A stretch of DNA of 64,000 nt, taken from contig CM026557.1 of assembly GCA_015143295.1 (NCBI GenBank), positions 27,933,760 to 27,997,759 on the forward strand, read 5' to 3'. This stretch comes from Tetracentron sinense (taxonomy: Eukaryota; Streptophyta; Magnoliopsida; Trochodendrales; Trochodendraceae). Below, piece by piece: positions 1 to 64,000 of the stretch. Within the stretch, counting starts at the first letter, position 1; every line of letters starts with the position of its first letter. Both the position numbers and the translations under genes were made by a program. The notes below the pieces were generated by a model, which was given only the letters and a program-made list of their open reading frames with translations, searched no databases and was not told the origin of the DNA.

Positions 1-692
1 TCAATAGACCTAAAAGCATTTAATTACTCCCCAACGGTACTATTGGATAAAATGCTATAAAAGGAGTTCATTTATGAACAAATAATAACTCTTGATCACA
101 GCAATAACTCCTATTGATCCCTCATTCATTGCTATTGATTCTCACTCACTCTCACACTTAGAAAATCCCCAAAAATATCTCTTGAGTTTGAGAGACTTTA
201 TTAGAGTTTGTATTTCACTCTTATCTAGCTCATTTAAGGAGCTTTCAATTCGGATCTTCAATCTAAAACTTATTTATTGAGATTAGTCAAAAATCCAGGA
301 TTCTTGCACTGAAGCTGTTGCTTCAGTTATATCAAGAGAGGGTTGTACTCTTAAGAGGTTTCAGCTCAGTCTAAAGGAGAGCTTGCAAGGTATTATCTCG
401 ACTTGTAAGAGAGATTGTAAGGGTTTGGACTCCACCTGTGAAGGAGCCAGTGCAATTAAGAAATCGTGGTGAATGTTCCAGCTGGAAGCTGAGGCGGGGA
501 GTAGGCTGGTTTGCTAAACCTCGTAAACAGATCTTGAGTTTGCACTCTCCTTATCTCTTCTCTCCTTCTTTTAATATTCTATTTTCTTAAATTGTTGCAT
601 ATTTTATTCCGCTTTTTGAACTTCTAGTTCGAATTTTTTAATCTGCCATAGACCTTATTCACCCCCCCTTTAGGGTCATTTCCTGGCCAACA
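1..692 (+). repeat. Copia-A 5' LTR, 3' part only
   Basis: This stretch aligns with 33148-33858 of the 3' LTR and ends in the same CCAACA just before the priming site. About 740 bp of the LTR start lie left of the window. It keeps the TATA box but not the upstream motif array, which can be read only in the 3' copy. A block of about 20 bp near 150-195 differs in length from the 3' LTR. Confidence 0.93.
56..62 (+). promoter_or_regulatory. TATA box of Copia-A 5' LTR
   Basis: TATAAAA in the context GCTATAAAAGG. The same site is present in the 3' LTR at 33203-33209. It is the only good TATA match in this LTR and should set the transcript start some 30 bp downstream. Confidence 0.6.
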
Positions 693-694
693 TT

Positions 695-712
695 TGGTAT
701 CAGAGCCTAATA
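695..712 (+). other. Primer binding site of Copia-A (tRNA-iMet)
   Basis: TGGTATCAGAGC begins 2 bp after the 5' LTR end. It is the standard complement of the 3' end of plant initiator tRNA-Met. Confidence 0.9.
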
Positions 713-752
713 CTCTATATAGATCTAAATAATCCGAGTAATCGATTTTATT

Positions 753-2460
753 ATGGCAAATAATGTTTTTACAACAAGCCTAAGAGAAGGACAGTCCACC
801 ACCAGACCACCATTGTTTAATGGCAAAAATTATAATTATTGAACAACTAGGATGATGTATTGCATCCAAGCTCTAGATTATGAGTGTTGGAGAGTAATAG
901 TCAATGACCCTCATCTTCCCACAAAGACTGTGTTTGATGTTAGAATCCCCATGGTAGAGAAAGAATGGAAAGAAGCTGACATTAAGCTCATTCAAATCAA
1001 TGCTAAAGCTATTAGCAACCTCTATTGTGCTTTAAGTCCCCAAGAATTTAACAGAGTCTTCGGATGTGACTCTGCTAAAGAAATATAGGATAAACTGAAA
1101 GTCACCTATGAAGGGACTAATCAGGTTAAAGAAGAAAAGATTAGCATGCTTGTTCACAAGTATGAATTATTCAAAATGGAAAAAGAAGAATCTATTGGTG
1201 ATATGTTCACTAGATTTACTAATATTTTAAATGGTCTTAAATCTCTAGGTAAAGTATATTCTAATGCAAAAAATGTGAGAAAGATTTTAAGATCATTGCC
1301 CAAGGAATGGACTCCGAAAGTGACAGTAATCTAAGAAGCTAAGGATCTCACCAAACTGCCTATGGATGAGCTGTTGGGATCTCTTATGACTCATGAAGTT
1401 ATAATGAAGGATCAAATGCCTGATAAATCTAGAACCAAGAAAGGGCTGGCCCTCAAGTCTACTCAAGTTGAAAACAATGATGAGGAAACCAGCAATGATG
1501 ATGAAGATATAGCCTTGATGGCAAGAAGGTTCAAAAGGTTCCTCAAGCATAAGAAGAACTTCAAAAAGAGACCATACAAGAAGGAGTTCTCAAAAGAAGT
1601 GAACAAAGCAGAAGCTAGCAAGAAGGAACCTCTCACGTGTTATGAATGCAAGAAGTTAGGCCACATAAGGACTGACTGCCCTCAACTCAAGAAGAGCTAA
1701 AAGCACAAGAAAAAGGCTATGATGGCAACTTGGGATGACTTAGAGGGAAGCAAGTCAGAAGATTCAAGTGATGAAGAAGTGGCAAATTTGTGCCTCATGA
1801 CAAATGAGGATGAGGTAACTTCTTCCTTAAATGATTCTCTCTCATATGATGAAATACGAGAAGCATTTGATGAACTTTATATTGAATTTGGCAGAATAGC
1901 TAAATTGAATAAATCTTTTAAAAAGGAAATCCACACTCTTACATAATCATGTGAGACTTTGCAAAAAGAAAAAGAGTGTGTTGGCTATTGAGAATGAGGA
2001 ATTAAGTAAGAAACTTAATGATATTCAAAATGTTCCTCATAACTCACCTTGTGAATGTGATGAGCTAAATGCTAAAGTCAAGGACTTAACCAATACTGTC
2101 CTCACATTCACAAATGGTCAAAAGAATCTAGAGAGACTTCTAGGACAACAAAGATGTGTTTTTAATAAAGCTGGACTAGGTTATAATACTTTTTCTAAAC
2201 AAAAAGATTATCAAAACTTCTTTACAAAAGTAAGCAGTAACCAAACTCCACCATCCACTGCATTTTATAATGATAAAATAATTACTAAAGTTTAGGTTCC
2301 AAAAGGAACATCTTCTATCCCAAAAACTAACCATAAAGGACCAAGAATGATATCGGTTCCCAAGGGAACTAATCCTCCCAAACCAAAACCCAGATCACTT
2401 TGGGTACCTTCCAAAACTGTTTGGGTATCGGGGGGAAAGTATCTTGGAGTTACTTGAATT
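753..2460 (+). pseudogene. Copia-A gag region, broken
   Basis: Capsid-type Gag coding region of a SIRE-like element. The N-terminal part has the family signature LREGQSTTRPPLFNGKNY right after the start. A UBN2-type gag core follows. A CCHC zinc knuckle, CYECKKLGHIRTDCP, lies near 1640-1685 and would bind element RNA. Downstream of the knuckle the sequence is acidic and lysine-rich with coiled-coil character (around 1750-2150). The region is broken in several places and cannot make a full Gag. The start was taken at the ATG that opens the conserved signature. Confidence 0.85.
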
Positions 2461-2494
2461 GGATGTGTAGGTATGCTTCAAATCAAGAACTTCC

Positions 2495-2841
2495 AAGACA
2501 ACATGGTTCTTGGACAGTGGATGCTCAAGACATATGACTGGGAACAAGGAACTATTTGCATCAATCACTCCAAAGGATGGCGGTCATGTGACATTTGGAG
2601 ACAATGCTAAAGGGAAGATCATCGGCATAGGTAACATTGGTAAGAATAAATATGTTTTTATTGAGAATGTACTACTTGTTGATGGTCTCAAACATAATCT
2701 CATCAGTATTAGCCAACTCTGTGATAAGGGATTGAATGTCTCATTTAAATTGAATATTTGCATGATTAAGGATAAAGATAATCTAAATACTTTTTTTGTA
2801 GCACATAGGAATGAGAATGTTTATACCTTAGAGTTTGATGA
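2495..2841 (+). pseudogene. Copia-A protease fragment, split by Copia-B
   Basis: Aspartic protease region of Ty1/Copia type. It carries [15 protein letters not shown], the plant Copia form of the active-site loop, near 2513-2557, followed by [14 protein letters not shown]. Copia-B enters at 2841/2842, and the matching continuation (GAG-pre-integrase) resumes after 14038. The strong similarity to the protease of Copia-B (6430-6660) confirms that the two elements are related but distinct. Confidence 0.88.
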
Positions 2842-3152
2842 TGTAAATCCCTAAATAGGTGTTGGCAAATTCCATGATCATTAGATAGGTCATGTGAGTC
2901 GAGTCGTCGAGTCATGTTCAACTTGTCAGAAGAGAAGAGCTAAGGCTTAAAGAAGATTGAAGAAAGAGAAGAAAAAGCTTCTACTCTGGATCTAGACAGG
3001 TAATGGACTTAGAGACCCCTACCTAGGTTGGTTTTGGCTTAGATAACTCTAAACATACCTAGGAGGATAGTTTTAAACCTAACAAAGTTGTTTGATCTTA
3101 GTTGAACAAATAAACATGAAAAGACATATGGTTTGAACAAAATTCTGTCTCA

Positions 3153-3320
3153 ACCGATCGCTCGGTATTGGGACCGATCGATCGGTGGCTATCGACTGGA
3201 CAAAAAGTTTGTATGGGGTATTTTTCCAGAGAGATGATTTACAACCGAGCGATCGGTCATTTGGACCGAGCGATCCGTTTTGGACCGAGCGATCGGTAGT
3301 GAGCACCGATGGATCGGTCC
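3153..3320 (+). promoter_or_regulatory. GATCG palindrome array in Copia-B 5' LTR
   Basis: About seven copies of ACCGATCGATCGGT (a perfect 14-bp palindrome) or its close form ACCGAGCGATCGGT, spaced 10-60 bp apart, just upstream of the TATA box. A non-repetitive core at 3188-3240 (GTATGGGG...TTCCAGAGAG) separates two halves of the array. The same layout occurs in Ty3/Gypsy LTRs at 20056-20242, 58327-58533 and 61672-61865. A role as a dimeric-factor binding cluster is inference. Confidence 0.7.
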
Positions 3321-3364
3321 CCGTAAAAAGAATTTTTCTTTTTCTGGATTCTTTTTTTAAACCC

Positions 3365-3372
3365 TATATAAA
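3365..3372 (+). promoter_or_regulatory. TATA box of Copia-B 5' LTR
   Basis: TATATAAA in CCCTATATAAACAAC, about 45 bp after the last palindrome. The same site is in the 3' LTR at 13353-13360. Confidence 0.65.
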
Positions 3373-4052
3373 CAACTTTTTGGAGACCTAATTCGTGTCT
3401 TTGATTTTTTTGGAAGAGTAGAGGTCTGAGAAACTCTTCTAGGGTTTTTCTTATTGCTTTTATTAGATCTTTGTTGATCCCTCCTCTTTCTTAGATCTTA
3501 GAGAATGCAAGTATAGATCTAAACCTTTGATCTTGCATTGTGTGATCTCAGATCTGTATGAGATCCCTCTAGGGTTTGAAATTTCTAAATTGATTCACAA
3601 CCCTACACCTTGTGTGTGTGTCCGGTGTTTGATCCGGAGCCTTCGTGGAAGGAGATCGATCGTGTGTGATCGTGGTTTTTGAAGTAGCTTGAAAAGATTT
3701 GGTCGGTGTGGAACCGAAGCTGCTACGGCGGAGATCGAACCTGCTAGTTCGTGGAAATCAAGAGTAAGAGTCTATACCTAGGAACGTCGTTTCTGTTTTG
3801 GTAAGGTCTTGTCTTGTACTTGATATCTTTTCATAGTGAAGTTTATTGCTGGACAAGGTCCCGTGGTTTTTTCCCGTTAGGGTTTTCCACGTAAAAATCT
3901 TCTGTGTTTGATTTGTGTGGATTGTCTGATTGAATTGTTTATTGATTTCTAAACATATTAATTGAAAAATTAAAATTGGTTAGAAATTATTAGTTAGACC
4001 TATTCACCCCCCCTCTAGGTCTTAGAGATCATTGATCTGGATAAATTTCAAT

Positions 4053-4070
4053 TGGTATCAGAGCAAGTTC
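4053..4070 (+). other. Primer binding site of Copia-B (tRNA-iMet)
   Basis: TGGTATCAGAGCAAGTTC begins 2 bp after the LTR end. The first 12 bases match the standard tRNA-Met site of this lineage. Confidence 0.9.
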
Positions 4071-4117
4071 ACTGATAAGGCTAATCCCTTAAGTGTGATC
4101 CTGTATTATCCGTGATC

Positions 4118-6118
4118 ATGAGTACTCTAAGAGAAGGAGGATCCATCTCTCGTCCCCCACTTTTTGATGGAAATAATTATGCATACTGGAAAGCTAGAAT
4201 GAGAGCCTTTCTCAAATCTATTGACGAGAGAATTTGGATGTCTATACAGAATGGGTGGACTACGCCCATAAAAACTGTAGGTGATTTGACTGTCGTCAAA
4301 TATTCTGATGAATGGACCAGAGAAGAGCTTGATTCAAGTGGATGGAACACTAAAGGTCTCAATGCTATCTTTACTGCAGTCACTGCTGAGGAATTCAGAC
4401 GAATTTCTTCATGTGAAACAGCAAAGGAGGCTTGGGACATTCTTGAAATTACCCATGAGGGTACTACCACTGTTAAAATCTCAAAACTCCAAATGTTAAC
4501 CACCAAATTTGAACATTTAAACATGGAAGACAATGACACTTTTGATGAATTCTATGCAAAACTTAGTGACATTGTCAACGCTAGTTTCAATTTAGGTGAG
4601 AAAATATCTGAGTCCAAAATAGTTAGAAAAGTCCTTAGATCTCTCCCAGAGAGATTTCAACCCAAAGTCACTGTAATCGAAGAGAGTAAAAATGTTGACT
4701 CTCTGAAGATTGAGGAATTGGTTGGTTCACTCCAAACCTATGAACTCAATCTCCGTCCATCCAAGAAGAACAAATCTTTAGCCTTGAAATCCATCAAGGA
4801 AACTTTGGATGAGGATGACAGTGATGGAGATATGAATGAGGAAGAAATGGCTCTCTTCGTTAAAAAATTTCGAAAATTTTTTAGAACGAAAAAGAGGTTT
4901 AATCCCAAACAGGGAGGAAAATATTTTGAGAAGTCAAAGTCTAAGCCCTGGGAAAACAAGAAAAATTCCAAGAGTGGCGACAAGAAATCCCAAGGTGTTC
5001 AATGTTATGAATGCCATGGCTTCGGTCATATTTCACCTAACTGTCCTAACAAGAAGAAGAGTAAGGGCAAGGTGATGAATGCCTGTTGGGATGACAGTGA
5101 TTCCGAGAATGAAGAATCGGACAGTTCCTCTTCAAGTGAAGATACTGGAAATCATACGGCTTTCACTGTTTCCCTTTCTGGGATTCTTGAGACTACCTCT
5201 GCGGTTGATGAAAATGATAGAAGTGATGAGAGTATTCATACTGAGTCTAGTGATGACTTACAGAAGAGTCAAACTGACTCTGAAAGTGATGAAGATTTGA
5301 AAACAACTTATGATAAGTTGTATGCTGAAAGTTTGAAACTGACTAAAACAAAAATCTCTTTGAGCAAAAAACTCAAACTCATTCAAAATGAAAGAGATAT
5401 TTGTAAACTAGTAGCAGAAGAGAAGAGTGCACTAGTTAGTCAGTTGGAAAATGAAAAAGAAGCATTTGTTATAAAAGTTCAATGTCTTTTGGAAGAGAAT
5501 GTCTCATTGACTAATGTGGTCAGAAAATTAGAAGTTGAAAGAGACACTTCCATGAAAGAAATTGAAGAGTTAAGAACTCTGCAAATGGAGCTAGAAACTT
5601 TTAAAGACTCTCTTGTTGATAAGGTGAAATTTCTTGAAAAAGAACATCAAATTACCCTTAAAGACAAGACTAACTTGATTCAGAAGGTCTATACTCTTGA
5701 AAAAGAAGTAAGAATGTTTGGTAACACTAGCTGCCTAGATGAATTAGTTAGAAAGTATGGATCAAATTCGAGTAGATCTGGGATAGGACATGTTGACACA
5801 CCAGCTGGTCCTTTAGCTGTTGGTACAATGGCTAGTGCAGTGTTTGAGCCAATACATTCTGATCCTAAAGAAAATTTACCTTCTACATCAAGTACTAAGG
5901 CTTATACAAATTTTGTAAAGCCTAGAAATACAGCTCCTAGAGTGAATGCTTTGAGGAATCAAATTCCTATTAGAAGAAATCCTCCTCCTCTCCTAAGATT
6001 CATACCCACATGTCACTTTTGTGGTGTGAGAGGTCACATTTGACCTAATTGTAATGCTTTTAGGAGAGCTCCCCGAAATGGTTCATGGAACCAAAATCAA
6101 AGTCAAGGGACTCTTCAA
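4118..6118 (+). pseudogene. Copia-B gag region, slightly broken
   Basis: Long Gag of SIRE type. It opens with MSTLREGGSISRPPLFDGNN, followed by a UBN2-type core to about residue 230. A first zinc knuckle, CYECHGFGHISPNC, lies near 5002-5045. Then come a serine/glutamate-rich acidic stretch and a long coiled coil (about 5290-5740, heptads rich in K, E and L). A second knuckle-like motif starting CHFCGVRGHI lies near 6010. The second knuckle after a coiled coil is a feature of long SIRE Gags. An ATG two codons upstream at 4112 is also possible, but the signature starts at 4118. Confidence 0.87.
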
Positions 6119-9100
6119 ATGCAGATTCAGGTTCTAGCTGAAAAGTCTAGAATGTTGAGCGATGATGTTAATAGAATTGCTCAAATCTCTAGGACAAGAA
6201 CTGGTCAATTTATTCCAAATGATTATTCAAGAGGAAACAATTTGACTTATCAAAAAGCTAGAACTGAACAAAACAGAAAAAGGTCAAGGAGGACAAAAAG
6301 GAAAAAGGTCTCTACTACACAGATTAATGATCAAAGATCTAAACAAAGTTTAAAGACTGTGTATGTAAGAAAGGATGACCTTAAGTGCTTTGTCATTCAT
6401 ACTGCCTTGAAAGCCCAAAACACAGAAATGTGGTACTTCGACAGTGGGTGTTCTCGGCATATGACAGGTAACAAGTCCTTATTTATTCAATTTGAGGACT
6501 GTCCAGATGGGACTGTTACTTTTGGTGATGGAAGCAAGTCTTTAGTCAAAGGAAAGGGTATCATCAATTCACCAGGCATACCTAAATTGAAAGATGCCTT
6601 GTTTGTTGAAGGACTGAAAGCTAATTTAATTAGCATAAGTCAACTATGTGATGATAATCATGCTGTGCACTTTACCCAAAATAAATGCTTAGTCATTAAT
6701 GGTAAAGGTAAGTGTGTTCTAGAAGGATTGAGAACCACTGACAATTGCTACGGCTTAACTCCCAGTCCTAATCCCTCAAATGTCTGTTATAAGACTAAAA
6801 TTGAGGAGGTTGATTTGTGGCACCGAAGACTAGGTCATATGAACTTCAAAGACCTATGTAAAATCTCTAAGCAAGAGCTTGTGAGAGGTGTTCCCAAACT
6901 AGGAAAGCCTTCTACTGCTGTGTGTGGGCCATGCCAAATTGGTAAACAAATTAGAACCCCACATAAGAAGACTTCAAGTATTGCTACTTCATATCCACTG
7001 GAATTAATTCATATGGATCTAATGGGTCCTACAAGAACTGAAAGTCTAGGTGGAAAGCGATACATCCTAGTTATGGTTGATGATTTCTCAAGAATGTCAT
7101 GGGTGGCATTTATAAGGGAGAAATCCGATGCTTTTGACAATTTCAAAAGTATTTGCCTGAAAATTCAAAATGGGAAAAGATGCCCAATCACTCGAATTCG
7201 AAGTGATCATGGAAAGGAGTTTGAAAACTCTAAGTACAACGACTTTTGTGATGAGTCGGGTATCAAACATGAATTTTCTGCACCTATTACACCTCAGCAG
7301 AATGGTGTAATAGAGAGGAAGAACAGGGTTCTCCAAGAGATGGCTAGAGTTATGCTTCATAGCAACAATCTAGCTTCTCATTTCTGGGCTGAGGCAGTTA
7401 ACACTGCTTGCTATATAGTTAATAGAGTTTTTGTAAGACCTGGAACAAGGAAAACCCCATATGAGTTGTGGAATAACAAGAAACCTAGTGTCAAGTACTT
7501 TCGAGAATTCGGAAGTAAATGCTATATCCTTAAGGATAGAGAGCAACTGGGCAAATTTGAATCCCGGAGTGATGAAGGGATATTTCTTGGATATTCCACC
7601 AATAGTAGAGCTTATCGAATGTATAACTTGAGAACCTCTACAATTATGGAGTCCATAAATGTAGTTGTGGATGACTCCGGTGTTGAAAATGTGCAACTTG
7701 AGGATGATGAAAGTGCTGAAAATGAAAATGTTGAAACTGTTTCAACTCCACTTATTGATAAGCAAACATCTCCATCAAAACCTACACATCCTAGGGTAAT
7801 GAGTCCTCACACCCCCACTGATATAATTGGTGATGTTGAAAGTGGAGTGAGAACGAGGAAACAAATTGAAAATGAAGTTAGCTACATTTGCTATACTTCA
7901 TCTTTTGAACCCAAGAATGTAGCTGAAGCTCTTGCAGATGATAATTGGATAAATGCAATGCAAGAAGAGTTACTTCAGTTTACTAGGAATGATGTTTGGT
8001 ATTTAGTACCTAGGCCTAACAATACAAATGTGATAGGTACCAAATGGATTTTCAAGAACAAATCTGATGAAAAAGGTACTATCATAAGAAATAAGGCTAG
8101 GTTAGTTGCACAAGGATACACCCAAATTGAAGGTATTGACTTCGATGAAACGTTTGCTCCTGTAGCCAGGCTAGAATCAATAAGAATTCTTCTAGCTGTG
8201 GCTTGCCATATGAAATTCAAACTTTTTTAAATGGATGTTAAGAGTGCCTTTCTGAATGGCATTCTACATGAAGAAGTCTATGTGGAACAACCAAAAGGGT
8301 TTGAAGATCCACATCACCTTGATCAAGTCTATCGACTGAAAAGGGCTCTCTATGGTTTAAAACAAGCTCCAAGAGCTTGGTATGAGAGGCTGACTACTTA
8401 TCTCTTAGAAAACGGATTTTCGAGAGGGGGAGTAGACAGAACCCTTTTCATAAAGAATGTGAAAGGTGATATTGTCATCACCCAGATATATGTTGATGAC
8501 ATAGTGTTTGGTTCCACATTAGACTTACATGCTCGTTCATTTGCTGAACAAATGAAAAATGAATTTGAAATGAGCATGGTTGGTGAGCTAAGTTTCTTCC
8601 TTGGTCTTCAGATCAAGCAATTGGATTCTGGGATCTCAGTATCTCAAATCAAATATGCTAAAAATCTAGTGAAGAAATTTGGCATGAGCTCTGCTAAGCA
8701 TGTAAGAACTCCTATGAGTTCTACTACAAAACTTAGTAAAGATGCTACAGGCAAAGATGTTGATCAAACTTCTTATAGAAGCATGATTGGTAGTTTACTC
8801 TACCTAACTGCTACTAGACCTGACATATCCTTCAGTGTTGGTGCATGTGCCTGCTATCAAGCGAGCCCAAAAGAGTCTCACTTACTTGCAGTTAAGCGTA
8901 TCATTCGATATGTGAGTGGAACTTTATCATTTGGCCTCTTGTATTCTTTTGATACAAATGCCACAATAGTTGGATATTCCGATGCCGATTGGGCCGGAAA
9001 TGCTGATGATAGGAAAAGCACCTCAGGAGGATGTTTCTATATTGGAAACTGCTTAGTTGCTTGGCTTAGCAAAAGCAGAATTCAATTTCATTGTCCACTG

Positions 9101-9432
9101 CAGAAGCTGAGTACATAGCAACTGGCAGTTGTTGCACTCAACTTCTGTGGATGAAGCAGATGTTGAATGATTACGGGATTGAACAGAGCACTATGACTGT
9201 GTATTGTGATAATTCTAGTGCTATCAATAGTTCCAAAAATCCCGTTCAACATTCTCGCACAAAACACATAGACATAAGACATCACTTCATCCGTGATCTT
9301 GTTGAGCAAAAGATTGTGTCTATAGAGTATGTCCAAACAGAGAATCAATTTGCGGACATTCTAACAAAACCCTTAGATTCCCTTAGGTTTGAACTCCTTA
9401 GGAAATCCATAGGTTTGTGCGGAGTTGAGTAA
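6119..9432 (+). pseudogene. Copia-B pol region: PR-IN-RT-RH, a few breaks
   Basis: Complete domain set in Copia order. Protease: [12 protein letters not shown] (about 6440). GAG-pre-integrase: [11 protein letters not shown] (about 6815). Integrase: zinc finger with CGPCQIGK, catalytic-core landmarks MDLMGP (about 7012), [10 protein letters not shown] (about 7200) and [11 protein letters not shown] (about 7290). RT: opens near 8000 with [11 protein letters not shown], catalytic box YVDDIVFG (about 8490). RNase [12 protein letters not shown] (about 9091), with the C-terminal FADILTKPL signature near 9350. The region has a small number of breaks and would not give one full polyprotein as it stands. 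Confidence 0.92.
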
Positions 9433-10616
9433 AGATGTACTTGTTTCATAGCCTATGTGTTCTTCATGTTCTATTTATGTCATAGAGCTATTTTTTTTGT
9501 TATTTTCTTTAAGTAATAAAAATCCAAAAACATTCAAAAAATTGAAAAATATTGCAAAAAATAATGTGTTTGTATGACCTTATTTGTCCTATCTTTTTGC
9601 TTAATGTTATTTCCTTGAAATCATATTTAACCAAATAATCCAAGGATAAATATTTCATAGGATTGAATAATATAGGATAGTTCAATTGTTGGTTCGATCT
9701 TGTGATTGAATTTGGTCATGCTAACTAATCTCAGTTAGAGTTGAGCATACAAAGATGTTCTATTTTGCACATGCACTCTGACTGATTCTTTAGATGGTAT
9801 TAGTTCCTATTTAAAGGTTCTGATATTATACCATATGGTTCCCTAGATTAATCAAATCTAGTACAACCAATGTCATAAAAAATTCCATAAGGTGAGCCCC
9901 CTAGTTATAAAAATTATTGACATGGAGAGGACTACCTGTGAGTTTGTGTGATAGCTACTAGTGAATGCAAACAGTGAGTAATGGCTACCTAGACCAACAG
10001 TAGGTATCTATATGGATTGCTAGTGTGAAAGCCCCTACTGTCATTAGAAAGAGCTACCTTCTCACTTGAGTGAAAGTCACCAGTGTGCTAAAAACTATAT
10101 ATGTGTACTCCAAAAAGAATTTTCACAATGAGTACAATTTGACTGAAAAAGAAATGAAAATAAATTTGTTAGTCAAATTTGGGGTAAAAATTGCTCATCA
10201 TATAAATATGGATGATTATTGGTTTTAAAACTAGTTTTTGAAAATTTTAGAGTCCCATTTGAACTATAATGTCAAAATCTAGATTAAGGAAGGAAACCAA
10301 TTCAAAGAGTCAAGTAATGAATTTTGATTTCATACTCACATTACTTCTAATTGTATCTTGACTCTGATTGTGAATTTGATGCAAATACCATATTTAATCA
10401 CTAGTGAAAATCAATTAATGTTTACATAATCCTTGTTTATGCCTATACTTGATATATCAATTCTTGGGTGATTATTATTTATGATTTGTATGAAATCAAA
10501 TGTTGCATATTTTTTGGTCAATTGGTCATTTTGAGGTGAAAATGAGTTTTCAATGTTCCATTGGTTGAGGGGGAGAAAAGGTTTTAAATGTAAAATTTTT
10601 GAAAAATTTTCAGACC
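9433..10616 (+). other. Copia-B spacer between pol and extra ORF
   Basis: About 1.2 kb of AT-rich, non-coding DNA. No conserved domain is visible in any frame. Near its right end is a purine tract, GAGGGGGAGAAAAGG (10567-10581), that resembles a polypurine tract. It lies just before the internal palindrome pair and a TATA-like site. Confidence 0.6.
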
Positions 10617-10651
10617 ACCGATCGCTCGGTGCTAAAGACCGATCGATCGGT
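10617..10651 (+). promoter_or_regulatory. Internal GATCG palindrome pair before the extra ORF of Copia-B
   Basis: ACCGATCGCTCGGT and ACCGATCGATCGGT, separated by 7 bp. These are the same two motif forms that fill the U3 array of this element's own LTR. A TATA-like site follows at 10667, and the extra ORF starts at 10873. The order purine tract, palindromes, TATA, ORF mirrors the LTR edge. Use as an internal promoter is inference. Confidence 0.55.
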
Positions 10652-10666
10652 CTTTCGTGAACAGAG

Positions 10667-10673
10667 TTATAAA
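10667..10673 (+). promoter_or_regulatory. TATA-like site before the extra ORF of Copia-B
   Basis: TTATAAAAC context, 16 bp after the internal palindrome pair and about 200 bp upstream of the ORF. It is a good TATA match in an AT-rich region, so chance cannot be excluded. Confidence 0.4.
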
Positions 10674-10872
10674 ACCCTCATTTCTATTTTTTTGTTCACT
10701 TGTTCTCCGATCTCCAGAGCGATCTCTCGGTTACCTCTCCTCCAAATCTTTCCTACGGTCATTCCATTCTATTCTAAAGGTTTCCCAAGCATCTAAAAGG
10801 TAAGATTTGTGCATTTTCTTCGATTTAGATTGATTTTCTCATCTAGGGCATCGTTTTCTTGCGTTTTCTTCC

Positions 10873-12165
10873 ATGGCTTTCGTTTTGTCGTTAATCCTTC
10901 TTGCCTATCTCATGTCTGGCGTTCCCAAACGTCGGAGGTTGGTCCTCAACAACCAAGAGGATCCTCCTCAAGATGAGGAAAACCTAGAGCCATTTACTTT
11001 CACTCCAATAGGGCATGGTATTTCCATTGGGGACAGGCCAATTCGTAGAATGATTGATTCTACAATTGAGAATCGTCAAAAATCTTTGGCTGATAAAACT
11101 CGGAAAAATAAAGGTAAAGCTTCATCTTCCCAGTCCAGTAAGTTATCCCAGTTTATAAGTCCTACTGCTGCTCAACTCTATAGTGAGTATTTTAGCAAGA
11201 AAGGTGTTATGGTTGAAAGGGACATACATATTTCTGATTTTGGTGATTATTATCTTCCTACACTCATTTCAGATCGTCAATGGGAAGGTATACTTACCTT
11301 ATCCGGTCCTGCTTCTGTCCAGTTAGTTAGAGAATTTTACTCTAATTTTTCTGAAATCAACCAGAAAAAATGGTCATTTAAATCTCGAGCATTAGAACAA
11401 TCTGTTGTCATAAATGCTGATTTGGTTTCTAAATTCCTTGGGTGTCCTCGAGTTCCAAATGCATATTATCCTTATATTTATAAGACTGATGAGGATAAAG
11501 ACTCCATGGAACATGTTGTTACCTTTCTTAGTGGTACTCCTACGTTTTGGGTTGGGTCTCTTATTGAAGTGGCGAAACTCACTAAGGATGCTAGACTAGT
11601 AAACCTAGTTATGAGTGCAAATATCCATCCAAAGGTTCATACTGCGGACCTTAGGGAAGATAGAGCTAGATTTCTGTTTAGTCTTCTACGTGGGCGTGAT
11701 ATTGATCTTGCCGCTCACATCATTGACTTGATGATCCAAGCCCATCAAACTAGTACAGCAGTTGGAGCCCTACCATTTGGTTCACTCATCACTAAACTTC
11801 TTAGTTCTCAAGGAGTTATCGCTCCTCCTGGTGTTCCTACTCGAGTTCCTAAGGGTCCAATCAACAAAAAGACCCTAGCTCAGAGTTTTTCACATGTCTC
11901 AGTTCGAGATACAGAGGAGGGAGCAGAAGTTGGTGCTGGGTCATCTCGTCCTCCTCCGACCACTATGGATGATCTTGGGAGGATGATGCGAGAGATGCAG
12001 ATGGATCTCCGGACTCATGTTTTATCATACGAGGAGTTTACTACAGAGGTTCGTGGTAGACTTGGATCTCTTGATGCAGCCGTGCTAGGAGTACAGAGAG
12101 ATGTTCGGGATTTTCGAGCTTACTATGAGTCCCAGCTCACTTCTGATGATGAACAGGAGGGATAG
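10873..12165 (+). CDS. Copia-B extra (env-like) ORF, putative plant transposon protein
   Basis: An open 430-codon frame after pol, the position of the env-like ORF of SIRE/Maximus elements. Residues about 95-260 resemble the 'putative plant transposon protein' domain (Pfam Transposase_32 type): SAAQLYS-like entry, then VQLVREFYSNF and a VVINADLVSKFLGCP-type segment. The name is historical; no transposase activity is known. The N-terminus is basic and low-complexity, and the C-terminus (about 370-430) has coiled-coil character. The first ATG adds a 13-residue hydrophobic stretch (FVLSLILLAYL). The next ATG at 10912 (MSGVPKRRR) would give a nuclear-type basic start and matches the style of the Copia-A copy better. 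The frame is open although pol is broken. Confidence 0.75.
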   Translation: MAFVLSLILLAYLMSGVPKRRRLVLNNQEDPPQDEENLEPFTFTPIGHGISIGDRPIRRMIDSTIENRQKSLADKTRKNKGKASSSQSSKLSQFISPTAAQLYSEYFSKKGVMVERDIHISDFGDYYLPTLISDRQWEGILTLSGPASVQLVREFYSNFSEINQKKWSFKSRALEQSVVINADLVSKFLGCPRVPNAYYPYIYKTDEDKDSMEHVVTFLSGTPTFWVGSLIEVAKLTKDARLVNLVMSANIHPKVHTADLREDRARFLFSLLRGRDIDLAAHIIDLMIQAHQTSTAVGALPFGSLITKLLSSQGVIAPPGVPTRVPKGPINKKTLAQSFSHVSVRDTEEGAEVGAGSSRPPPTTMDDLGRMMREMQMDLRTHVLSYEEFTTEVRGRLGSLDAAVLGVQRDVRDFRAYYESQLTSDDEQEG

Positions 12166-12797
12166 TTCGTGATTGGAGTTTATCTTAGTCGAGTGATAGT
12201 TTTTATTTGACATTTTGATGTATTTTGTCTTGGTTGTACTTAGTACAAACCTACTTGGATATTATTGACTTGTTATGTATGTATACATTTGAATGGTTTA
12301 TGCTCATTATCTTCTATCTCATCTCATTTCGATGGTTATACATTACTTTTCTAGTCCACCTTTGGCATTTCGAGCCAAAAAGGGGGAGTGTTATGTAATG
12401 TGTTAATGAGTTGGATAAGGTTGTGTTAATGTGTTGGATAAGGTTATAAATGTTTTGGATGAGGTTATAAATGTTTTGGATGATGTTATGGAATGCTTAA
12501 CCTGGGAATGTTTAACCTGTTATGGATATAGTATTGTAGAATTGTGGATGTTATGTAATAAGTATTTTCATTCTTCCAATATTTTATCCCATATTTTATT
12601 TCCCATGCTTCACAGGTTTTTGATTTAGCATGTGTAGGCAAACAGGTTCTAAGTTTGGTGAATCATGACAAGCTAACATGTCAAAAGTCCTGTAATTATA
12701 TTTTTTAGTCATGTAAAGGTCAATTTTCCATTTTTGAATCAATTGGGAAAATTTGAACCTAGTATATGAATTAGTCTTGTTTTGTCCTGGAATTGTC
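12166..12797 (+). other. Copia-B 3' non-coding region
   Basis: AT-rich, with no coding signal. It holds an extra polypurine-like tract, AAAAAGGGGGAG (about 12377-12388), and a short run of GTTATAAATGTTTTGGATGA-type direct repeats (about 12415-12490, period near 20-22 bp). Confidence 0.6.
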
Positions 12798-12809
12798 AAA
12801 GGGGGAGAT
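12798..12809 (+). other. Polypurine tract of Copia-B
   Basis: AAAGGGGGAGAT abuts the TG of the 3' LTR. This is the usual plus-strand primer form in SIRE-type elements. Confidence 0.88.
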
Positions 12810-14038
12810 TGTAAATCCCTAAATAGGTGTTGGCAAATTCCGTGATCATTAGATAGGTCATATGAGTCGAGTCGTCGAGTCATGTTCAACTTGTCAGAAG
12901 AGAAGAGCTAAAGCTTAAAGAAGATTGAAGAAAGAGAAGAAAAAGCTTCTACTCTGGATCTAGACAGGTAATGGACTTAGAGACCCCTACCTAGGTTGGT
13001 TTTGGCTTAGATAACTCTAAACATACCTAGGAGGATAGTTTTAAACCTAACAAAGTTGTTTGATCTTAGTTGAATCAAATAAACATGAAAAGACATATGG
13101 TTTGAACAAAATTCTGTCTCAACCGATCGCTCGGTATTGGGACCGATCGATCGGTGGCCTATCGAGCGATCGGTGGCTATCGACTGGACAAAAAGTTTGT
13201 ATGGGGTATTTTTCCAGAGAGATGATTTATAACCGAGCGATCGGTCATTTGGACCGAGCGATCCGTTTTGGACCGAGCGATCGGTAGTGAGCACCGATCG
13301 ATCGGTCCCCGTAAAAAGAATTTTTCTTTTTCTGGATTCTTTTTTTAAACCCTATATAAACAACTTTTTGGAGACCTAATTCGTGTCATTGATTTTTTTG
13401 AAAGAGTAGAGGTCTGAGAAACTCGTCTAGGGTTTTTCTTATTGCTTTTATTAGATCTTTGTTGATCCCTCCTCTTTCTTAGATCTTAGAGAATGCAAGT
13501 ATAGATCTAAACCCTTGATCTTGCATTGTGTGATCTCAGATCTGTATGAGATCCCTCTAGGGTTTGAAATTTCTAAATTGATTCACAACCCTATACCTTG
13601 TGTGTGTGTCCGGTGTTTGATCCGGAGCCTTCGTGGAAGGAGATCGATCGTGTGTGATCGTGGTTTTTGAAGTAGCTTGAAAAGATTTGGTCGGTGTGGA
13701 ACCGAAGCTGCTACGGCGGAGATCGAACCTGCTGGTTCGTGGAAATCAAGAGTAAGAGTCTATACCTAGGAACGTCGTTTCTGTTTTGGTAAGGTCTTGT
13801 CTTGTACTTGATATCTTTTCATAGTGAAGTTTATTGCTGGACAAGGTCCCGTGGTTTTTTCCCGTTAGGGTTTTCCACGTAAAAATCTTCTGTGTTTGAT
13901 TTATGTGGATTGTCTGATTGAATTGTTTATTGATTTCTAAACATATTAATTGAAAAATTAAAATTGGTTAGAAATTATTAGCTAGACCTATTCACCCCCC
14001 CTCTAGGTCTTAGAGATCATTGATCTGGATAAATTTCA
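12810..14038 (+). repeat. Copia-B 3' LTR
   Basis: 1229 bp, TGTAAATCCC to AAATTTCA. It matches the 5' LTR apart from about a dozen substitutions and one extra unit of 19-20 bp inside its palindrome array (array at 13122-13308). TATA box at 13353-13360. Confidence 0.96.
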
Positions 14039-16620
14039 GATGAAATAAAATCTCAAAACATGATATGCTTTTCTGCTGTAGATGAAGCAAGTTGGCTATG
14101 GCATAGGAGACTAGGACATGCTAGTATGGATCTTTTTGGTCCAAATGAAGTAGCTAGCCTAGCTGGAAAAACTTATGCTTTTGTTATAGTGGATGATTTT
14201 TCAAGATACTCATGAGTACAATTTCTTTCTCATAAAAATGAAGCACATTCTCTATTTAAAAATTTTTGTAAAAGAGTTCAAAATGAAAAAGGTTATTCTA
14301 TTAACAACATAAGAAGTGATAGATGAGGAGAATTTAAAAATAAAGAACTTGATTCATTTTGTGATGAAAATGGTTTTAATCATAATTTTTCAGCACCTAG
14401 AACTCTACAACAAAATGGTGTAATAGAGAAAAAGAATAGATCCCTTCAAGAAATGACAAGAACAATGCTTAATGAAAATAAATTACCTAATTATTTTTGG
14501 GCTGAAGCCATTAACACTTCATGTTATGTAATTAATAGAGTTGTTATAAGGAACAAGTTAAATAAAACTCCCTATGAGCTTTGGAACGGAAGAATTTCTA
14601 ATATAAGTTATTTTAAGGTGTTTGGATGTAAATGCTTTATACTTAATAATAAACAACATCTTAAGAAATTTGATGCTAAATCTGTGGAAAGAATTTTCTT
14701 AGGATATTCTACAAATAGAAAAGCTTATAGAGTGTTTAATAAGAAATTATTAATTGTTGAAGAATCAATTCATGTAGTTTTTGATGAATCAAATCCATTT
14801 AACAAAATCAATACTAATATTGATGATGAAACTGAAAATCTTCCAAAAGAGCTATCCAACTTAGAAATCAACATAGAAAATAAGGATAATCAAGAAAAAG
14901 AAGAATCAAGTGATAAACCCATTGAAATAGATAATGAAGAAGTAAATGAAGATGAAGAATCCTATCAACTTCCTAAAGCTTGGAAATTAATAAAAGATCA
15001 TCCTAAAGATGTAATACTTGGTAAATTGGAACAAGGGGTTAGAACAAGAAGAAATCTAATGAACCTTGCATTCTTAAGTCAAATTGAATCTAAAAATACC
15101 CTAAAAGCTATTGAAGATGAATCTTGGGGCATTGCAATGCAAGAAGAATTAAATCAATTTGATAGAAATCAAGTTTGGGATCTAGTACCTAGACCAAATG
15201 ACAAATCTATAATTGGAACAAAATGGGTCTTTAGAAATAAAAATGATGAAAATAGGAATGTGGTTAAAAATAAAGCTAGACTAGTAGCTCAAGGTTACAA
15301 CTAAGAAGAAGGGATAGACTATGATGAAACATTTGTCCTGGTTGCTAGACTAGAAGCTATAAGAATGTTACTTGCATTTGTTGGTCATAAAGAGTTTAAA
15401 CTATATCAAATGGATGTAAAAAGTGCATTTCTAAATGGGTACATCAATGAAGAAGTTTATGTAAATCAACTACCTTGCTTTGAAAATCATAAATTTCGTA
15501 ATCATGTATTTAAGCTAACTAAAGCCTTATATGGATTAAAGCAAGCTCCAAGAGCTTGGTATGATAGGCTAAGTAGCTTCTTAATTGAAAATGGTTTCAC
15601 AAGAGGTAAAATTGATACAACTCTATTCATAATGACCAAAGATGATGATATGCTAATAATTCAGATCTATGTAGATGATATCATATTTGGATCAACAAAT
15701 GAATCTTTTTGTAAAATATTTGCTAAAACTATGCAAAAAGAATTTGAAATGAGCATGATGGGTGAATTAACATTCTTCTTAGGACTCCAAATTAAACAAA
15801 CCAAATAAGGAACATTTGTTAATCAAGCTAAATATACTAAAGAACTACTTAAAAAGTTTGAAATAGAAAATACTAAAATAATGGATACTCCTATGAGTCC
15901 ATCAATCAAACTTGATAAGGATGAAAAAGGGAAAAGTGTTGATGAAAAACTCTATAGAGGCATAATTAGAGAAGCCTATTATATCTCACTGCAAGTAGAC
16001 CTGACATTATGTTTAGTGTTTGCATTTGTGCAAGATTCCAATCTTGTCCAAAAGAATCTCACTTAACTGCTATAAAAAGAATTTTCAGATATTTACTTGG
16101 AACAATTAATTTAGGCTTATGGTATCCAAAAGACACAAACTTAGATCTAATAAGCTATTCAGATACAGACTTTGCTGGATGCAAAATAGATAGAAAAAGC
16201 ACTAGTGGAACTTGTCACTTTTTAGGACTTTCTCTTGTTTCATGGTTTAGTAAGAAACAAAATTCAGTGGCCTTATCCACAGCTGAGGCTGAGTATATGG
16301 CAGCTGGACTTTGTTGTGCTCAAACTCTCTACATGAAAAAACAGCTAGAAGATTTTAAACTTATTTATACTAAAATTCCTATTAAGTGTGATAATACAAG
16401 TGCAATTTGCATGACTAAGAATCCCATTCAACACTCAAGAACTAAACACATAGAAATAAGATATCATTTTATTAGAGATCATGTGCAAAATGGAAATGTT
16501 ATCTTGGAATTTGTGGATACAATTAATCAGCTTTCTGATATTTTTACCAAACCTCTACAGTCTGATAGGTTTAGTGCTTTGAGAAGAGAATTGAGAATGA
16601 CTAGTCTGAATGATCTAACT
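14039..16620 (+). pseudogene. Copia-A pol remainder: IN-RT-RH, broken
   Basis: Continuation of Copia-A after the Copia-B insertion. It starts at a GAG-pre-integrase piece ([15 protein letters not shown]-like, about 14085). Integrase core pieces follow (VIVDDFSRYS about 14185; a NGVIEKKNRSLQE segment about 14415). RT follows (SIIGTKWVFRNKND about 15205; [11 protein letters not shown] about 15672). RNase H has STAEAEYMAAG (about 16279) and HIEIRYHFIRD (about 16450). It is AT-rich compared with Copia-B and carries several breaks. Confidence 0.88.
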
Positions 16621-16802
16621 TAATCAAGATCAAAAGCAATCAACAACTTAAAATTTTTAATTTGATATGCCGATAACTTGTTTGATTGTTTAATAGTTTG
16701 AATTACATACATTATGATAATTTTTGATTTCTTGATGAATCTTTGACTTGAAGGAAAATAGGTAAAAAACTTAAGAGAAATCAATCCTTCATATTCAGAA
16801 CT
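16621..16802 (+). other. Copia-A spacer after pol
   Basis: AT-rich non-coding stretch between RNase H and the internal motif array. Nothing else is visible. Confidence 0.5.
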
Positions 16803-17016
16803 GAATTCGGTGACGAATTCAATCTAGAATGTGATTTCGGTGATGAATGTTTGGGAAATATAGAAAACAGAATGTTTTTTGTACTCAGTTCGGCGACGAA
16901 CCTGGATGAGTCATCCATTTCATCGACGAAGTCAATTCGAAATTAAAAAACATTAGGGTTCCTAACTCAATTTCGGCGACGAATTCAGGGACGAAACCCA
17001 TTTCGGTGACGAATTG
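16803..17016 (+). promoter_or_regulatory. Internal TTCGGCGACGAA array before the extra ORF of Copia-A
   Basis: About six copies of TTCGGYGACGAATTC or close forms, often inside a GAATTC...GAATTC frame that is nearly palindromic. The same motif fills the U3 region of the Copia-A LTR (32896-33110). It ends about 135 bp before the ATG of the extra ORF, with a weak TATA-like ATACAAATAG near 17022 between them. This parallels the GATCG pair in Copia-B at the same place. Confidence 0.65.
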
Positions 17017-17151
17017 AGTTGTGAATACAAATAGTAACCCCCAAATCCGATTATTTTTAAACCTAATCTTTCCCTCCAAAGTTCCTATTCCATTGCTCGT
17101 GCACCCTTCCTTTTTCCAAAACCAAGCAAATCTTTCCAAATCTCTCAGAGA

Positions 17152-18043
17152 ATGCCTCCAAGAATGAAGAATGCATCAGTAGAGCCACCAAAGAAGAAAT
17201 CAAGAACTGATAAAGGAAAAGAACCGGCTTCAAGCTCAGCCCCAGCTCCTGTGAAGTTCAAGCAAGCAAAGTACGAGAAGCTATTCAAAGATAAATTCTT
17301 ATCTCGTTTCCCTCTTTATGGTAGAGTTGTCAATTTTGTTAGTTTTGATGCCTATGGGCTAGAACCCATAAAAATCCTTTTCTCTGCCCTAAAATGGGAT
17401 AAATTTCTTAAGTCTAACAATCTTATGTTTCCTGAGTTAGTTAAACTCTTTTACACCCACTTTCACTTCAATCAATCTGAATCCCTCATTACTTCGTTTG
17501 TATTAGGTAAAAACATCTCTTTTCACCTAAATCAATTGCACTCAATTTTGAAAATTCCTTAGCGTACCCTTCAAACTTTTGTGAATGGTCAGTGGACCAG
17601 TCATGAAGGATTTGATGTGGTTGAAGCACTGAAAATGATGTGCATAAACCAAGATTTCACCACTCCTTTTCAACCTAAAGTTAAAGACCTTACCCTCACA
17701 GCTAGACTCATTCACCACATAATAAATAACCTATAACCTAGTTCCTAGGGCGGGTGGTAGGGAGTATCTCACCTATTTTGATGTCTTCCTTATGTGGTGC
17801 ATCCTAACCACCACACCCATTGATCTCTCCTACATCATTGTCCATTGTATGGATGATGCATTTAAGAGAAAATCAAGGTATCTTCCTTTTAGTCAGGCCC
17901 TGACTAAAATCTTTAAACATTTTAATGTTCCCCTATCATCCCAAACATATTTTGTCACTCCTGATGACTCCTCTATTTATAGCAAAGCAACCATTCAAAG
18001 AATGGGCTATACTTGGAATGACACCCAGAAGGTTTGGACTCCC
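17152..18043 (+). pseudogene. Copia-A extra (env-like) ORF, first piece
   Basis: Starts MPPRMKNASVEPPKKKSR, a basic low-complexity N-terminus. A region resembling the 'putative plant transposon protein' domain follows (KYEKLFKDKFLSRFPLYG, then LVKLFYTHFHFNQ). It is the same kind of ORF as at 10873-12165, at the same place after pol, but only distantly similar. It is broken and cut by the solo LTR at 18043/18044. Later pieces of the same region lie at 20454-20724 and 31049-32007. Confidence 0.75.
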
Positions 18044-18760
18044 TGTAACGCCCCAAAATACCCCCTAGGAGTTTAGGGATATTTTAGGTGTCACACTGCG
18101 AACCTATCAAACCAACCTGTAATGCACAAGATAAAATACAGTACTAACAATGATAATCAGAGCGCGGAAGCTAACATATATACGGAAGCGTAAACAAATT
18201 TTCATTTCTTCTGATGATCCAAAATAGTATTCCAAGTTAACATAAATACAAGACATGTCTAAGCCTAAGGTGGACAGGCCCACCTATCAAAATATCAAAA
18301 TACACCAAACCCTCTCATACTCTCCCCTCAACAGTAGTCGAGGTATGGCCACGCATCGAGGTCTCGGTCCGCCTGAGACTGTAATGGGATAGCCGACTCT
18401 CTCTCCTCTGTATACTCTTCCTCGACCCAAGGCTCCGGGTCGAGGGCTCCCTCAGTACCTGCCGACATGAAAGTACGGCTGAGCATGGAATACTCAGCGA
18501 GTACAAGCTACTAGCAGACCATAACAATAACAAAAACGCATAATAGTAATATCATACAAGCAGCAATAGAAACATCACAAAGAAACAGTATAGGGCATGA
18601 CACAATACAAGCATCCTGACGTGCGTACATGAATGCGAAAATGCCGATAAAACTCATGCTTCAAACCCTTGTCATGTCCCGGTATGCCTCGTAGAAATCA
18701 TGTATGCGTGCATGCATGAATGCATGATCATCATCTTGTAAACTTCCATCTTGTAAACTT

Positions 18761-19079
18761 GTGAGCCAGAGGCTAGCACCCGAATCTCCCTGGGCTGCCA
18801 ACCTCCTTGATATGCGATGCACTTGTGAGCCAGAGGTTAGTACCCGAATCCTCCCTGGGCTACCAACCTCCTTGTTATGAAATGCACTTGTGAGCCAGAG
18901 GTTAGTACCCGAATCCTCCCTGGGCTACCAACCTCCTTGTTATGCAATGCACTTGTGAGCCAGAGGCTAGCACCCGAATCCTCCCTGGGCTACCAACCTC
19001 CTTGTTATGAAATGCACTTGTGAGCCAGAGGCTAGCACCCGAATGTCCCTGGGCTACCAACCTCCTTGTTATGCAATGC
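18761..19079. repeat. 65-bp tandem repeat in solo LTR S
   Basis: About 4.9 copies of a 64-65 bp unit, each starting GTGAGCCAGAGG and containing CCCTGGGCTACCAACCTCC. Copies differ at only a few sites. In C/D/F LTRs the equivalent place holds a different array (GAGGGAAGGGAGACCCTTCTT units), and in G/H a loose AGAGCAT array. Confidence 0.92.
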
Positions 19080-20055
19080 TTTCTTGTTGTTTATTATATG
19101 CACATGCTCTTGAAATCACGGTTCATGTTATTATGCGTGCTCGTGTACGTGTCCATAGTGACAATCATGATAATGGAAATAACCAAATATGACATTATAA
19201 TTCAATTCATGATATGAACATAAGTAACATAAGTAGTTTGCATAACATTTGATCAATTTATCATTTATAAGGACACATGCATAAAACCCATTTCCATGTC
19301 CTTCATTGAGATCATTTATTCATAGTTTAGGCATTTTGTCAAACACTTTCATACGTTATTCCTTAGTAGTTTATCTCCTTCTTTTTAATGCATATTTTCC
19401 ATTCAATCACACAAGGGTAAGTTTGTTATTTGTACAATGCCCATCCTCCATTTTCCAATCCACATCCCACACATCATATATCACACATTCGGCATCCAAT
19501 CGCCGTATCCAACCTCCATCCAAGCATCCCTACTCTTTCTTTATCTTGTTTATATTTATTATAGATGACACATTTTGTAAGGAATAAAACACACTAACAA
19601 GAATCATATTTCATAAGGAAAAACCTAGATTTATTGCTAGGGTAAGTTAGTAGGGTGTACTAACCTTAGATCAAGGTTTGATCTTGAAGAAACCTTGAAA
19701 TAGAAGCTCTAATTGGAAGGAGGAAGCCTTTGCTTGAAGGGGACTTGAGTTGGGGGAAGAAACCTCTTTCAAAACGTGAGTGAGTGCTGCCCTAGCTTGG
19801 AGAATGCACCTCCACACGAGCTTGAGTTGAAATCTTGAAGAAGACGTGCTTGGGGACGATCTAGGGTCTTCACCCCTTTGATTTCTTCTCCAAAAGCAAC
19901 CTAGGTTTAGAGCTTTCTCCTCCTCTCTCTCTATCTCTCAAAATCCCTCAAATGTTGTAAGTGAGGCCTCAAAGGGTCGAGCAAACCCTTATGGGTAAGG
20001 GTTTAACACCCAAAAGACGAAAACGCCCTTACTGAAATTTCTGCAAAAACGCGAA

Positions 20056-20242
20056 GACCGAGCGATCGGTGGTTATGACCGATCGATCGGTTGCCTACCG
20101 AGCGATCGGTGTTTATGACCGATCGACCGGTCAAAAACTCACTCTCTGGAAAATTTCCCCATACAAAATTTCTGACCGCGCGATAGCTACCGATCGATCG
20201 GTTATGGACCGATCGATCGCTGACTGGACCGAGCGATCGGTT
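20056..20242 (-). promoter_or_regulatory. GATCG palindrome array in solo LTR S
   Basis: About eight copies of ACCGATCGATCGGT or ACCGAGCGATCGGT-type motifs. A non-repetitive core lies inside (20132-20192), reading on the minus strand GCTATCG...TTTGTATGGGG...TTTTCCAGAGAG. The same core, in the same order relative to the LTR start, is in the Copia-B LTR at 3188-3240. Confidence 0.7.
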
Positions 20243-20453
20243 CTCTGTATGTCTGGACTGTTTTGACCATATCTTTTGACTCGCTCGTCGGATTTCGACG
20301 ATTCAACTTGCGTTGGGTTTGTCTTTCGAAAACGCACATTTCTGACGTTTCAGAATTTCCGATTTCTCCCTTATTTATTAATTAGACTACAAAAATGGCC
20401 AATTAGCTACGAAGGTGCTATTCATTAAGGATGAAAAAGTCCGGGGTGCTACA

Positions 20454-20724
20454 CTCCCAAACCCTTTGCCTCTCAGTCCTCCTCTCTTCCTTCTAGTACT
20501 CCAGCACCTATTCCTACTCCATCTATACCTATTCCCGCTCCCACTCCATTTATCCCTACCTCTTCTAATGCACCCTTGGTAGAGCATCAGGCTGAGCAAC
20601 AGCAAGAATCAGTGACAAAGGTGGAACCCCAGGCTGAGCAGCAGCCAGTACTAGTAGAGGATCCTGTAGATGTGCTTCAGGGTGAGCAGCTCCCTAGAGA
20701 TGAGTTGCCTGACTGGTCTGATTT
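20454..20724 (+). pseudogene. Copia-A extra ORF, middle piece
   Basis: Proline/serine-rich, then glutamine/glutamate-rich coding-type sequence (LPLSPPLFPSSTPAPIPTP-like, then EHQAEQQQESVTKVEPQAEQ-like) between the solo LTR and Gypsy-C. It is low in complexity, as expected for the linker of an env-like SIRE ORF. It is bounded by the insertion sites at both ends. Confidence 0.7.
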
Positions 20725-23323
20725 TGTCGCGACCCAAAACCCACCCTAGAAGTTAGAGTGAACTTTGGACGACTAATCATGACTTGCTTGACAACTAACC
20801 TGCAAAACCCACAGAGCATATACAATAGAGGATATAAACAGCGGAAACATACTCTAACATAGCACAGCGGAAGACTACCAAACCTCTATGTATATACATA
20901 CGCAAATCCAAGTTTATACAAAAAGTCACCAAAAGAAAGTGCGGACATGCCCACCAAAATACATGAATCTAGCTCTCATCTCACCCACAACTAATCCACT
21001 CAGAATCTAATCACCACCTACTAATAACCCTCTACGGGAGGTTCCTCCAAAGGCTCCTCGACGTACTCCTCTTCCACCCATGGACCAGGAGCACAAACAT
21101 CAAATGGAGCAGCAGCTCCCTCAGAACCTGCCGACATAAGAAGTACGGCTGAGCATGGAATACTCAGCGGGTACTAAGCACTAACCAACAGTTATAGCAT
21201 AGAAATGGCAATACATGATCAGGAGCAATTCATATATGTCAAACGGAAAAAATTCATATCATACAAGGAAGTAAAGCAGTTTATAATCATGCTTGAAATT
21301 CGTAGAAAGCCGATAAATCTTCTTGAAAACATCGTGCACTTGACTTGACTTGAAATCTCTTTTCGTACTTGAAAGCTTGTCTTGTCTATCTTGCTTGATT
21401 CTTGTATGTCGTGTCATGTCATGCATGCTTGCTTGTGATCATGTAACTTGTGAGATGCACTTGTGAGATGCCTTGAGAGGGAAGGGAGACCCTTCTTTAT
21501 GCAATGCACTTGCGAGGGAAGGGAGACCCTTCTTTATGATATGTATGTACTTGCGAGGGAAGGGAGGCCCTTCTTCATGATATGCACTTGTGAGTGAGGG
21601 GAGACCCCTCATGGAATGTTGGTTCTTGTCTTCTTGTGAAAAGCGAGGTAAAACAAATCGTAGGATATGTCCCACCTCTTACCATGTTCTTGAAAACCTC
21701 GATAAATCATGCCATGCATGCCGTGCTCGTGGGAACCGTGTACATACTTGCATTCAAATTTAAGGATGACATTTGGGTAATTTCACAACACATATAGCAT
21801 CAAAGATTGAGTAATGTAATATTCATAGCATTATGGGAAAGCAGGAAACACACTATCATAGGCCCTAGCAATATTCAGAATTCATTAGGCATGCACTTGC
21901 GAATTTACAGCTTACTTTATTCACCTTGGCATTTCATCAAACATGGTATGTTCATTATGGATTTACCCTACAACATGCTTTTCTAGATGGGTTTTTACTC
22001 AAATCATACATGTATGTTCATTATTGGAACAATGTCCTTCCCCATTTGTTCATCACACACAACTATTGGCATCCAATCACCCATTCCATCTCCATTCACC
22101 ACTCACCATTCACCATTCACCATTTACCATTCATCCATCTCATAGCACATGTGTAAATGAAAGAAAATCAAAAGAAAAGAAGGGAAAAGAGGAACTATAA
22201 CTAGGAGGGTAGCAAGAAGTACCGACCTTGAAGAAATGAGGAAGAAACCCTCTTTCCAAATGACTGTGAGTTGCTGCCCTAGCTTGGATCGCGAGCTCCA
22301 CAATGCCTGAACCGAAATCTTGAAGAAAACGGGCTTGAGGTTGATCTAGGGTTTCAAAACCCTTTGATTTCTCTCCAAAATGGAAACCCTAAGTTGGAAT
22401 CGCCTTCTCCCCTTTTTCCTATTCTCTCAAACTCTCTAAGTGTCGAATGATGCCCTAAAGGCTCGGGTTAAACTCTTAAGGTAAGAGTGAACTGACAAAA
22501 GACCATAACACCCTTACTAAATTTCTGTAAAAACACGAGTGTCGAACTCATGGTGCTGTGAACAGTGCCAACTCGTGGTGCTGTGAACAGTGCCAACTCG
22601 TGGTGCCGTGAACAGTGCCAACTCGTGGTGCTGTGAACAGTGCCGAACCCGTTGTCCGTTGTGTTGTGCATAGTGCTGAGCTCGTTGAGCTGTGAACAGT
22701 GCCAAACACGTTGTCCGTTGTGGACAGTGCTGAACACGTTGTCCGTTGTCTTATGTACAGCGTGCCCGTGGTGAGTTGTACAATGTACCCGTGGTGAGCT
22801 GCACGACGTACCCGTTGTCTGTTGTCTTATGCACAGCGTGCCCGTGGTGCTGTACAACGTACCCGTGGTGAGCTGTACGACGTACCCGTTGTCTGTTGTC
22901 TTATGCACAGCGTGCCCGTGGTGCTGTACAACGTACCCGTGGTGAGCTGCACGACGTAGCCGTTGTCTGTTGTCTTATGTACAGCGTGCCCGTGGTGCTG
23001 TACAACGTACCCAATGTGAGCTACACGACTTACCTGTCGTCTGTTGCACCACGGATGCACAACGTATACGTTATCAGAGTACGTCCTTAGTGTCTAACTG
23101 AGCTACGTATTGCCTACAGGTCCAGACTGTTTTGGCCATATCTTTTGACTCGTTCGTCCAATTTTGACGATTCAACTTGCGTTGTGTTCCTACTTTGAAA
23201 AGAAACATTTCTGACATTTTGGAATTTCTAATTTCTTCCTTATTTATTAATTATACCTCTTAAAAAGGCAAAATGACAACAAAAGTGTCATGTATTAAGC
23301 ATGAAAAAGTCTGGGGCTCTACA
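20725..23323 (-). repeat. Gypsy-C 3' LTR (left copy)
   Basis: 2599 bp. On the + strand it runs TGTCGCGACCCAAAA to GGGGCTCTACA. It carries the CTGAGCATGGAATACTCAG block (21149-21167), a purine-rich tandem array of about four units of 50-60 bp (21473-21610), a CATTCAC microsatellite (22090-22130) and a composite ACAACG/GTGCCC array (22535-23060). Confidence 0.95.
22535..23060. repeat. Composite tandem array in Gypsy-C left LTR
   Basis: Two nested arrays. The first is 25-26 bp units of the form CTGTGAACAGTGC (22535-22730). The second is about 3.3 copies of a 74-bp unit with GACGTACCCGTTGTCTG and CAGCGTGCCCGTGG (about 22794-23045). The right LTR has the same arrays (30316-30775) with fewer 25-bp units, so unit number changed after insertion. 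Confidence 0.9.
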
Positions 23324-23336
23324 TCCTCCCCCCCTT
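23324..23336 (-). other. Polypurine tract of Gypsy-C
   Basis: On the minus strand AAGGGGGGGAGGA abuts the TGTAGAGCCCC of the 3' LTR. Gypsy-D has the same tract. Confidence 0.85.
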
Positions 23337-23411
23337 ACAAAAATTTCGTCCTCGAAATTCAGACACTACTTGTATTACAAATCAAAAAGGAAATTACAGT
23401 CATATACAAAC

Positions 23412-26400
23412 TCATTCAATTAATTCTGGGTACTTTGCTTTGACTTCGGCTTCACGCTCCCATGTAGCTTCTTCCCGAGCATGATGTTGCCATTGCACAA
23501 GAACCAAAGGGATTGTCTTGTTGCGAAGCACCTGATCTCTTCGATCCAAAATCTGAACCGGCTTTTCAATCAAGGTGAGATCCTCTCGAATCTCCAACGG
23601 TTCCAAATCTATGACATTCGCAGGATCCGCAATGTACTTCCGAAGCATAGACACATGGAAGACGTTGTGAACCGTGGCCATGTGAGGTGGGAGAGCCACT
23701 CTGTAAGCAACCTCACCAACTCGTGTGATAATCGCAAAAGGCCCAACATAACGAGGACTGAGCTTGCCTCGCTTTCCAAATCTCATGATCCCTTTGCTAG
23801 GAGATACTTTCACAAAAACTTGATCCCCTACTTGAAATTCCAAGTCCCTACGGTGCGTGTCCACATAACTTTTCTGGCGATCTTGAGCGGCTTTCAATCG
23901 ATCCCGGATGATCTTAACTGTGTTTGCAGTTTGCTCAATCAACTCTGGACCAAGTACTTTCCTTTCTCCTACCTCATCCCAATAGAGAGGAGACCTACAA
24001 CTTCGCCCATACAAGGCCTCAAATGGTGCCATTTGAATACTTGCCTAATAGCTGTTATTATAGGCGAATTCAACCAAAGGCAAGTGCTCTTCCCAACTGC
24101 CTCTGAAATCCAACATACAAGCTCGAAGCATGTCTTCAATGACTTGGTTCACTCTCTCGGTTTGTCCATCCGTCTGTGGATGAAAAGCGGTGCTGAAATC
24201 AAGTCGGGAACCCATAGCTTCCTGAAAAATTTTCCAGAATCTTGATGTAAATCTTGGATCCCGATCTGACACAATACTGACGGGCACTCTGTGTAACCTC
24301 ACTACTTCCTTGATGTATAGAGCGGCCAACTGGCTAGAGTTGAAAGTAGTTCGGTAAGGTAAGAAGTGCGCAGACTTCGTCAGACGGTCTACTACAACCC
24401 AAATTGCATCTGAGCCCCTTGCCATCTTTGGCAAGCCAACTATGAAATCCATGGATATGTTCTCCCATTTCCACTCGGGAATCGGAAGAGAATGCAATAG
24501 ACCGGTGGGCCGCATGTGTTCTGCTTTTACCTGTTGACACACCAAGCATCGTGCCACATATTCTGCAACATCCCTCTTCATATTCCGCCACCAAAAGTGA
24601 CTCTTGAGGTTCCGGTACATCTTCGTACCCCCTGGATGCACTGTGTACTTCGAACGGTGTGCTTCATCCAAAATCTCTCCTCGAAGATCTGCCTTGGCTG
24701 GGATGCACAGCCTTCCCTTGAATGTGATAGCACCCCGACTAGTGAGAGAGAAGTCCTCACTACCCTTAGCAACTTCCTTGTCCCGATAAGCCAACAATTC
24801 AGCATCCATGGCTTGATATTCTTGGATCAAATCTATAATGTACGGCCGAACCGTAACATTTGCCAAGGTAGGACCACGGACAGAGTCATTCACACTGATG
24901 TCCAGATTTGCCAAATCTTCAAGTAGCTTCCATTCTTGAACCAACATGTGTGCTAACAACCCCTGAGGTCTTCTACTCAAAGCATCAGCCACTACATTTG
25001 CTTTACCCGGGTGGTATTGAATGGTACAATCATAGTCCTTCAGAAATTCCATCCAACGCCGTTGCCTTAGATTCAGCTCCTTTTGGGAAAAGATATACTT
25101 GAGGCTCTTGTGATCAGTGAACACGTAGAACTCCACCCCATAAAGGTAATGACGCCAAATCTTCAGTGCAAACACGACCACCGCAAGCTCCAAGTCGTGC
25201 GTGGGATAATTCTTCTCATGCTCCTTCAACTACCTTGATGCATAGGCAATGACTTTCTTGTACTGCATGAGTACACACCCAAGTCCAACGTGTGAGGCAT
25301 CACTATACACCTCATACCCATAAGGTCCGGATGGCACCGTAAGGACAGGGGCTGTAGTAAGCCTCTTCTTCAGTTCCGTGAAACTGATCTCACACTTGTC
25401 GCTCCATACAAACTTCGCATTCTTCCTGGTTAGGTAAGTGAGCGGTGCTGCAAGGCTAGAGAAACCCTCTACGAATCTCCTGTAGTAGCCTGCCAACCCA
25501 AGAAAACTACGTATCTCTGTGACACTCTTGGGCCTCGCCCAACTCATGACTGCGTCTATCTTCTTCGGATCTACCGAGATACCTTCTGCAGAAACAACGT
25601 GGCCTAGGAATGCCACCTTTTCCAACCAAAACTCACACTTGCTAAGTTTGGCGTATAGCTTGTGCTCTCTTAGCATTTCCAAAGCAAGGCATAGGTCGCG
25701 TGTGTGATCTTCCCGTGTCTGGGAATAGACCAAAATTTCATCAACAAATACAATCACGCACCTATCAAGATATGGCCGGAACACCCGGTTCATCAAATCC
25801 ATAAAGGCTGCCGGCGCGTTCGTGAGACCAAAAGGCATCACCAAGAACTCGTAGTATCCATACCGAGTCCTGAAAGCAGTTTTGGGAATATCTTCCACCT
25901 TAATCTTCAACTGGTGATAACCTGATCGAAGATCTATCTTTGAGAAAAATCTTGCTCCCTTCAACTGATCGAACAAGTCATCAATCCTAGGCAAGGGATA
26001 CCTATTCTTTCTAGTGACTTTGTTCAATTGCCTGTAATCGACCCACATCCGCATCGAGCCATCTTTCTTCTTAACAAACAACACTGGGGCACCCCACGGT
26101 GAGACACTTGGTCGTATGAAACCAAGCCCCTGTAATTCCTCCAACTGAGTCTTCAACTCCTTAAGTTCAATCGGGGCCATTCTATACGGAGCCCTGAATA
26201 TAGGAGTTGTGCCTGGTGCAAGCTCGATCACAAAATCAATCTCCCTGTCTGGAGGCAATCCTGGCAACTCCTCTGGAAATACATCCAGGAACTCACTCAC
26301 AACCGGAATTGTCGATGAGTCCTTTGCCTCGGGGTTAGCTAAGCCCAACGCCGCAAAACGAGCAATAGATCTACTTTTCAACCCGCGAAAATGGAATGGT

Positions 26401-26750
26401 TTTCCTCCTACTGGCTTGAAGAGTACCATTTTCTCAAAGCAAGCTACATGCCCATGATGCGCTACTAACTAATCCATTCCCAAAATAACATCAAAGTCTT
26501 GGAATCCAAGGACAATGAGATCAACCGCCAACTCGTGGCTTACAACTTGGACCACACCATTTCTATACACTTTATCTGCCAATACTGTTTTGCCGAGAGG
26601 AGTCGAAATGACTAACTCCGGTTCTAGCTGACTTGGCTCTACAGAAAAGCCTTCTGAAAAACTCGGCGAGACAAACGAATGAGTAGACATGGTATCAATC
26701 AATACTCGAGCCAAACACTCATTGACTAGTAGGGTTCCTGAAATTTTAAC
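23412..26750 (-). pseudogene. Gypsy-C pol region: PR-RT-RH-IN-chromodomain, broken
   Basis: All pol domains in Ty3/Gypsy order on the minus strand. Protease around 26600-26714 ([13 protein letters not shown]). RT with [20 protein letters not shown] (about 25960) and a catalytic [10 protein letters not shown]-type box (about 25730). RNase H with [16 protein letters not shown] (about 25290) and [19 protein letters not shown]. Integrase zinc finger [11 protein letters not shown] (about 24530) and core [15 protein letters not shown] and [12 protein letters not shown] (24150-24280). The C-terminal EEATWERE tail (about 23450) is the Tekay chromodomain-type end. The copy carries several breaks. Its sister Gypsy-D shows the same domains in one open frame. 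Confidence 0.93.
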
Positions 26751-26879
26751 TAGTTACGTCAATTCAAGCATCAACAGAGTATACACATAGGTATATATAT
26801 ATATAGCATACCAAGTATGTACACAAGGAATAAAACACAACATAACAATCACGAATAACGAAAATAATTCCAACCGCGT

Positions 26880-28130
26880 ACCTTGCACCACATCATCAGA
26901 TGCAAGTGCATCACCCTCTGTCAAAGCAAATACACGCCCCTGGTTCGCCTGGCGAGACTGAGGTGTAGACCTGGTAGTCTGAGATGACGCCTGATATGAT
27001 CCTGCTGGGCGTGCTGATGGAATAATCCCCTGAGACTGGCCTGGTAAATGCCGACTGGGGCAATCCCTGATCATATGGCCCTGGCGACCACAATGAAAAC
27101 ATCCACCCGATGCCCTTCGGCAATCCCCTGCCGGGTGCCTTCGGCCGCATGATGTGCAGACCTCGTGTGCATAAGTCGGAGGGGCCGGAGGTGGAGCATA
27201 CCTCATCGTCTGAGGTGCAACAGGCCGTGGGGCTGGAAGAGCCTGAGGTCGTGGTGCCTGAGGCACATACTACCGGGGAGCTGGAGGCGCATAAGATGGC
27301 CTCATCGGTGGTGCTGGCTACGCATACTGATAAGGACCGGTACGAGTCCACCTCTCTAGAGGTGCTGAACTACTAGCTTGGCCTCTTGCCAACACCCTCT
27401 TCTTGGACACTGTCTCTGAATTGGCCTCAACCAATAAGGCCTTGTCTACTACCTCAGGGTAGGTAGTATGTTTGAAGACCGAAACCTTCTCCATGATAAC
27501 ATCTTTGAGCCCTTGCTCAAACCTTCTTGCCTTCATTGCCTCGGTGGCAACCATGTGAGTCGCGAAGCGTGATAGCTCCGAGAACTTGGCCTCGTATTGT
27601 GCCACCGACATCAAACCTTGCTCGAGGTTGATGAATTCTCTCTCTTTCTTTTCCCGTGCTCCAATCGGAAAATACTTCTTGTAAAAAGTATCCTTGAACT
27701 CATCCCAAGTCCAAGGTAGACCCTACATGGTCAAGTCTCTCATCCTCAATGCGGACAACCACCAATGGTGGGCTTCACCCTCTAGCATGAAAGCTGCCCA
27801 TGCTACTCTCTCCTCCTCTGTAGGCGAGAGGACCGTAAAGATCTTCTCCATCTGGAGGATCTATGCCTCCGCAACAAGAGGGTCCACACTCCCATGGAAT
27901 GGTGGAGGCCTCAATCTCCTGAATGCCTCAACTCCAGCGGTACGATGTACTGGAGCTGCGGGCGGTGGAGTAGGTGCCGCCGACGATGGTATAGCTTGCC
28001 GAGCCGCCAGTATGGCGAGTGTCTCAGCAATAGAGCCTAAGACCTGAGAGAGGTCCGGCTGCTCATCCTCATCTCGTGAAGAAGAGGAAGCTCTGGTATG
28101 TGGTCCACGACCCCGTGTGCCCCGCCTCAT
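26880..28130 (-). pseudogene. Gypsy-C gag region, broken
   Basis: Gag on the minus strand. It starts MRRGTRGRGPHTRASSSS, then SIAETLAILAARQ and the gag-core entry FRRLRPPPFHGSVDP. Near its end is a CCHC knuckle, CFHCGRQGHMIRDCP (about 27060-27105), after a CTSCGRRHPAGDC motif. The proline/alanine-rich linker before the knuckles is also in Gypsy-D. It is broken in several places. Confidence 0.9.
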
Positions 28131-28470
28131 GACTAAAGTCCTGAGAACATTAGCACCACATGAGTCTCTCTTGAAACCATAGTTTATCGCATTTCCATTT
28201 CATAATAATTCAATTTGTATTAGTTATATAATACTAATATACATCACATCAAGTCATCAGAGTATTCATCACATTATACTTATACTTTAGTGTTCTAGCG
28301 TACCTAAGACCCGTACTTGGTTAAAGCAACCATTTTCGACTAAGACTAAGGTTTTAGTCTTACACTTGGATCAAGACTCTCTTCCGACTTACTTTCTTCC
28401 TAACTTGTTTCCTGACCTATGCTCTTGTCAAGCCGTGGTATAAGATTCTAAGTGACCCTAGAGACCTAAA
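28131..28470 (-). other. Gypsy-C untranslated leader
   Basis: Non-coding stretch between the priming site and the gag start, with no domain in any frame. The matching leader of Gypsy-D is 46290-46621. Confidence 0.6.
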
Positions 28471-28488
28471 GCCTAAGCTCTGATACCA
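28471..28488 (-). other. Primer binding site of Gypsy-C (tRNA-iMet)
   Basis: On the minus strand TGGTATCAGAGCTTAGGC, 4 bp after the 5' LTR end. Confidence 0.9.
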
Positions 28489-28492
28489 CTTC

Positions 28493-31048
28493 TGTCGCGA
28501 CCCAAAACCCACCCTAGGAGTTAGAGTGAACTTTGGACGACTAATCATGACTTGCTTGTCAACTAACCTGCAAAACCCACAGAGCATATACAATAGAGGA
28601 TATAAACAGCGGAAACATACTCTAACATAGCACAGCGGAAGACTACCAAACCTCTATGTATATACATACGCAAATCCAAGTTTATACAAAAAGTCACCAA
28701 AAGAAAGTGCGGACATGCCCGCCAAAATACATGAATCTAGCTCTCATCTCACCCACAGCTAATCCACTCAGAATCTAATCACCACCTACTAATAACCCTC
28801 TACGGGAGGTTCCTCCAAAGGCTCCTCGACGTACTCCTCTTCCACCCATGGACCAGGAGCACAAACATCAAATGGAGCAGCAGCTCCCTCAGAACCTGCC
28901 GACATAAGAAGTACAGCTGAGCATGGAATACTCAGCGGGTACTAAGCACTAACCAACAGTTATAGCATAGAAATGGCAATACATGATCAGGAGCAATTCA
29001 TATATGTCAAACGGAAACAATTCATATCATACAAGGAAGTAAAGCAGTTTATAATCATGCTTGAAATTCGTAGAAAGCCGACAAATCTTCTTGAAAACAT
29101 CGTGCACTTGACTTGACTTGAAATCTCTTTTCGTACTTGAAAGCTTGTCTTGTCTATCTTGCTTGATTCTTGTATGTCGTGTCATGTCATGAATGCTTGC
29201 TTGTGATCATGTAACTTGTGAGATGCACTTGTGAGATGCCTTGAGAGGGAAGGGAGACCCTTCTTTATGCAATGCACTTGCGAGGGAAGGGAGACCCTTC
29301 TTTATGATATGTATGTACTTGCGAGGGAAGGGAGGCCCTTCTTCATGATATGCACTTGTGAGTGAGGGGAGATCCCTCATGGAATGTTGGTTCTTGTCTT
29401 CTTGTGAAAAGCGAGGTAAAACATATCGTAGGATATGTCCCACCTCTTACCATGTTCTTGAAAACCTCGATAAATCATGCCATGCATGCCGTGCTCGTGG
29501 GAACCGTGTACATACTTGCATTCAAATTTAAGGATGACATTTGGGTAATTTCACAACACATATAGCATCAAAGATTGAGTAATGTAATATTCATAGCATT
29601 ATGGGAAAGCAGGAAACACACTATCATAGGCCCTAGCAATATTCAGAATTCATTAGGCATGCACTTGCGAATTTACAGCTTACTTTATTCACCTTGGCAT
29701 TTCATCAAACATGGTATGTTCATTATGGATTTACCCTACAACATGCTTTTCTAGATGAGTTTTTACTCAAATCATACATGTATGTTCATTATTGGAACAA
29801 TGCCCTTCCCCATTTGTTCATCACACACAACCATTGGCATCCAATCACCCATTCCATCTCCATTCACCACTCACCATTCACCATTCACCATTCACCATTT
29901 ACCATTCATCCATCTCATAGCACATGTGTAAATGAAAGAAAATCAAAAGAAAAGAAGGGAATAGAGGAACTATAACTAGGAGGGTAGCAAGAAGTACCGA
30001 CCTTGATGAAATGAGGAAGAAACCCTCTTTCCAAATGACTGTGAGTTGCTGCCCTAGCTTGGATCGCGAGCTCCACAATGCCTGAACCGAAATCTTGAAG
30101 AAAACGGGCTTGAGGTTGATCTAGGGTTTCAAAACCCTTTGATTTCTCTCCAAAATGGAAACCCTAAGTTGGAATCGCCTTCTCCCCTTTTTCCTATTCT
30201 CTCAAACTCTCTAAGTGTCGAATGATGCCCTAAAGGCTCGTGTTAAACTCTTAAGGTAAGAGTGAACTGACAAAAGACCATAACACCCTTACTAAATTTC
30301 TGTAAAAACACGAGTGTCGAACTCGTGGTGCTGTGAACAGTGCCAACTCGTGGTGCTGTGAACAGTGCCGAACCCGTTGTTCATTTTGTTGTGCATAGTG
30401 CTGAGCTCGTTGAGCTGTGAACAGTGCCAAACACGTTGTCCGTTGTGGACAGTGCTGAACACGTTGTCCGTTGTCTTATGTACAGCGTGCCCGTGGTGAG
30501 TTGTACAACGTACCCGTGGTGAGCTGCACGACGTACCCGTTGTCTGTTGTCTTATGCACAGCGTGCCCGTGGTGCTGTACAACGTACCCGTGGTGAGCTG
30601 CACGACGTACCCGTTGTCTATTGTCTTATGCACAGCGTGCCTGTGATGCTGTACAACGTACCCGTGGTGAGCTGCACGACGTACCCGTTGTCTCTTGTCT
30701 TATGTACAGCGTGCCCGTGGTGCTGTACAACGTACCCGTGGTGAGCTACACGACGTACCCGTCGTCTGTTGCACCACGGATGCACAACGTATACGTTATC
30801 AGAGTACGTCCTTAGTGTCTAACCGAGCTACGTATTGCCTACAGGTCCAGACTGTTTTGGCCATATCTTTTGACTCGTTCGTCCGATTTTGACGATTCAA
30901 CTTGCGTTGTGTTCGTACTTCGAAAAGGAACATTTTTGATATTTCGGAATTTCTAATTTCTTCCTTATTTATTAATTATACCTCTTAAAAAGGTAAAATG
31001 ACAACAAAAGTGTCATGTATTAAGCATGAAAAAGTCTGGGGCTCTATA
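28493..31048 (-). repeat. Gypsy-C 5' LTR (right copy)
   Basis: 2556 bp, matching 20725-23323. It has the CTGAGCATGGAATACTCAG block (28917-28935), a purine-rich array (29241-29378) and the composite array (30316-30775) with fewer 25-bp units than the left copy. Confidence 0.95.
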
Positions 31049-32007
31049 GATTTCGTGGATGCTGGAGAGATTCCAGAGAGCTCTCATAGACAGGTGTCTC
31101 TTCACTTTGAGGACCCTGGTCAGTTCTATGAGGTTCCCAATAGGCCAGCAGCCTCAGATGAGCAGTTGAGTATCATGGCAGGGTAGATTGCCTCTATGTC
31201 TTCTAGCTTGGAGCAGTTTCAATTGGAAATGAGGATGAGCCAGCAGGCTTTTCAAGAGGAGATGAGAGCATCCTTGCTCACATTCATGGCTGAGACTCGG
31301 GAAAATCTTACTGCCATTTAGATTGAATCAAGGGAAAATCTTTTGAATCTCCATTCCTCTACTCTCTCCCATTTTGCAGCTCTTGAGTCTGAGATGAGCA
31401 AAATCCCCAAGGCAGTCCAGTCTTCTCTAGCCACGGTTCATAATGATCTTAGAGAGTGTGCAGTTGCCACCTACTCAGTCTTAGGGACAGTTAATATGGA
31501 TGCCTCAGTCACCAAAGATAGAGTTGATTCCGTGTCTTCTTTTCTTCATAGATTGGGGTCAGAACAATCCGAAGAAAGTATCCGAATTGAGAAGGTCACA
31601 AAGACAATCCAAGGAATTGTAGAATCTTCAGCTCTTCAATTGAAAACTCAAGGGAAGCTTCTTCTGGATATGGCAGAACATGATTCCATAGCTGCCTCCA
31701 TTACTCTGTGGGCCACTGATGAGTTGAAGAAAATGAATAATTTTCTGGTTAGTCTGGCTAGTGGAGCCACTCCTTCTCAGCCTCGCTCTCAAGCTCCTTC
31801 ATCTTCCAAAAGAAAGAGACCAATGAAGGTAACCCCTTCCAAAAGGGGTCAAGCTATAGATTCCCCTATCATCTCCCTTCCTTCTGACTCAGATACCACC
31901 TCCTCTTCCTCAGACTCCCATGATGACTCCGATCCAGCTGAGCAATCCGAAGATGTCCTCAAAAAGGTTGCAGACCTCATCAAAAAGCAAAAAGCAGAAG
32001 GGCTGTA
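31049..32007 (+). pseudogene. Copia-A extra ORF, last piece
   Basis: C-terminal part of the env-like region after Gypsy-C. It reads as a long helical segment with heptad-like spacing (around 31343-31760: LHSSTLSHFAALESEMSKIP, then LGSEQSEESIRIEKVTKT). A basic KRKRPMKVTPSKRG patch follows, which could be a nuclear signal, then a serine/aspartate-rich acidic tail. No transmembrane segment is visible, so an envelope role is not supported by this piece. A few breaks. Confidence 0.7.
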
Positions 32008-32392
32008 ACTGTTTTTCAAATTTTTGATGTTGACATAGGGGGAGAAAATGAAATGTAATGAAGTATTATGATTAATAATGACATTTTCATTTGATTTTTT
32101 TTGCATCTTTGGCAGTACACACATATCTTTTGCTTATGAAATTCTTCTCTTATCTGGATCAAACATGTTGTGAATAGAAATTAAAATTGAAACTTATCTT
32201 TGTGGAACTTTTCTTGGTACTTAAAATAGGATGATATATCATGTAACTCACCATAAATATGCATCTAAATAACAACTGTGATTACTTGTTTACAAATGCA
32301 TATGTTTCGGAGGAGCTTACCTCAAAGATTTTATGAAAAACATGTTGTGAGGGGGAGCTTAACCCTATTTCATTACATTGTTATGTCATCAT
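32008..32392 (+). other. Copia-A 3' non-coding region
   Basis: AT-rich, non-coding. It holds two extra polypurine-like tracts, AGGGGGAGAAAA (about 32037-32048) and GAGGGGGAGC (about 32349-32358), before the tract that borders the LTR. Confidence 0.6.
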
Positions 32393-32407
32393 AAAAATGG
32401 GGGAGAT
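32393..32407 (+). other. Polypurine tract of Copia-A
   Basis: AAAAATGGGGGAGAT directly before the TG of the 3' LTR. It has the same core as in Copia-B. Confidence 0.85.
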
Positions 32408-32895
32408 TGTTAGCCTCAAGGTTACAACCATGAGTACCCCTAATAATTTTGATAATAACATAATAATGAAATGAAAATATTTGGTACTAATAATTTTATT
32501 TAAATGCTTGAACATTTCAGAATACACCATTTGATAGCACTCCAACCATTGTATACAAGATGAAGATTCATGACAAGACCATAGTCAAAGTCGGGTCCAT
32601 TGAAGATAAAAGGCTAAATCATAAGACCCAAGTCAAGCAAAGATCATCTCTCAACATTTTGAATGTATTTTTTATTTTGAGAGTGTATAGGTCTCATGTA
32701 AAAAGTCCTCAAAAGAAAGGTGAAGTAAATAAGCTCAAGAATCATAGATTGACCATAGGAGCCTAGGATACCTTTTGAAAATCATTCTAAAGCTCTAATT
32801 AATCAGAATATCATGATAAGAGCATAACTAATTGACCTAGAAAATCAATCACATTCCTTTGGTCTGATCCAAGGCTGAATTCAAGATTTTTACTC

Positions 32896-33110
32896 TGAAT
32901 TCGTTGACGAATTCTCTGGGTAGATTGAATTCAGCGACGAATTCATGACAGAATTTTCTTAATTCAGTTCTGCCTCTTGATTTCGGCGACGAAATCTTTG
33001 GTTGGGTTAAAATTCGGCAACGAAGTCATTACATGATTTTTAAGAATCCAATTCTGTCTTTTGAATTCGGCGATGAACTCAAGTGGGAACTCCGCTTCGT
33101 CGACGAAATC
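32896..33110 (+). promoter_or_regulatory. TTCGGCGACGAA array in Copia-A LTR
   Basis: Six copies of TTCRGCGACGAATTC-type motifs about 15-70 bp apart, ending some 95 bp before the TATA box. Several are near-palindromes (for example CTTCGTCGACGAAATC). The same array type recurs inside the element at 16803-17016. Confidence 0.7.
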
Positions 33111-33202
33111 ATGTCTGAAACAGAATTTTTTTTGTAAAGGCTAGTTTGCAATGGACCTAAAAGCATTTAATGACTCCCTAACGGCACTATTAGATAAAAT
33201 GC

Positions 33203-33209
33203 TATAAAA
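33203..33209 (+). promoter_or_regulatory. TATA box of Copia-A 3' LTR
   Basis: TATAAAA in GCTATAAAATGAG, the same site as 56-62. From this copy, read-through into Tat-E would be possible. Confidence 0.55.
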
Positions 33210-33858
33210 TGAGTTCATTTATGAACAAATAATAACTCTTGATCACAGCAACAACTCCTATTGATCCCTCATTCATTGCTATTGATTCTCACTCACTCTC
33301 ACACTTAGAAAATCCCCAAAAATATCTCTTGAGCTCATTCAATTCTCATTTCCTTTGAGAGACTTTATTAGAGTTTGTATTTCACTCTTATCCAGCTCAT
33401 TTAAGGAGCTTTCAATTCGGATCTTCTATCCGAAACTTATTTATTGAGATTAGTCAAGAATCCAGGATTCTTGCACTGAAGCTGTTGCTTCAGTTATATC
33501 AAGAGAGGGTTGTACTCTTGAGAGGTTTCAGCTCGGCCTAAAAGAGAGCTTGTAAGGTACTATCTCGACCTGTAAGAGAGATTGGAAGGGTTTGGACTCC
33601 ACCTGTGAAGGAGGCAGTACGATTAAGAAATCGTGGTGAATCCTCTAGCTGGAAGCTGAAGCGAGGAGTAGGCTGGTTTGCTAAACCTCGTAAACAAATC
33701 TTGAGTTTGCACTCTCCTTATCTCTTCTCTCATTCTTTTAATATTCTATTGTCTTAAATTATTGTATATTTTATTCCGCCTTTTGAACTTGTAGTTTGAA
33801 TTTTTTAATCTGCCATAGACCCTATTCACCCCCCTTTAGGGTCATTTCCTGGCCAACA

Positions 33859-35470
33859 ATGTGATCAGAACCTCCAAGATGCAATTGGAGCCCTCACTCC
33901 CATTAGCGTCTCGCTTGGGCCCAGTACTACAAATTGGGATCTTTCCTAGATCTGTCCATGGTTAAACCAGACACGCACCCCATAAACGCTGTAATGCAGT
34001 GTTGGAACCCCTCGTACATGGTCTTTCGTTTCGGTAAGAACGAACTTTGTCCAACTTTGGAGGAATTCAGCGCATTCTGAGGTTAAACATGGACAGCGAA
34101 GCCATAGTACCGCACTACAAGACAAATTATCAGGCAGAACTCTCAAGGTTTTTGCATCTCAAGCCTACCTGCTTGCAGCCCGATCCTAATGGCACTCTTG
34201 ACCAGCTACCTGTAAAATTCCTGGAAGGATTGTACCGCCCCAAGTGGAACTCTGACCCCATCACAGCGGAACTTCTCGACCTCAATGCCTTTACACTGAT
34301 AACCATATCTCAGCTGGTGTTCCTGAGGTGCCACACCCTTGTTGAGTCAGTATTGGTGGGGATTATCGAGGACATCTGAAACTCTGGAACCATCATACCC
34401 ATCATTCTTGCAGAGCTTCTTAGGACTCTCACCCAGGCAGTAGACCATAGAAAGGACATCTTTAACGCCAATACGCCTCTCTTGCACTTATGGTTGGTAG
34501 GACACCAGCCTACGATCATATCAGTACCGACTGACCTCTGCGAAGCGTTTAGTCTACCCCAGAAGATTTCTTAGAATCAGGGCCCGATAGCGACCACAGA
34601 TGTCAGAGAGCTCTACCAGCTTCGCCAAGCCCTGTCAGAGGAGGAGGTTATATGGAAATGTGAGTGGCTAGTCACGAGTAGGCTACCTCACCTCGTCATA
34701 ACAGGAAGACGATGCATGATCCTTACCGGCCTAACTGGCTCTGCAGCCTATGTACCACTCCGAGTCATTTGCCAGTTTGGACTCCCTTAGCGCATCCCAG
34801 TGATAGACTGACAGGGAAATGATTGGATCACCTTCTCAGTACACTCCGACAGTCTCACTCGTCGCTTACAGTCAGATTAGCAAAGCTTAGGACGAGATCA
34901 GTGGCTAGACTTTGTGGTTACATCAGGACCACCTACAGATGCAACATACCGGCTTTAAGTGGAAAACCCTGACATTCCACCCGACATACCTGTACCAAGG
35001 GAACTGCCCACACCTATTTCAGCTCCAGCCTGAGGAACCATACCTCTAGCTGAGATGGTAGTTTGGTGGAGAGATATCTTCCTGGAGAGTCAGCTACAGA
35101 TCCAGTTAAAAGGAAAGAGGCTACGGAAGGCCCAACAAGCTTTCAGGCTACAGGAAGTAGAGCGGGACCGCGAGCTTCAGGCCATCAGGAGTAGATCGAG
35201 CAGCTTGAGCAGACAGTCTGGTCTTGTCAAAAAAATGGAAAGGTGACGCCAAGGAAGCAGCCGTCATCAGGGCCCAACTACACTTCCACTAGGAGCAGCT
35301 TGACACTGCAAAGGCTGAGATGACCGCCTGTATCCAAAAATTTGGATAATTAATGTACAATGCTACCGAGACCATTGAAAACATGGAGATTGAGGTCACA
35401 TCCCTCCAATAACAGATTATGGACCTAAACAGAGTGCCCCGGCCACTTGACTTCGGAATCCCTTATGAAC
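33859..35470 (+). pseudogene. Tat-E upstream ORF1 region, broken
   Basis: Coding-type remains upstream of gag. Near 34025 one frame reads VFRFGKNELCPTLEEFSA, the signature of the ORF1 protein found ahead of gag in Ogre/Tat elements (the DUF7745-like domain, function unknown). Further pieces of the same domain run to about 34900. A charged coiled-coil stretch (around 35055-35420, rich in R, Q, E and L) follows. Many breaks. Domain naming is from memory of the family, not a search. Confidence 0.65.
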
Positions 35471-35737
35471 CTGCCTAGGATCGAGTCTTTTATCTTTTTG
35501 AGTTGCATAGTCCTGTACTACACTGTCATGCATCAATGAAAAATCCTTTTCTAGCATCTTCTTTCTATCGTCATGCATATTCCTGTTTAGCCGTTGCATC
35601 GTTTTCAGTTTGCATGATTGGATTCTCGTAGAAGCAGTCCTGACAGAGGTGCCAGTCACGGAGATAGTACCGTACACAGCCCCATCTGAAAGCAGTTCAG
35701 AATCGATGGTAGAACCATCAGACCATCAGCAGAAGAC

Positions 35738-37090
35738 ATGAATTGTTGCAGTCTCATGAACGGGGACATCATGGCTATACAGGCCAAACTTGACAATGTT
35801 TTGGAATTCCTGAAGATTCTCATTGGTGCCCGAACCGAAGAACCTTCCATCCGAATCCCTACCGGAGAAACTTCTGACCAGTCTCATCCAGAGCTACATC
35901 AGCCTATCCCTATCATCATTCAAAACCCTATGCCCGTAACAGGTGGAGAAGAAGAATATGATCAGTACGATGAGCAGCCCAAGACCTTGCACGTCAATCA
36001 AGATCGACCGTCATTCTCAGAACCTACTCCGTCCCTTAGGGACTAGCACGAAGAAATTAAGCAGATGAAGGAGGAGATGAGATGGATGAAGGGGGCATCT
36101 GCTAGCCCATGTCTCTCATTGGAAGACCTGACTTTCTCTTCTGGGGATGCATTACCCCCAGGGTTTAAGGTACCAGACTTTAACAAATACGACGACTCAG
36201 GCTGCTCGAAGCAACACTTATAGTTATATCTGGGGGACAAGCTCCACCATAACGAGAACCAGCCTTTGCTCATACAGTACTTTAAAAAAGGTTTGAAGGG
36301 GATAGCCCTCACATGGTGGATGTCGGTCGACAAATAGTGAATCAAGACTTGACAGGACGCTATGGACAGTTTTGTAGAGCAGTACTCCTTCAACCAAGAA
36401 CTTCGGCCTTAACGAAGCCAGTTAGAACAAATGTACTAGCGCAACAACAAATCCTTCCTGGAGTACGTCACCCGCTGGAGGGAAATGATTGTAAAAGTCT
36501 TTACCCCGATCCCTAAGGAGGAGCTGGCCAACATATTCTTGGGCACCCTAAAGCAGCCCTACTCAACCTTAATGGTAACCCATCTAGTAGTAGACTTTGG
36601 TACAATCGTCAAAAGCGGTGCCTGCATCGAGACAGCCATTCGGAGTGGTGTCATTTATTCCAGCTTAGGATTTGCTCCCCCTAGAACAGCAGTACCAGCA
36701 ACTAGAAACAGTGGTCCCAGGGACCAGAGAAGAAAAGAAGATGTTCAGATGGTATCTTCTACATCTCCAATCAGATTGCCAGTGCCCGCCGCTCAGACTT
36801 AGCAAGCAGCCAAAAACACCCGACCAGAAAGGCAAACCTAGGGGTAGAACCGTCCTCCTCGAAACTTTACCCCTCTCCCATATTCTCTTAACCAGTTATT
36901 GGACTTTTTAACCAAGTAGATTCTTCTCACCTTGAGAGGCCCTACCCCTCTTTTACCTCCAGACAAACGAAGAAAAAACTACCAAGCCGATCAACACTGT
37001 GCCTTTCATCGAGGCCCAGGCCATGCAATCGACCATTGAATCGGTCTGAAGTGCGCTATCCAAGATCTCTTGGATAAAGGTAAGGTCGAG
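35738..37090 (+). pseudogene. Tat-E gag region, broken
   Basis: The N-terminal part has an EEYDQYDEQPK-type acidic linker. The core near 36150-36660 has the Tat-type entry LPPGFKVPDFNKYD and later VKVFTPIPKEELANIFLGTL. Near 36985-37085 lies a C-x-F-H...G-H knuckle-like motif followed by CAIQDLLDKGKV, typical of this lineage. Many breaks. Confidence 0.8.
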
Positions 37091-37679
37091 TTAGCTCCCA
37101 GCAATACCAGTATCGACCAGGTGCCACTGTCCCCACATAATAATCAAATTAACATTATTGAGTGGAAAAAGCTCGAGGTAGGGCAACCAAGAGCCTATGC
37201 ACCCGCAGTTGATGATGGCATTATTAGGCCTTCTTACCAACACCCAGTCATAATCCCTCTTCCTCAGTCAAATATACAGACCATTCAGTCTCCAGTATAG
37301 ATCCATGTCCTTGAATAGATAATCTACACCATTCCTTGCCTTGCAAACTGGCCCATGGCCCCCGCTCAAGCCTCCACTTCTACAGGCCCTGTCCGGATCC
37401 CTTACATCCCTTCTCCGCCTTTTTACCTCAACCGAGTACCCGCTCCTCACTCCCTCATCCTAGAAAGCAAGAGCATTGCCAACCTTACCCGATTTGGCCG
37501 GGTATACCAATCTCCCACAGTTGAGCCGACAAAGGCAAAGGGAACAGAAAAAGCAAGGGAGTCAAACCCAGAGAATGAGGTGGGAAATTCAATAGTCCTA
37601 TTGAAAATCCTGAAAAAAGCAGAGGAATTCAATATCACTTAGCAGTTGAGCAAAGTGACCGTGCAAATATTTATCTTGG

Positions 37680-38190
37680 GTTTTCTTTTAACTTCTGAGA
37701 GTATCATTGGAATCAGCTGCTCCGAGTATTCAACAATGCTCACGTAACACCAGACATTATGCCCTGTCTCGAGAAACTGGGGCATATGGTTGGGCAAGTA
37801 CTCGAATCCAGAATCATCTCCTTCACAGAGGGAGATATACCGGACAGCGAAAGAAATTATATCTGGGCTCTCTACATTATAGTTCACTGCATGGACCAAA
37901 CTCTTTCATCAATGATCATTGACAATGGCTTTGGCCTTAATGTCTGCACTCTCTACACACTGCAAAGCCTATCAAGTGAAGAAGAGACTAATGACCATCA
38001 GGGCATTTGACAACTCTACCAGGCAGAACCTGGGTGACATTGACTTAACCATCAGGGTCAAACTAGCTCAGTTTACTACAAACATCCAGGTCATGAATGT
38101 ATCAGCTACAGTTACCTTGCTCTTGGGAAGGCCGTGGATCTACACGGTCGAAGCCATTCCTTCCTCTCTCCATTAGAGAATCAAATTTAT
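37680..38190 (+). pseudogene. Tat-E protease region
   Basis: LLRVFNNAHVTPDIM (about 37710), IISFTEGDIPDSERN, then the aspartic protease loop DNGFGLNVCTLYTL (about 37920) and the flap/C-terminal signature LLGRPWIYTVEAIPSSLH (about 38120). This DNG form is diagnostic for Tat elements. Broken. Confidence 0.85.
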
Positions 38191-39315
38191 CCAGGACGAC
38201 CACTTGGTTATAATCCCATATGAGGAATTGGCTAGTTCCTTCGGGGACATCCAAGAACTGGGGCAAGGTACAACCTTCATGACTTACCAGTTCGAGCAGG
38301 TCAGTTCCATCGCTCAGGCAGAAGAGCAAAGCAAACAAACAACCCCGCCATTTGTCAAGATGATGGCCAGGATGAATTACAAACTGAGGGCAGGCTTAAG
38401 AATCAGATATCAAGGGATGAAGAAAAGATATACCCCTCCTTGATACACTCCATTCAGATTGGGATGTAAGCCCAGGTTTGAGGATTATCTCTCCAAACTC
38501 ACCAAGAAGAGCAGCCGGTTGGTGAAAACTGAACCCGGACCCCACATATCTGAACCTTTCTGGTAGGGACATTCAAACCTTACCCAGATACACCCCTTGC
38601 ACCCATCTCAAACCCTCAGCCCAGTTCTGAATCTTCAGGGATTCTAGATCTAGAATTACTCAATATGGCCCAACTATTCGACGAGCTGACTGCTAAAGAT
38701 GCCGCAGAAACGGAAGATCCAGTGGGAGAGTAGGTCTGCACTATCTCCAACAGCGCCGAAGCATCCTCCAATTGCCGACCACTAATCTGTTGGTGGACCG
38801 AGGCTCTCACTATCGAGGCCATTCAGGGCCGGGGTAAGTAACCAGTTGCAGTGCGGTTGGTTTGATCAAGTAGTGACCGAAGCACCATCCTTCTCCCTTT
38901 CTATCTCTCTTTTGCTCTTATTGCAAAAATCTAAATGTCAGGGCACTGTCGACCTCTTTTTGTTTGAGTCATTTTGTAAACAGTCATCTATTTTATCAAT
39001 TAAAATCGAATGTTTTGACTCAAAATCATGCTTTTAATAACAAATATTTCATATCTATTGATGACGAAATCACACGGACTCTTCCCCTGGAATGCCTAGT
39101 GTCCTGAAGCCAACAAAAACAAAAAACATAAGCATGCTAAACTAAGATTAATGATTTTCCAGGAAATCGCATGCACTAAGGCTGCCCCCGAAACCCTCCT
39201 TGAACTTTCAAAAGTGGAGTATGACTCGGAACAGGAAGAGGAACCGTCTCAAGAGATTCTGGACCTCCTAAAGCACAGCGAAGGGCTACTATAGTCGAAC
39301 ATTAAGGACACCGAG
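38191..39315 (+). pseudogene. Tat-E protease-RT linker, decayed
   Basis: Polyprotein linker remains (IIPYEELASSFGDIQEL-like start; later 'LEYDSEQEEEP'-like acidic segment near 39215). This is where Ogre-group elements may carry an intron, but no splice site is claimed here. It ends at the Gypsy-D insertion. Confidence 0.55.
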
Positions 39316-41480
39316 TGTCGCGACCCAAAACCCACCCTAGGAGTTAGAGTGAACTTTGGACGACTAATCATGACTTGCTTGACAACTAACCTGCAAAACC
39401 CACAGAGCATATACAATAGAGGATATAAACAGTGGAAACATACTCTAACATAGCACAGCGGAAGACTACCAAACCTCTATGTATATACATACACAAATCC
39501 AAGTTTATACAAAAAGTAATCCATACGAAAGAGTGGACATGCCCGCCAAAATACATAAATCTAACTCTCATCTCACCCACAGCTAATCCACTCAGAATCT
39601 AATCACCACCTACTGATAACCCTCTACGGGAGGTTCCTCCAAAGGCTCCTCGGCGTACTCCTCTTCCACCCATGGACCAGGAGCACAAACATCAAATGGG
39701 GCAGCAGCTCCCTCAGAACCTGCCGACAAAAGAAGTACGGCTGAGCATGGAATACTCAGCGGGTACTAAATACTAACCAACAATTATAGCGTAGAAATAG
39801 CAATACATAATCAGGAGCAATTCATATATGTCAAACGGAAACAATTCACATCATACAAGGAAGTAAAGCAGTTTATAATCATGCTTGTAATTCGTAGAAA
39901 ACCGATAAATCCTCTTGAAACATCGTGTGCTTGACTTGACTTGAAATATCTTTTTGTACTTGAAAGCTTGTCATGTCTATCTTGCTTGATTCTTGTATGT
40001 CGTGTCGTGTCATGCATGTCATGCGTGCTTGCTTGTGATCATGTAACTTGTGAGATATCCTTGTGAGGTGTCCTTGTGAGATGCCTTGAGAGGGAAGGGA
40101 GACCCTTCTTTATGCAATGCACTTGCGAGGGAAGGGAGACCCTTCTTTATGATATGTATGTACTTGCGAGGGAAGGGAGACCCTTCTTCATGATATGCAC
40201 TTGTGAGTGAGGGGAGACCCCTCGTGGAATGTTGGTTCTTGTCTTCTTGTGAAAAGCGAGGTAAAACATATCGTAGGATATGTCCCACCTCTAACCATGT
40301 TCTTGAAAACCTCGATAAATCATGCCATGCATGCCGTGCTCGTGGAAACCGTGTACATACTTGCATTCAAATTTAAAGATGACATTTGGGTAATTTCACA
40401 ACACATATAGCATCAAAGATTGAGTAATGTAGTATTCATAGCATTATGGGAAAACAGGAAACACACTATCATAGTCCCTAGCAATATTCATAATTTATTA
40501 GGCATGCATTTCCAGATTTTCAGCTCACTGTGTTCACCTTGGCATTTCATCAAACATGGTGTGTTCATTATGGATTTACCCTACAACATGCTTTTCTAGA
40601 TGGGTTTTACTCAAATCATACATGTACATTCATTATTGGAACAATGCCCTTCCCCATTTGTTCATCACACACAACCATTGGCATCCAATCGCCCATTCCA
40701 TCTCCATTCACCATTCACCATTCACCATTTACCATTTATCCATCTCATAGCACATGTGTAAATGACAGAAAATGAAGAGAAAAGAAGGGGAAAGAGGAAC
40801 TATAACTAGGAGGGTAGTAAGAAGCACCGACCTTGAAGAAATGAGGAAGAAACCCCTTTCCAAAACGACTATGTAGCTGCTGCCCTAGTTTGAGGAGATG
40901 CTCCTCACGAGTTTGTGCATTGATCTTGAAGAAAAACGGGCTGGAGGTTGATCTAGGGTTTCAAACCCTTTGATTTCTCTCCCAAATGGAAACCCTAGGT
41001 TGGAGTCGCCTTCTCCTCTTTCTTCTATTCTCTCAAACTCTCTAAGTGTCGAATGATGCCCTAAAGGCTCAGATTAAACTCTTAAGGTAAGAGTGAACTG
41101 ACCAAAAGATCGAAATACCCTTATTGGGATTTCTGTGAATAGTGCTGTGAATAGTGCCAACTCGTTGTGCTGTACAAACGTGCCCGTGGTGAGTTGTACA
41201 ACGTGCCCGTGGTGAGTTGTACAACGTGCCCGTGGTGAGTTGTACAACGGATGCACACAGTATACGTTTTCCTACAGGTACAGACTGTTTTGGCCATATC
41301 TTTTGACTCGTTCGTCCGATTTTGACGATTCAACTTGCGTTGTGTTCGTACTTCGAAGAGGAACAATTCTGACATTTCAAAATTTCCAAATTCTTCCTCA
41401 TTTATTAATCATACCTCTTAAAAGGCAAGATGACAACGAAAGTGTCATGTATTAAGCATGGAAAAGTCTGGGGCTCTACA
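39316..41480 (-). repeat. Gypsy-D 3' LTR (left copy)
   Basis: 2165 bp. CTGAGCATGGAATACTCAG block at 39741-39759, purine-rich array at 40075-40226, CATTCAC microsatellite near 40705-40735, and a short GTGCCCGTGGTGAG array (23-bp unit, about 3-4 copies, 41180-41250). Confidence 0.97.
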
Positions 41481-41491
41481 TCCTCCCCCCC
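41481..41491 (-). other. Polypurine tract of Gypsy-D
   Basis: On the minus strand GGGGGGGAGGA directly before TGTAGAGCCCC of the 3' LTR. Confidence 0.85.
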
Positions 41492-41581
41492 TTACAAAAA
41501 TTTCGTCCTCGAAATTCAGACACTACTTGCATTACAAATCAAAAGGACATTACAAGTCATATACAGACTTCACACAGAAAT

Positions 41582-44500
41582 TCATTCAAGTAATTCTGGG
41601 TACTTTGCTTTGACTTCGGCTTCACGCTCCCATGTAGCTTCTTCCCGAGCATGGTGTTGCCATTGCACAAGAACCAAAGGGATTGTCTTGTTGCGAAGCA
41701 CCTGATCCCTTCGATCTAAAATCTGGACTGGCTTTTCAATCAAGGTGAGGTCCTCTCGAATCTCCAACTGTTCCAAGTCTATGACATGCGAAGGATCCGC
41801 AAGATACTTCCGAAGCATGGACACATGGAAGACGTTATGAATTGTAGCCATGTGAGGTGGAAGAGCTACTCGATAAGCAACTTCACCAACTCGTGTGATA
41901 ATCTCAAAAGGCCCAACATACCGAGGACTGAGCTTGCCTCGCTTCCCAAATCTCATGATCCCTTTGCTAGGAGATACTTTCACAAAAACTTGATCCCCTA
42001 CTTGAAATTCCAAGTCCCTACGGCGTGTGTCCGCATAACTTTTCTGGCGATCTTGAGGGGCTTTCAATCGATCCCGGATGATCTTAACTGTGTTTGCAGT
42101 TTGCTCAATCAACTCCGGACCAAGCACTTTCCTTTCGCCTACCTCATCCCAATAGAGAGGAGACCTACAACTTCGCCCATACAAGGCCTCAAATGGTGCC
42201 ATTTGAATACTTGCTTGATAGCTGTTATTATAGGCAAATTCAACCAATGGCAAGTGCTCTTCCCAACTACCTCTGAAATCCAACATACAAGCCCGAAGCA
42301 TGTCTTCAATGACTTGGTTCACTCTTTCGGTTTGTCCATCCGTCTGTGGATGAAAAGCGGTGCTGAAATCAAGTCGGGAACCCATAGCCTCCTGGAAACT
42401 TTTCCAAAATCTTGACGTGAATCTTGGATCCCGATCCGACACAATACTAACAGGCACTCCGTGCAATCTAACTACTTCCTTGATGTATAGTGCAGCCAAC
42501 TGACTTGAGTTGAAAGTAGTTCGGTAGGGTAAGAAATGAGCGGACTTTGTCAAACGATCCACTACTACCCATATCGCATCTGAGCCCCTTGCCGTCTTTG
42601 GCAAGCCAACTATGAAATCCATGGATATGTTCTCCCATTTCCACTCGGGAATCGGAAGGGAATGCAATAGACCGGCGGGTCGCCTGTGTTCTGCTTTCAC
42701 CTGTTGGCACACTAAGCACCGTGCCACATATTCCGCAACCTCCCTCTTCATATTCCGCCACCAAAAGTGACTCTTGAGGTTCCGGTACATCTTTGTACCC
42801 CCTGGGTGCACTGTGTATTTCGAACGGTGTGCTTCATCCAAAATTTCTCTTCGAAGATCTGCATTGGCTGGGACGCACAGTCTTCCCTTGAAGGTGATAG
42901 CACCCCGACTAGTGAGAGAGAAGTCCTCACTACCCTTAGCAACTTCCTTGTCCCGATAAGCCAACAATTCAGCATCCATGGCTTGATATTCTTGGATCAA
43001 ATCTATAATGTACGGCCGAACCGTAACATTTGCCAAGGTAGGACCACGGACAGAGTCATTCACACTGATGTCCAGATTTGCCAAATCTTCTAGTAGCTGC
43101 CATTCTTGAACCAACATATGTGCTAACAACCCTTGAGGTCTTCTACTCAAAGCATCTGCCACTACATTTGCTTTACCCGGGTGGTATTGAATGGTACAAT
43201 CATAGTCTTTCAAAAATTCCATCCAACGCCGTTGCCTTAGATTCAGCTCCTTTTGGGAAAAGAGATACTTGAGACTCTTGTGATCAGTGAACACATAGAA
43301 CTCCACCCCATAAAGGTAATGACGCCAAATCTTAAGTGCAAACACGACCGCCGCAAGCTCCAAGTCGTGCGTGGGATAATTCTTCTCATGCTCCTTCAAT
43401 TGCCTTGATGCATAGGCAATGACTTTCTTATGCTGCATGAGTACACACCCAAGTCCAACGTGTGAGGCATCACTATACACCTCATACCCATAAGGTCCAG
43501 ATGGCACAGTAAGGACAGGGGCTGTAGTAAGCCTCTTCTTCAGCTCCAAGAAACTGATCTCGCACTTATCACTCCATACAAACTTGGCGCTCTTCCTTGT
43601 CAGGTAAGTGAGTGGTGCTGCAAGGCTAGAGAAACCCTCTACGAATCTCCTATAGTAGCCTGCCAATCCAAGAAAGCTGCGTATCTCGGTAACACTCTTG
43701 GGCCTCGCCCAACTCATAACTGCTTCGATCTTCTTTAGATCTACCGATATACCTCCTGCAGAAACAACGTGGCCTAGGAATGCCACCTCTTCTAACCAAA
43801 ACTCACACTTGCTAAGTTTGGCGTATAGCTTGTGCTCTCTTAGCATTTCCAAGGCAAGGCATAGGTCGCGTGTGTGATCTTCCCGTGTCTGGGAATAGAC
43901 CAAGATGTCATCCACAAATACAATCACGCACCTATCAAGGTGTGGCCGGAACACCCGGTTCATCAAATCCATAAAGGCTGCCGGCGCGTTCGTGAGTCCA
44001 AAAGGCATTACCAAGAACTCGTAGTGCCCATATCGAGTCCTAAAAGCAGTTTTGGGAACATCTTCCGCCTTAATCTTCAACTGGTGATAACCCGATCGAA
44101 GATCTATCTTCGAGAAAAATCTCGCTCCCTTCAACTGATCGAACAAGTCATCAATCCTAGGCAAGGGATACCTATTCTTTATGGTGACTTTGTTCAATTG
44201 CCGGTAATCGACACACATCCGCATCGAGCCATCTTTTTTCTTAACAAACAACACCGGGGCACCCCACGGTGAGACACTTGGTCGAATGAAGCCAAGGCCT
44301 TGCAATTCTTCCAACTGAGTCTTCAACTCCTTGAGTTCAATAGGGGCCATCCTATATGGAGCTCTGAAAACAGGAGCTGTGCCTGGTGCAAGCTCGATCA
44401 TAAACTCAATCTCCCTATCTGGAGGCAATCCTGGCAACTCCTCTGGAAATACATCCAGGAACTCACTCACAACCGGAATAGTCGATGAGTCCTTTGCCTC

Positions 44501-44884
44501 GAGATTAGCTAAGCCCAACGCCGCAAAACTAGCAATAGATCTACTTCTCAACCCGCGAAAGTGGAATGGTTTTCCTTCTACTGGCTTGAAGAGTACCATT
44601 TTCTCAAAGCAAGCTACATGCCCATGATGTGCTGCTAACCAATCCATTCCCAATATAACATCAAAGTCTTGGAATCCAAGGACGATGAGATCAACCGCCA
44701 ATTCGTGGCTTCCAACTTGGACCACACTATTTCTATACACTTTATCTGCCAATACTGTTTTGCCGAGAGGAGTCGAAATGGCTAACTCCGGTTCTAGCTG
44801 ACTTGGCCCTGCAGAAAAACCTTCTGAAAAACTCGGCGAGACAAACGAATGAGTAGACCCGGTATCAATCAATACTCGAGCCAA
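41582..44884 (-). CDS. pol: Gypsy-D pol: PR-RT-RH-IN-chromodomain
   Basis: An 1100-codon open frame on the minus strand. Protease loop [12 protein letters not shown] at residues about 5-16. RT has [20 protein letters not shown] (about 235) and catalytic box [10 protein letters not shown] (about 340). RNase H has [16 protein letters not shown] (about 480) and [12 protein letters not shown] (about 555). Integrase zinc-finger motif ends [11 protein letters not shown] (about 725). Its core landmarks are [24 protein letters not shown] and [12 protein letters not shown] (about 760-890). The tail [20 protein letters not shown] is the Tekay chromodomain-type end, thought to steer integration to heterochromatin. 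All key catalytic landmarks I can read are present. The ATG given is the first in frame; the true polyprotein likely extends upstream toward gag. Confidence 0.95.
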
Positions 44885-44954
44885 ATACTCATTGACTAGT
44901 AGGGTTCCTGAAATTTTAACTAACTAAGTCAATCCATGCATCAACAGAGTATAC

Positions 44955-46289
44955 TCATAGGTATATATATATATCATACCAAGTATGTACACAAGGAATA
45001 AAACACAACATATCAATCACGAATAACGAAAATAATTCCAAACGCGTACCTTGCACCACATCATCAGATGCAAGTGCATCACCCTCTGTCAAAGCAAATA
45101 CACGCCCCTGGTTTACCTGACGAGACTGAGGTGTAGACCGGGTAGTCTGAGATGACGCCTGATATGATCCTGCTGGGCGTGCTGGTGGATTAATCCCCTG
45201 AGACTGGCCTGGTAAATGCCGACTGGGGCAATCCCTGATCATATGGCCCTGGCGACCACAATGAAAACATCCACCCGATGCCCTTCGGCAATCCCCTGCC
45301 GGGTGCCTTCGGCCGCATGAAGTGCAGACCTCGTGTGCATAAGTCGGAGGGGCCGGAAGTGGAGCATACCTCATCGTCTGAGGTGCAACAGGCCGTGGGG
45401 CTGGAAGAGCCTGCGGTCTCGGTGCCTGAGGCACATACTGCCGTGGAGCTGGAGGCGCATAAGAAGGCCTCATCGATGGTGCTGGCCACGCATACTGATA
45501 ACGAGTCCGCCTCTCTGGAGGTGCTGAACTACTAGCTTGGCCTCTCGCTAACTCCCTCTTCTTGGACACTGTCTCCGAATTGGCCTCGACCAATAAGGCC
45601 TTGTCTACTACCTCAGGGTAGGTAGTATGCCTGAAAACGGACACCTTCTCCATAATCACATCCTTGAGCCCTTGCTCAAATCTCCTCGCCTTCATTGCCT
45701 CAGTAGCAACCATATGAGGCGCAAATCTCGACAACTCCGAGAACTTGGCCTCGTATTGTGCCACCGACATCAAACCTTGCTCAAGGTTGATGAATTCTCT
45801 CTCTTTCTTTTCCCGTGCTCCAATCGGAAAATACTTTTTGTAAAAAGTATCCTTGAACTCCTCCCAAGTCCAAGGTAGACCCTGCATGGTCAAATCTCTC
45901 GTCCTCAGTGCGGACAACCACCAATGATGGGCTTCGCCTTCTAGCATGAAAGCTGCCCATGCTACTCTCTCCTCCTCTGAAGGTGAGAGGACCGTAAAGA
46001 TCTTCTCCATCTGGAGGATCCATGCCTCCGCGGTAAGAGGGTCCACACTCCCATGGAAGGATGGAGGCCTCAATCTCCTGAATGCCTCAACTCCAGCGGT
46101 ACGATGTACTGGAGCTACGGGCGGTGGAGTAGGTGCCGCCGATGATGGTATAGCCTGCCGAGCCGCCAGTATGGCGAGTGTCTCAGCAATAGAGCCTAAG
46201 ACTCGAGAGAGGTCCGGCTGCTCATCCTCATCCCGTGAAGAAGAGGAAGCTCTGGTATGTGGTCCACGACCCCGTGTGTTCCGTCTCAT
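44955..46289 (-). CDS. gag: Gypsy-D gag
   Basis: A 444-codon open frame on the minus strand. N-terminus MRRNTRGRGPHTRASSSS, then SIAETLAILAARQ. The retrotransposon gag core begins FRRLRPPSFHGSVDP (about 75-210, with WILQMEKIF and EFINLEQGLMSVAQYEAKF). A proline-rich linker follows, then CTSCGRRHPAGDC and CCHC knuckle CFHCGRQGHMIRDCP (about 335-375). Gag and pol are separate frames with a short gap; how the two are coupled is not settled here. The 46289 start opens the family-conserved N-terminus, also seen in Gypsy-C and Gypsy-H. Confidence 0.94.
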   Translation of the reverse strand: MRRNTRGRGPHTRASSSSRDEDEQPDLSRVLGSIAETLAILAARQAIPSSAAPTPPPVAPVHRTAGVEAFRRLRPPSFHGSVDPLTAEAWILQMEKIFTVLSPSEEERVAWAAFMLEGEAHHWWLSALRTRDLTMQGLPWTWEEFKDTFYKKYFPIGAREKKEREFINLEQGLMSVAQYEAKFSELSRFAPHMVATEAMKARRFEQGLKDVIMEKVSVFRHTTYPEVVDKALLVEANSETVSKKRELARGQASSSAPPERRTRYQYAWPAPSMRPSYAPPAPRQYVPQAPRPQALPAPRPVAPQTMRYAPLPAPPTYAHEVCTSCGRRHPAGDCRRASGGCFHCGRQGHMIRDCPSRHLPGQSQGINPPARPAGSYQASSQTTRSTPQSRQVNQGRVFALTEGDALASDDVVQGTRLELFSLFVIDMLCFIPCVHTWYDIYIYL

Positions 46290-46621
46290 GACTCAAGTCC
46301 TGAGAATAATAACACCACATGAGTCTAACTTGAAACCACAGTTTACTTCAATGCCATTTCACAATAATCCAATTTGTATTAGTTGTATAATACTAATATA
46401 CATCGCATTAAGTCATCAGAGTATTTATAATGTTATACTTTGGTGTTCTAGCGTTCCTAAGGCTCGTACTTGGTTGAAATAACCATTTTGACTAAGACTA
46501 AAGTTTAGTCTTACACTTGGATCAAGACTCTCTTCCGACTTACTTTCTTCCTAACTTGTTTCCTGACATATGCTCTTGTCAAGCTGTGGTATAAGATTCT
46601 AAGTGACCCTAGAGACCTAAA
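46290..46621 (-). other. Gypsy-D untranslated leader
   Basis: Non-coding stretch between the priming site and gag, closely similar to 28131-28470 of Gypsy-C. Confidence 0.65.
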
Positions 46622-46639
46622 GCCTAAGCTCTGATACCA
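46622..46639 (-). other. Primer binding site of Gypsy-D (tRNA-iMet)
   Basis: Minus-strand TGGTATCAGAGCTTAGGC, 4 bp inside the 5' LTR end. Confidence 0.92.
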
Positions 46640-46643
46640 CTTC

Positions 46644-48814
46644 TGTCGCGACCCAAAACCCACCCTAGGAGTTAGAGTGAACTTTGGACGACTAATCATG
46701 ACTTGCTTGACAACTAACCTGCAAAACCCACAGAGCATATACAATAGAGGATATAAACAGTGGAAACATACTCTAACATAGCACAGCGGAAGACTACCAA
46801 ACCTCTATGTATATACATACACAAATCCAAGTTTATACAAAAAGTAATCCATACGAAAGAGTGGACATGCCCGCCAAAATACATAAATCTAACTATCATC
46901 TCACCCACAGCTAATCCACTCAGAATCTGATCACCACCTACTGATAACCCTCTACGGGAGGTTCCTCCAAAGGCTCCTCGGCGTACTCCTCTTCCACCCA
47001 TGGACCAGGAGCACAAACATCAAATGGGGCAGCAGCTCCCGCTCCCTCAGAACCTGCCGACAAAAGAAGTACGGCTGAGCATGGAATACTCAGCGGGTAC
47101 TAAATACTAACCAACAATTATAGCGTAGAAATAACAATACATAATCAGGAGCAATTCATATATGTCAAACGGAAACAATTCACATCATACAAGGAAGTAA
47201 AGCAGTTTATAATCATGCTTGTAATTCGTAGAAAACCGATAAATCCTCTTGAAACATCGTGTGCTTGACTTGACTTGAAATATCTTTTTGTACTTGAAAG
47301 CTTGTCATGTCTATCTTGCTTGATTCTTGTATGTCGTGTCGTGTCATGCATGTCATGCGTGCTTGCTTGTGATCATGTAACTTGTGAGATATCCTTGTGA
47401 GGTGTCCTTGTGAGATGCCTTGAGAGGGAAGGGAGACCCTTCTTTATGCAATGCACTTGCGAGGGAAGGGAGACCCTTCTTTATGATATGTATGTACTTG
47501 CGAGGGAAGGGAGACCCTTCTTCATGATATGCACTTGTGAGTGAGGGGAGACCCCTCGTGGAATGTTGGTTCTTGTCTTCTTGTGAAAAGCGAGGTAAAA
47601 CATATCGTAGGATATGTCCCACCTCTAACCATGTTCTTGAAAACCTCGATAAATCATGCCATGCATGCCGTGCTCGTGGAAACCGTGTACATACTTGCAT
47701 TCAAATTTAAAGATGACATTTGGGTAATTTCACAACACATATAGCATCAAAGATTGAGTAATGTAGTATTCATAGCATTATGGGAAAACAGGAAACACAC
47801 TATCATAGTCCCTAGCAATATTCATAATTTATTAGGCATGCATTTCCAGATTTTCAGCTCACTGTGTTCACCTTGGCATTTCATCAAACATGGTGTGTTC
47901 ATTATGGATTTACCCTACAACATGCTTTTCTAGATGGGTTTTACTCAAATCATACATGTACATTCATTATTGGAACAATGCCCTTCCCCATTTGTTCATC
48001 ACACACAACCATTGGCATCCAATCGCCCATTCCATCTCCATTCACCATTCACCATTCACCATTTACCATTTATCCATCTCATAGCACATGTGTAAATGAC
48101 AGAAAATGAAGAGAAAAGAAGGGGAAAGAGGAACTATAACTAGGAGGGTAGTAAGAAGCACCGACCTTGAAGAAATGAGGAAGAAACCCCTTTCCAAAAC
48201 GACTGTGTAGCTGCTGCCCTAGTTTGAGGAGATGCTCCTCACGAGTTTGTGCATTGATCTTGAAGAAAAACGGGCTGGAGGTTGATCTAGGGTTTCAAAC
48301 CCTTTGATTTCTCTCCCAAATGGAAACCCTAGGTTGGAGTCGCCTTCTCCTCTTTCTTCTATTCTCTCAAACTCTCTAAGTGTCGAATGATGCCCTAAAG
48401 GCTCAGATTAAACTCTTAAGGTAAGAGTGAACTGACCAAAAGACCGAAATACCCTTATTGGGATTTCTGTGAATAGTGCTGTGAATAGTGCCAACTCGTT
48501 GTGCTGTACAAACGTGCCCGTGGTGAGTTGTACAACGTGCCCGTGGTGAGTTGTACAACGTGCCCGTGGTGAGTTGTACAACGGATGCACACAGTATACG
48601 TTTTCCTACAGGTACAGACTGTTTTGGCCATATCTTTTGACTCGTTCGTCCGATTTTGACGATTCAACTTGCGTTGTGTTCGTACTTCGAAGAGGAACAA
48701 TTCTGACATTTCGAAATTTCCAAATTCTTCCTCATTTATTAATCATACCTCTTAAAAGGCAAGATGACAACGAAAGTGTCATGTATTAAGCATGGAAAAG
48801 TCTGGGGCTCTACA
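46644..48814 (-). repeat. Gypsy-D 5' LTR (right copy)
   Basis: 2171 bp. It differs from the left copy by about six substitutions and one 6-bp duplication (CTCCCG, near 47037-47042). CTGAGCATGGAATACTCAG block at 47075-47093. It forms an inverted pair with Solo-F 0.83 kb to the right. Confidence 0.97.
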
Positions 48815-49641
48815 CCGAGACAGTGAACCTTGGATCCGCAGATAACCCCCAACTAGTCAAGATCAGCACAACCATGAGCCCGCGGTAAAGAACAGGCATG
48901 ATCAGCTTGCTAAAAAGCTATAGTGATGTCTTCGCCTGGTCATATGCAGGCATGTCCAGTCTAGACCCAGTATTGGTGGTACACAGACTGCCCTTGAACC
49001 CTAAAGTCAGACCATTTAAGCATAAACTGAGACGGATGAGGCTCGAATGGTCACAGAAGGTCAAGGAAGAAGTTGAAAAGCAGATCAGTGTAGCATTCCT
49101 GGCAGTATCAAACTACCCTGAGTGGTTAGCCAACATCGTTTCGGTATCCAAGAAGGATGGCAAAGTCCGGATGTGTATCGATTACTGGAATCTGAACAAG
49201 GCAAACCCTAAAGACAACTTCCCTCTCCCACATATTGACATTCTGGTCGATAATACAGCGGGGCATGAGACACTTTCATTCATAGATGGTTTCTTCGGAT
49301 ACAACTAAATCAGAATAGTAGAAGAAGACATGGAGAAAACCTCCTTCATAATACCTTAGGGCACATTCTACTATGAGGTTATGCCATTTAGACTCAAGAA
49401 TGCAGGGGTAACCTACCAGAGGGCCATGACAGCACTGTTTCATAATATGATCCACAAGTCAGCTGGGATCTATATGGATGACATGATCATCAAATCTCCA
49501 ACTGATAGGCAACACCCTAAAGACCTGAAAGACTCTGTGATAGAATCAGAGAGTTTATCCTAAGACTTAACCTGGCCAAGTGCGTCTTTGGAGCCTCATC
49601 AAGAAAGTTCATCGACTTCATAGTTAACAAAAGAGGCATTG
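48815..49641 (+). pseudogene. Tat-E RT region, decayed
   Basis: RT of Tat type: WSYAGMSSLDPVLVVHRLPL (about 48940), KKDGKVRMCIDYWNLNKANP (about 49155), then KDNFPLPHIDILVDNTAGHE (about 49212) and a catalytic YMDDMIIKS box (about 49472). The DNTAGHE extension after the PLP-H-ID motif is typical for Tat/Ogre. Several breaks. It ends at the Solo-F insertion. Confidence 0.88.
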
Positions 49642-52419
49642 TGTAGAGCCCCTGACCTTTTCACAGTTAATGCATGACACTTTTGTTGTCATTTTGCCTT
49701 TAAAGAGGTATAATTAATAAATAAGGAAGAAATTGGAAATTTTGAAAAGTCAGAAATGTTCCTTTTCGAAGTACGAGCCCAACGCAAGTTGAATCGTCAA
49801 AATCGGACGAACGAGTCAAAAGATATGGCCAAAACAGTTTGGATCTGCAGGTAAACGTAGCTCGGTTATGCACTAAGGACGTAGCTCGGAAGGTGCTAAG
49901 GACGTAGCTCGGAAGGCGCTAAGGACGTAGCTCTGATAACGTGCTCTGATAAGGCACAGACAACGCATAGACAATGTACTCTGATAACGTATACGTTGTA
50001 CATCCGTCGTGCAGCAGACAACGTGCACGTTGTACAGCACAACGGGCACGTTGTACATAAGACAACGGACAACGAGTTTAGCACTGTTCACAGCACAACG
50101 TGTTCAGCACTGTTCACAGCACAACGTGTTTGGTACTGTTCAGAGCACAACGTGTTCAGCACTATTCACAGCACAACGTGTTCGGTACTGTTCACAGCAC
50201 AACGTGTTCGGTACTGTTCACAGCACAACGTGTTCAGCATTGTTCACAGCACAACGTGTTCAGCACTGTTCACAGGACAACGTGTTCAGCACTGTTCACA
50301 GCACAACGTGTTCGGCACTGTTCACAGCACAACGTGTTCAGCACTGTTCACAACACAACGTGTTCGGTACTGTTCACAGCACAACGTGTTCAGCACTATT
50401 CACAACACAACGTGTTTGGCACTGTTCACAGCACAACGTGTTCGGCACTGTTCACAGCACAACGTGTTCAGCATTGTTCACAGCACAACGTGTTCAGCAC
50501 TGTTCATAGCACAACGTGTTCAGCATTGTTCACAGCACAACGTGTTCGGCACTGTTCACAGCTCAACGTGTTCGGCACTCGTGTTTTACAGAAATTCCAG
50601 TAAGGGTATTATGGTCTTTTGGTCGGTTCACTCTTACCTTAAGAGTTTAACCCGAGCCTTTAGGGCTTCATTTCGACACTTACAAAGATTGGGAGATAAG
50701 AAGAGAGGAGAGGGCGATTCCTAAACCTAGGGTTTCCATTTTGGAGAGAAATCAAGGGGTTTGTGAAACCACACTCAACTCAAGCCCATTTTTCTTCAAG
50801 ATCAAGGCACAAGCTCGTGAGGAGCATCTCCTCAAGCTAGGGCAGCAACTTACGGTAGTTTTTGGAAGGGGATTTCTTCCTCACTTGATCAAGGTCGGTA
50901 CTTCTTGCTACCCTCCTAGTTATAGTTCCTCTTTTCCCTTCATTTCTCTTTATTTTCCTTTATTTACACATGTGCTATGAGATGGATGGTTGTGAATGGT
51001 GAATGGAGATGGAATGGGCGATTGGATGCCAATGGTTGTGTGTGATGAACAAATGGGGAAGGGCATTGTTCCAATAATGAACATACATGTATGATTTGAG
51101 TAAAAACCCATCTAGAAAAGCATGTTGTAGGGTGAATCCATAATGAATACACCATGTTCGATGAAATGCCAAGGTGAATAAAGTGAGTTGTAAATTAGGA
51201 AATGCATGCTTAATAAATTATGAATATTGCTAGGGACTATGATAGTGTGTTTCTTGTTTTCCCTAAATGATATGAATATTACATTGCTCAATCATTGATG
51301 TATATGTGTTGTGAAATTTCCCAAATGTCATATTTAAATTTAAATGCAAGTATGTACACGGTTCCCACGAGCACGGCATGCATGACATGATTTATCGGGG
51401 TTTTCAAGAACATGGTTAGAGGTGGGACATATCCTACGATATGTTTTACCTCGCTTTTCACAAGAAAACAAGAGCCAACATTTCCACGAGGGGTCTCCCC
51501 TCGCTCACAAGTGCATATCATGAAGAAGGGCCTCCCTTCCCTCGCAAGTACATACATATCATGAAGAAGGGTCTCCCTTCCCTCGCAAGTGCAGTGCATA
51601 AAGAAGGGTCTCCCTTCCCTCTCAAGGCATCTCACAAGCGCATCTCACAAGTACATCTTACAAGTGTATCTCACAAATTACATGATCACAAGCAAGCACG
51701 CATGACATGCATGACATGACACGACATACAAGAATCAAGCAAGATAGACAAGATGAGTTTTCAAGCACGAAAATGGTACCTTAAGTCAAGTCAAGCGCAC
51801 TGTGTTTTTCAAGGGTTTTGTCGGATTGTATGAATGCAAGCATGATTATCTACTGCTTTACTTTATTGTTATGATATGAATCATTTCTGCGTTATATACG
51901 CGAATTGTTTCCTATTTTATGTATTATCATTTTTATGCTATGACTATTGGTTAGTATTTGGTACCCGCTGAGTATTCCATGCTCAGCCGTACTTCTTATG
52001 TCGGCAGGTTCTGAGGGAGCTGCTGCTCCATTTGATGTTTGTGCTCCTAGTCCATGGGTGGAAGAGGAGTACGTCGAGGAGCCTTTGGAGGAACCTCCCG
52101 TAGAGGGTTATCAGTAGGTGGTGTTAGATTCTGAGTGGATTAGCTGTGGGTGAGATGAGAGATATACATTCATGTATTTTGGCGGGTCTGTCCGCACTTT
52201 CTTTTGGTTACTTTTTGTATAAACTTGGATTTGCGTATGTATATACATAGAGGTTTGGTAGACTTCCGCTGTGCTTTATGGTTATGTTTCCACTATAATG
52301 TCCTCTATTGTATATGCTCTGTGGGTTTTTGCAGGTTGGTTTGTCAAGCAAGTCATGTAAGCCATGATTAGTCGTCCAAAGTTCACTCTAACTCCTAGGG
52401 TGGGTTTTGGGTCGCGACA
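49642..52419 (+). repeat. Solo-F: solo LTR of the Gypsy-C/D family in Tat-E
   Basis: 2778 bp, TGTAGAGCCCC to GGGTCGCGACA, flanked by exact CATTG duplications (49637-49641 and 52420-52424) with no internal element. It lies in the opposite orientation to Gypsy-C and Gypsy-D. It has the longest 26-bp array of the family (50086-50580), which explains its greater length. The CTGAGTATTCCATGCTCAG block is at 51968-51986, and the purine/pyrimidine array at 51480-51640. Confidence 0.95.
50020..50580. repeat. 26-bp tandem array in Solo-F
   Basis: About 19 copies of a 26-bp unit of the form ACAACGTGTTCAGCACTGTTCACAGC-like (key parts ACAACGTGTT and ACTGTTCAC), with C/G and A/G variants at two sites. It is preceded by a perfect 16-bp palindrome ACAACGTGCACGTTGT (50020-50035). 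The unit has no stop in any + frame, so all three + frames stay open over about 500 bp. These are not genes. Confidence 0.95.
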
Positions 52420-54591
52420 CATTGAGATCGATCCAGCCAAAGCCAAGGTTATCATCAAATTTCCAACTCCCCAAACTGAAAAGGAGATCTGCGGTTTCCT
52501 GGGTAGAATTCAATACATCAGCCAATTCATCTCTCAGCTCACTTCGATATACGAGCCGATCTTCAAGCTTCTCCAGAAAAACGTACCCACAGTTTGGACA
52601 GCTGAGTGCCAGAAAGCCTTGACAGGATAAAGCAATATCTCCTCAATCCTCCAGTACTTATGCCTCATACACCGGGATGGCCATTGCTACTCTATATCTC
52701 AGTGCAAGAGACCTCCATGGGGTGCGTCATGGCACAACATGACAAAATAGGCAGAATCGAGCAATCCATCTACTAAATCAGTAAGCGCCTGCTAAAGTAT
52801 GAAGAGAGGTATAGCCCGCTTGAGAAAACTTGTCTGGCATTGGTCTGGGCTACTTAGTGTCTTCGGCACTATTTGCTTTCCTACCCGGAAGCAACAAAGC
52901 AAGAATACACTAGTTGGGAGTTGTATTTTGATGGGCCTGCTAACAGTCATGGACACGGGGTAGGAGCAGTCCTGATCTCAACTAAGGGAGCACACCTTCC
53001 TATCTCAGTCAATCTATAATTTATGTGTTGAAACAATGAAGCAGAATATGAGCCGTGCATAGCCGGACTGAAAGAAGCCCTAGAGATCAGAATTAAAGAG
53101 ATCGACGTCTACGGAGACTCGTCTTTGGTAATCTGTCAGGCAAAAGAATCTTGGGCCATCCGAGAAGCAAGGCTAGTCCCATACCTGGCCTACCTTAACA
53201 TGTTGATTACACAATTCAAGAGAACCACTTTCGCCTCCATGGTACAAATCTCCCGAGACATCATGCTTTGGCCAATCGAGATTCAGCAAAAAGATCAGCC
53301 TACCTACTACCTTCAGATCGAAAAGGTGTCAGACAACAACCCTTGGTATGCAGACCTCAAGCAATATCTTGAGGACGGGACCTTCCTACTTGATGCCACC
53401 AAAACAGACTGTCGGATAATTAGAAGACTAGCCTTTCAGTAAATCCTCTCCGGGGGAATCTTATACAAGAGATCACTAAACCAGATCTGGCTCAGAAGTC
53501 TCGACACTTGTGAAGTAGCACAGGTAGTCGAAGAAGTTCACAGAGGAACTTACGGCCTACACATGAACGGGTTGATGCTCTCCAAGAAGATACTGAGGCT
53601 GGGCTACTACTGGTCTACAATGGAATCTGACTATTGCAAACACGTACATAAGTGCCACCAGTGCCAAATCTATGTTGACAAGGTCAATGCACTGCCGACC
53701 AGGCTACACAATCTCATTGCTCCATGGCCATTCTCAGCTTGGGGCATCGACATCATTGAACCCATAGCTCTGAAGGCATCAAACGAACATCGATTCATCC
53801 TAGTAGCAATCAATTATTTTACGAAATGGGTTGAGGCAGCCTCTTATACCAATGTGACAGCCTCCATGGTTCAGCGTTTTCTAAAAAGGGACATCATCTA
53901 TCGGTATGGTGTCCTATTTGAGATTGTAACAAACAATGCTCTCAACTTTTGCAACAAGGGGATGACAGATCTTTGTCAAAAATTTGAAATACAGCATCAC
54001 AATTCCACGCCATACAGGCCACAGACCAATGGTGCAGTTGAAGCCGCCAACAAAAATATGAAGAAGATCATAGAAAAGATGACAACCAATTACTCTGCCT
54101 AGCATGAGATGCTTTTATATGCACTCATGGCCTATAGAACGTCTATCCAAACTTCAACTGGGGCAACACCATTTTCTCTGGCTTATGGTATGGAAGCAGT
54201 CCTCCCTATTGAAGTAGAAATTCCATCACTCTGGGTGTTAATGGAAGCAGAAATCTCAGAAGCAGAATAGGCACAGACTCGGTATGAGCAGTTGAACCTG
54301 ATAGAAAAGCGGCGATTGAAAGCCATCAACCACTCTCAGGCCTATCAGAGGTGCATGGCTAGGACATTCAACAAGAAGGTCAAGCCACGAAGCATTGAGG
54401 TCAGTGACCTGGTTTTCCGGAAGATGTTGCTAAACCGCCATGATCCAAGGGGCAAGTTCACACTTAACAATGAAGGCCCATACATCGTCCGAGACAAATT
54501 CTCAGGCGGTGCCCTTCGACTCGGATGTATAGATGATGAAGACTTCCCAGAGCCCATTAACATGGACAAAGTCAAAAGATACTACATATAG
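52420..54591 (+). pseudogene. Tat-E RT end, RNase H, archaeal RNase H and integrase, decayed
   Basis: HIEIDPAKAKVIIKFPTPQT and EICGFLGRIQYISQF (52425-52530) belong to the RT-RNase H link. WELYFDGPANSHGHGVGAV (about 52916) is the extra archaeal-type RNase H typical of Tat. Integrase: zinc-finger piece HVHKCHQCQIYVDKVN (about 53642), core AWGIDIIEPI (about 53740), HNSTPYRPQTNGAVEAANKN (about 54000), and the C-terminal GPYIVRDKFSGGALRL (about 54478). Many breaks. Confidence 0.88.
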
Positions 54592-56483
54592 GGTCTAGGT
54601 ATGATAGGTGCTTACATTCGTAGAATCTCTGGGAAATGATAGGAGACCGTCTTTGGCACTCTCCTTATCCCCTTCAATGTAAACCCATTTTACAAATCAA
54701 TGAAATCCGTTAGTTAACCTCTTGAGCCTAACAACCCTTCTTTTATGACACATTTTCAGGGACACCCTCCCTTGCCTCCGCGGCATTTTTCTTAACTACA
54801 TCATGATCTCATCTTGTCAAGGGTACGTAGGCAACCTGACAAATCAAGTGCAGTCACTAAAAGTGAATTATACCTCCTCAACTCCCCATGTAGAGTCAAA
54901 CCATCCCCAGTGGGACAAAAGACTTTCTAAAACCTCCCCCCACAGAGTCCAGCAGAAAAAAAATCTCTCGACTTCCCTAGACGAGTCAACTCTCAAGAGT
55001 ACAAAATTTTCATCAAAGGAAAACCCAAAAGAAGTTGAAACATTCTCAAAATCAGAAACTCCCCACAGAGACAACCTCTCCAGACTCTTTCTCCCAGCAG
55101 AAACTCTTCAGGGACAATCTCTCCTGATAGACAATCCCCAAGCAGAGACAACCTCTCTCAAAACTCTCCCCAGTAGAGACAACCTCTCTCAAATTCCCCA
55201 GTGGAGCAAAAAAAAATAAAAATCCGACGAGAATCCCGAAGAACAAATCCCCAGGAGGGTACAACAGGAGAAGTTCCCAAAAGAGTAAACCACAATAGGA
55301 GAAATCCCAGGGTGTCCCAAACTTTGGTTCCCTAACCTACATTTCTTCCTACGCTAAGTCCTTCTATATCCCCTAGAAATTATGAGTGTAAGCGCAGTAT
55401 CTCATCTATATCCTCGACGAATCATCAACAGAACGCTGTTCAGGGCAATGAAAGGAGAAGACCTATTTTCCCAACAAATCATGGGCATGATTAAAAACCA
55501 GCAACGGCCTCATTGCGCAAAAATCACGCGACCTCGGACCTAGTCTTGCGACTAGGGGAAAAAAATAGACAAAAATCAATCAGCTTCGCAGGCATGAGAA
55601 AAACTGATAATGACCTCATTGCGTAAAAATTGTGCGAACCCCATGACTTGGTCATTCCAAGGGCAAAAAAGGGAGAAAAGCTGAAGAGCAATTTGACAAC
55701 AAAATCCAGCAGAAATCAATCTCGCCAAACTACTAATCAAATCCCCATGAAACGCTAGCAGATGACAGGAAGAAACAGACTCCCCTAGCAGTAATCTCCA
55801 GTAGATGTCATAACTCCCCAGCAGATAGTTGGCAATCTCCAATAGAGTGCCACTCCTCGACAGATCCCCAGCAGTGGTCTACAACAGTGTCACATCCCCC
55901 AGTAGACTCCTAGTAGAAGCCTCTATTTGCTCTCTACAAACACTCTCAGTAGTAAGAATTAAGGAGTTTCCAATTGTTCCCCAACATGATTTTCCTGAGC
56001 TAAAGTCCAAACTCCAGTAGTGGCAAGACAAGCAGGTCTACCCCTAAGCACCCCCAGCGGTGACAAAGTCTCTTCTGGGTCATGCTCTACTCTTTGAGAG
56101 TAAAAGATAGATTACAAAATCCCCTAAGCCCTAGCAAAGGCAATTTCCTGACAATCTAAAAGCTAGCTAAGCATTCTTTCTGTCAAAACCAAAAACTCTT
56201 ACAAAAGTCCAACACTTTTCTAAAAATGGTTTTAAAAAATAGAGCGTCCATTATCGAGACTTGATCGTACCAACCTGCATCAAGCAGCCAATAAGACAAG
56301 CAGGAAAAGCCGACACCACGCATCTCCACGAGTCGCAGTCGATAGAGTCATAGGAAAACATCCTTGTCTTTACACCCTACATGACATCATCAAAATCGAG
56401 CGCCCTCCCGGGCCGTTTCAAAAATCAATCCGGTTAGCACCAAAATCAATCCAGCTAGTGCTTCTGAGATATGCCATAAACCT
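54592..56483 (+). other. Tat-E long 3' non-coding region
   Basis: Non-coding. At about 54815 is AAGGGTACGTAGGCAACCTG-like sequence, typical after pol in Tat elements. From about 54870 to 56050 it is a loose pyrimidine-rich array of CCCAGCAGAGACAACCTCTC-like and CCCCAGTAGAG-like units (decayed, no fixed period). Open frames here (for example 54803-55219) are by-products of the low complexity. No LTR end is recognisable. Confidence 0.65.
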
Positions 56484-56873
56484 TTTCGACACCCCCGTGT
56501 GTCCTCGACATCCCAGGTGAACATTGACACCAAGTCAACATGCCGCCACCTCGCATGTCTAGACATCGTCGAGTCTCCATTGACACCGAGTCAACCTATT
56601 GACACTCTCCGCATATCCCCCTTTCGACACCCCCATGTGTCCTCGACGTCCCAAGTGTTGATGCTGAGTCAACATGCTGCCACCTCGCATGTCCATATAT
56701 CATCAAATCTCCATTAACGCCGAGTCAACTTGCCAACACTCTCCGCATGTTCCCATTTCGACACCCCCGTGTGTCCTCGAAATCCCGGATGAACATTGAC
56801 GCTGAGTCAACATGCCTCCACCTTGTATGTCTAGACATCATCGAGTCTCCATTGACACCAAGTCAACCTGCCA
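56484..56873. repeat. Tandem repeat of about 125-150 bp at the Tat-E end
   Basis: Three units start TTTCGACACCCCC at 56484, 56632 and 56756. The first two are about 148 and 124 bp, the third is cut at 118 bp by Gypsy-G. Each contains TCCTCGA...GTCAACATGC and a GAGTCTCCATTGAC-type half. Ogre/Tat 3' regions are known to carry such variable tandem repeats. Confidence 0.8.
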
Positions 56874-58263
56874 TGTCGCGACCCAAAATACCCCATAGGA
56901 GTTAAGGATACTTTGACTCGTGACCGCCGTATCATACCTCCAGTATGATACATAAGGCACACGTGGAAACCTGTCAGAGTACCTGAATATACATAGCGGA
57001 AACGAAATACAATGCACAGCGGAAAATAAAATACTAAACATAGCGGAAGCAAAATGAATACTCCTATAACTTGGCTCAAGTAAGAACCAACAAGTATACA
57101 TGTGAGAAACCCAAAAGTGGAGTGGACAAACCCCACACTCACATAACAAAAGACACAAGTTCTAAGTCGGTCGATCAACAGAAATCGAAGTCACGACTCC
57201 TATCTAAAGCACCATCGTCATGATAGTGATCCATGGAAGGCTCCGGGTCACGGTACTCTTCCTCGACCCAAGGTTCTTCGCCACACAAATCGAATGGAAC
57301 CCGAGCACCTGCCGATCATAACAATATCGACTGAGCATGGAATACTCAGTGTATACAAACTAATAACAATAAAGCGGTTAGGCATGGAGCATACAAGACA
57401 TGGAGAATGAAATCCGTAAAGTCCTTAAAGCATGGAAACCTTGAAAACGTATGTGAGATAATATTCGAAACCAAAAACCGTAACCGTGTGAGTCAATCGA
57501 TAATCATAGCCTTATGAGTTCTTGTGAGTTCATGGAGTTACTTAGAGTCATTATGATCCGTAGAGACATAGAGCATAGAGCAATACCGTAGAGCATTTCC
57601 ATAGAGCATAACCTTAGAGATCTTAGAGCATTTCATTGTGATCCGTGGAGCTTGTGAGACGATCTTAGAGCATTATCATAGAGTTTCCTTGTGAGCATGG
57701 TATGATCCTTAGAGCTTGTGAAACGATCTTAGAGAAATCATAGAGTTACTTAGAATCATTCATTATTCATCTTTTCGTGAAAAACCTGTATTTGTACTTT
57801 GAGAAATCCATGGAAACCATCGGTTCATGCGAGACATGCGAGCATATGCACTTAATAAGAGAAATCATCGTATTTAAGCATAGAATCCCTTAGAGGTATT
57901 TTATCAAACACTTAGAGTGCATCATAATAGTAACCTTCATCCAAGTATATAATCACACCTTTTCATACATAAAATCAATACATATAGATAGGGCATAGAT
58001 AAGAAGAATCATATTTAGTAACTAGTAGGATTGCAAGATTGTAGTAGAGTGTATCTACCTTGGTGAAATCAAAGACTTTGATTCCCAAAGGCTTGAACAA
58101 GCAATAACCTTGTGTTCTTGGTTGAGAATCACCAAGGGAAGTGGAAGAACCTTGATCTTCCACAAGCTTGATCAACAAGTAGTTCCTCTCCTTCTTCTCT
58201 CTCTCAAAATCTCCTAAGATAGGGCACAGAGGGTTTCTGAAACCCTAAGGCACGAACTCAGCC

Positions 58264-58271
58264 TATTTATA
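58264..58271 (-). promoter_or_regulatory. TATA box of Gypsy-G LTR
   Basis: Minus strand TATAAATA in GCCTATAAATAGGC, the same site as in Gypsy-H. Confidence 0.6.
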
Positions 58272-58326
58272 GGCAAAGGGTGATGGTTAAAGTCTTAAAC
58301 ACCCTTAATGAAGAAAATCTGCGTAT

Positions 58327-58533
58327 GACCGATCGATCAGTGGTATGGACCGAGCGATCGGTGGCTTACCGGTCGATCGGTGTTATGACCGAGAGATCGG
58401 TCAAAAACACACTCTCTGGAATTTTTCCCCATACAAAAAAGTTAACCGTGCGACAGCCATCGAGCGATCGGTAGTGGACCGATCGATCGCTGGTAATGAC
58501 CGAGCGATCGCTGGTAATGACCGAGCGATCGGT
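58327..58533 (-). promoter_or_regulatory. GATCG palindrome array in Gypsy-G LTR
   Basis: About eight ACCGATCGATCGGT-type motifs (several changed by one base), with the same non-repetitive core (58402-58462, CTCTCTGGAATTTTTCCCCATAC-like) as in solo LTR S and Copia-B, upstream of the TATA box. Confidence 0.7.
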
Positions 58534-58744
58534 GCTCTGTATGTCTGGACTGTTTTGACCATATCTTTTGACTCGCTCGTCGGATTTCGACGATTCAACT
58601 TGCGTTGGATCCGTCTTTCGAAAACGAACATTTCTGACTTTTGGAATTTCCGATTTCTCCCTTATTTATTAATTAGACTACGAAAACGGCCAATTAGCTA
58701 CGAAGGTGCTATTCATTAAGGATGAAAAAGTCCGGGGTGCTACA

Positions 58745-58755
58745 TTCTCCCCCCC
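58745..58755 (-). other. Polypurine tract of Gypsy-G
   Basis: Minus strand GGGGGGGAGAA directly before the 3' LTR. Confidence 0.8.
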
Positions 58756-58835
58756 TTACAAAAATTTCGTCCCCGAAATTTGGACGATACATACATGCGT
58801 AAAACTATAACAAAATACAAGGGAATGCCAAGGCC

Positions 58836-61458
58836 TTAAACAAATAAATGGGGGTACTTTTCTCGTACTTCGGCTTCTCGTTCCCAAGTAGCTTCCTCCC
58901 TTGAATGGTGTTGCCATCTTACCAAAACCAAGGGAATGGTCTTGTTGCGCAAGACTTGATCTCGATGATCCAGAATCTGAACTGGTTGCTCAACCAACAT
59001 AAGATCCTCTCGAATCTCAATAGGATCAAGAGCGATGACGTGAGACGGATCCGAAATGTATTTTCTAAGCATAGAGACGTGAAATACATTATGGACCGCT
59101 GCCATGTGAGGCGGTAGTGCTACCCTATAAGCAACCTCACCAACCCTTGTGACGATCTCAAATGGTCCCACATACCTAGGACTGAGCTTTCCCTTCTTCC
59201 CGAATCGCATGATTCCCCGACTCGGCGAAATCTTCATAAAGACCCGATCTCCAACTCGGAACTCTAAATCTCTGCGGCGTATATCCGCATAGCTCTTCTG
59301 CCTATCCTGAGCACTTTTCAATCGCTCCCGGATAATTTTGACCCTTTCTGCGGTCCGCTCTATCAACTCAGGACCAAGAATTTTCCTCTCACCAACTTCA
59401 TCCCAGTATAGCGGTGACCGACAACTCCGACCATACAGAGCTGCAAAAGGTGCCATCTGGATGCTTGCCTGATAGCTATTGTTGTAGGCAAACTCAACCA
59501 ACGGCAACTGTTCCTCCCAACTACCCTGAAAATCCAGCATACAAGCTCGGAGCATATCCTCCACTACTTAATTCACCCTCTCCGTTTGTCCATCGGTCTG
59601 AGGATGGAAGGCGGTACTGAATTCTAAACGAGAACCCATAGCATCCTGGAAAGTTTTCCAAAACCTGGAAGTAAACCGAGGATCTCGATCAGACACGATA
59701 GAAACTGGCACACCGTGCAGTCGAACCACCTCCTTAATATATAGGGCTACCAAGTGATTTGCATTGAACGTAGTTCGGTACGGAATAAAATGTGCAGACT
59801 TAGTCAACCTGTCCACAATCACCCAAATAGCATCGGAGCCCTTCACCGTTCGCGGCAAACCCACAATGAAATCCATCGAGATGTTCTCCCATTTCCACTC
59901 CGGAATAGGAAGGGACTGCAAAAGTCCTGCCGGCCTTTGATGTTCGGCTTTTACCTGCTGGCAAATCAAACATCTGGCGACGTACTCAGCGACTTCCCTC
60001 TTCATGTTTCGCCACTAGTAGTGCTTCTTGAGATTCTGGTACATCTTAGTACCTCCCGGATGTACCGTGTACTTTGATCGGTGAGCTTCATTCAAAATTT
60101 CATCCCTCAAAACTGTGTCGGCGGGGACACACAACCTGCCCTTAAATGTGATAGCACCATCATCATTTAAAGCGAACTCCTGATTGCCGTTACTCACCGA
60201 CTTGTCTCGGTAAGCAAGCAACTCAACATCTGAATTCTGTAACTCCTTGATCTGGCTCAAGATCTGTGGCCTAACCACCACATTGGACATTATCGGCCCA
60301 TACGTGACATGCCTGAGAGTAGTGTCCAAATGACACATATCATGTAATAACTTCCACTCTTGCACTCTCAATTGAGCCATAACTCCATAAGGTTTTCTGC
60401 TAAGAGCATCGGCCACCACGTTAGCCTTACCCGGGTGGTACTGGATGGAACAGTCGTAGTCCTTCATGAACTCCATCCAACGACGCTGCCTCATATTCAA
60501 CTCCTTCTGGAGGAAAAGATACTTCAAGCTCTTGTGGTCTGTGAACACCACGAACTCTTCTCCGTAGAGGTAGTGACGCCAAAGTTTCAGTTCAAAGATG
60601 ACTGCAGCGAGCTCTAAGTCATGCGTGGGGTAATTCTGCTCATGCTCCTTCAGCTGACGGGAAGCATAGGCGACCACCTTTTTATGCTGCATCAAAACAC
60701 ATCCAAGTCCCACTAGTGAAGCATCACTATAGACTTCGAAACCACCGCTCCCAGACGGAACTGTGAGAACAGGAGCCGAAGTAAGCTTCTTTTTCAACTC
60801 TAAGAAACTAGCCTCGCACTTATCACTCCAAGTGAACCTCGTGTCCTTCCGTGTGAGATAGGTAAGCGGAGTTGCTAAACTTGAAAATCCTTCCACAAAC
60901 CTTCTGTAATATCCTGCCAACCCAAGGAAACTACGAATTTCGGTGACACTCTTCGGTCTTTCCCAATTCATCACCGCTTCAATCTTTGCAGGATCAACTG
61001 AAATACCTTCAGCAGATACCACGTGTCCAAGAAAAGACACCTTGTTCAGCCAGAACTCACACTTGCTCAACTTAGCATACAGACTATGCTCTCGAAGTGT
61101 CTGCAATACCAGACGGAGATCTCTCGTGTGATCCTCCTGTGACTGTGAATACACAAGGATATCATCTACGAACACGATCACACATTGATCGAGAGACGAT
61201 CTGAACACCCGATTCATCAAATCCATGAATGCTGCCGGCGCGTTAGTCAGTCCAAAAGACATGACCAAAAACTCGTAATGACCGTATCGAGTTCAGAATG
61301 CTGTCTTCGGAATGTCCTCTTTCTTGATCTTCAACTGATGATAACCAGATCGAAGGTCAATCTTGGAGAAAAACTGCGCACCCTTCAATTGGTCAAACAA
61401 GTCGTCTATCCGAGGCAATGGATAACGATTCTTGATCGTGACCTTGTTCAATTGCCTG
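58836..61458 (-). pseudogene. Gypsy-G pol (RT-RH-IN-chromodomain), broken
   Basis: On the minus strand: RT with [20 protein letters not shown] (about 61400) and [15 protein letters not shown] (about 61160). RNase H with [16 protein letters not shown] (about 60730) and [19 protein letters not shown]. Integrase zinc-finger [14 protein letters not shown] (about 59965), core [36 protein letters not shown] (59570-59890). Tail [20 protein letters not shown] (about 58840), the chromodomain-type end. A small number of breaks. Confidence 0.92.
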
Positions 61459-61671
61459 TGTAGCACCCCGGACTTTTTCATCCTTAATAAACAGCACCTT
61501 CGTAGCTAATTGGCCGTTTTTATAGTCTAATTAATAAATAAGGGAGAAATCGGAAATTCTGAAACGTCAAAAATGTTCATTTTCGAAAGACGGGTCCAAC
61601 ACAAGTTGAATCGTCGAAATCCGACGAGCGAGTCAAAAGATATAGTCAAAACAGTCCAGACATAACAGAGC

Positions 61672-61865
61672 ACCGATCACTCGGTCATTACCTACGATCG
61701 ATCGGTCAACCACCGTCAACCACCGATCGCTCGATAGCTGTCGCACGGTTAACTTTTTTGTATGAGGAAAAATTCCAGAGAGCGTGTTTTTGACCGATCT
61801 CTCGGTCATAACACCGATCGACCGGAAGCCACCGATCGCTCGGTCCATACCACCGATCGATCGGT
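61672..61865 (+). promoter_or_regulatory. GATCG palindrome array in Gypsy-H LTR
   Basis: About eight motifs of ACCGATCGCTCGGT or ACCGATCGATCGGT type, with the shared core at 61735-61793 (TTTGTATGAGG...TTCCAGAGAG), ending about 57 bp before the TATA box. Confidence 0.7.
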
Positions 61866-61921
61866 CAGACGCAGTTTTTCTTCATTAAGGGTGTTTAAGA
61901 CTTTGGCCATCACCCTTTGCC

Positions 61922-61929
61922 TATAAATA
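61922..61929 (+). promoter_or_regulatory. TATA box of Gypsy-H LTR
   Basis: TATAAATA in GCCTATAAATAGG, a consensus plant TATA box. Confidence 0.7.
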
Positions 61930-63307
61930 GGTTGAGTTCGTGCCTTAGGGTTTCAGAAACCCTCTGTGCCCTATCTTAGGAGATTTTGAGAGAGAGAAGA
62001 AGGAGAGGAACTACTTGTTGATCAAGCTTGTGGAAGATCAAGGTTCTTCCACTTCCCTTGGTGATTCTCAACCAAGAACACAAGGTTATTGCTTGTTCCA
62101 GCCATTGGGAGTCAAACTCATTGATTTCCCCAGGGTAGATACACTCTACTACAATCTTGCAATCCTACTAGTTACTAATTATGATTCTTCTTATCTATGC
62201 CCTATCTTTATGTATTGATTTTATGTATGAAAATGTGTGATTATATACTTGGATGAAGGTTACTATTATGATGCACTCTAAGTGTTTGATAAAATACCTC
62301 TAAGGGATTCTATGCTTAAATGTGAAGATTTCTCTTATTAAGTGCATATGCTCGCATGAACCGATGGTTTCCATGGATTTCTCCAAGTACAAGCAAAAGT
62401 TTTTCACGAAAAGACGAATAATGAATGATTCTAAGTAACCCTATGATTTCTCTAAGATCGTTTCACAAGCTCTAAGGATCATACCATGCTCACAAGGAAA
62501 CTCTATAATAATGCTCTAAGATCGTCTCACAAGCTCCACGGATCACAATGAAATGCTCTAAGATCTCTAAGGTTATGCTCTATGGAAATGCTCTAAGGTT
62601 ATTGCTCTATGCTCTATGTCTCTACGGATCATAATGACTCTAAGTAACTCCATGAACTCACAAGAACTCATAAGGTTATGATTATCGATTGACTCACACG
62701 GTTACAGTTTTATTATCTCACATACGTTTTCACGGTTTCCATGCTTTAAGGAATTTACGGATTTCATTCTCCATGTCTTGTATGCTCCATGCCTAACCGC
62801 TTTATTTTTATTAGTTTGTATACACTGAGTATTCCATGCTCAGTCGATATTGTTATGATCGGCAGGTGCTCGGGTTCCATTCGATTTGTGTGGCGACGAA
62901 CCTTGGGTCGAGGAAGAGTACCGTGACCCGGAGCCTTCCATGGATCACTATCATGACGATGGTGCTCTAGATAGGAGTCGTGACTTCGATTTCTGTTGAT
63001 CGACCGACTTAGAACTTGTGTCATTTTGTTATGTGAGTGTGGGGTTTGTCCACTCCACTTTTGGGTTTCTCACACATGTATACTTGTTGGTTCTTACTTG
63101 AGCCAAGTTATAGGAGTATTCATTTTGCTTCCGCTATGTTTAGTATTTTATTTTCCGCTGTGCATTGTATTTCGTTTCCGCTATGTATATTCAGGTACTC
63201 TGACAGGTTTCCACGTGTGCCTTATGTATCATACTGGAGGTATGATACGGCGGTCACGAGTCAAGGTACCCTTAACTCCTAGGGGGTATTTTGGGTCGCG
63301 ACAGACT

Positions 63308-63325
63308 TGGTATCAGAGCTAGTTA
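63308..63325 (+). other. Primer binding site of Gypsy-H (tRNA-iMet)
   Basis: TGGTATCAGAGCTAGTTA, 4 bp after the LTR end. Confidence 0.92.
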
Positions 63326-63673
63326 TGTCTAATGACAGACTTAGTTAGGTCACTCAGGCTTGGCCTAAGCGGAAGCAATTCCTATGAGTTGAACTTAGAA
63401 CTCAGAAGGACTCAGTTGTCTTAGGCTTGTTACCACGACATAACCGGTATCAAGTGAATCCTTAGGTCAGTATAGGATCCGAGATTGATGTGGTCCTATG
63501 CGAGGTTCTAGTATAGGCTCTAAAGTATAATTATACGATGATATATATATATACCTCGATGTATACTATGTGCGGTATAGCATTTCATGATTATTGAATT
63601 GCTATATGATATGTGAGATTTGGTATCCAAGTTAGACTCATGTTTTGCCAAATTGATCTCAGGATTCGATATC
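63326..63673 (+). other. Gypsy-H untranslated leader
   Basis: Non-coding. It contains a short TA microsatellite near 63541-63553. No other signal is visible. Confidence 0.6.
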
Positions 63674-64000
63674 ATGAGACGTGGCAATCGGGGTCGAGGT
63701 TACCATACTCGGAGGGCCGAGAGTGAAGTTCCGAGAGAAGAGGAACTGTTGTATTTCACGAATGCTATGGATTCCATAGCCGAGACTTTGGCATTGTTGG
63801 CAGCAAGGCCTATGCCTACCCCACCGTCCACGCCTGTGCCTACACCGGTGCATCACACCGCGAGGCTCGAAGCTTTTAGGAGACTGCGGCCTCCTACATT
63901 CTATGGCACTCTGGACCCCATAGTGGCCGAGTCTTGGATTATGCAGCTGGAGAAGACCTTCCGGGCTCTCCGTTGTACCGATGAGCAAAGGGTAGAATGG
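63674..64000 (+). CDS. gag: Gypsy-H gag, N-terminal part, open to the window edge
   Basis: 109 codons, no stop before the edge. N-terminus MRRGNRGRGYHTRRAE, then DSIAETLALLAARP, a proline/threonine-rich linker, and the gag-core entry FRRLRPPTFYGTLDP with ESWIMQLEKTFRAL. It aligns without gaps to the start of Gypsy-D gag from SIAETLA through the core. The start is set by the conserved MRRG opening. Confidence 0.9.
   Translation, partial: MRRGNRGRGYHTRRAESEVPREEELLYFTNAMDSIAETLALLAARPMPTPPSTPVPTPVHHTARLEAFRRLRPPTFYGTLDPIVAESWIMQLEKTFRALRCTDEQRVEW

Follow-up and report, generated by a model that had tools for sequence, protein, structure and literature searches.

The retroelement Copia-A carries, in the spacer between pol and its extra (env-like) ORF, an array of short CpG-rich boxes that shares its spacing, its helical phase and its CpG-only pattern of decay with the array in the U3 region of the element's own LTR. 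That LTR and linker arrays should have these three properties in common is what is new here. We put at roughly 55% the probability that the phased boxes would bind a dimeric nuclear protein, serve both U3 and the extra ORF and were later methylated and decayed. On this model the boxes are putative DNA sites of the dimer, and spacings of about three and five helical turns would set them on one face of the helix, with the bound proteins side by side. The U3 array would activate the genomic-RNA promoter, whilst the spacer copy would act as a second enhancer or promoter, such that the extra ORF would be transcribed separately but respond to the factor that also controls gag-pol. Once the element had inserted, its CpG-rich boxes would have become methylated and then undergone C-to-T decay.

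A host nuclear dimer on phased boxes is the best-supported of the readings considered below, as it fits the near-dyad symmetry of the boxes, their phase, their spacing and their conservation, although the model is drawn from the sequence of one copy of a dead element. How plant retrotransposons express an env-like extra gene is unsettled; a spacer array of the same geometry favours a separate transcript governed by the same input and points to where the start site of the extra ORF should be sought. Conserved spacing together with CpG-only decay also lets genome-wide surveys separate functional boxes from relics.

Copia-A and the element nested within it

The window (the whole 64 kb stretch of DNA analysed) looks, judged from its elements, like retroelement-dense plant DNA. 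Copia-A, whose features all lie on the forward strand, is an old, decayed and dead element. Its 5' LTR survives as a remnant at 1..692 (positions 2-708 match 33149-33873 at 91.3% by BLAST), directly followed by a PBS-like TGGTATCAGAGC at 695; because the window edge cuts this LTR, leaving its U3 array outside, a single Copia-A U3 copy can be read. The pol is of copia type (integrase/SH3 then RT), with an ORF at 14453-15304 matching PF25597 SH3_retrovirus (E 1.3e-23) and PF07727 RVT_2 (E 3.4e-10). The stretch 15105-16490 matches the pol of a second element, Copia-B, at 66%, and the end of pol (16009..16623), which adjoins the spacer, has no Pfam match as a separate piece. The extra ORF begins at 17152 and its region resumes, beyond insertions, at 31322..32008. 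The 3' LTR (32408..33858) runs from TGTTAGCC to GGCCAACA and has a run of C at its 3' end.

Copia-B is nested in Copia-A, with LTRs at 2842-4050 and 12810-14038 that are 97.3% identical and GATGA on both sides, and the extra ORF of Copia-A hosts further nested LTR elements. By their sequence hallmarks, Copia-A and Copia-B would both be Sirevirus-type Ty1/copia elements, the main features tested being the polypurine tract (PPT), the poly-C end of the LTR, the copia pol and an ORF of the PF20167 type. Exact copies of the PPT AGGGGGAG occur in the Copia-A linker at 32037 and 32350, and a terminal variant with one mismatch (TGGGGGAG, 32398-32405) starts 10 bp upstream of the 3' LTR, giving the Sirevirus pattern of several linker copies plus a terminal one at a fixed distance from the 3' LTR; Copia-B has exact AGGGGGAG copies at 10568, 12381 and 12800. 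The poly-C ends are ATTCACCCCCCTTTAGGGTC in the Copia-A 3' LTR and ATTCACCCCCCCTCTAGGTC in Copia-B, as read directly rather than matched to the letters of the published signal. The env-like ORF between pol and 3' LTR, which is optional in Sireviruses, is clear in Copia-B and weak in Copia-A.

The box arrays of Copia-A

The Copia-A spacer array (16806..17013) consists of six boxes of the form TTCG[G/T]CGACGAA, starting at 16806, 16836, 16889, 16919, 16972 and 17002, with a seventh, degenerate and out of register, at 16984. The sequence-only reading had seen about six boxes ahead of the extra ORF and the same motif array in U3 before the TATA box, and both observations hold: the 3' LTR has six boxes at 32900..33107 (32900, 32930, 32982, 33013, 33066 and 33096), followed by a TATA-like TATAAAATG at 33203.

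We scanned the whole window on both strands, allowing up to two mismatches with G or T at position 5. This gave 18 matches, seven of them in the spacer between pol and extra ORF, six in the U3 of the 3' LTR and five singletons outside the arrays (23345, 41502, 55410, 58766 and 62889). Copia-A was also scanned as nine segments, and the seven free of arrays (the 5' LTR remnant with gag, pol, two parts of the extra ORF, the post-ORF linker at 32009-32407 and the 3' LTR before and after its array) contained no box even at three mismatches. A further piece of Copia-A between nested elements, at about 20454-20716, lies outside the segment list and has no match at two mismatches in the whole-window scan. 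Dinucleotide shuffles of spacer and LTR, 2000 of each, yielded a mean of 0.06 boxes and a maximum of 2.

The boxes are not strict palindromes, since by hand count six of the 12 in-register boxes have two or more broken pairs, leaving three per array; the core CG[G/T]CGACG is strictly palindromic only with T. A scan for clusters of four or more near-perfect CpG-bearing palindromes, made without prior choice of motif, found those of Copia-B and the gypsy-type LTRs described below, but not those of Copia-A.

Shared geometry, helical phase and decay

From start to start, the boxes are spaced 30, 53, 30, 53 and 30 bp apart in the spacer and 30, 52, 31, 53 and 30 bp apart in the LTR (the degenerate box at 16984 being left out), and both arrays span 208 bp; the sequence-only reading makes no mention of this match in spacing. 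Among random layouts of six boxes in 208 bp, one in 200,000 had all five spacings within 1 bp, and a million layouts with distances drawn uniformly from 18-70 gave no match to all five. When the five gap lengths of the LTR array itself were reordered, 12 of the 120 orders matched the spacer, so the shared gap lengths matter more than their order. A single dimeric unit of about 83 bp seems to underlie both arrays.

Within the in-register boxes, spacer and LTR are identical at 62 of 72 positions, as against 73 of 146 columns (0.50) between the boxes, where random pieces of Copia-A average 0.453 and 4.3% of them reach 0.50; boxes and spacing have thus outlasted the intervening sequence. The boxes also keep a helical phase. 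In a test scanning periods of 10.0-10.8 bp, the concentration at 10.35 bp was 0.945 for the spacer and 0.952 for the LTR (P 0.005 and 0.004 against random layouts), and at 10.05 bp it was 0.950 for the Copia-B 3' LTR (P 0.002) and 0.950 and 0.939 for the gypsy-type arrays X1 and X2. Each of these five arrays gave P 0.002-0.005, but they are not independent, two belonging to the one Copia-A element and that of Copia-B going with X; the Copia-B 5' LTR and a third gypsy-type array, X3 (61672-61865), were left out.

The way in which the boxes have decayed is equally uniform. Leaving aside box 16984 and position 5, the 12 in-register boxes depart from TTCGNCGACGAA nine times, each time by a CpG transition and never at one of the five non-CpG positions; CpG positions make up 72 of the 132 compared, and simple arithmetic gives nine out of nine a chance of about 0.004 under even mutation. 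CpG observed/expected is 1.75 in the spacer array (16795-17020) and 1.67 in that of the LTR (32891-33115), at a G+C content of only 0.39-0.40, compared with 0.04-0.54 in eight other stretches of Copia-A. The simplest reading is that the boxes would have been near invariant whilst the element was active and were methylated and decayed later, a conservation claim that rests on one copy of each Copia-A array and on the 2010 survey discussed below. In sunflower SIRE elements, CG methylation is described as reduced in the central part, according to the available text of that study (PMC12844716).

A different history is conceivable, in which the spacer array is an inert relic, a piece of U3 copied into the linker by an ancestral duplication or template switch, with the boxes persisting through young or homogenised copies. 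The common length of 208 bp and common register would follow from such a copy, and in-register BLAST of one array against the other gives 56.6% over 226 columns (E 8.7e-6). The gaps, joined end to end, are slightly more alike than shuffles (z 2.3, P 0.02; P 0.043 in a second test of the gaps), and the LTR array itself holds an 83-bp duplication, seen between long gaps 1 and 3 (z 6.15), whilst the matching signal in the spacer is weak (z 1.74; best gap pair z 2.62). The shared spacing could indeed stem from common descent of an 83-bp tandem unit, without present selection, and this counts against our preferred model. However, a relic does not explain why the sequence between the boxes should be near background when the decay-prone, CpG-rich boxes have been kept, nor why, in the sections available of the 2010 survey, linker copies are absent from four ENV-less elements that have such boxes in their LTRs (PMC2829016). 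We consider a relic unlikely.

Relation to the published RM boxes

Arrays of this kind have been in print since 2010. In the sections available of their survey, Bousios et al. (2010, BMC Genomics 11:89; PMC2829016) report that 13 of the 21 Sireviruses studied have palindromic RM boxes, which lie in the LTR ahead of its TATA box. RM boxes were present in the linker too in nine of the nine ENV-bearing RM elements but in none of the four ENV-less ones, and 77 of the 79 linker copies lay upstream of ENV. A Sirevirus does therefore place an array like that of its own LTR before the env-like ORF, but this was already published, on a larger sample, and the survey of U3 motifs in the pol-to-extra-ORF spacer that the sequence-only reading proposed has in essence been done across Sireviruses. 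The general rule that it suggested for SIRE-type elements stands for the nine ENV-bearing RM elements, but six ENV-bearing Sireviruses have no RM boxes, so the layout is not universal. Copia-A is accordingly one more case, a well-preserved one, rather than the sign of a new rule.

Copia-A resembles the published elements, as far as the accessible part of that paper describes them, in several ways. Its boxes sit in many copies in the LTR's upper half, before the TATA (here the TATA-like element), and recur in the linker ahead of the ENV-like ORF; they are locally rich in CpG, and their motif is specific to the element family. The published boxes are described as forming CpG islands locally, and the arrays of Copia-A combine their raised CpG ratio with the low G+C content given above. 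There are also differences. The CGG-CCG core of 12 of the 13 published RMs (the exception being Tnd-1) is lacking in Copia-A, and in Copia-B, which has CCG...CGG instead; and the Copia-A LTR array begins 492 bp into the LTR, compared with a published range of 200-400 bp (PMC2829016). Judged by layout and letters, the Copia-A array is best described as RM-type with a divergent core, not as a typical RM. The same portion of the paper is silent on conservation of spacing between LTR and linker, on helical phase, on CpG-only decay and on sharing with gypsy LTRs.

Later literature on linker boxes gave mentions only in a limited search, and a literature search by box letters returned other subjects only. 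Work from 2016 reportedly deals with LTR palindromes in maize.

A search of IMG/VR with a two-box DNA pattern returned six contigs, none of which contains the PBS string or GGGGGAG on the one strand examined. In five of them the boxes are spaced at 18 and 24 bp, with a few isolated matches at greater distance. The sixth, L006, has one box pair 30 bp apart, as in Copia-A, but was rejected as a relative, being a phage-like contig with the pair inside an acidic-repeat ORF; the other five are probably coding repeats as well.

How the extra ORF might be expressed

The position and geometry of the spacer array suggest that it may drive the extra ORF. The claim made from the letters, that the LTR control motif is wired to the late ORF as well, is a reasonable hypothesis and also that of Bousios et al., who propose an internal promoter for ENV, none having been conclusively identified in the text available (PMC2829016). 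For a promoter proper the claim found no backing in the window, as the TATA scan is unsupportive. The best candidate after the Copia-A spacer array (TACAAATA at 17026) is no better than shuffles (P 0.44), nor is the TATA-like TATAAAAC at 10668 in Copia-B (P 0.215), in a scan that is low in power, since the LTR promoters did not stand out in it either (P 0.77 in Copia-A, P 0.07 in Copia-B). TATA boxes were accordingly dropped as evidence for an internal promoter.

The extra ORF might instead be expressed from a spliced or read-through LTR transcript, with the spacer array acting as an LTR enhancer or as a platform that attracts or repels silencing. Direct reading finds an acceptor-like pyrimidine tract (...CCAAATCTCTCAG) whose final CAG (17146-17148) comes just ahead of the ATG at 17152, so that splicing could give access to the ORF. 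There are precedents in splicing reported for Bagy2 and stop-codon suppression for SIRE1 (PMC7264820 and PMC2829016, in the parts available), and the six ENV-bearing Sireviruses that manage without RM boxes imply that ENV expression does not need them. What a spliced or read-through transcript leaves unexplained is why linker boxes track the presence of ENV and sit upstream of it in the surveyed RM elements (PMC2829016), and we give this route, like the relic, a low probability. A spacer array that works as an enhancer or promoter in its own right remains our preferred model.

The extra ORF and its product

In Copia-A the 5' part of the extra ORF (17152..18043) is interrupted by an in-frame TAG at 17560-17562 and by further stops, before a nested LTR cuts in at 18044; the open piece at 31322..32008 has no Pfam match. 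PF20167 Transposase_32 is found below cut-off at 17152-17562 (E 0.0016) and at 17726-18040 (E 1.9e-7). The extra ORF of Copia-B (10873-12165) is intact and matches PF20167 above cut-off (E 2.7e-28); it may begin at a second ATG, at 10912 (MSGVPKRRR). An extra ORF of sunflower Athila is likewise reported to have PF20167 similarity, with a predicted nuclear signal, in the available text (PMC11728184).

The product looks less envelope-like than it is called. In Copia-A its first piece is basic (23 K+R and 10 D+E among 136 residues), carries an NLS-like PPKKKSR at its N-terminus and has no window above 1.6 in a 19-residue hydropathy scan, and the Copia-B product has PKRRR near its start. Against this stand two windows of 1.61 in the piece at 17726-18040 and a single one of 1.75 at the Copia-B N-terminus. 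Relatives of the Copia-B protein were absent at E 1e-3 among the 7,994 best word-sharing candidates, from collections that are presumably plant-poor. In IMG/VR, one pattern match to the Copia-B extra ORF was rejected by tblastn and none was found for Copia-B pol. A single-sequence structure model of the Copia-B extra ORF reached a pLDDT of 38 and was unusable, and no fold search was based on it.

These features bear on whether the boxes could be anti-silencing targets of a protein encoded by the element itself, possibly the extra-ORF product, much as VANC proteins bind tandem motif arrays in the VANDAL transposons of Arabidopsis. By this analogy the boxes would resemble the short, tandem, family-specific motifs of VANDAL noncoding regions, which differ between related elements (PMC5735166, in its available part), and a basic first piece without strongly hydrophobic windows, or the PKRRR of Copia-B, would suit a nuclear protein. 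Both systems pair tandem element-specific noncoding motifs with an extra protein encoded in the transposon (PMC5735166, PMC10398659), but VANDALs are DNA transposons, and the VANC21 motif YAGTATTAY is bound by a tested protein, according to the same partial sources. Also against the analogy, Pfam finds no DNA-binding domain in the extra ORFs, and Sirevirus ENV-like proteins are described, in the portion available, as having transmembrane and coiled-coil domains whilst perhaps not representing a true envelope gene (PMC3414828), to which the two 1.61 windows at 17726-18040 may be compared. RM boxes also occur in the LTRs of ENV-less Sireviruses (four of 13 in the accessible survey text; PMC2829016), and the Copia-B box array recurs in the LTR of a chromodomain Ty3/gypsy element (see below), pointing to a host factor or to parasitic use. 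For these last two reasons a host factor is favoured over a VANC-like protein, which we regard as quite improbable, and our preferred model retains a host dimer.

Extra genes in other retroelements invite comparison, among them that of maize Grande, which is a Ty3/gypsy element. Its gene23 (Gomez-Orte et al. 2013) lies between pol and the 3' LTR, has its own promoter and encodes a nuclear protein, but it is an antisense gene and the available parts of the sources consulted make no link to an LTR motif array (PMC7264820, PMC11728184).

Least of all do we favour a role for the boxes as RNA hairpins (TTCG-GCGA-CGAA closing a GNRA loop) in packaging or dimerisation, which we rejected as very improbable: the sense RNA of both arrays folds better than shuffles (z -4.0 and -4.1), but so does the antisense (z -5.2 for the LTR, -3.2 for the spacer), as expected of an array of palindromes, the folds of the two arrays differ, Copia-B has boxes in both orientations of their asymmetric centre and no Rfam family reaches gathering score in the window.

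Copia-B and an array shared with gypsy-type LTRs

The sequence-only reading took Copia-B as a second, independent case, and the parallel is real but small. Before the extra ORF at 10873 there are two good boxes, ACCGATCG[C/A]TCGGT on the forward strand at 10617 and 10638 (10617..10651), 21 bp apart, and a third, at 10718, that has three mismatches. This compares with seven boxes in the U3 of the 3' LTR (13122..13306, forward strand; spacings 20, 19, 71, 21, 19 and 21) and six in that of the 5' LTR (3153-3318). The LTRs of Copia-A and Copia-B are indeed unrelated and their motifs different, self-BLAST listing no LTR match between them. Between TATAAAAC and the ORF, the Copia-B spacer (10617-10912) also contains a donor-like AAAAGGTAAGAT (10795-10806) and an acceptor-like TCTCATCTAG (10837-10846).

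The relatives of the Copia-B array lie elsewhere, a kinship that the sequence-only reading does not bring up. Palindromic boxes of the ACCGATCGATCGGT type, in matching spacing, are found in gypsy-type LTRs at 20057-20241, 58328-58533 and 61672-61865, and when the Copia-B U3 array (13122-13306) is aligned with a gypsy-type LTR array, 140 of 186 columns agree and the two arrays point the same way within their LTRs. Because the boxes are palindromic, the opposite orientation aligns too, though less well (69.9% as against 75.5%). The 57-bp centre between the two groups of boxes gives z 10.3 by itself. The LTR flanks, by contrast, score 17 and 14, which is shuffle level (maximum 18, with 60 shuffles each), against 90 for the array, such that homology is detectable over about 186 bp and confined to the array. 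One copy of the gypsy LTR, starting at 58744 on the minus strand, adjoins ORFs with RT, RNase H and chromodomain matches. On this alignment evidence the Copia-B array and the U3 array of a chromodomain Ty3/gypsy LTR are homologues and would represent a control module common to the two superfamilies; a brief literature search found no report of U3 arrays shared between copia and gypsy elements.

The shared module suggests that families of retroelements share or capture each other's control sequences. More broadly, and as a tentative proposal that we consider well below even, near-palindromic, helically phased box arrays might be portable control modules of fixed geometry, with one geometry serving U3 and extra ORF in Copia-A and one module crossing superfamilies in Copia-B. 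If so, retroelements of separate origin that share a genome would be under the control of a single host activator, or of one anti-silencing protein encoded by the nuclear-looking extra ORF.

The gypsy-type LTRs of the window show some further peculiarities. A family X solo LTR (18044-20453), flanked on either side by CTCCC, sits inside the Copia-A extra ORF and contains a tandem repeat at 18757-19079. Related gypsy LTRs at 22595-23046 and 49965-50683 have different tandem arrays (74-bp and 26-bp units) at roughly the site of the family X boxes, which suggests fast turnover of U3 arrays. Two more LTR copies of family X, 56874-58744 and 61459-63303, are 94.8% identical and inverted around a gypsy pol fragment, an arrangement that would be odd for a single element.
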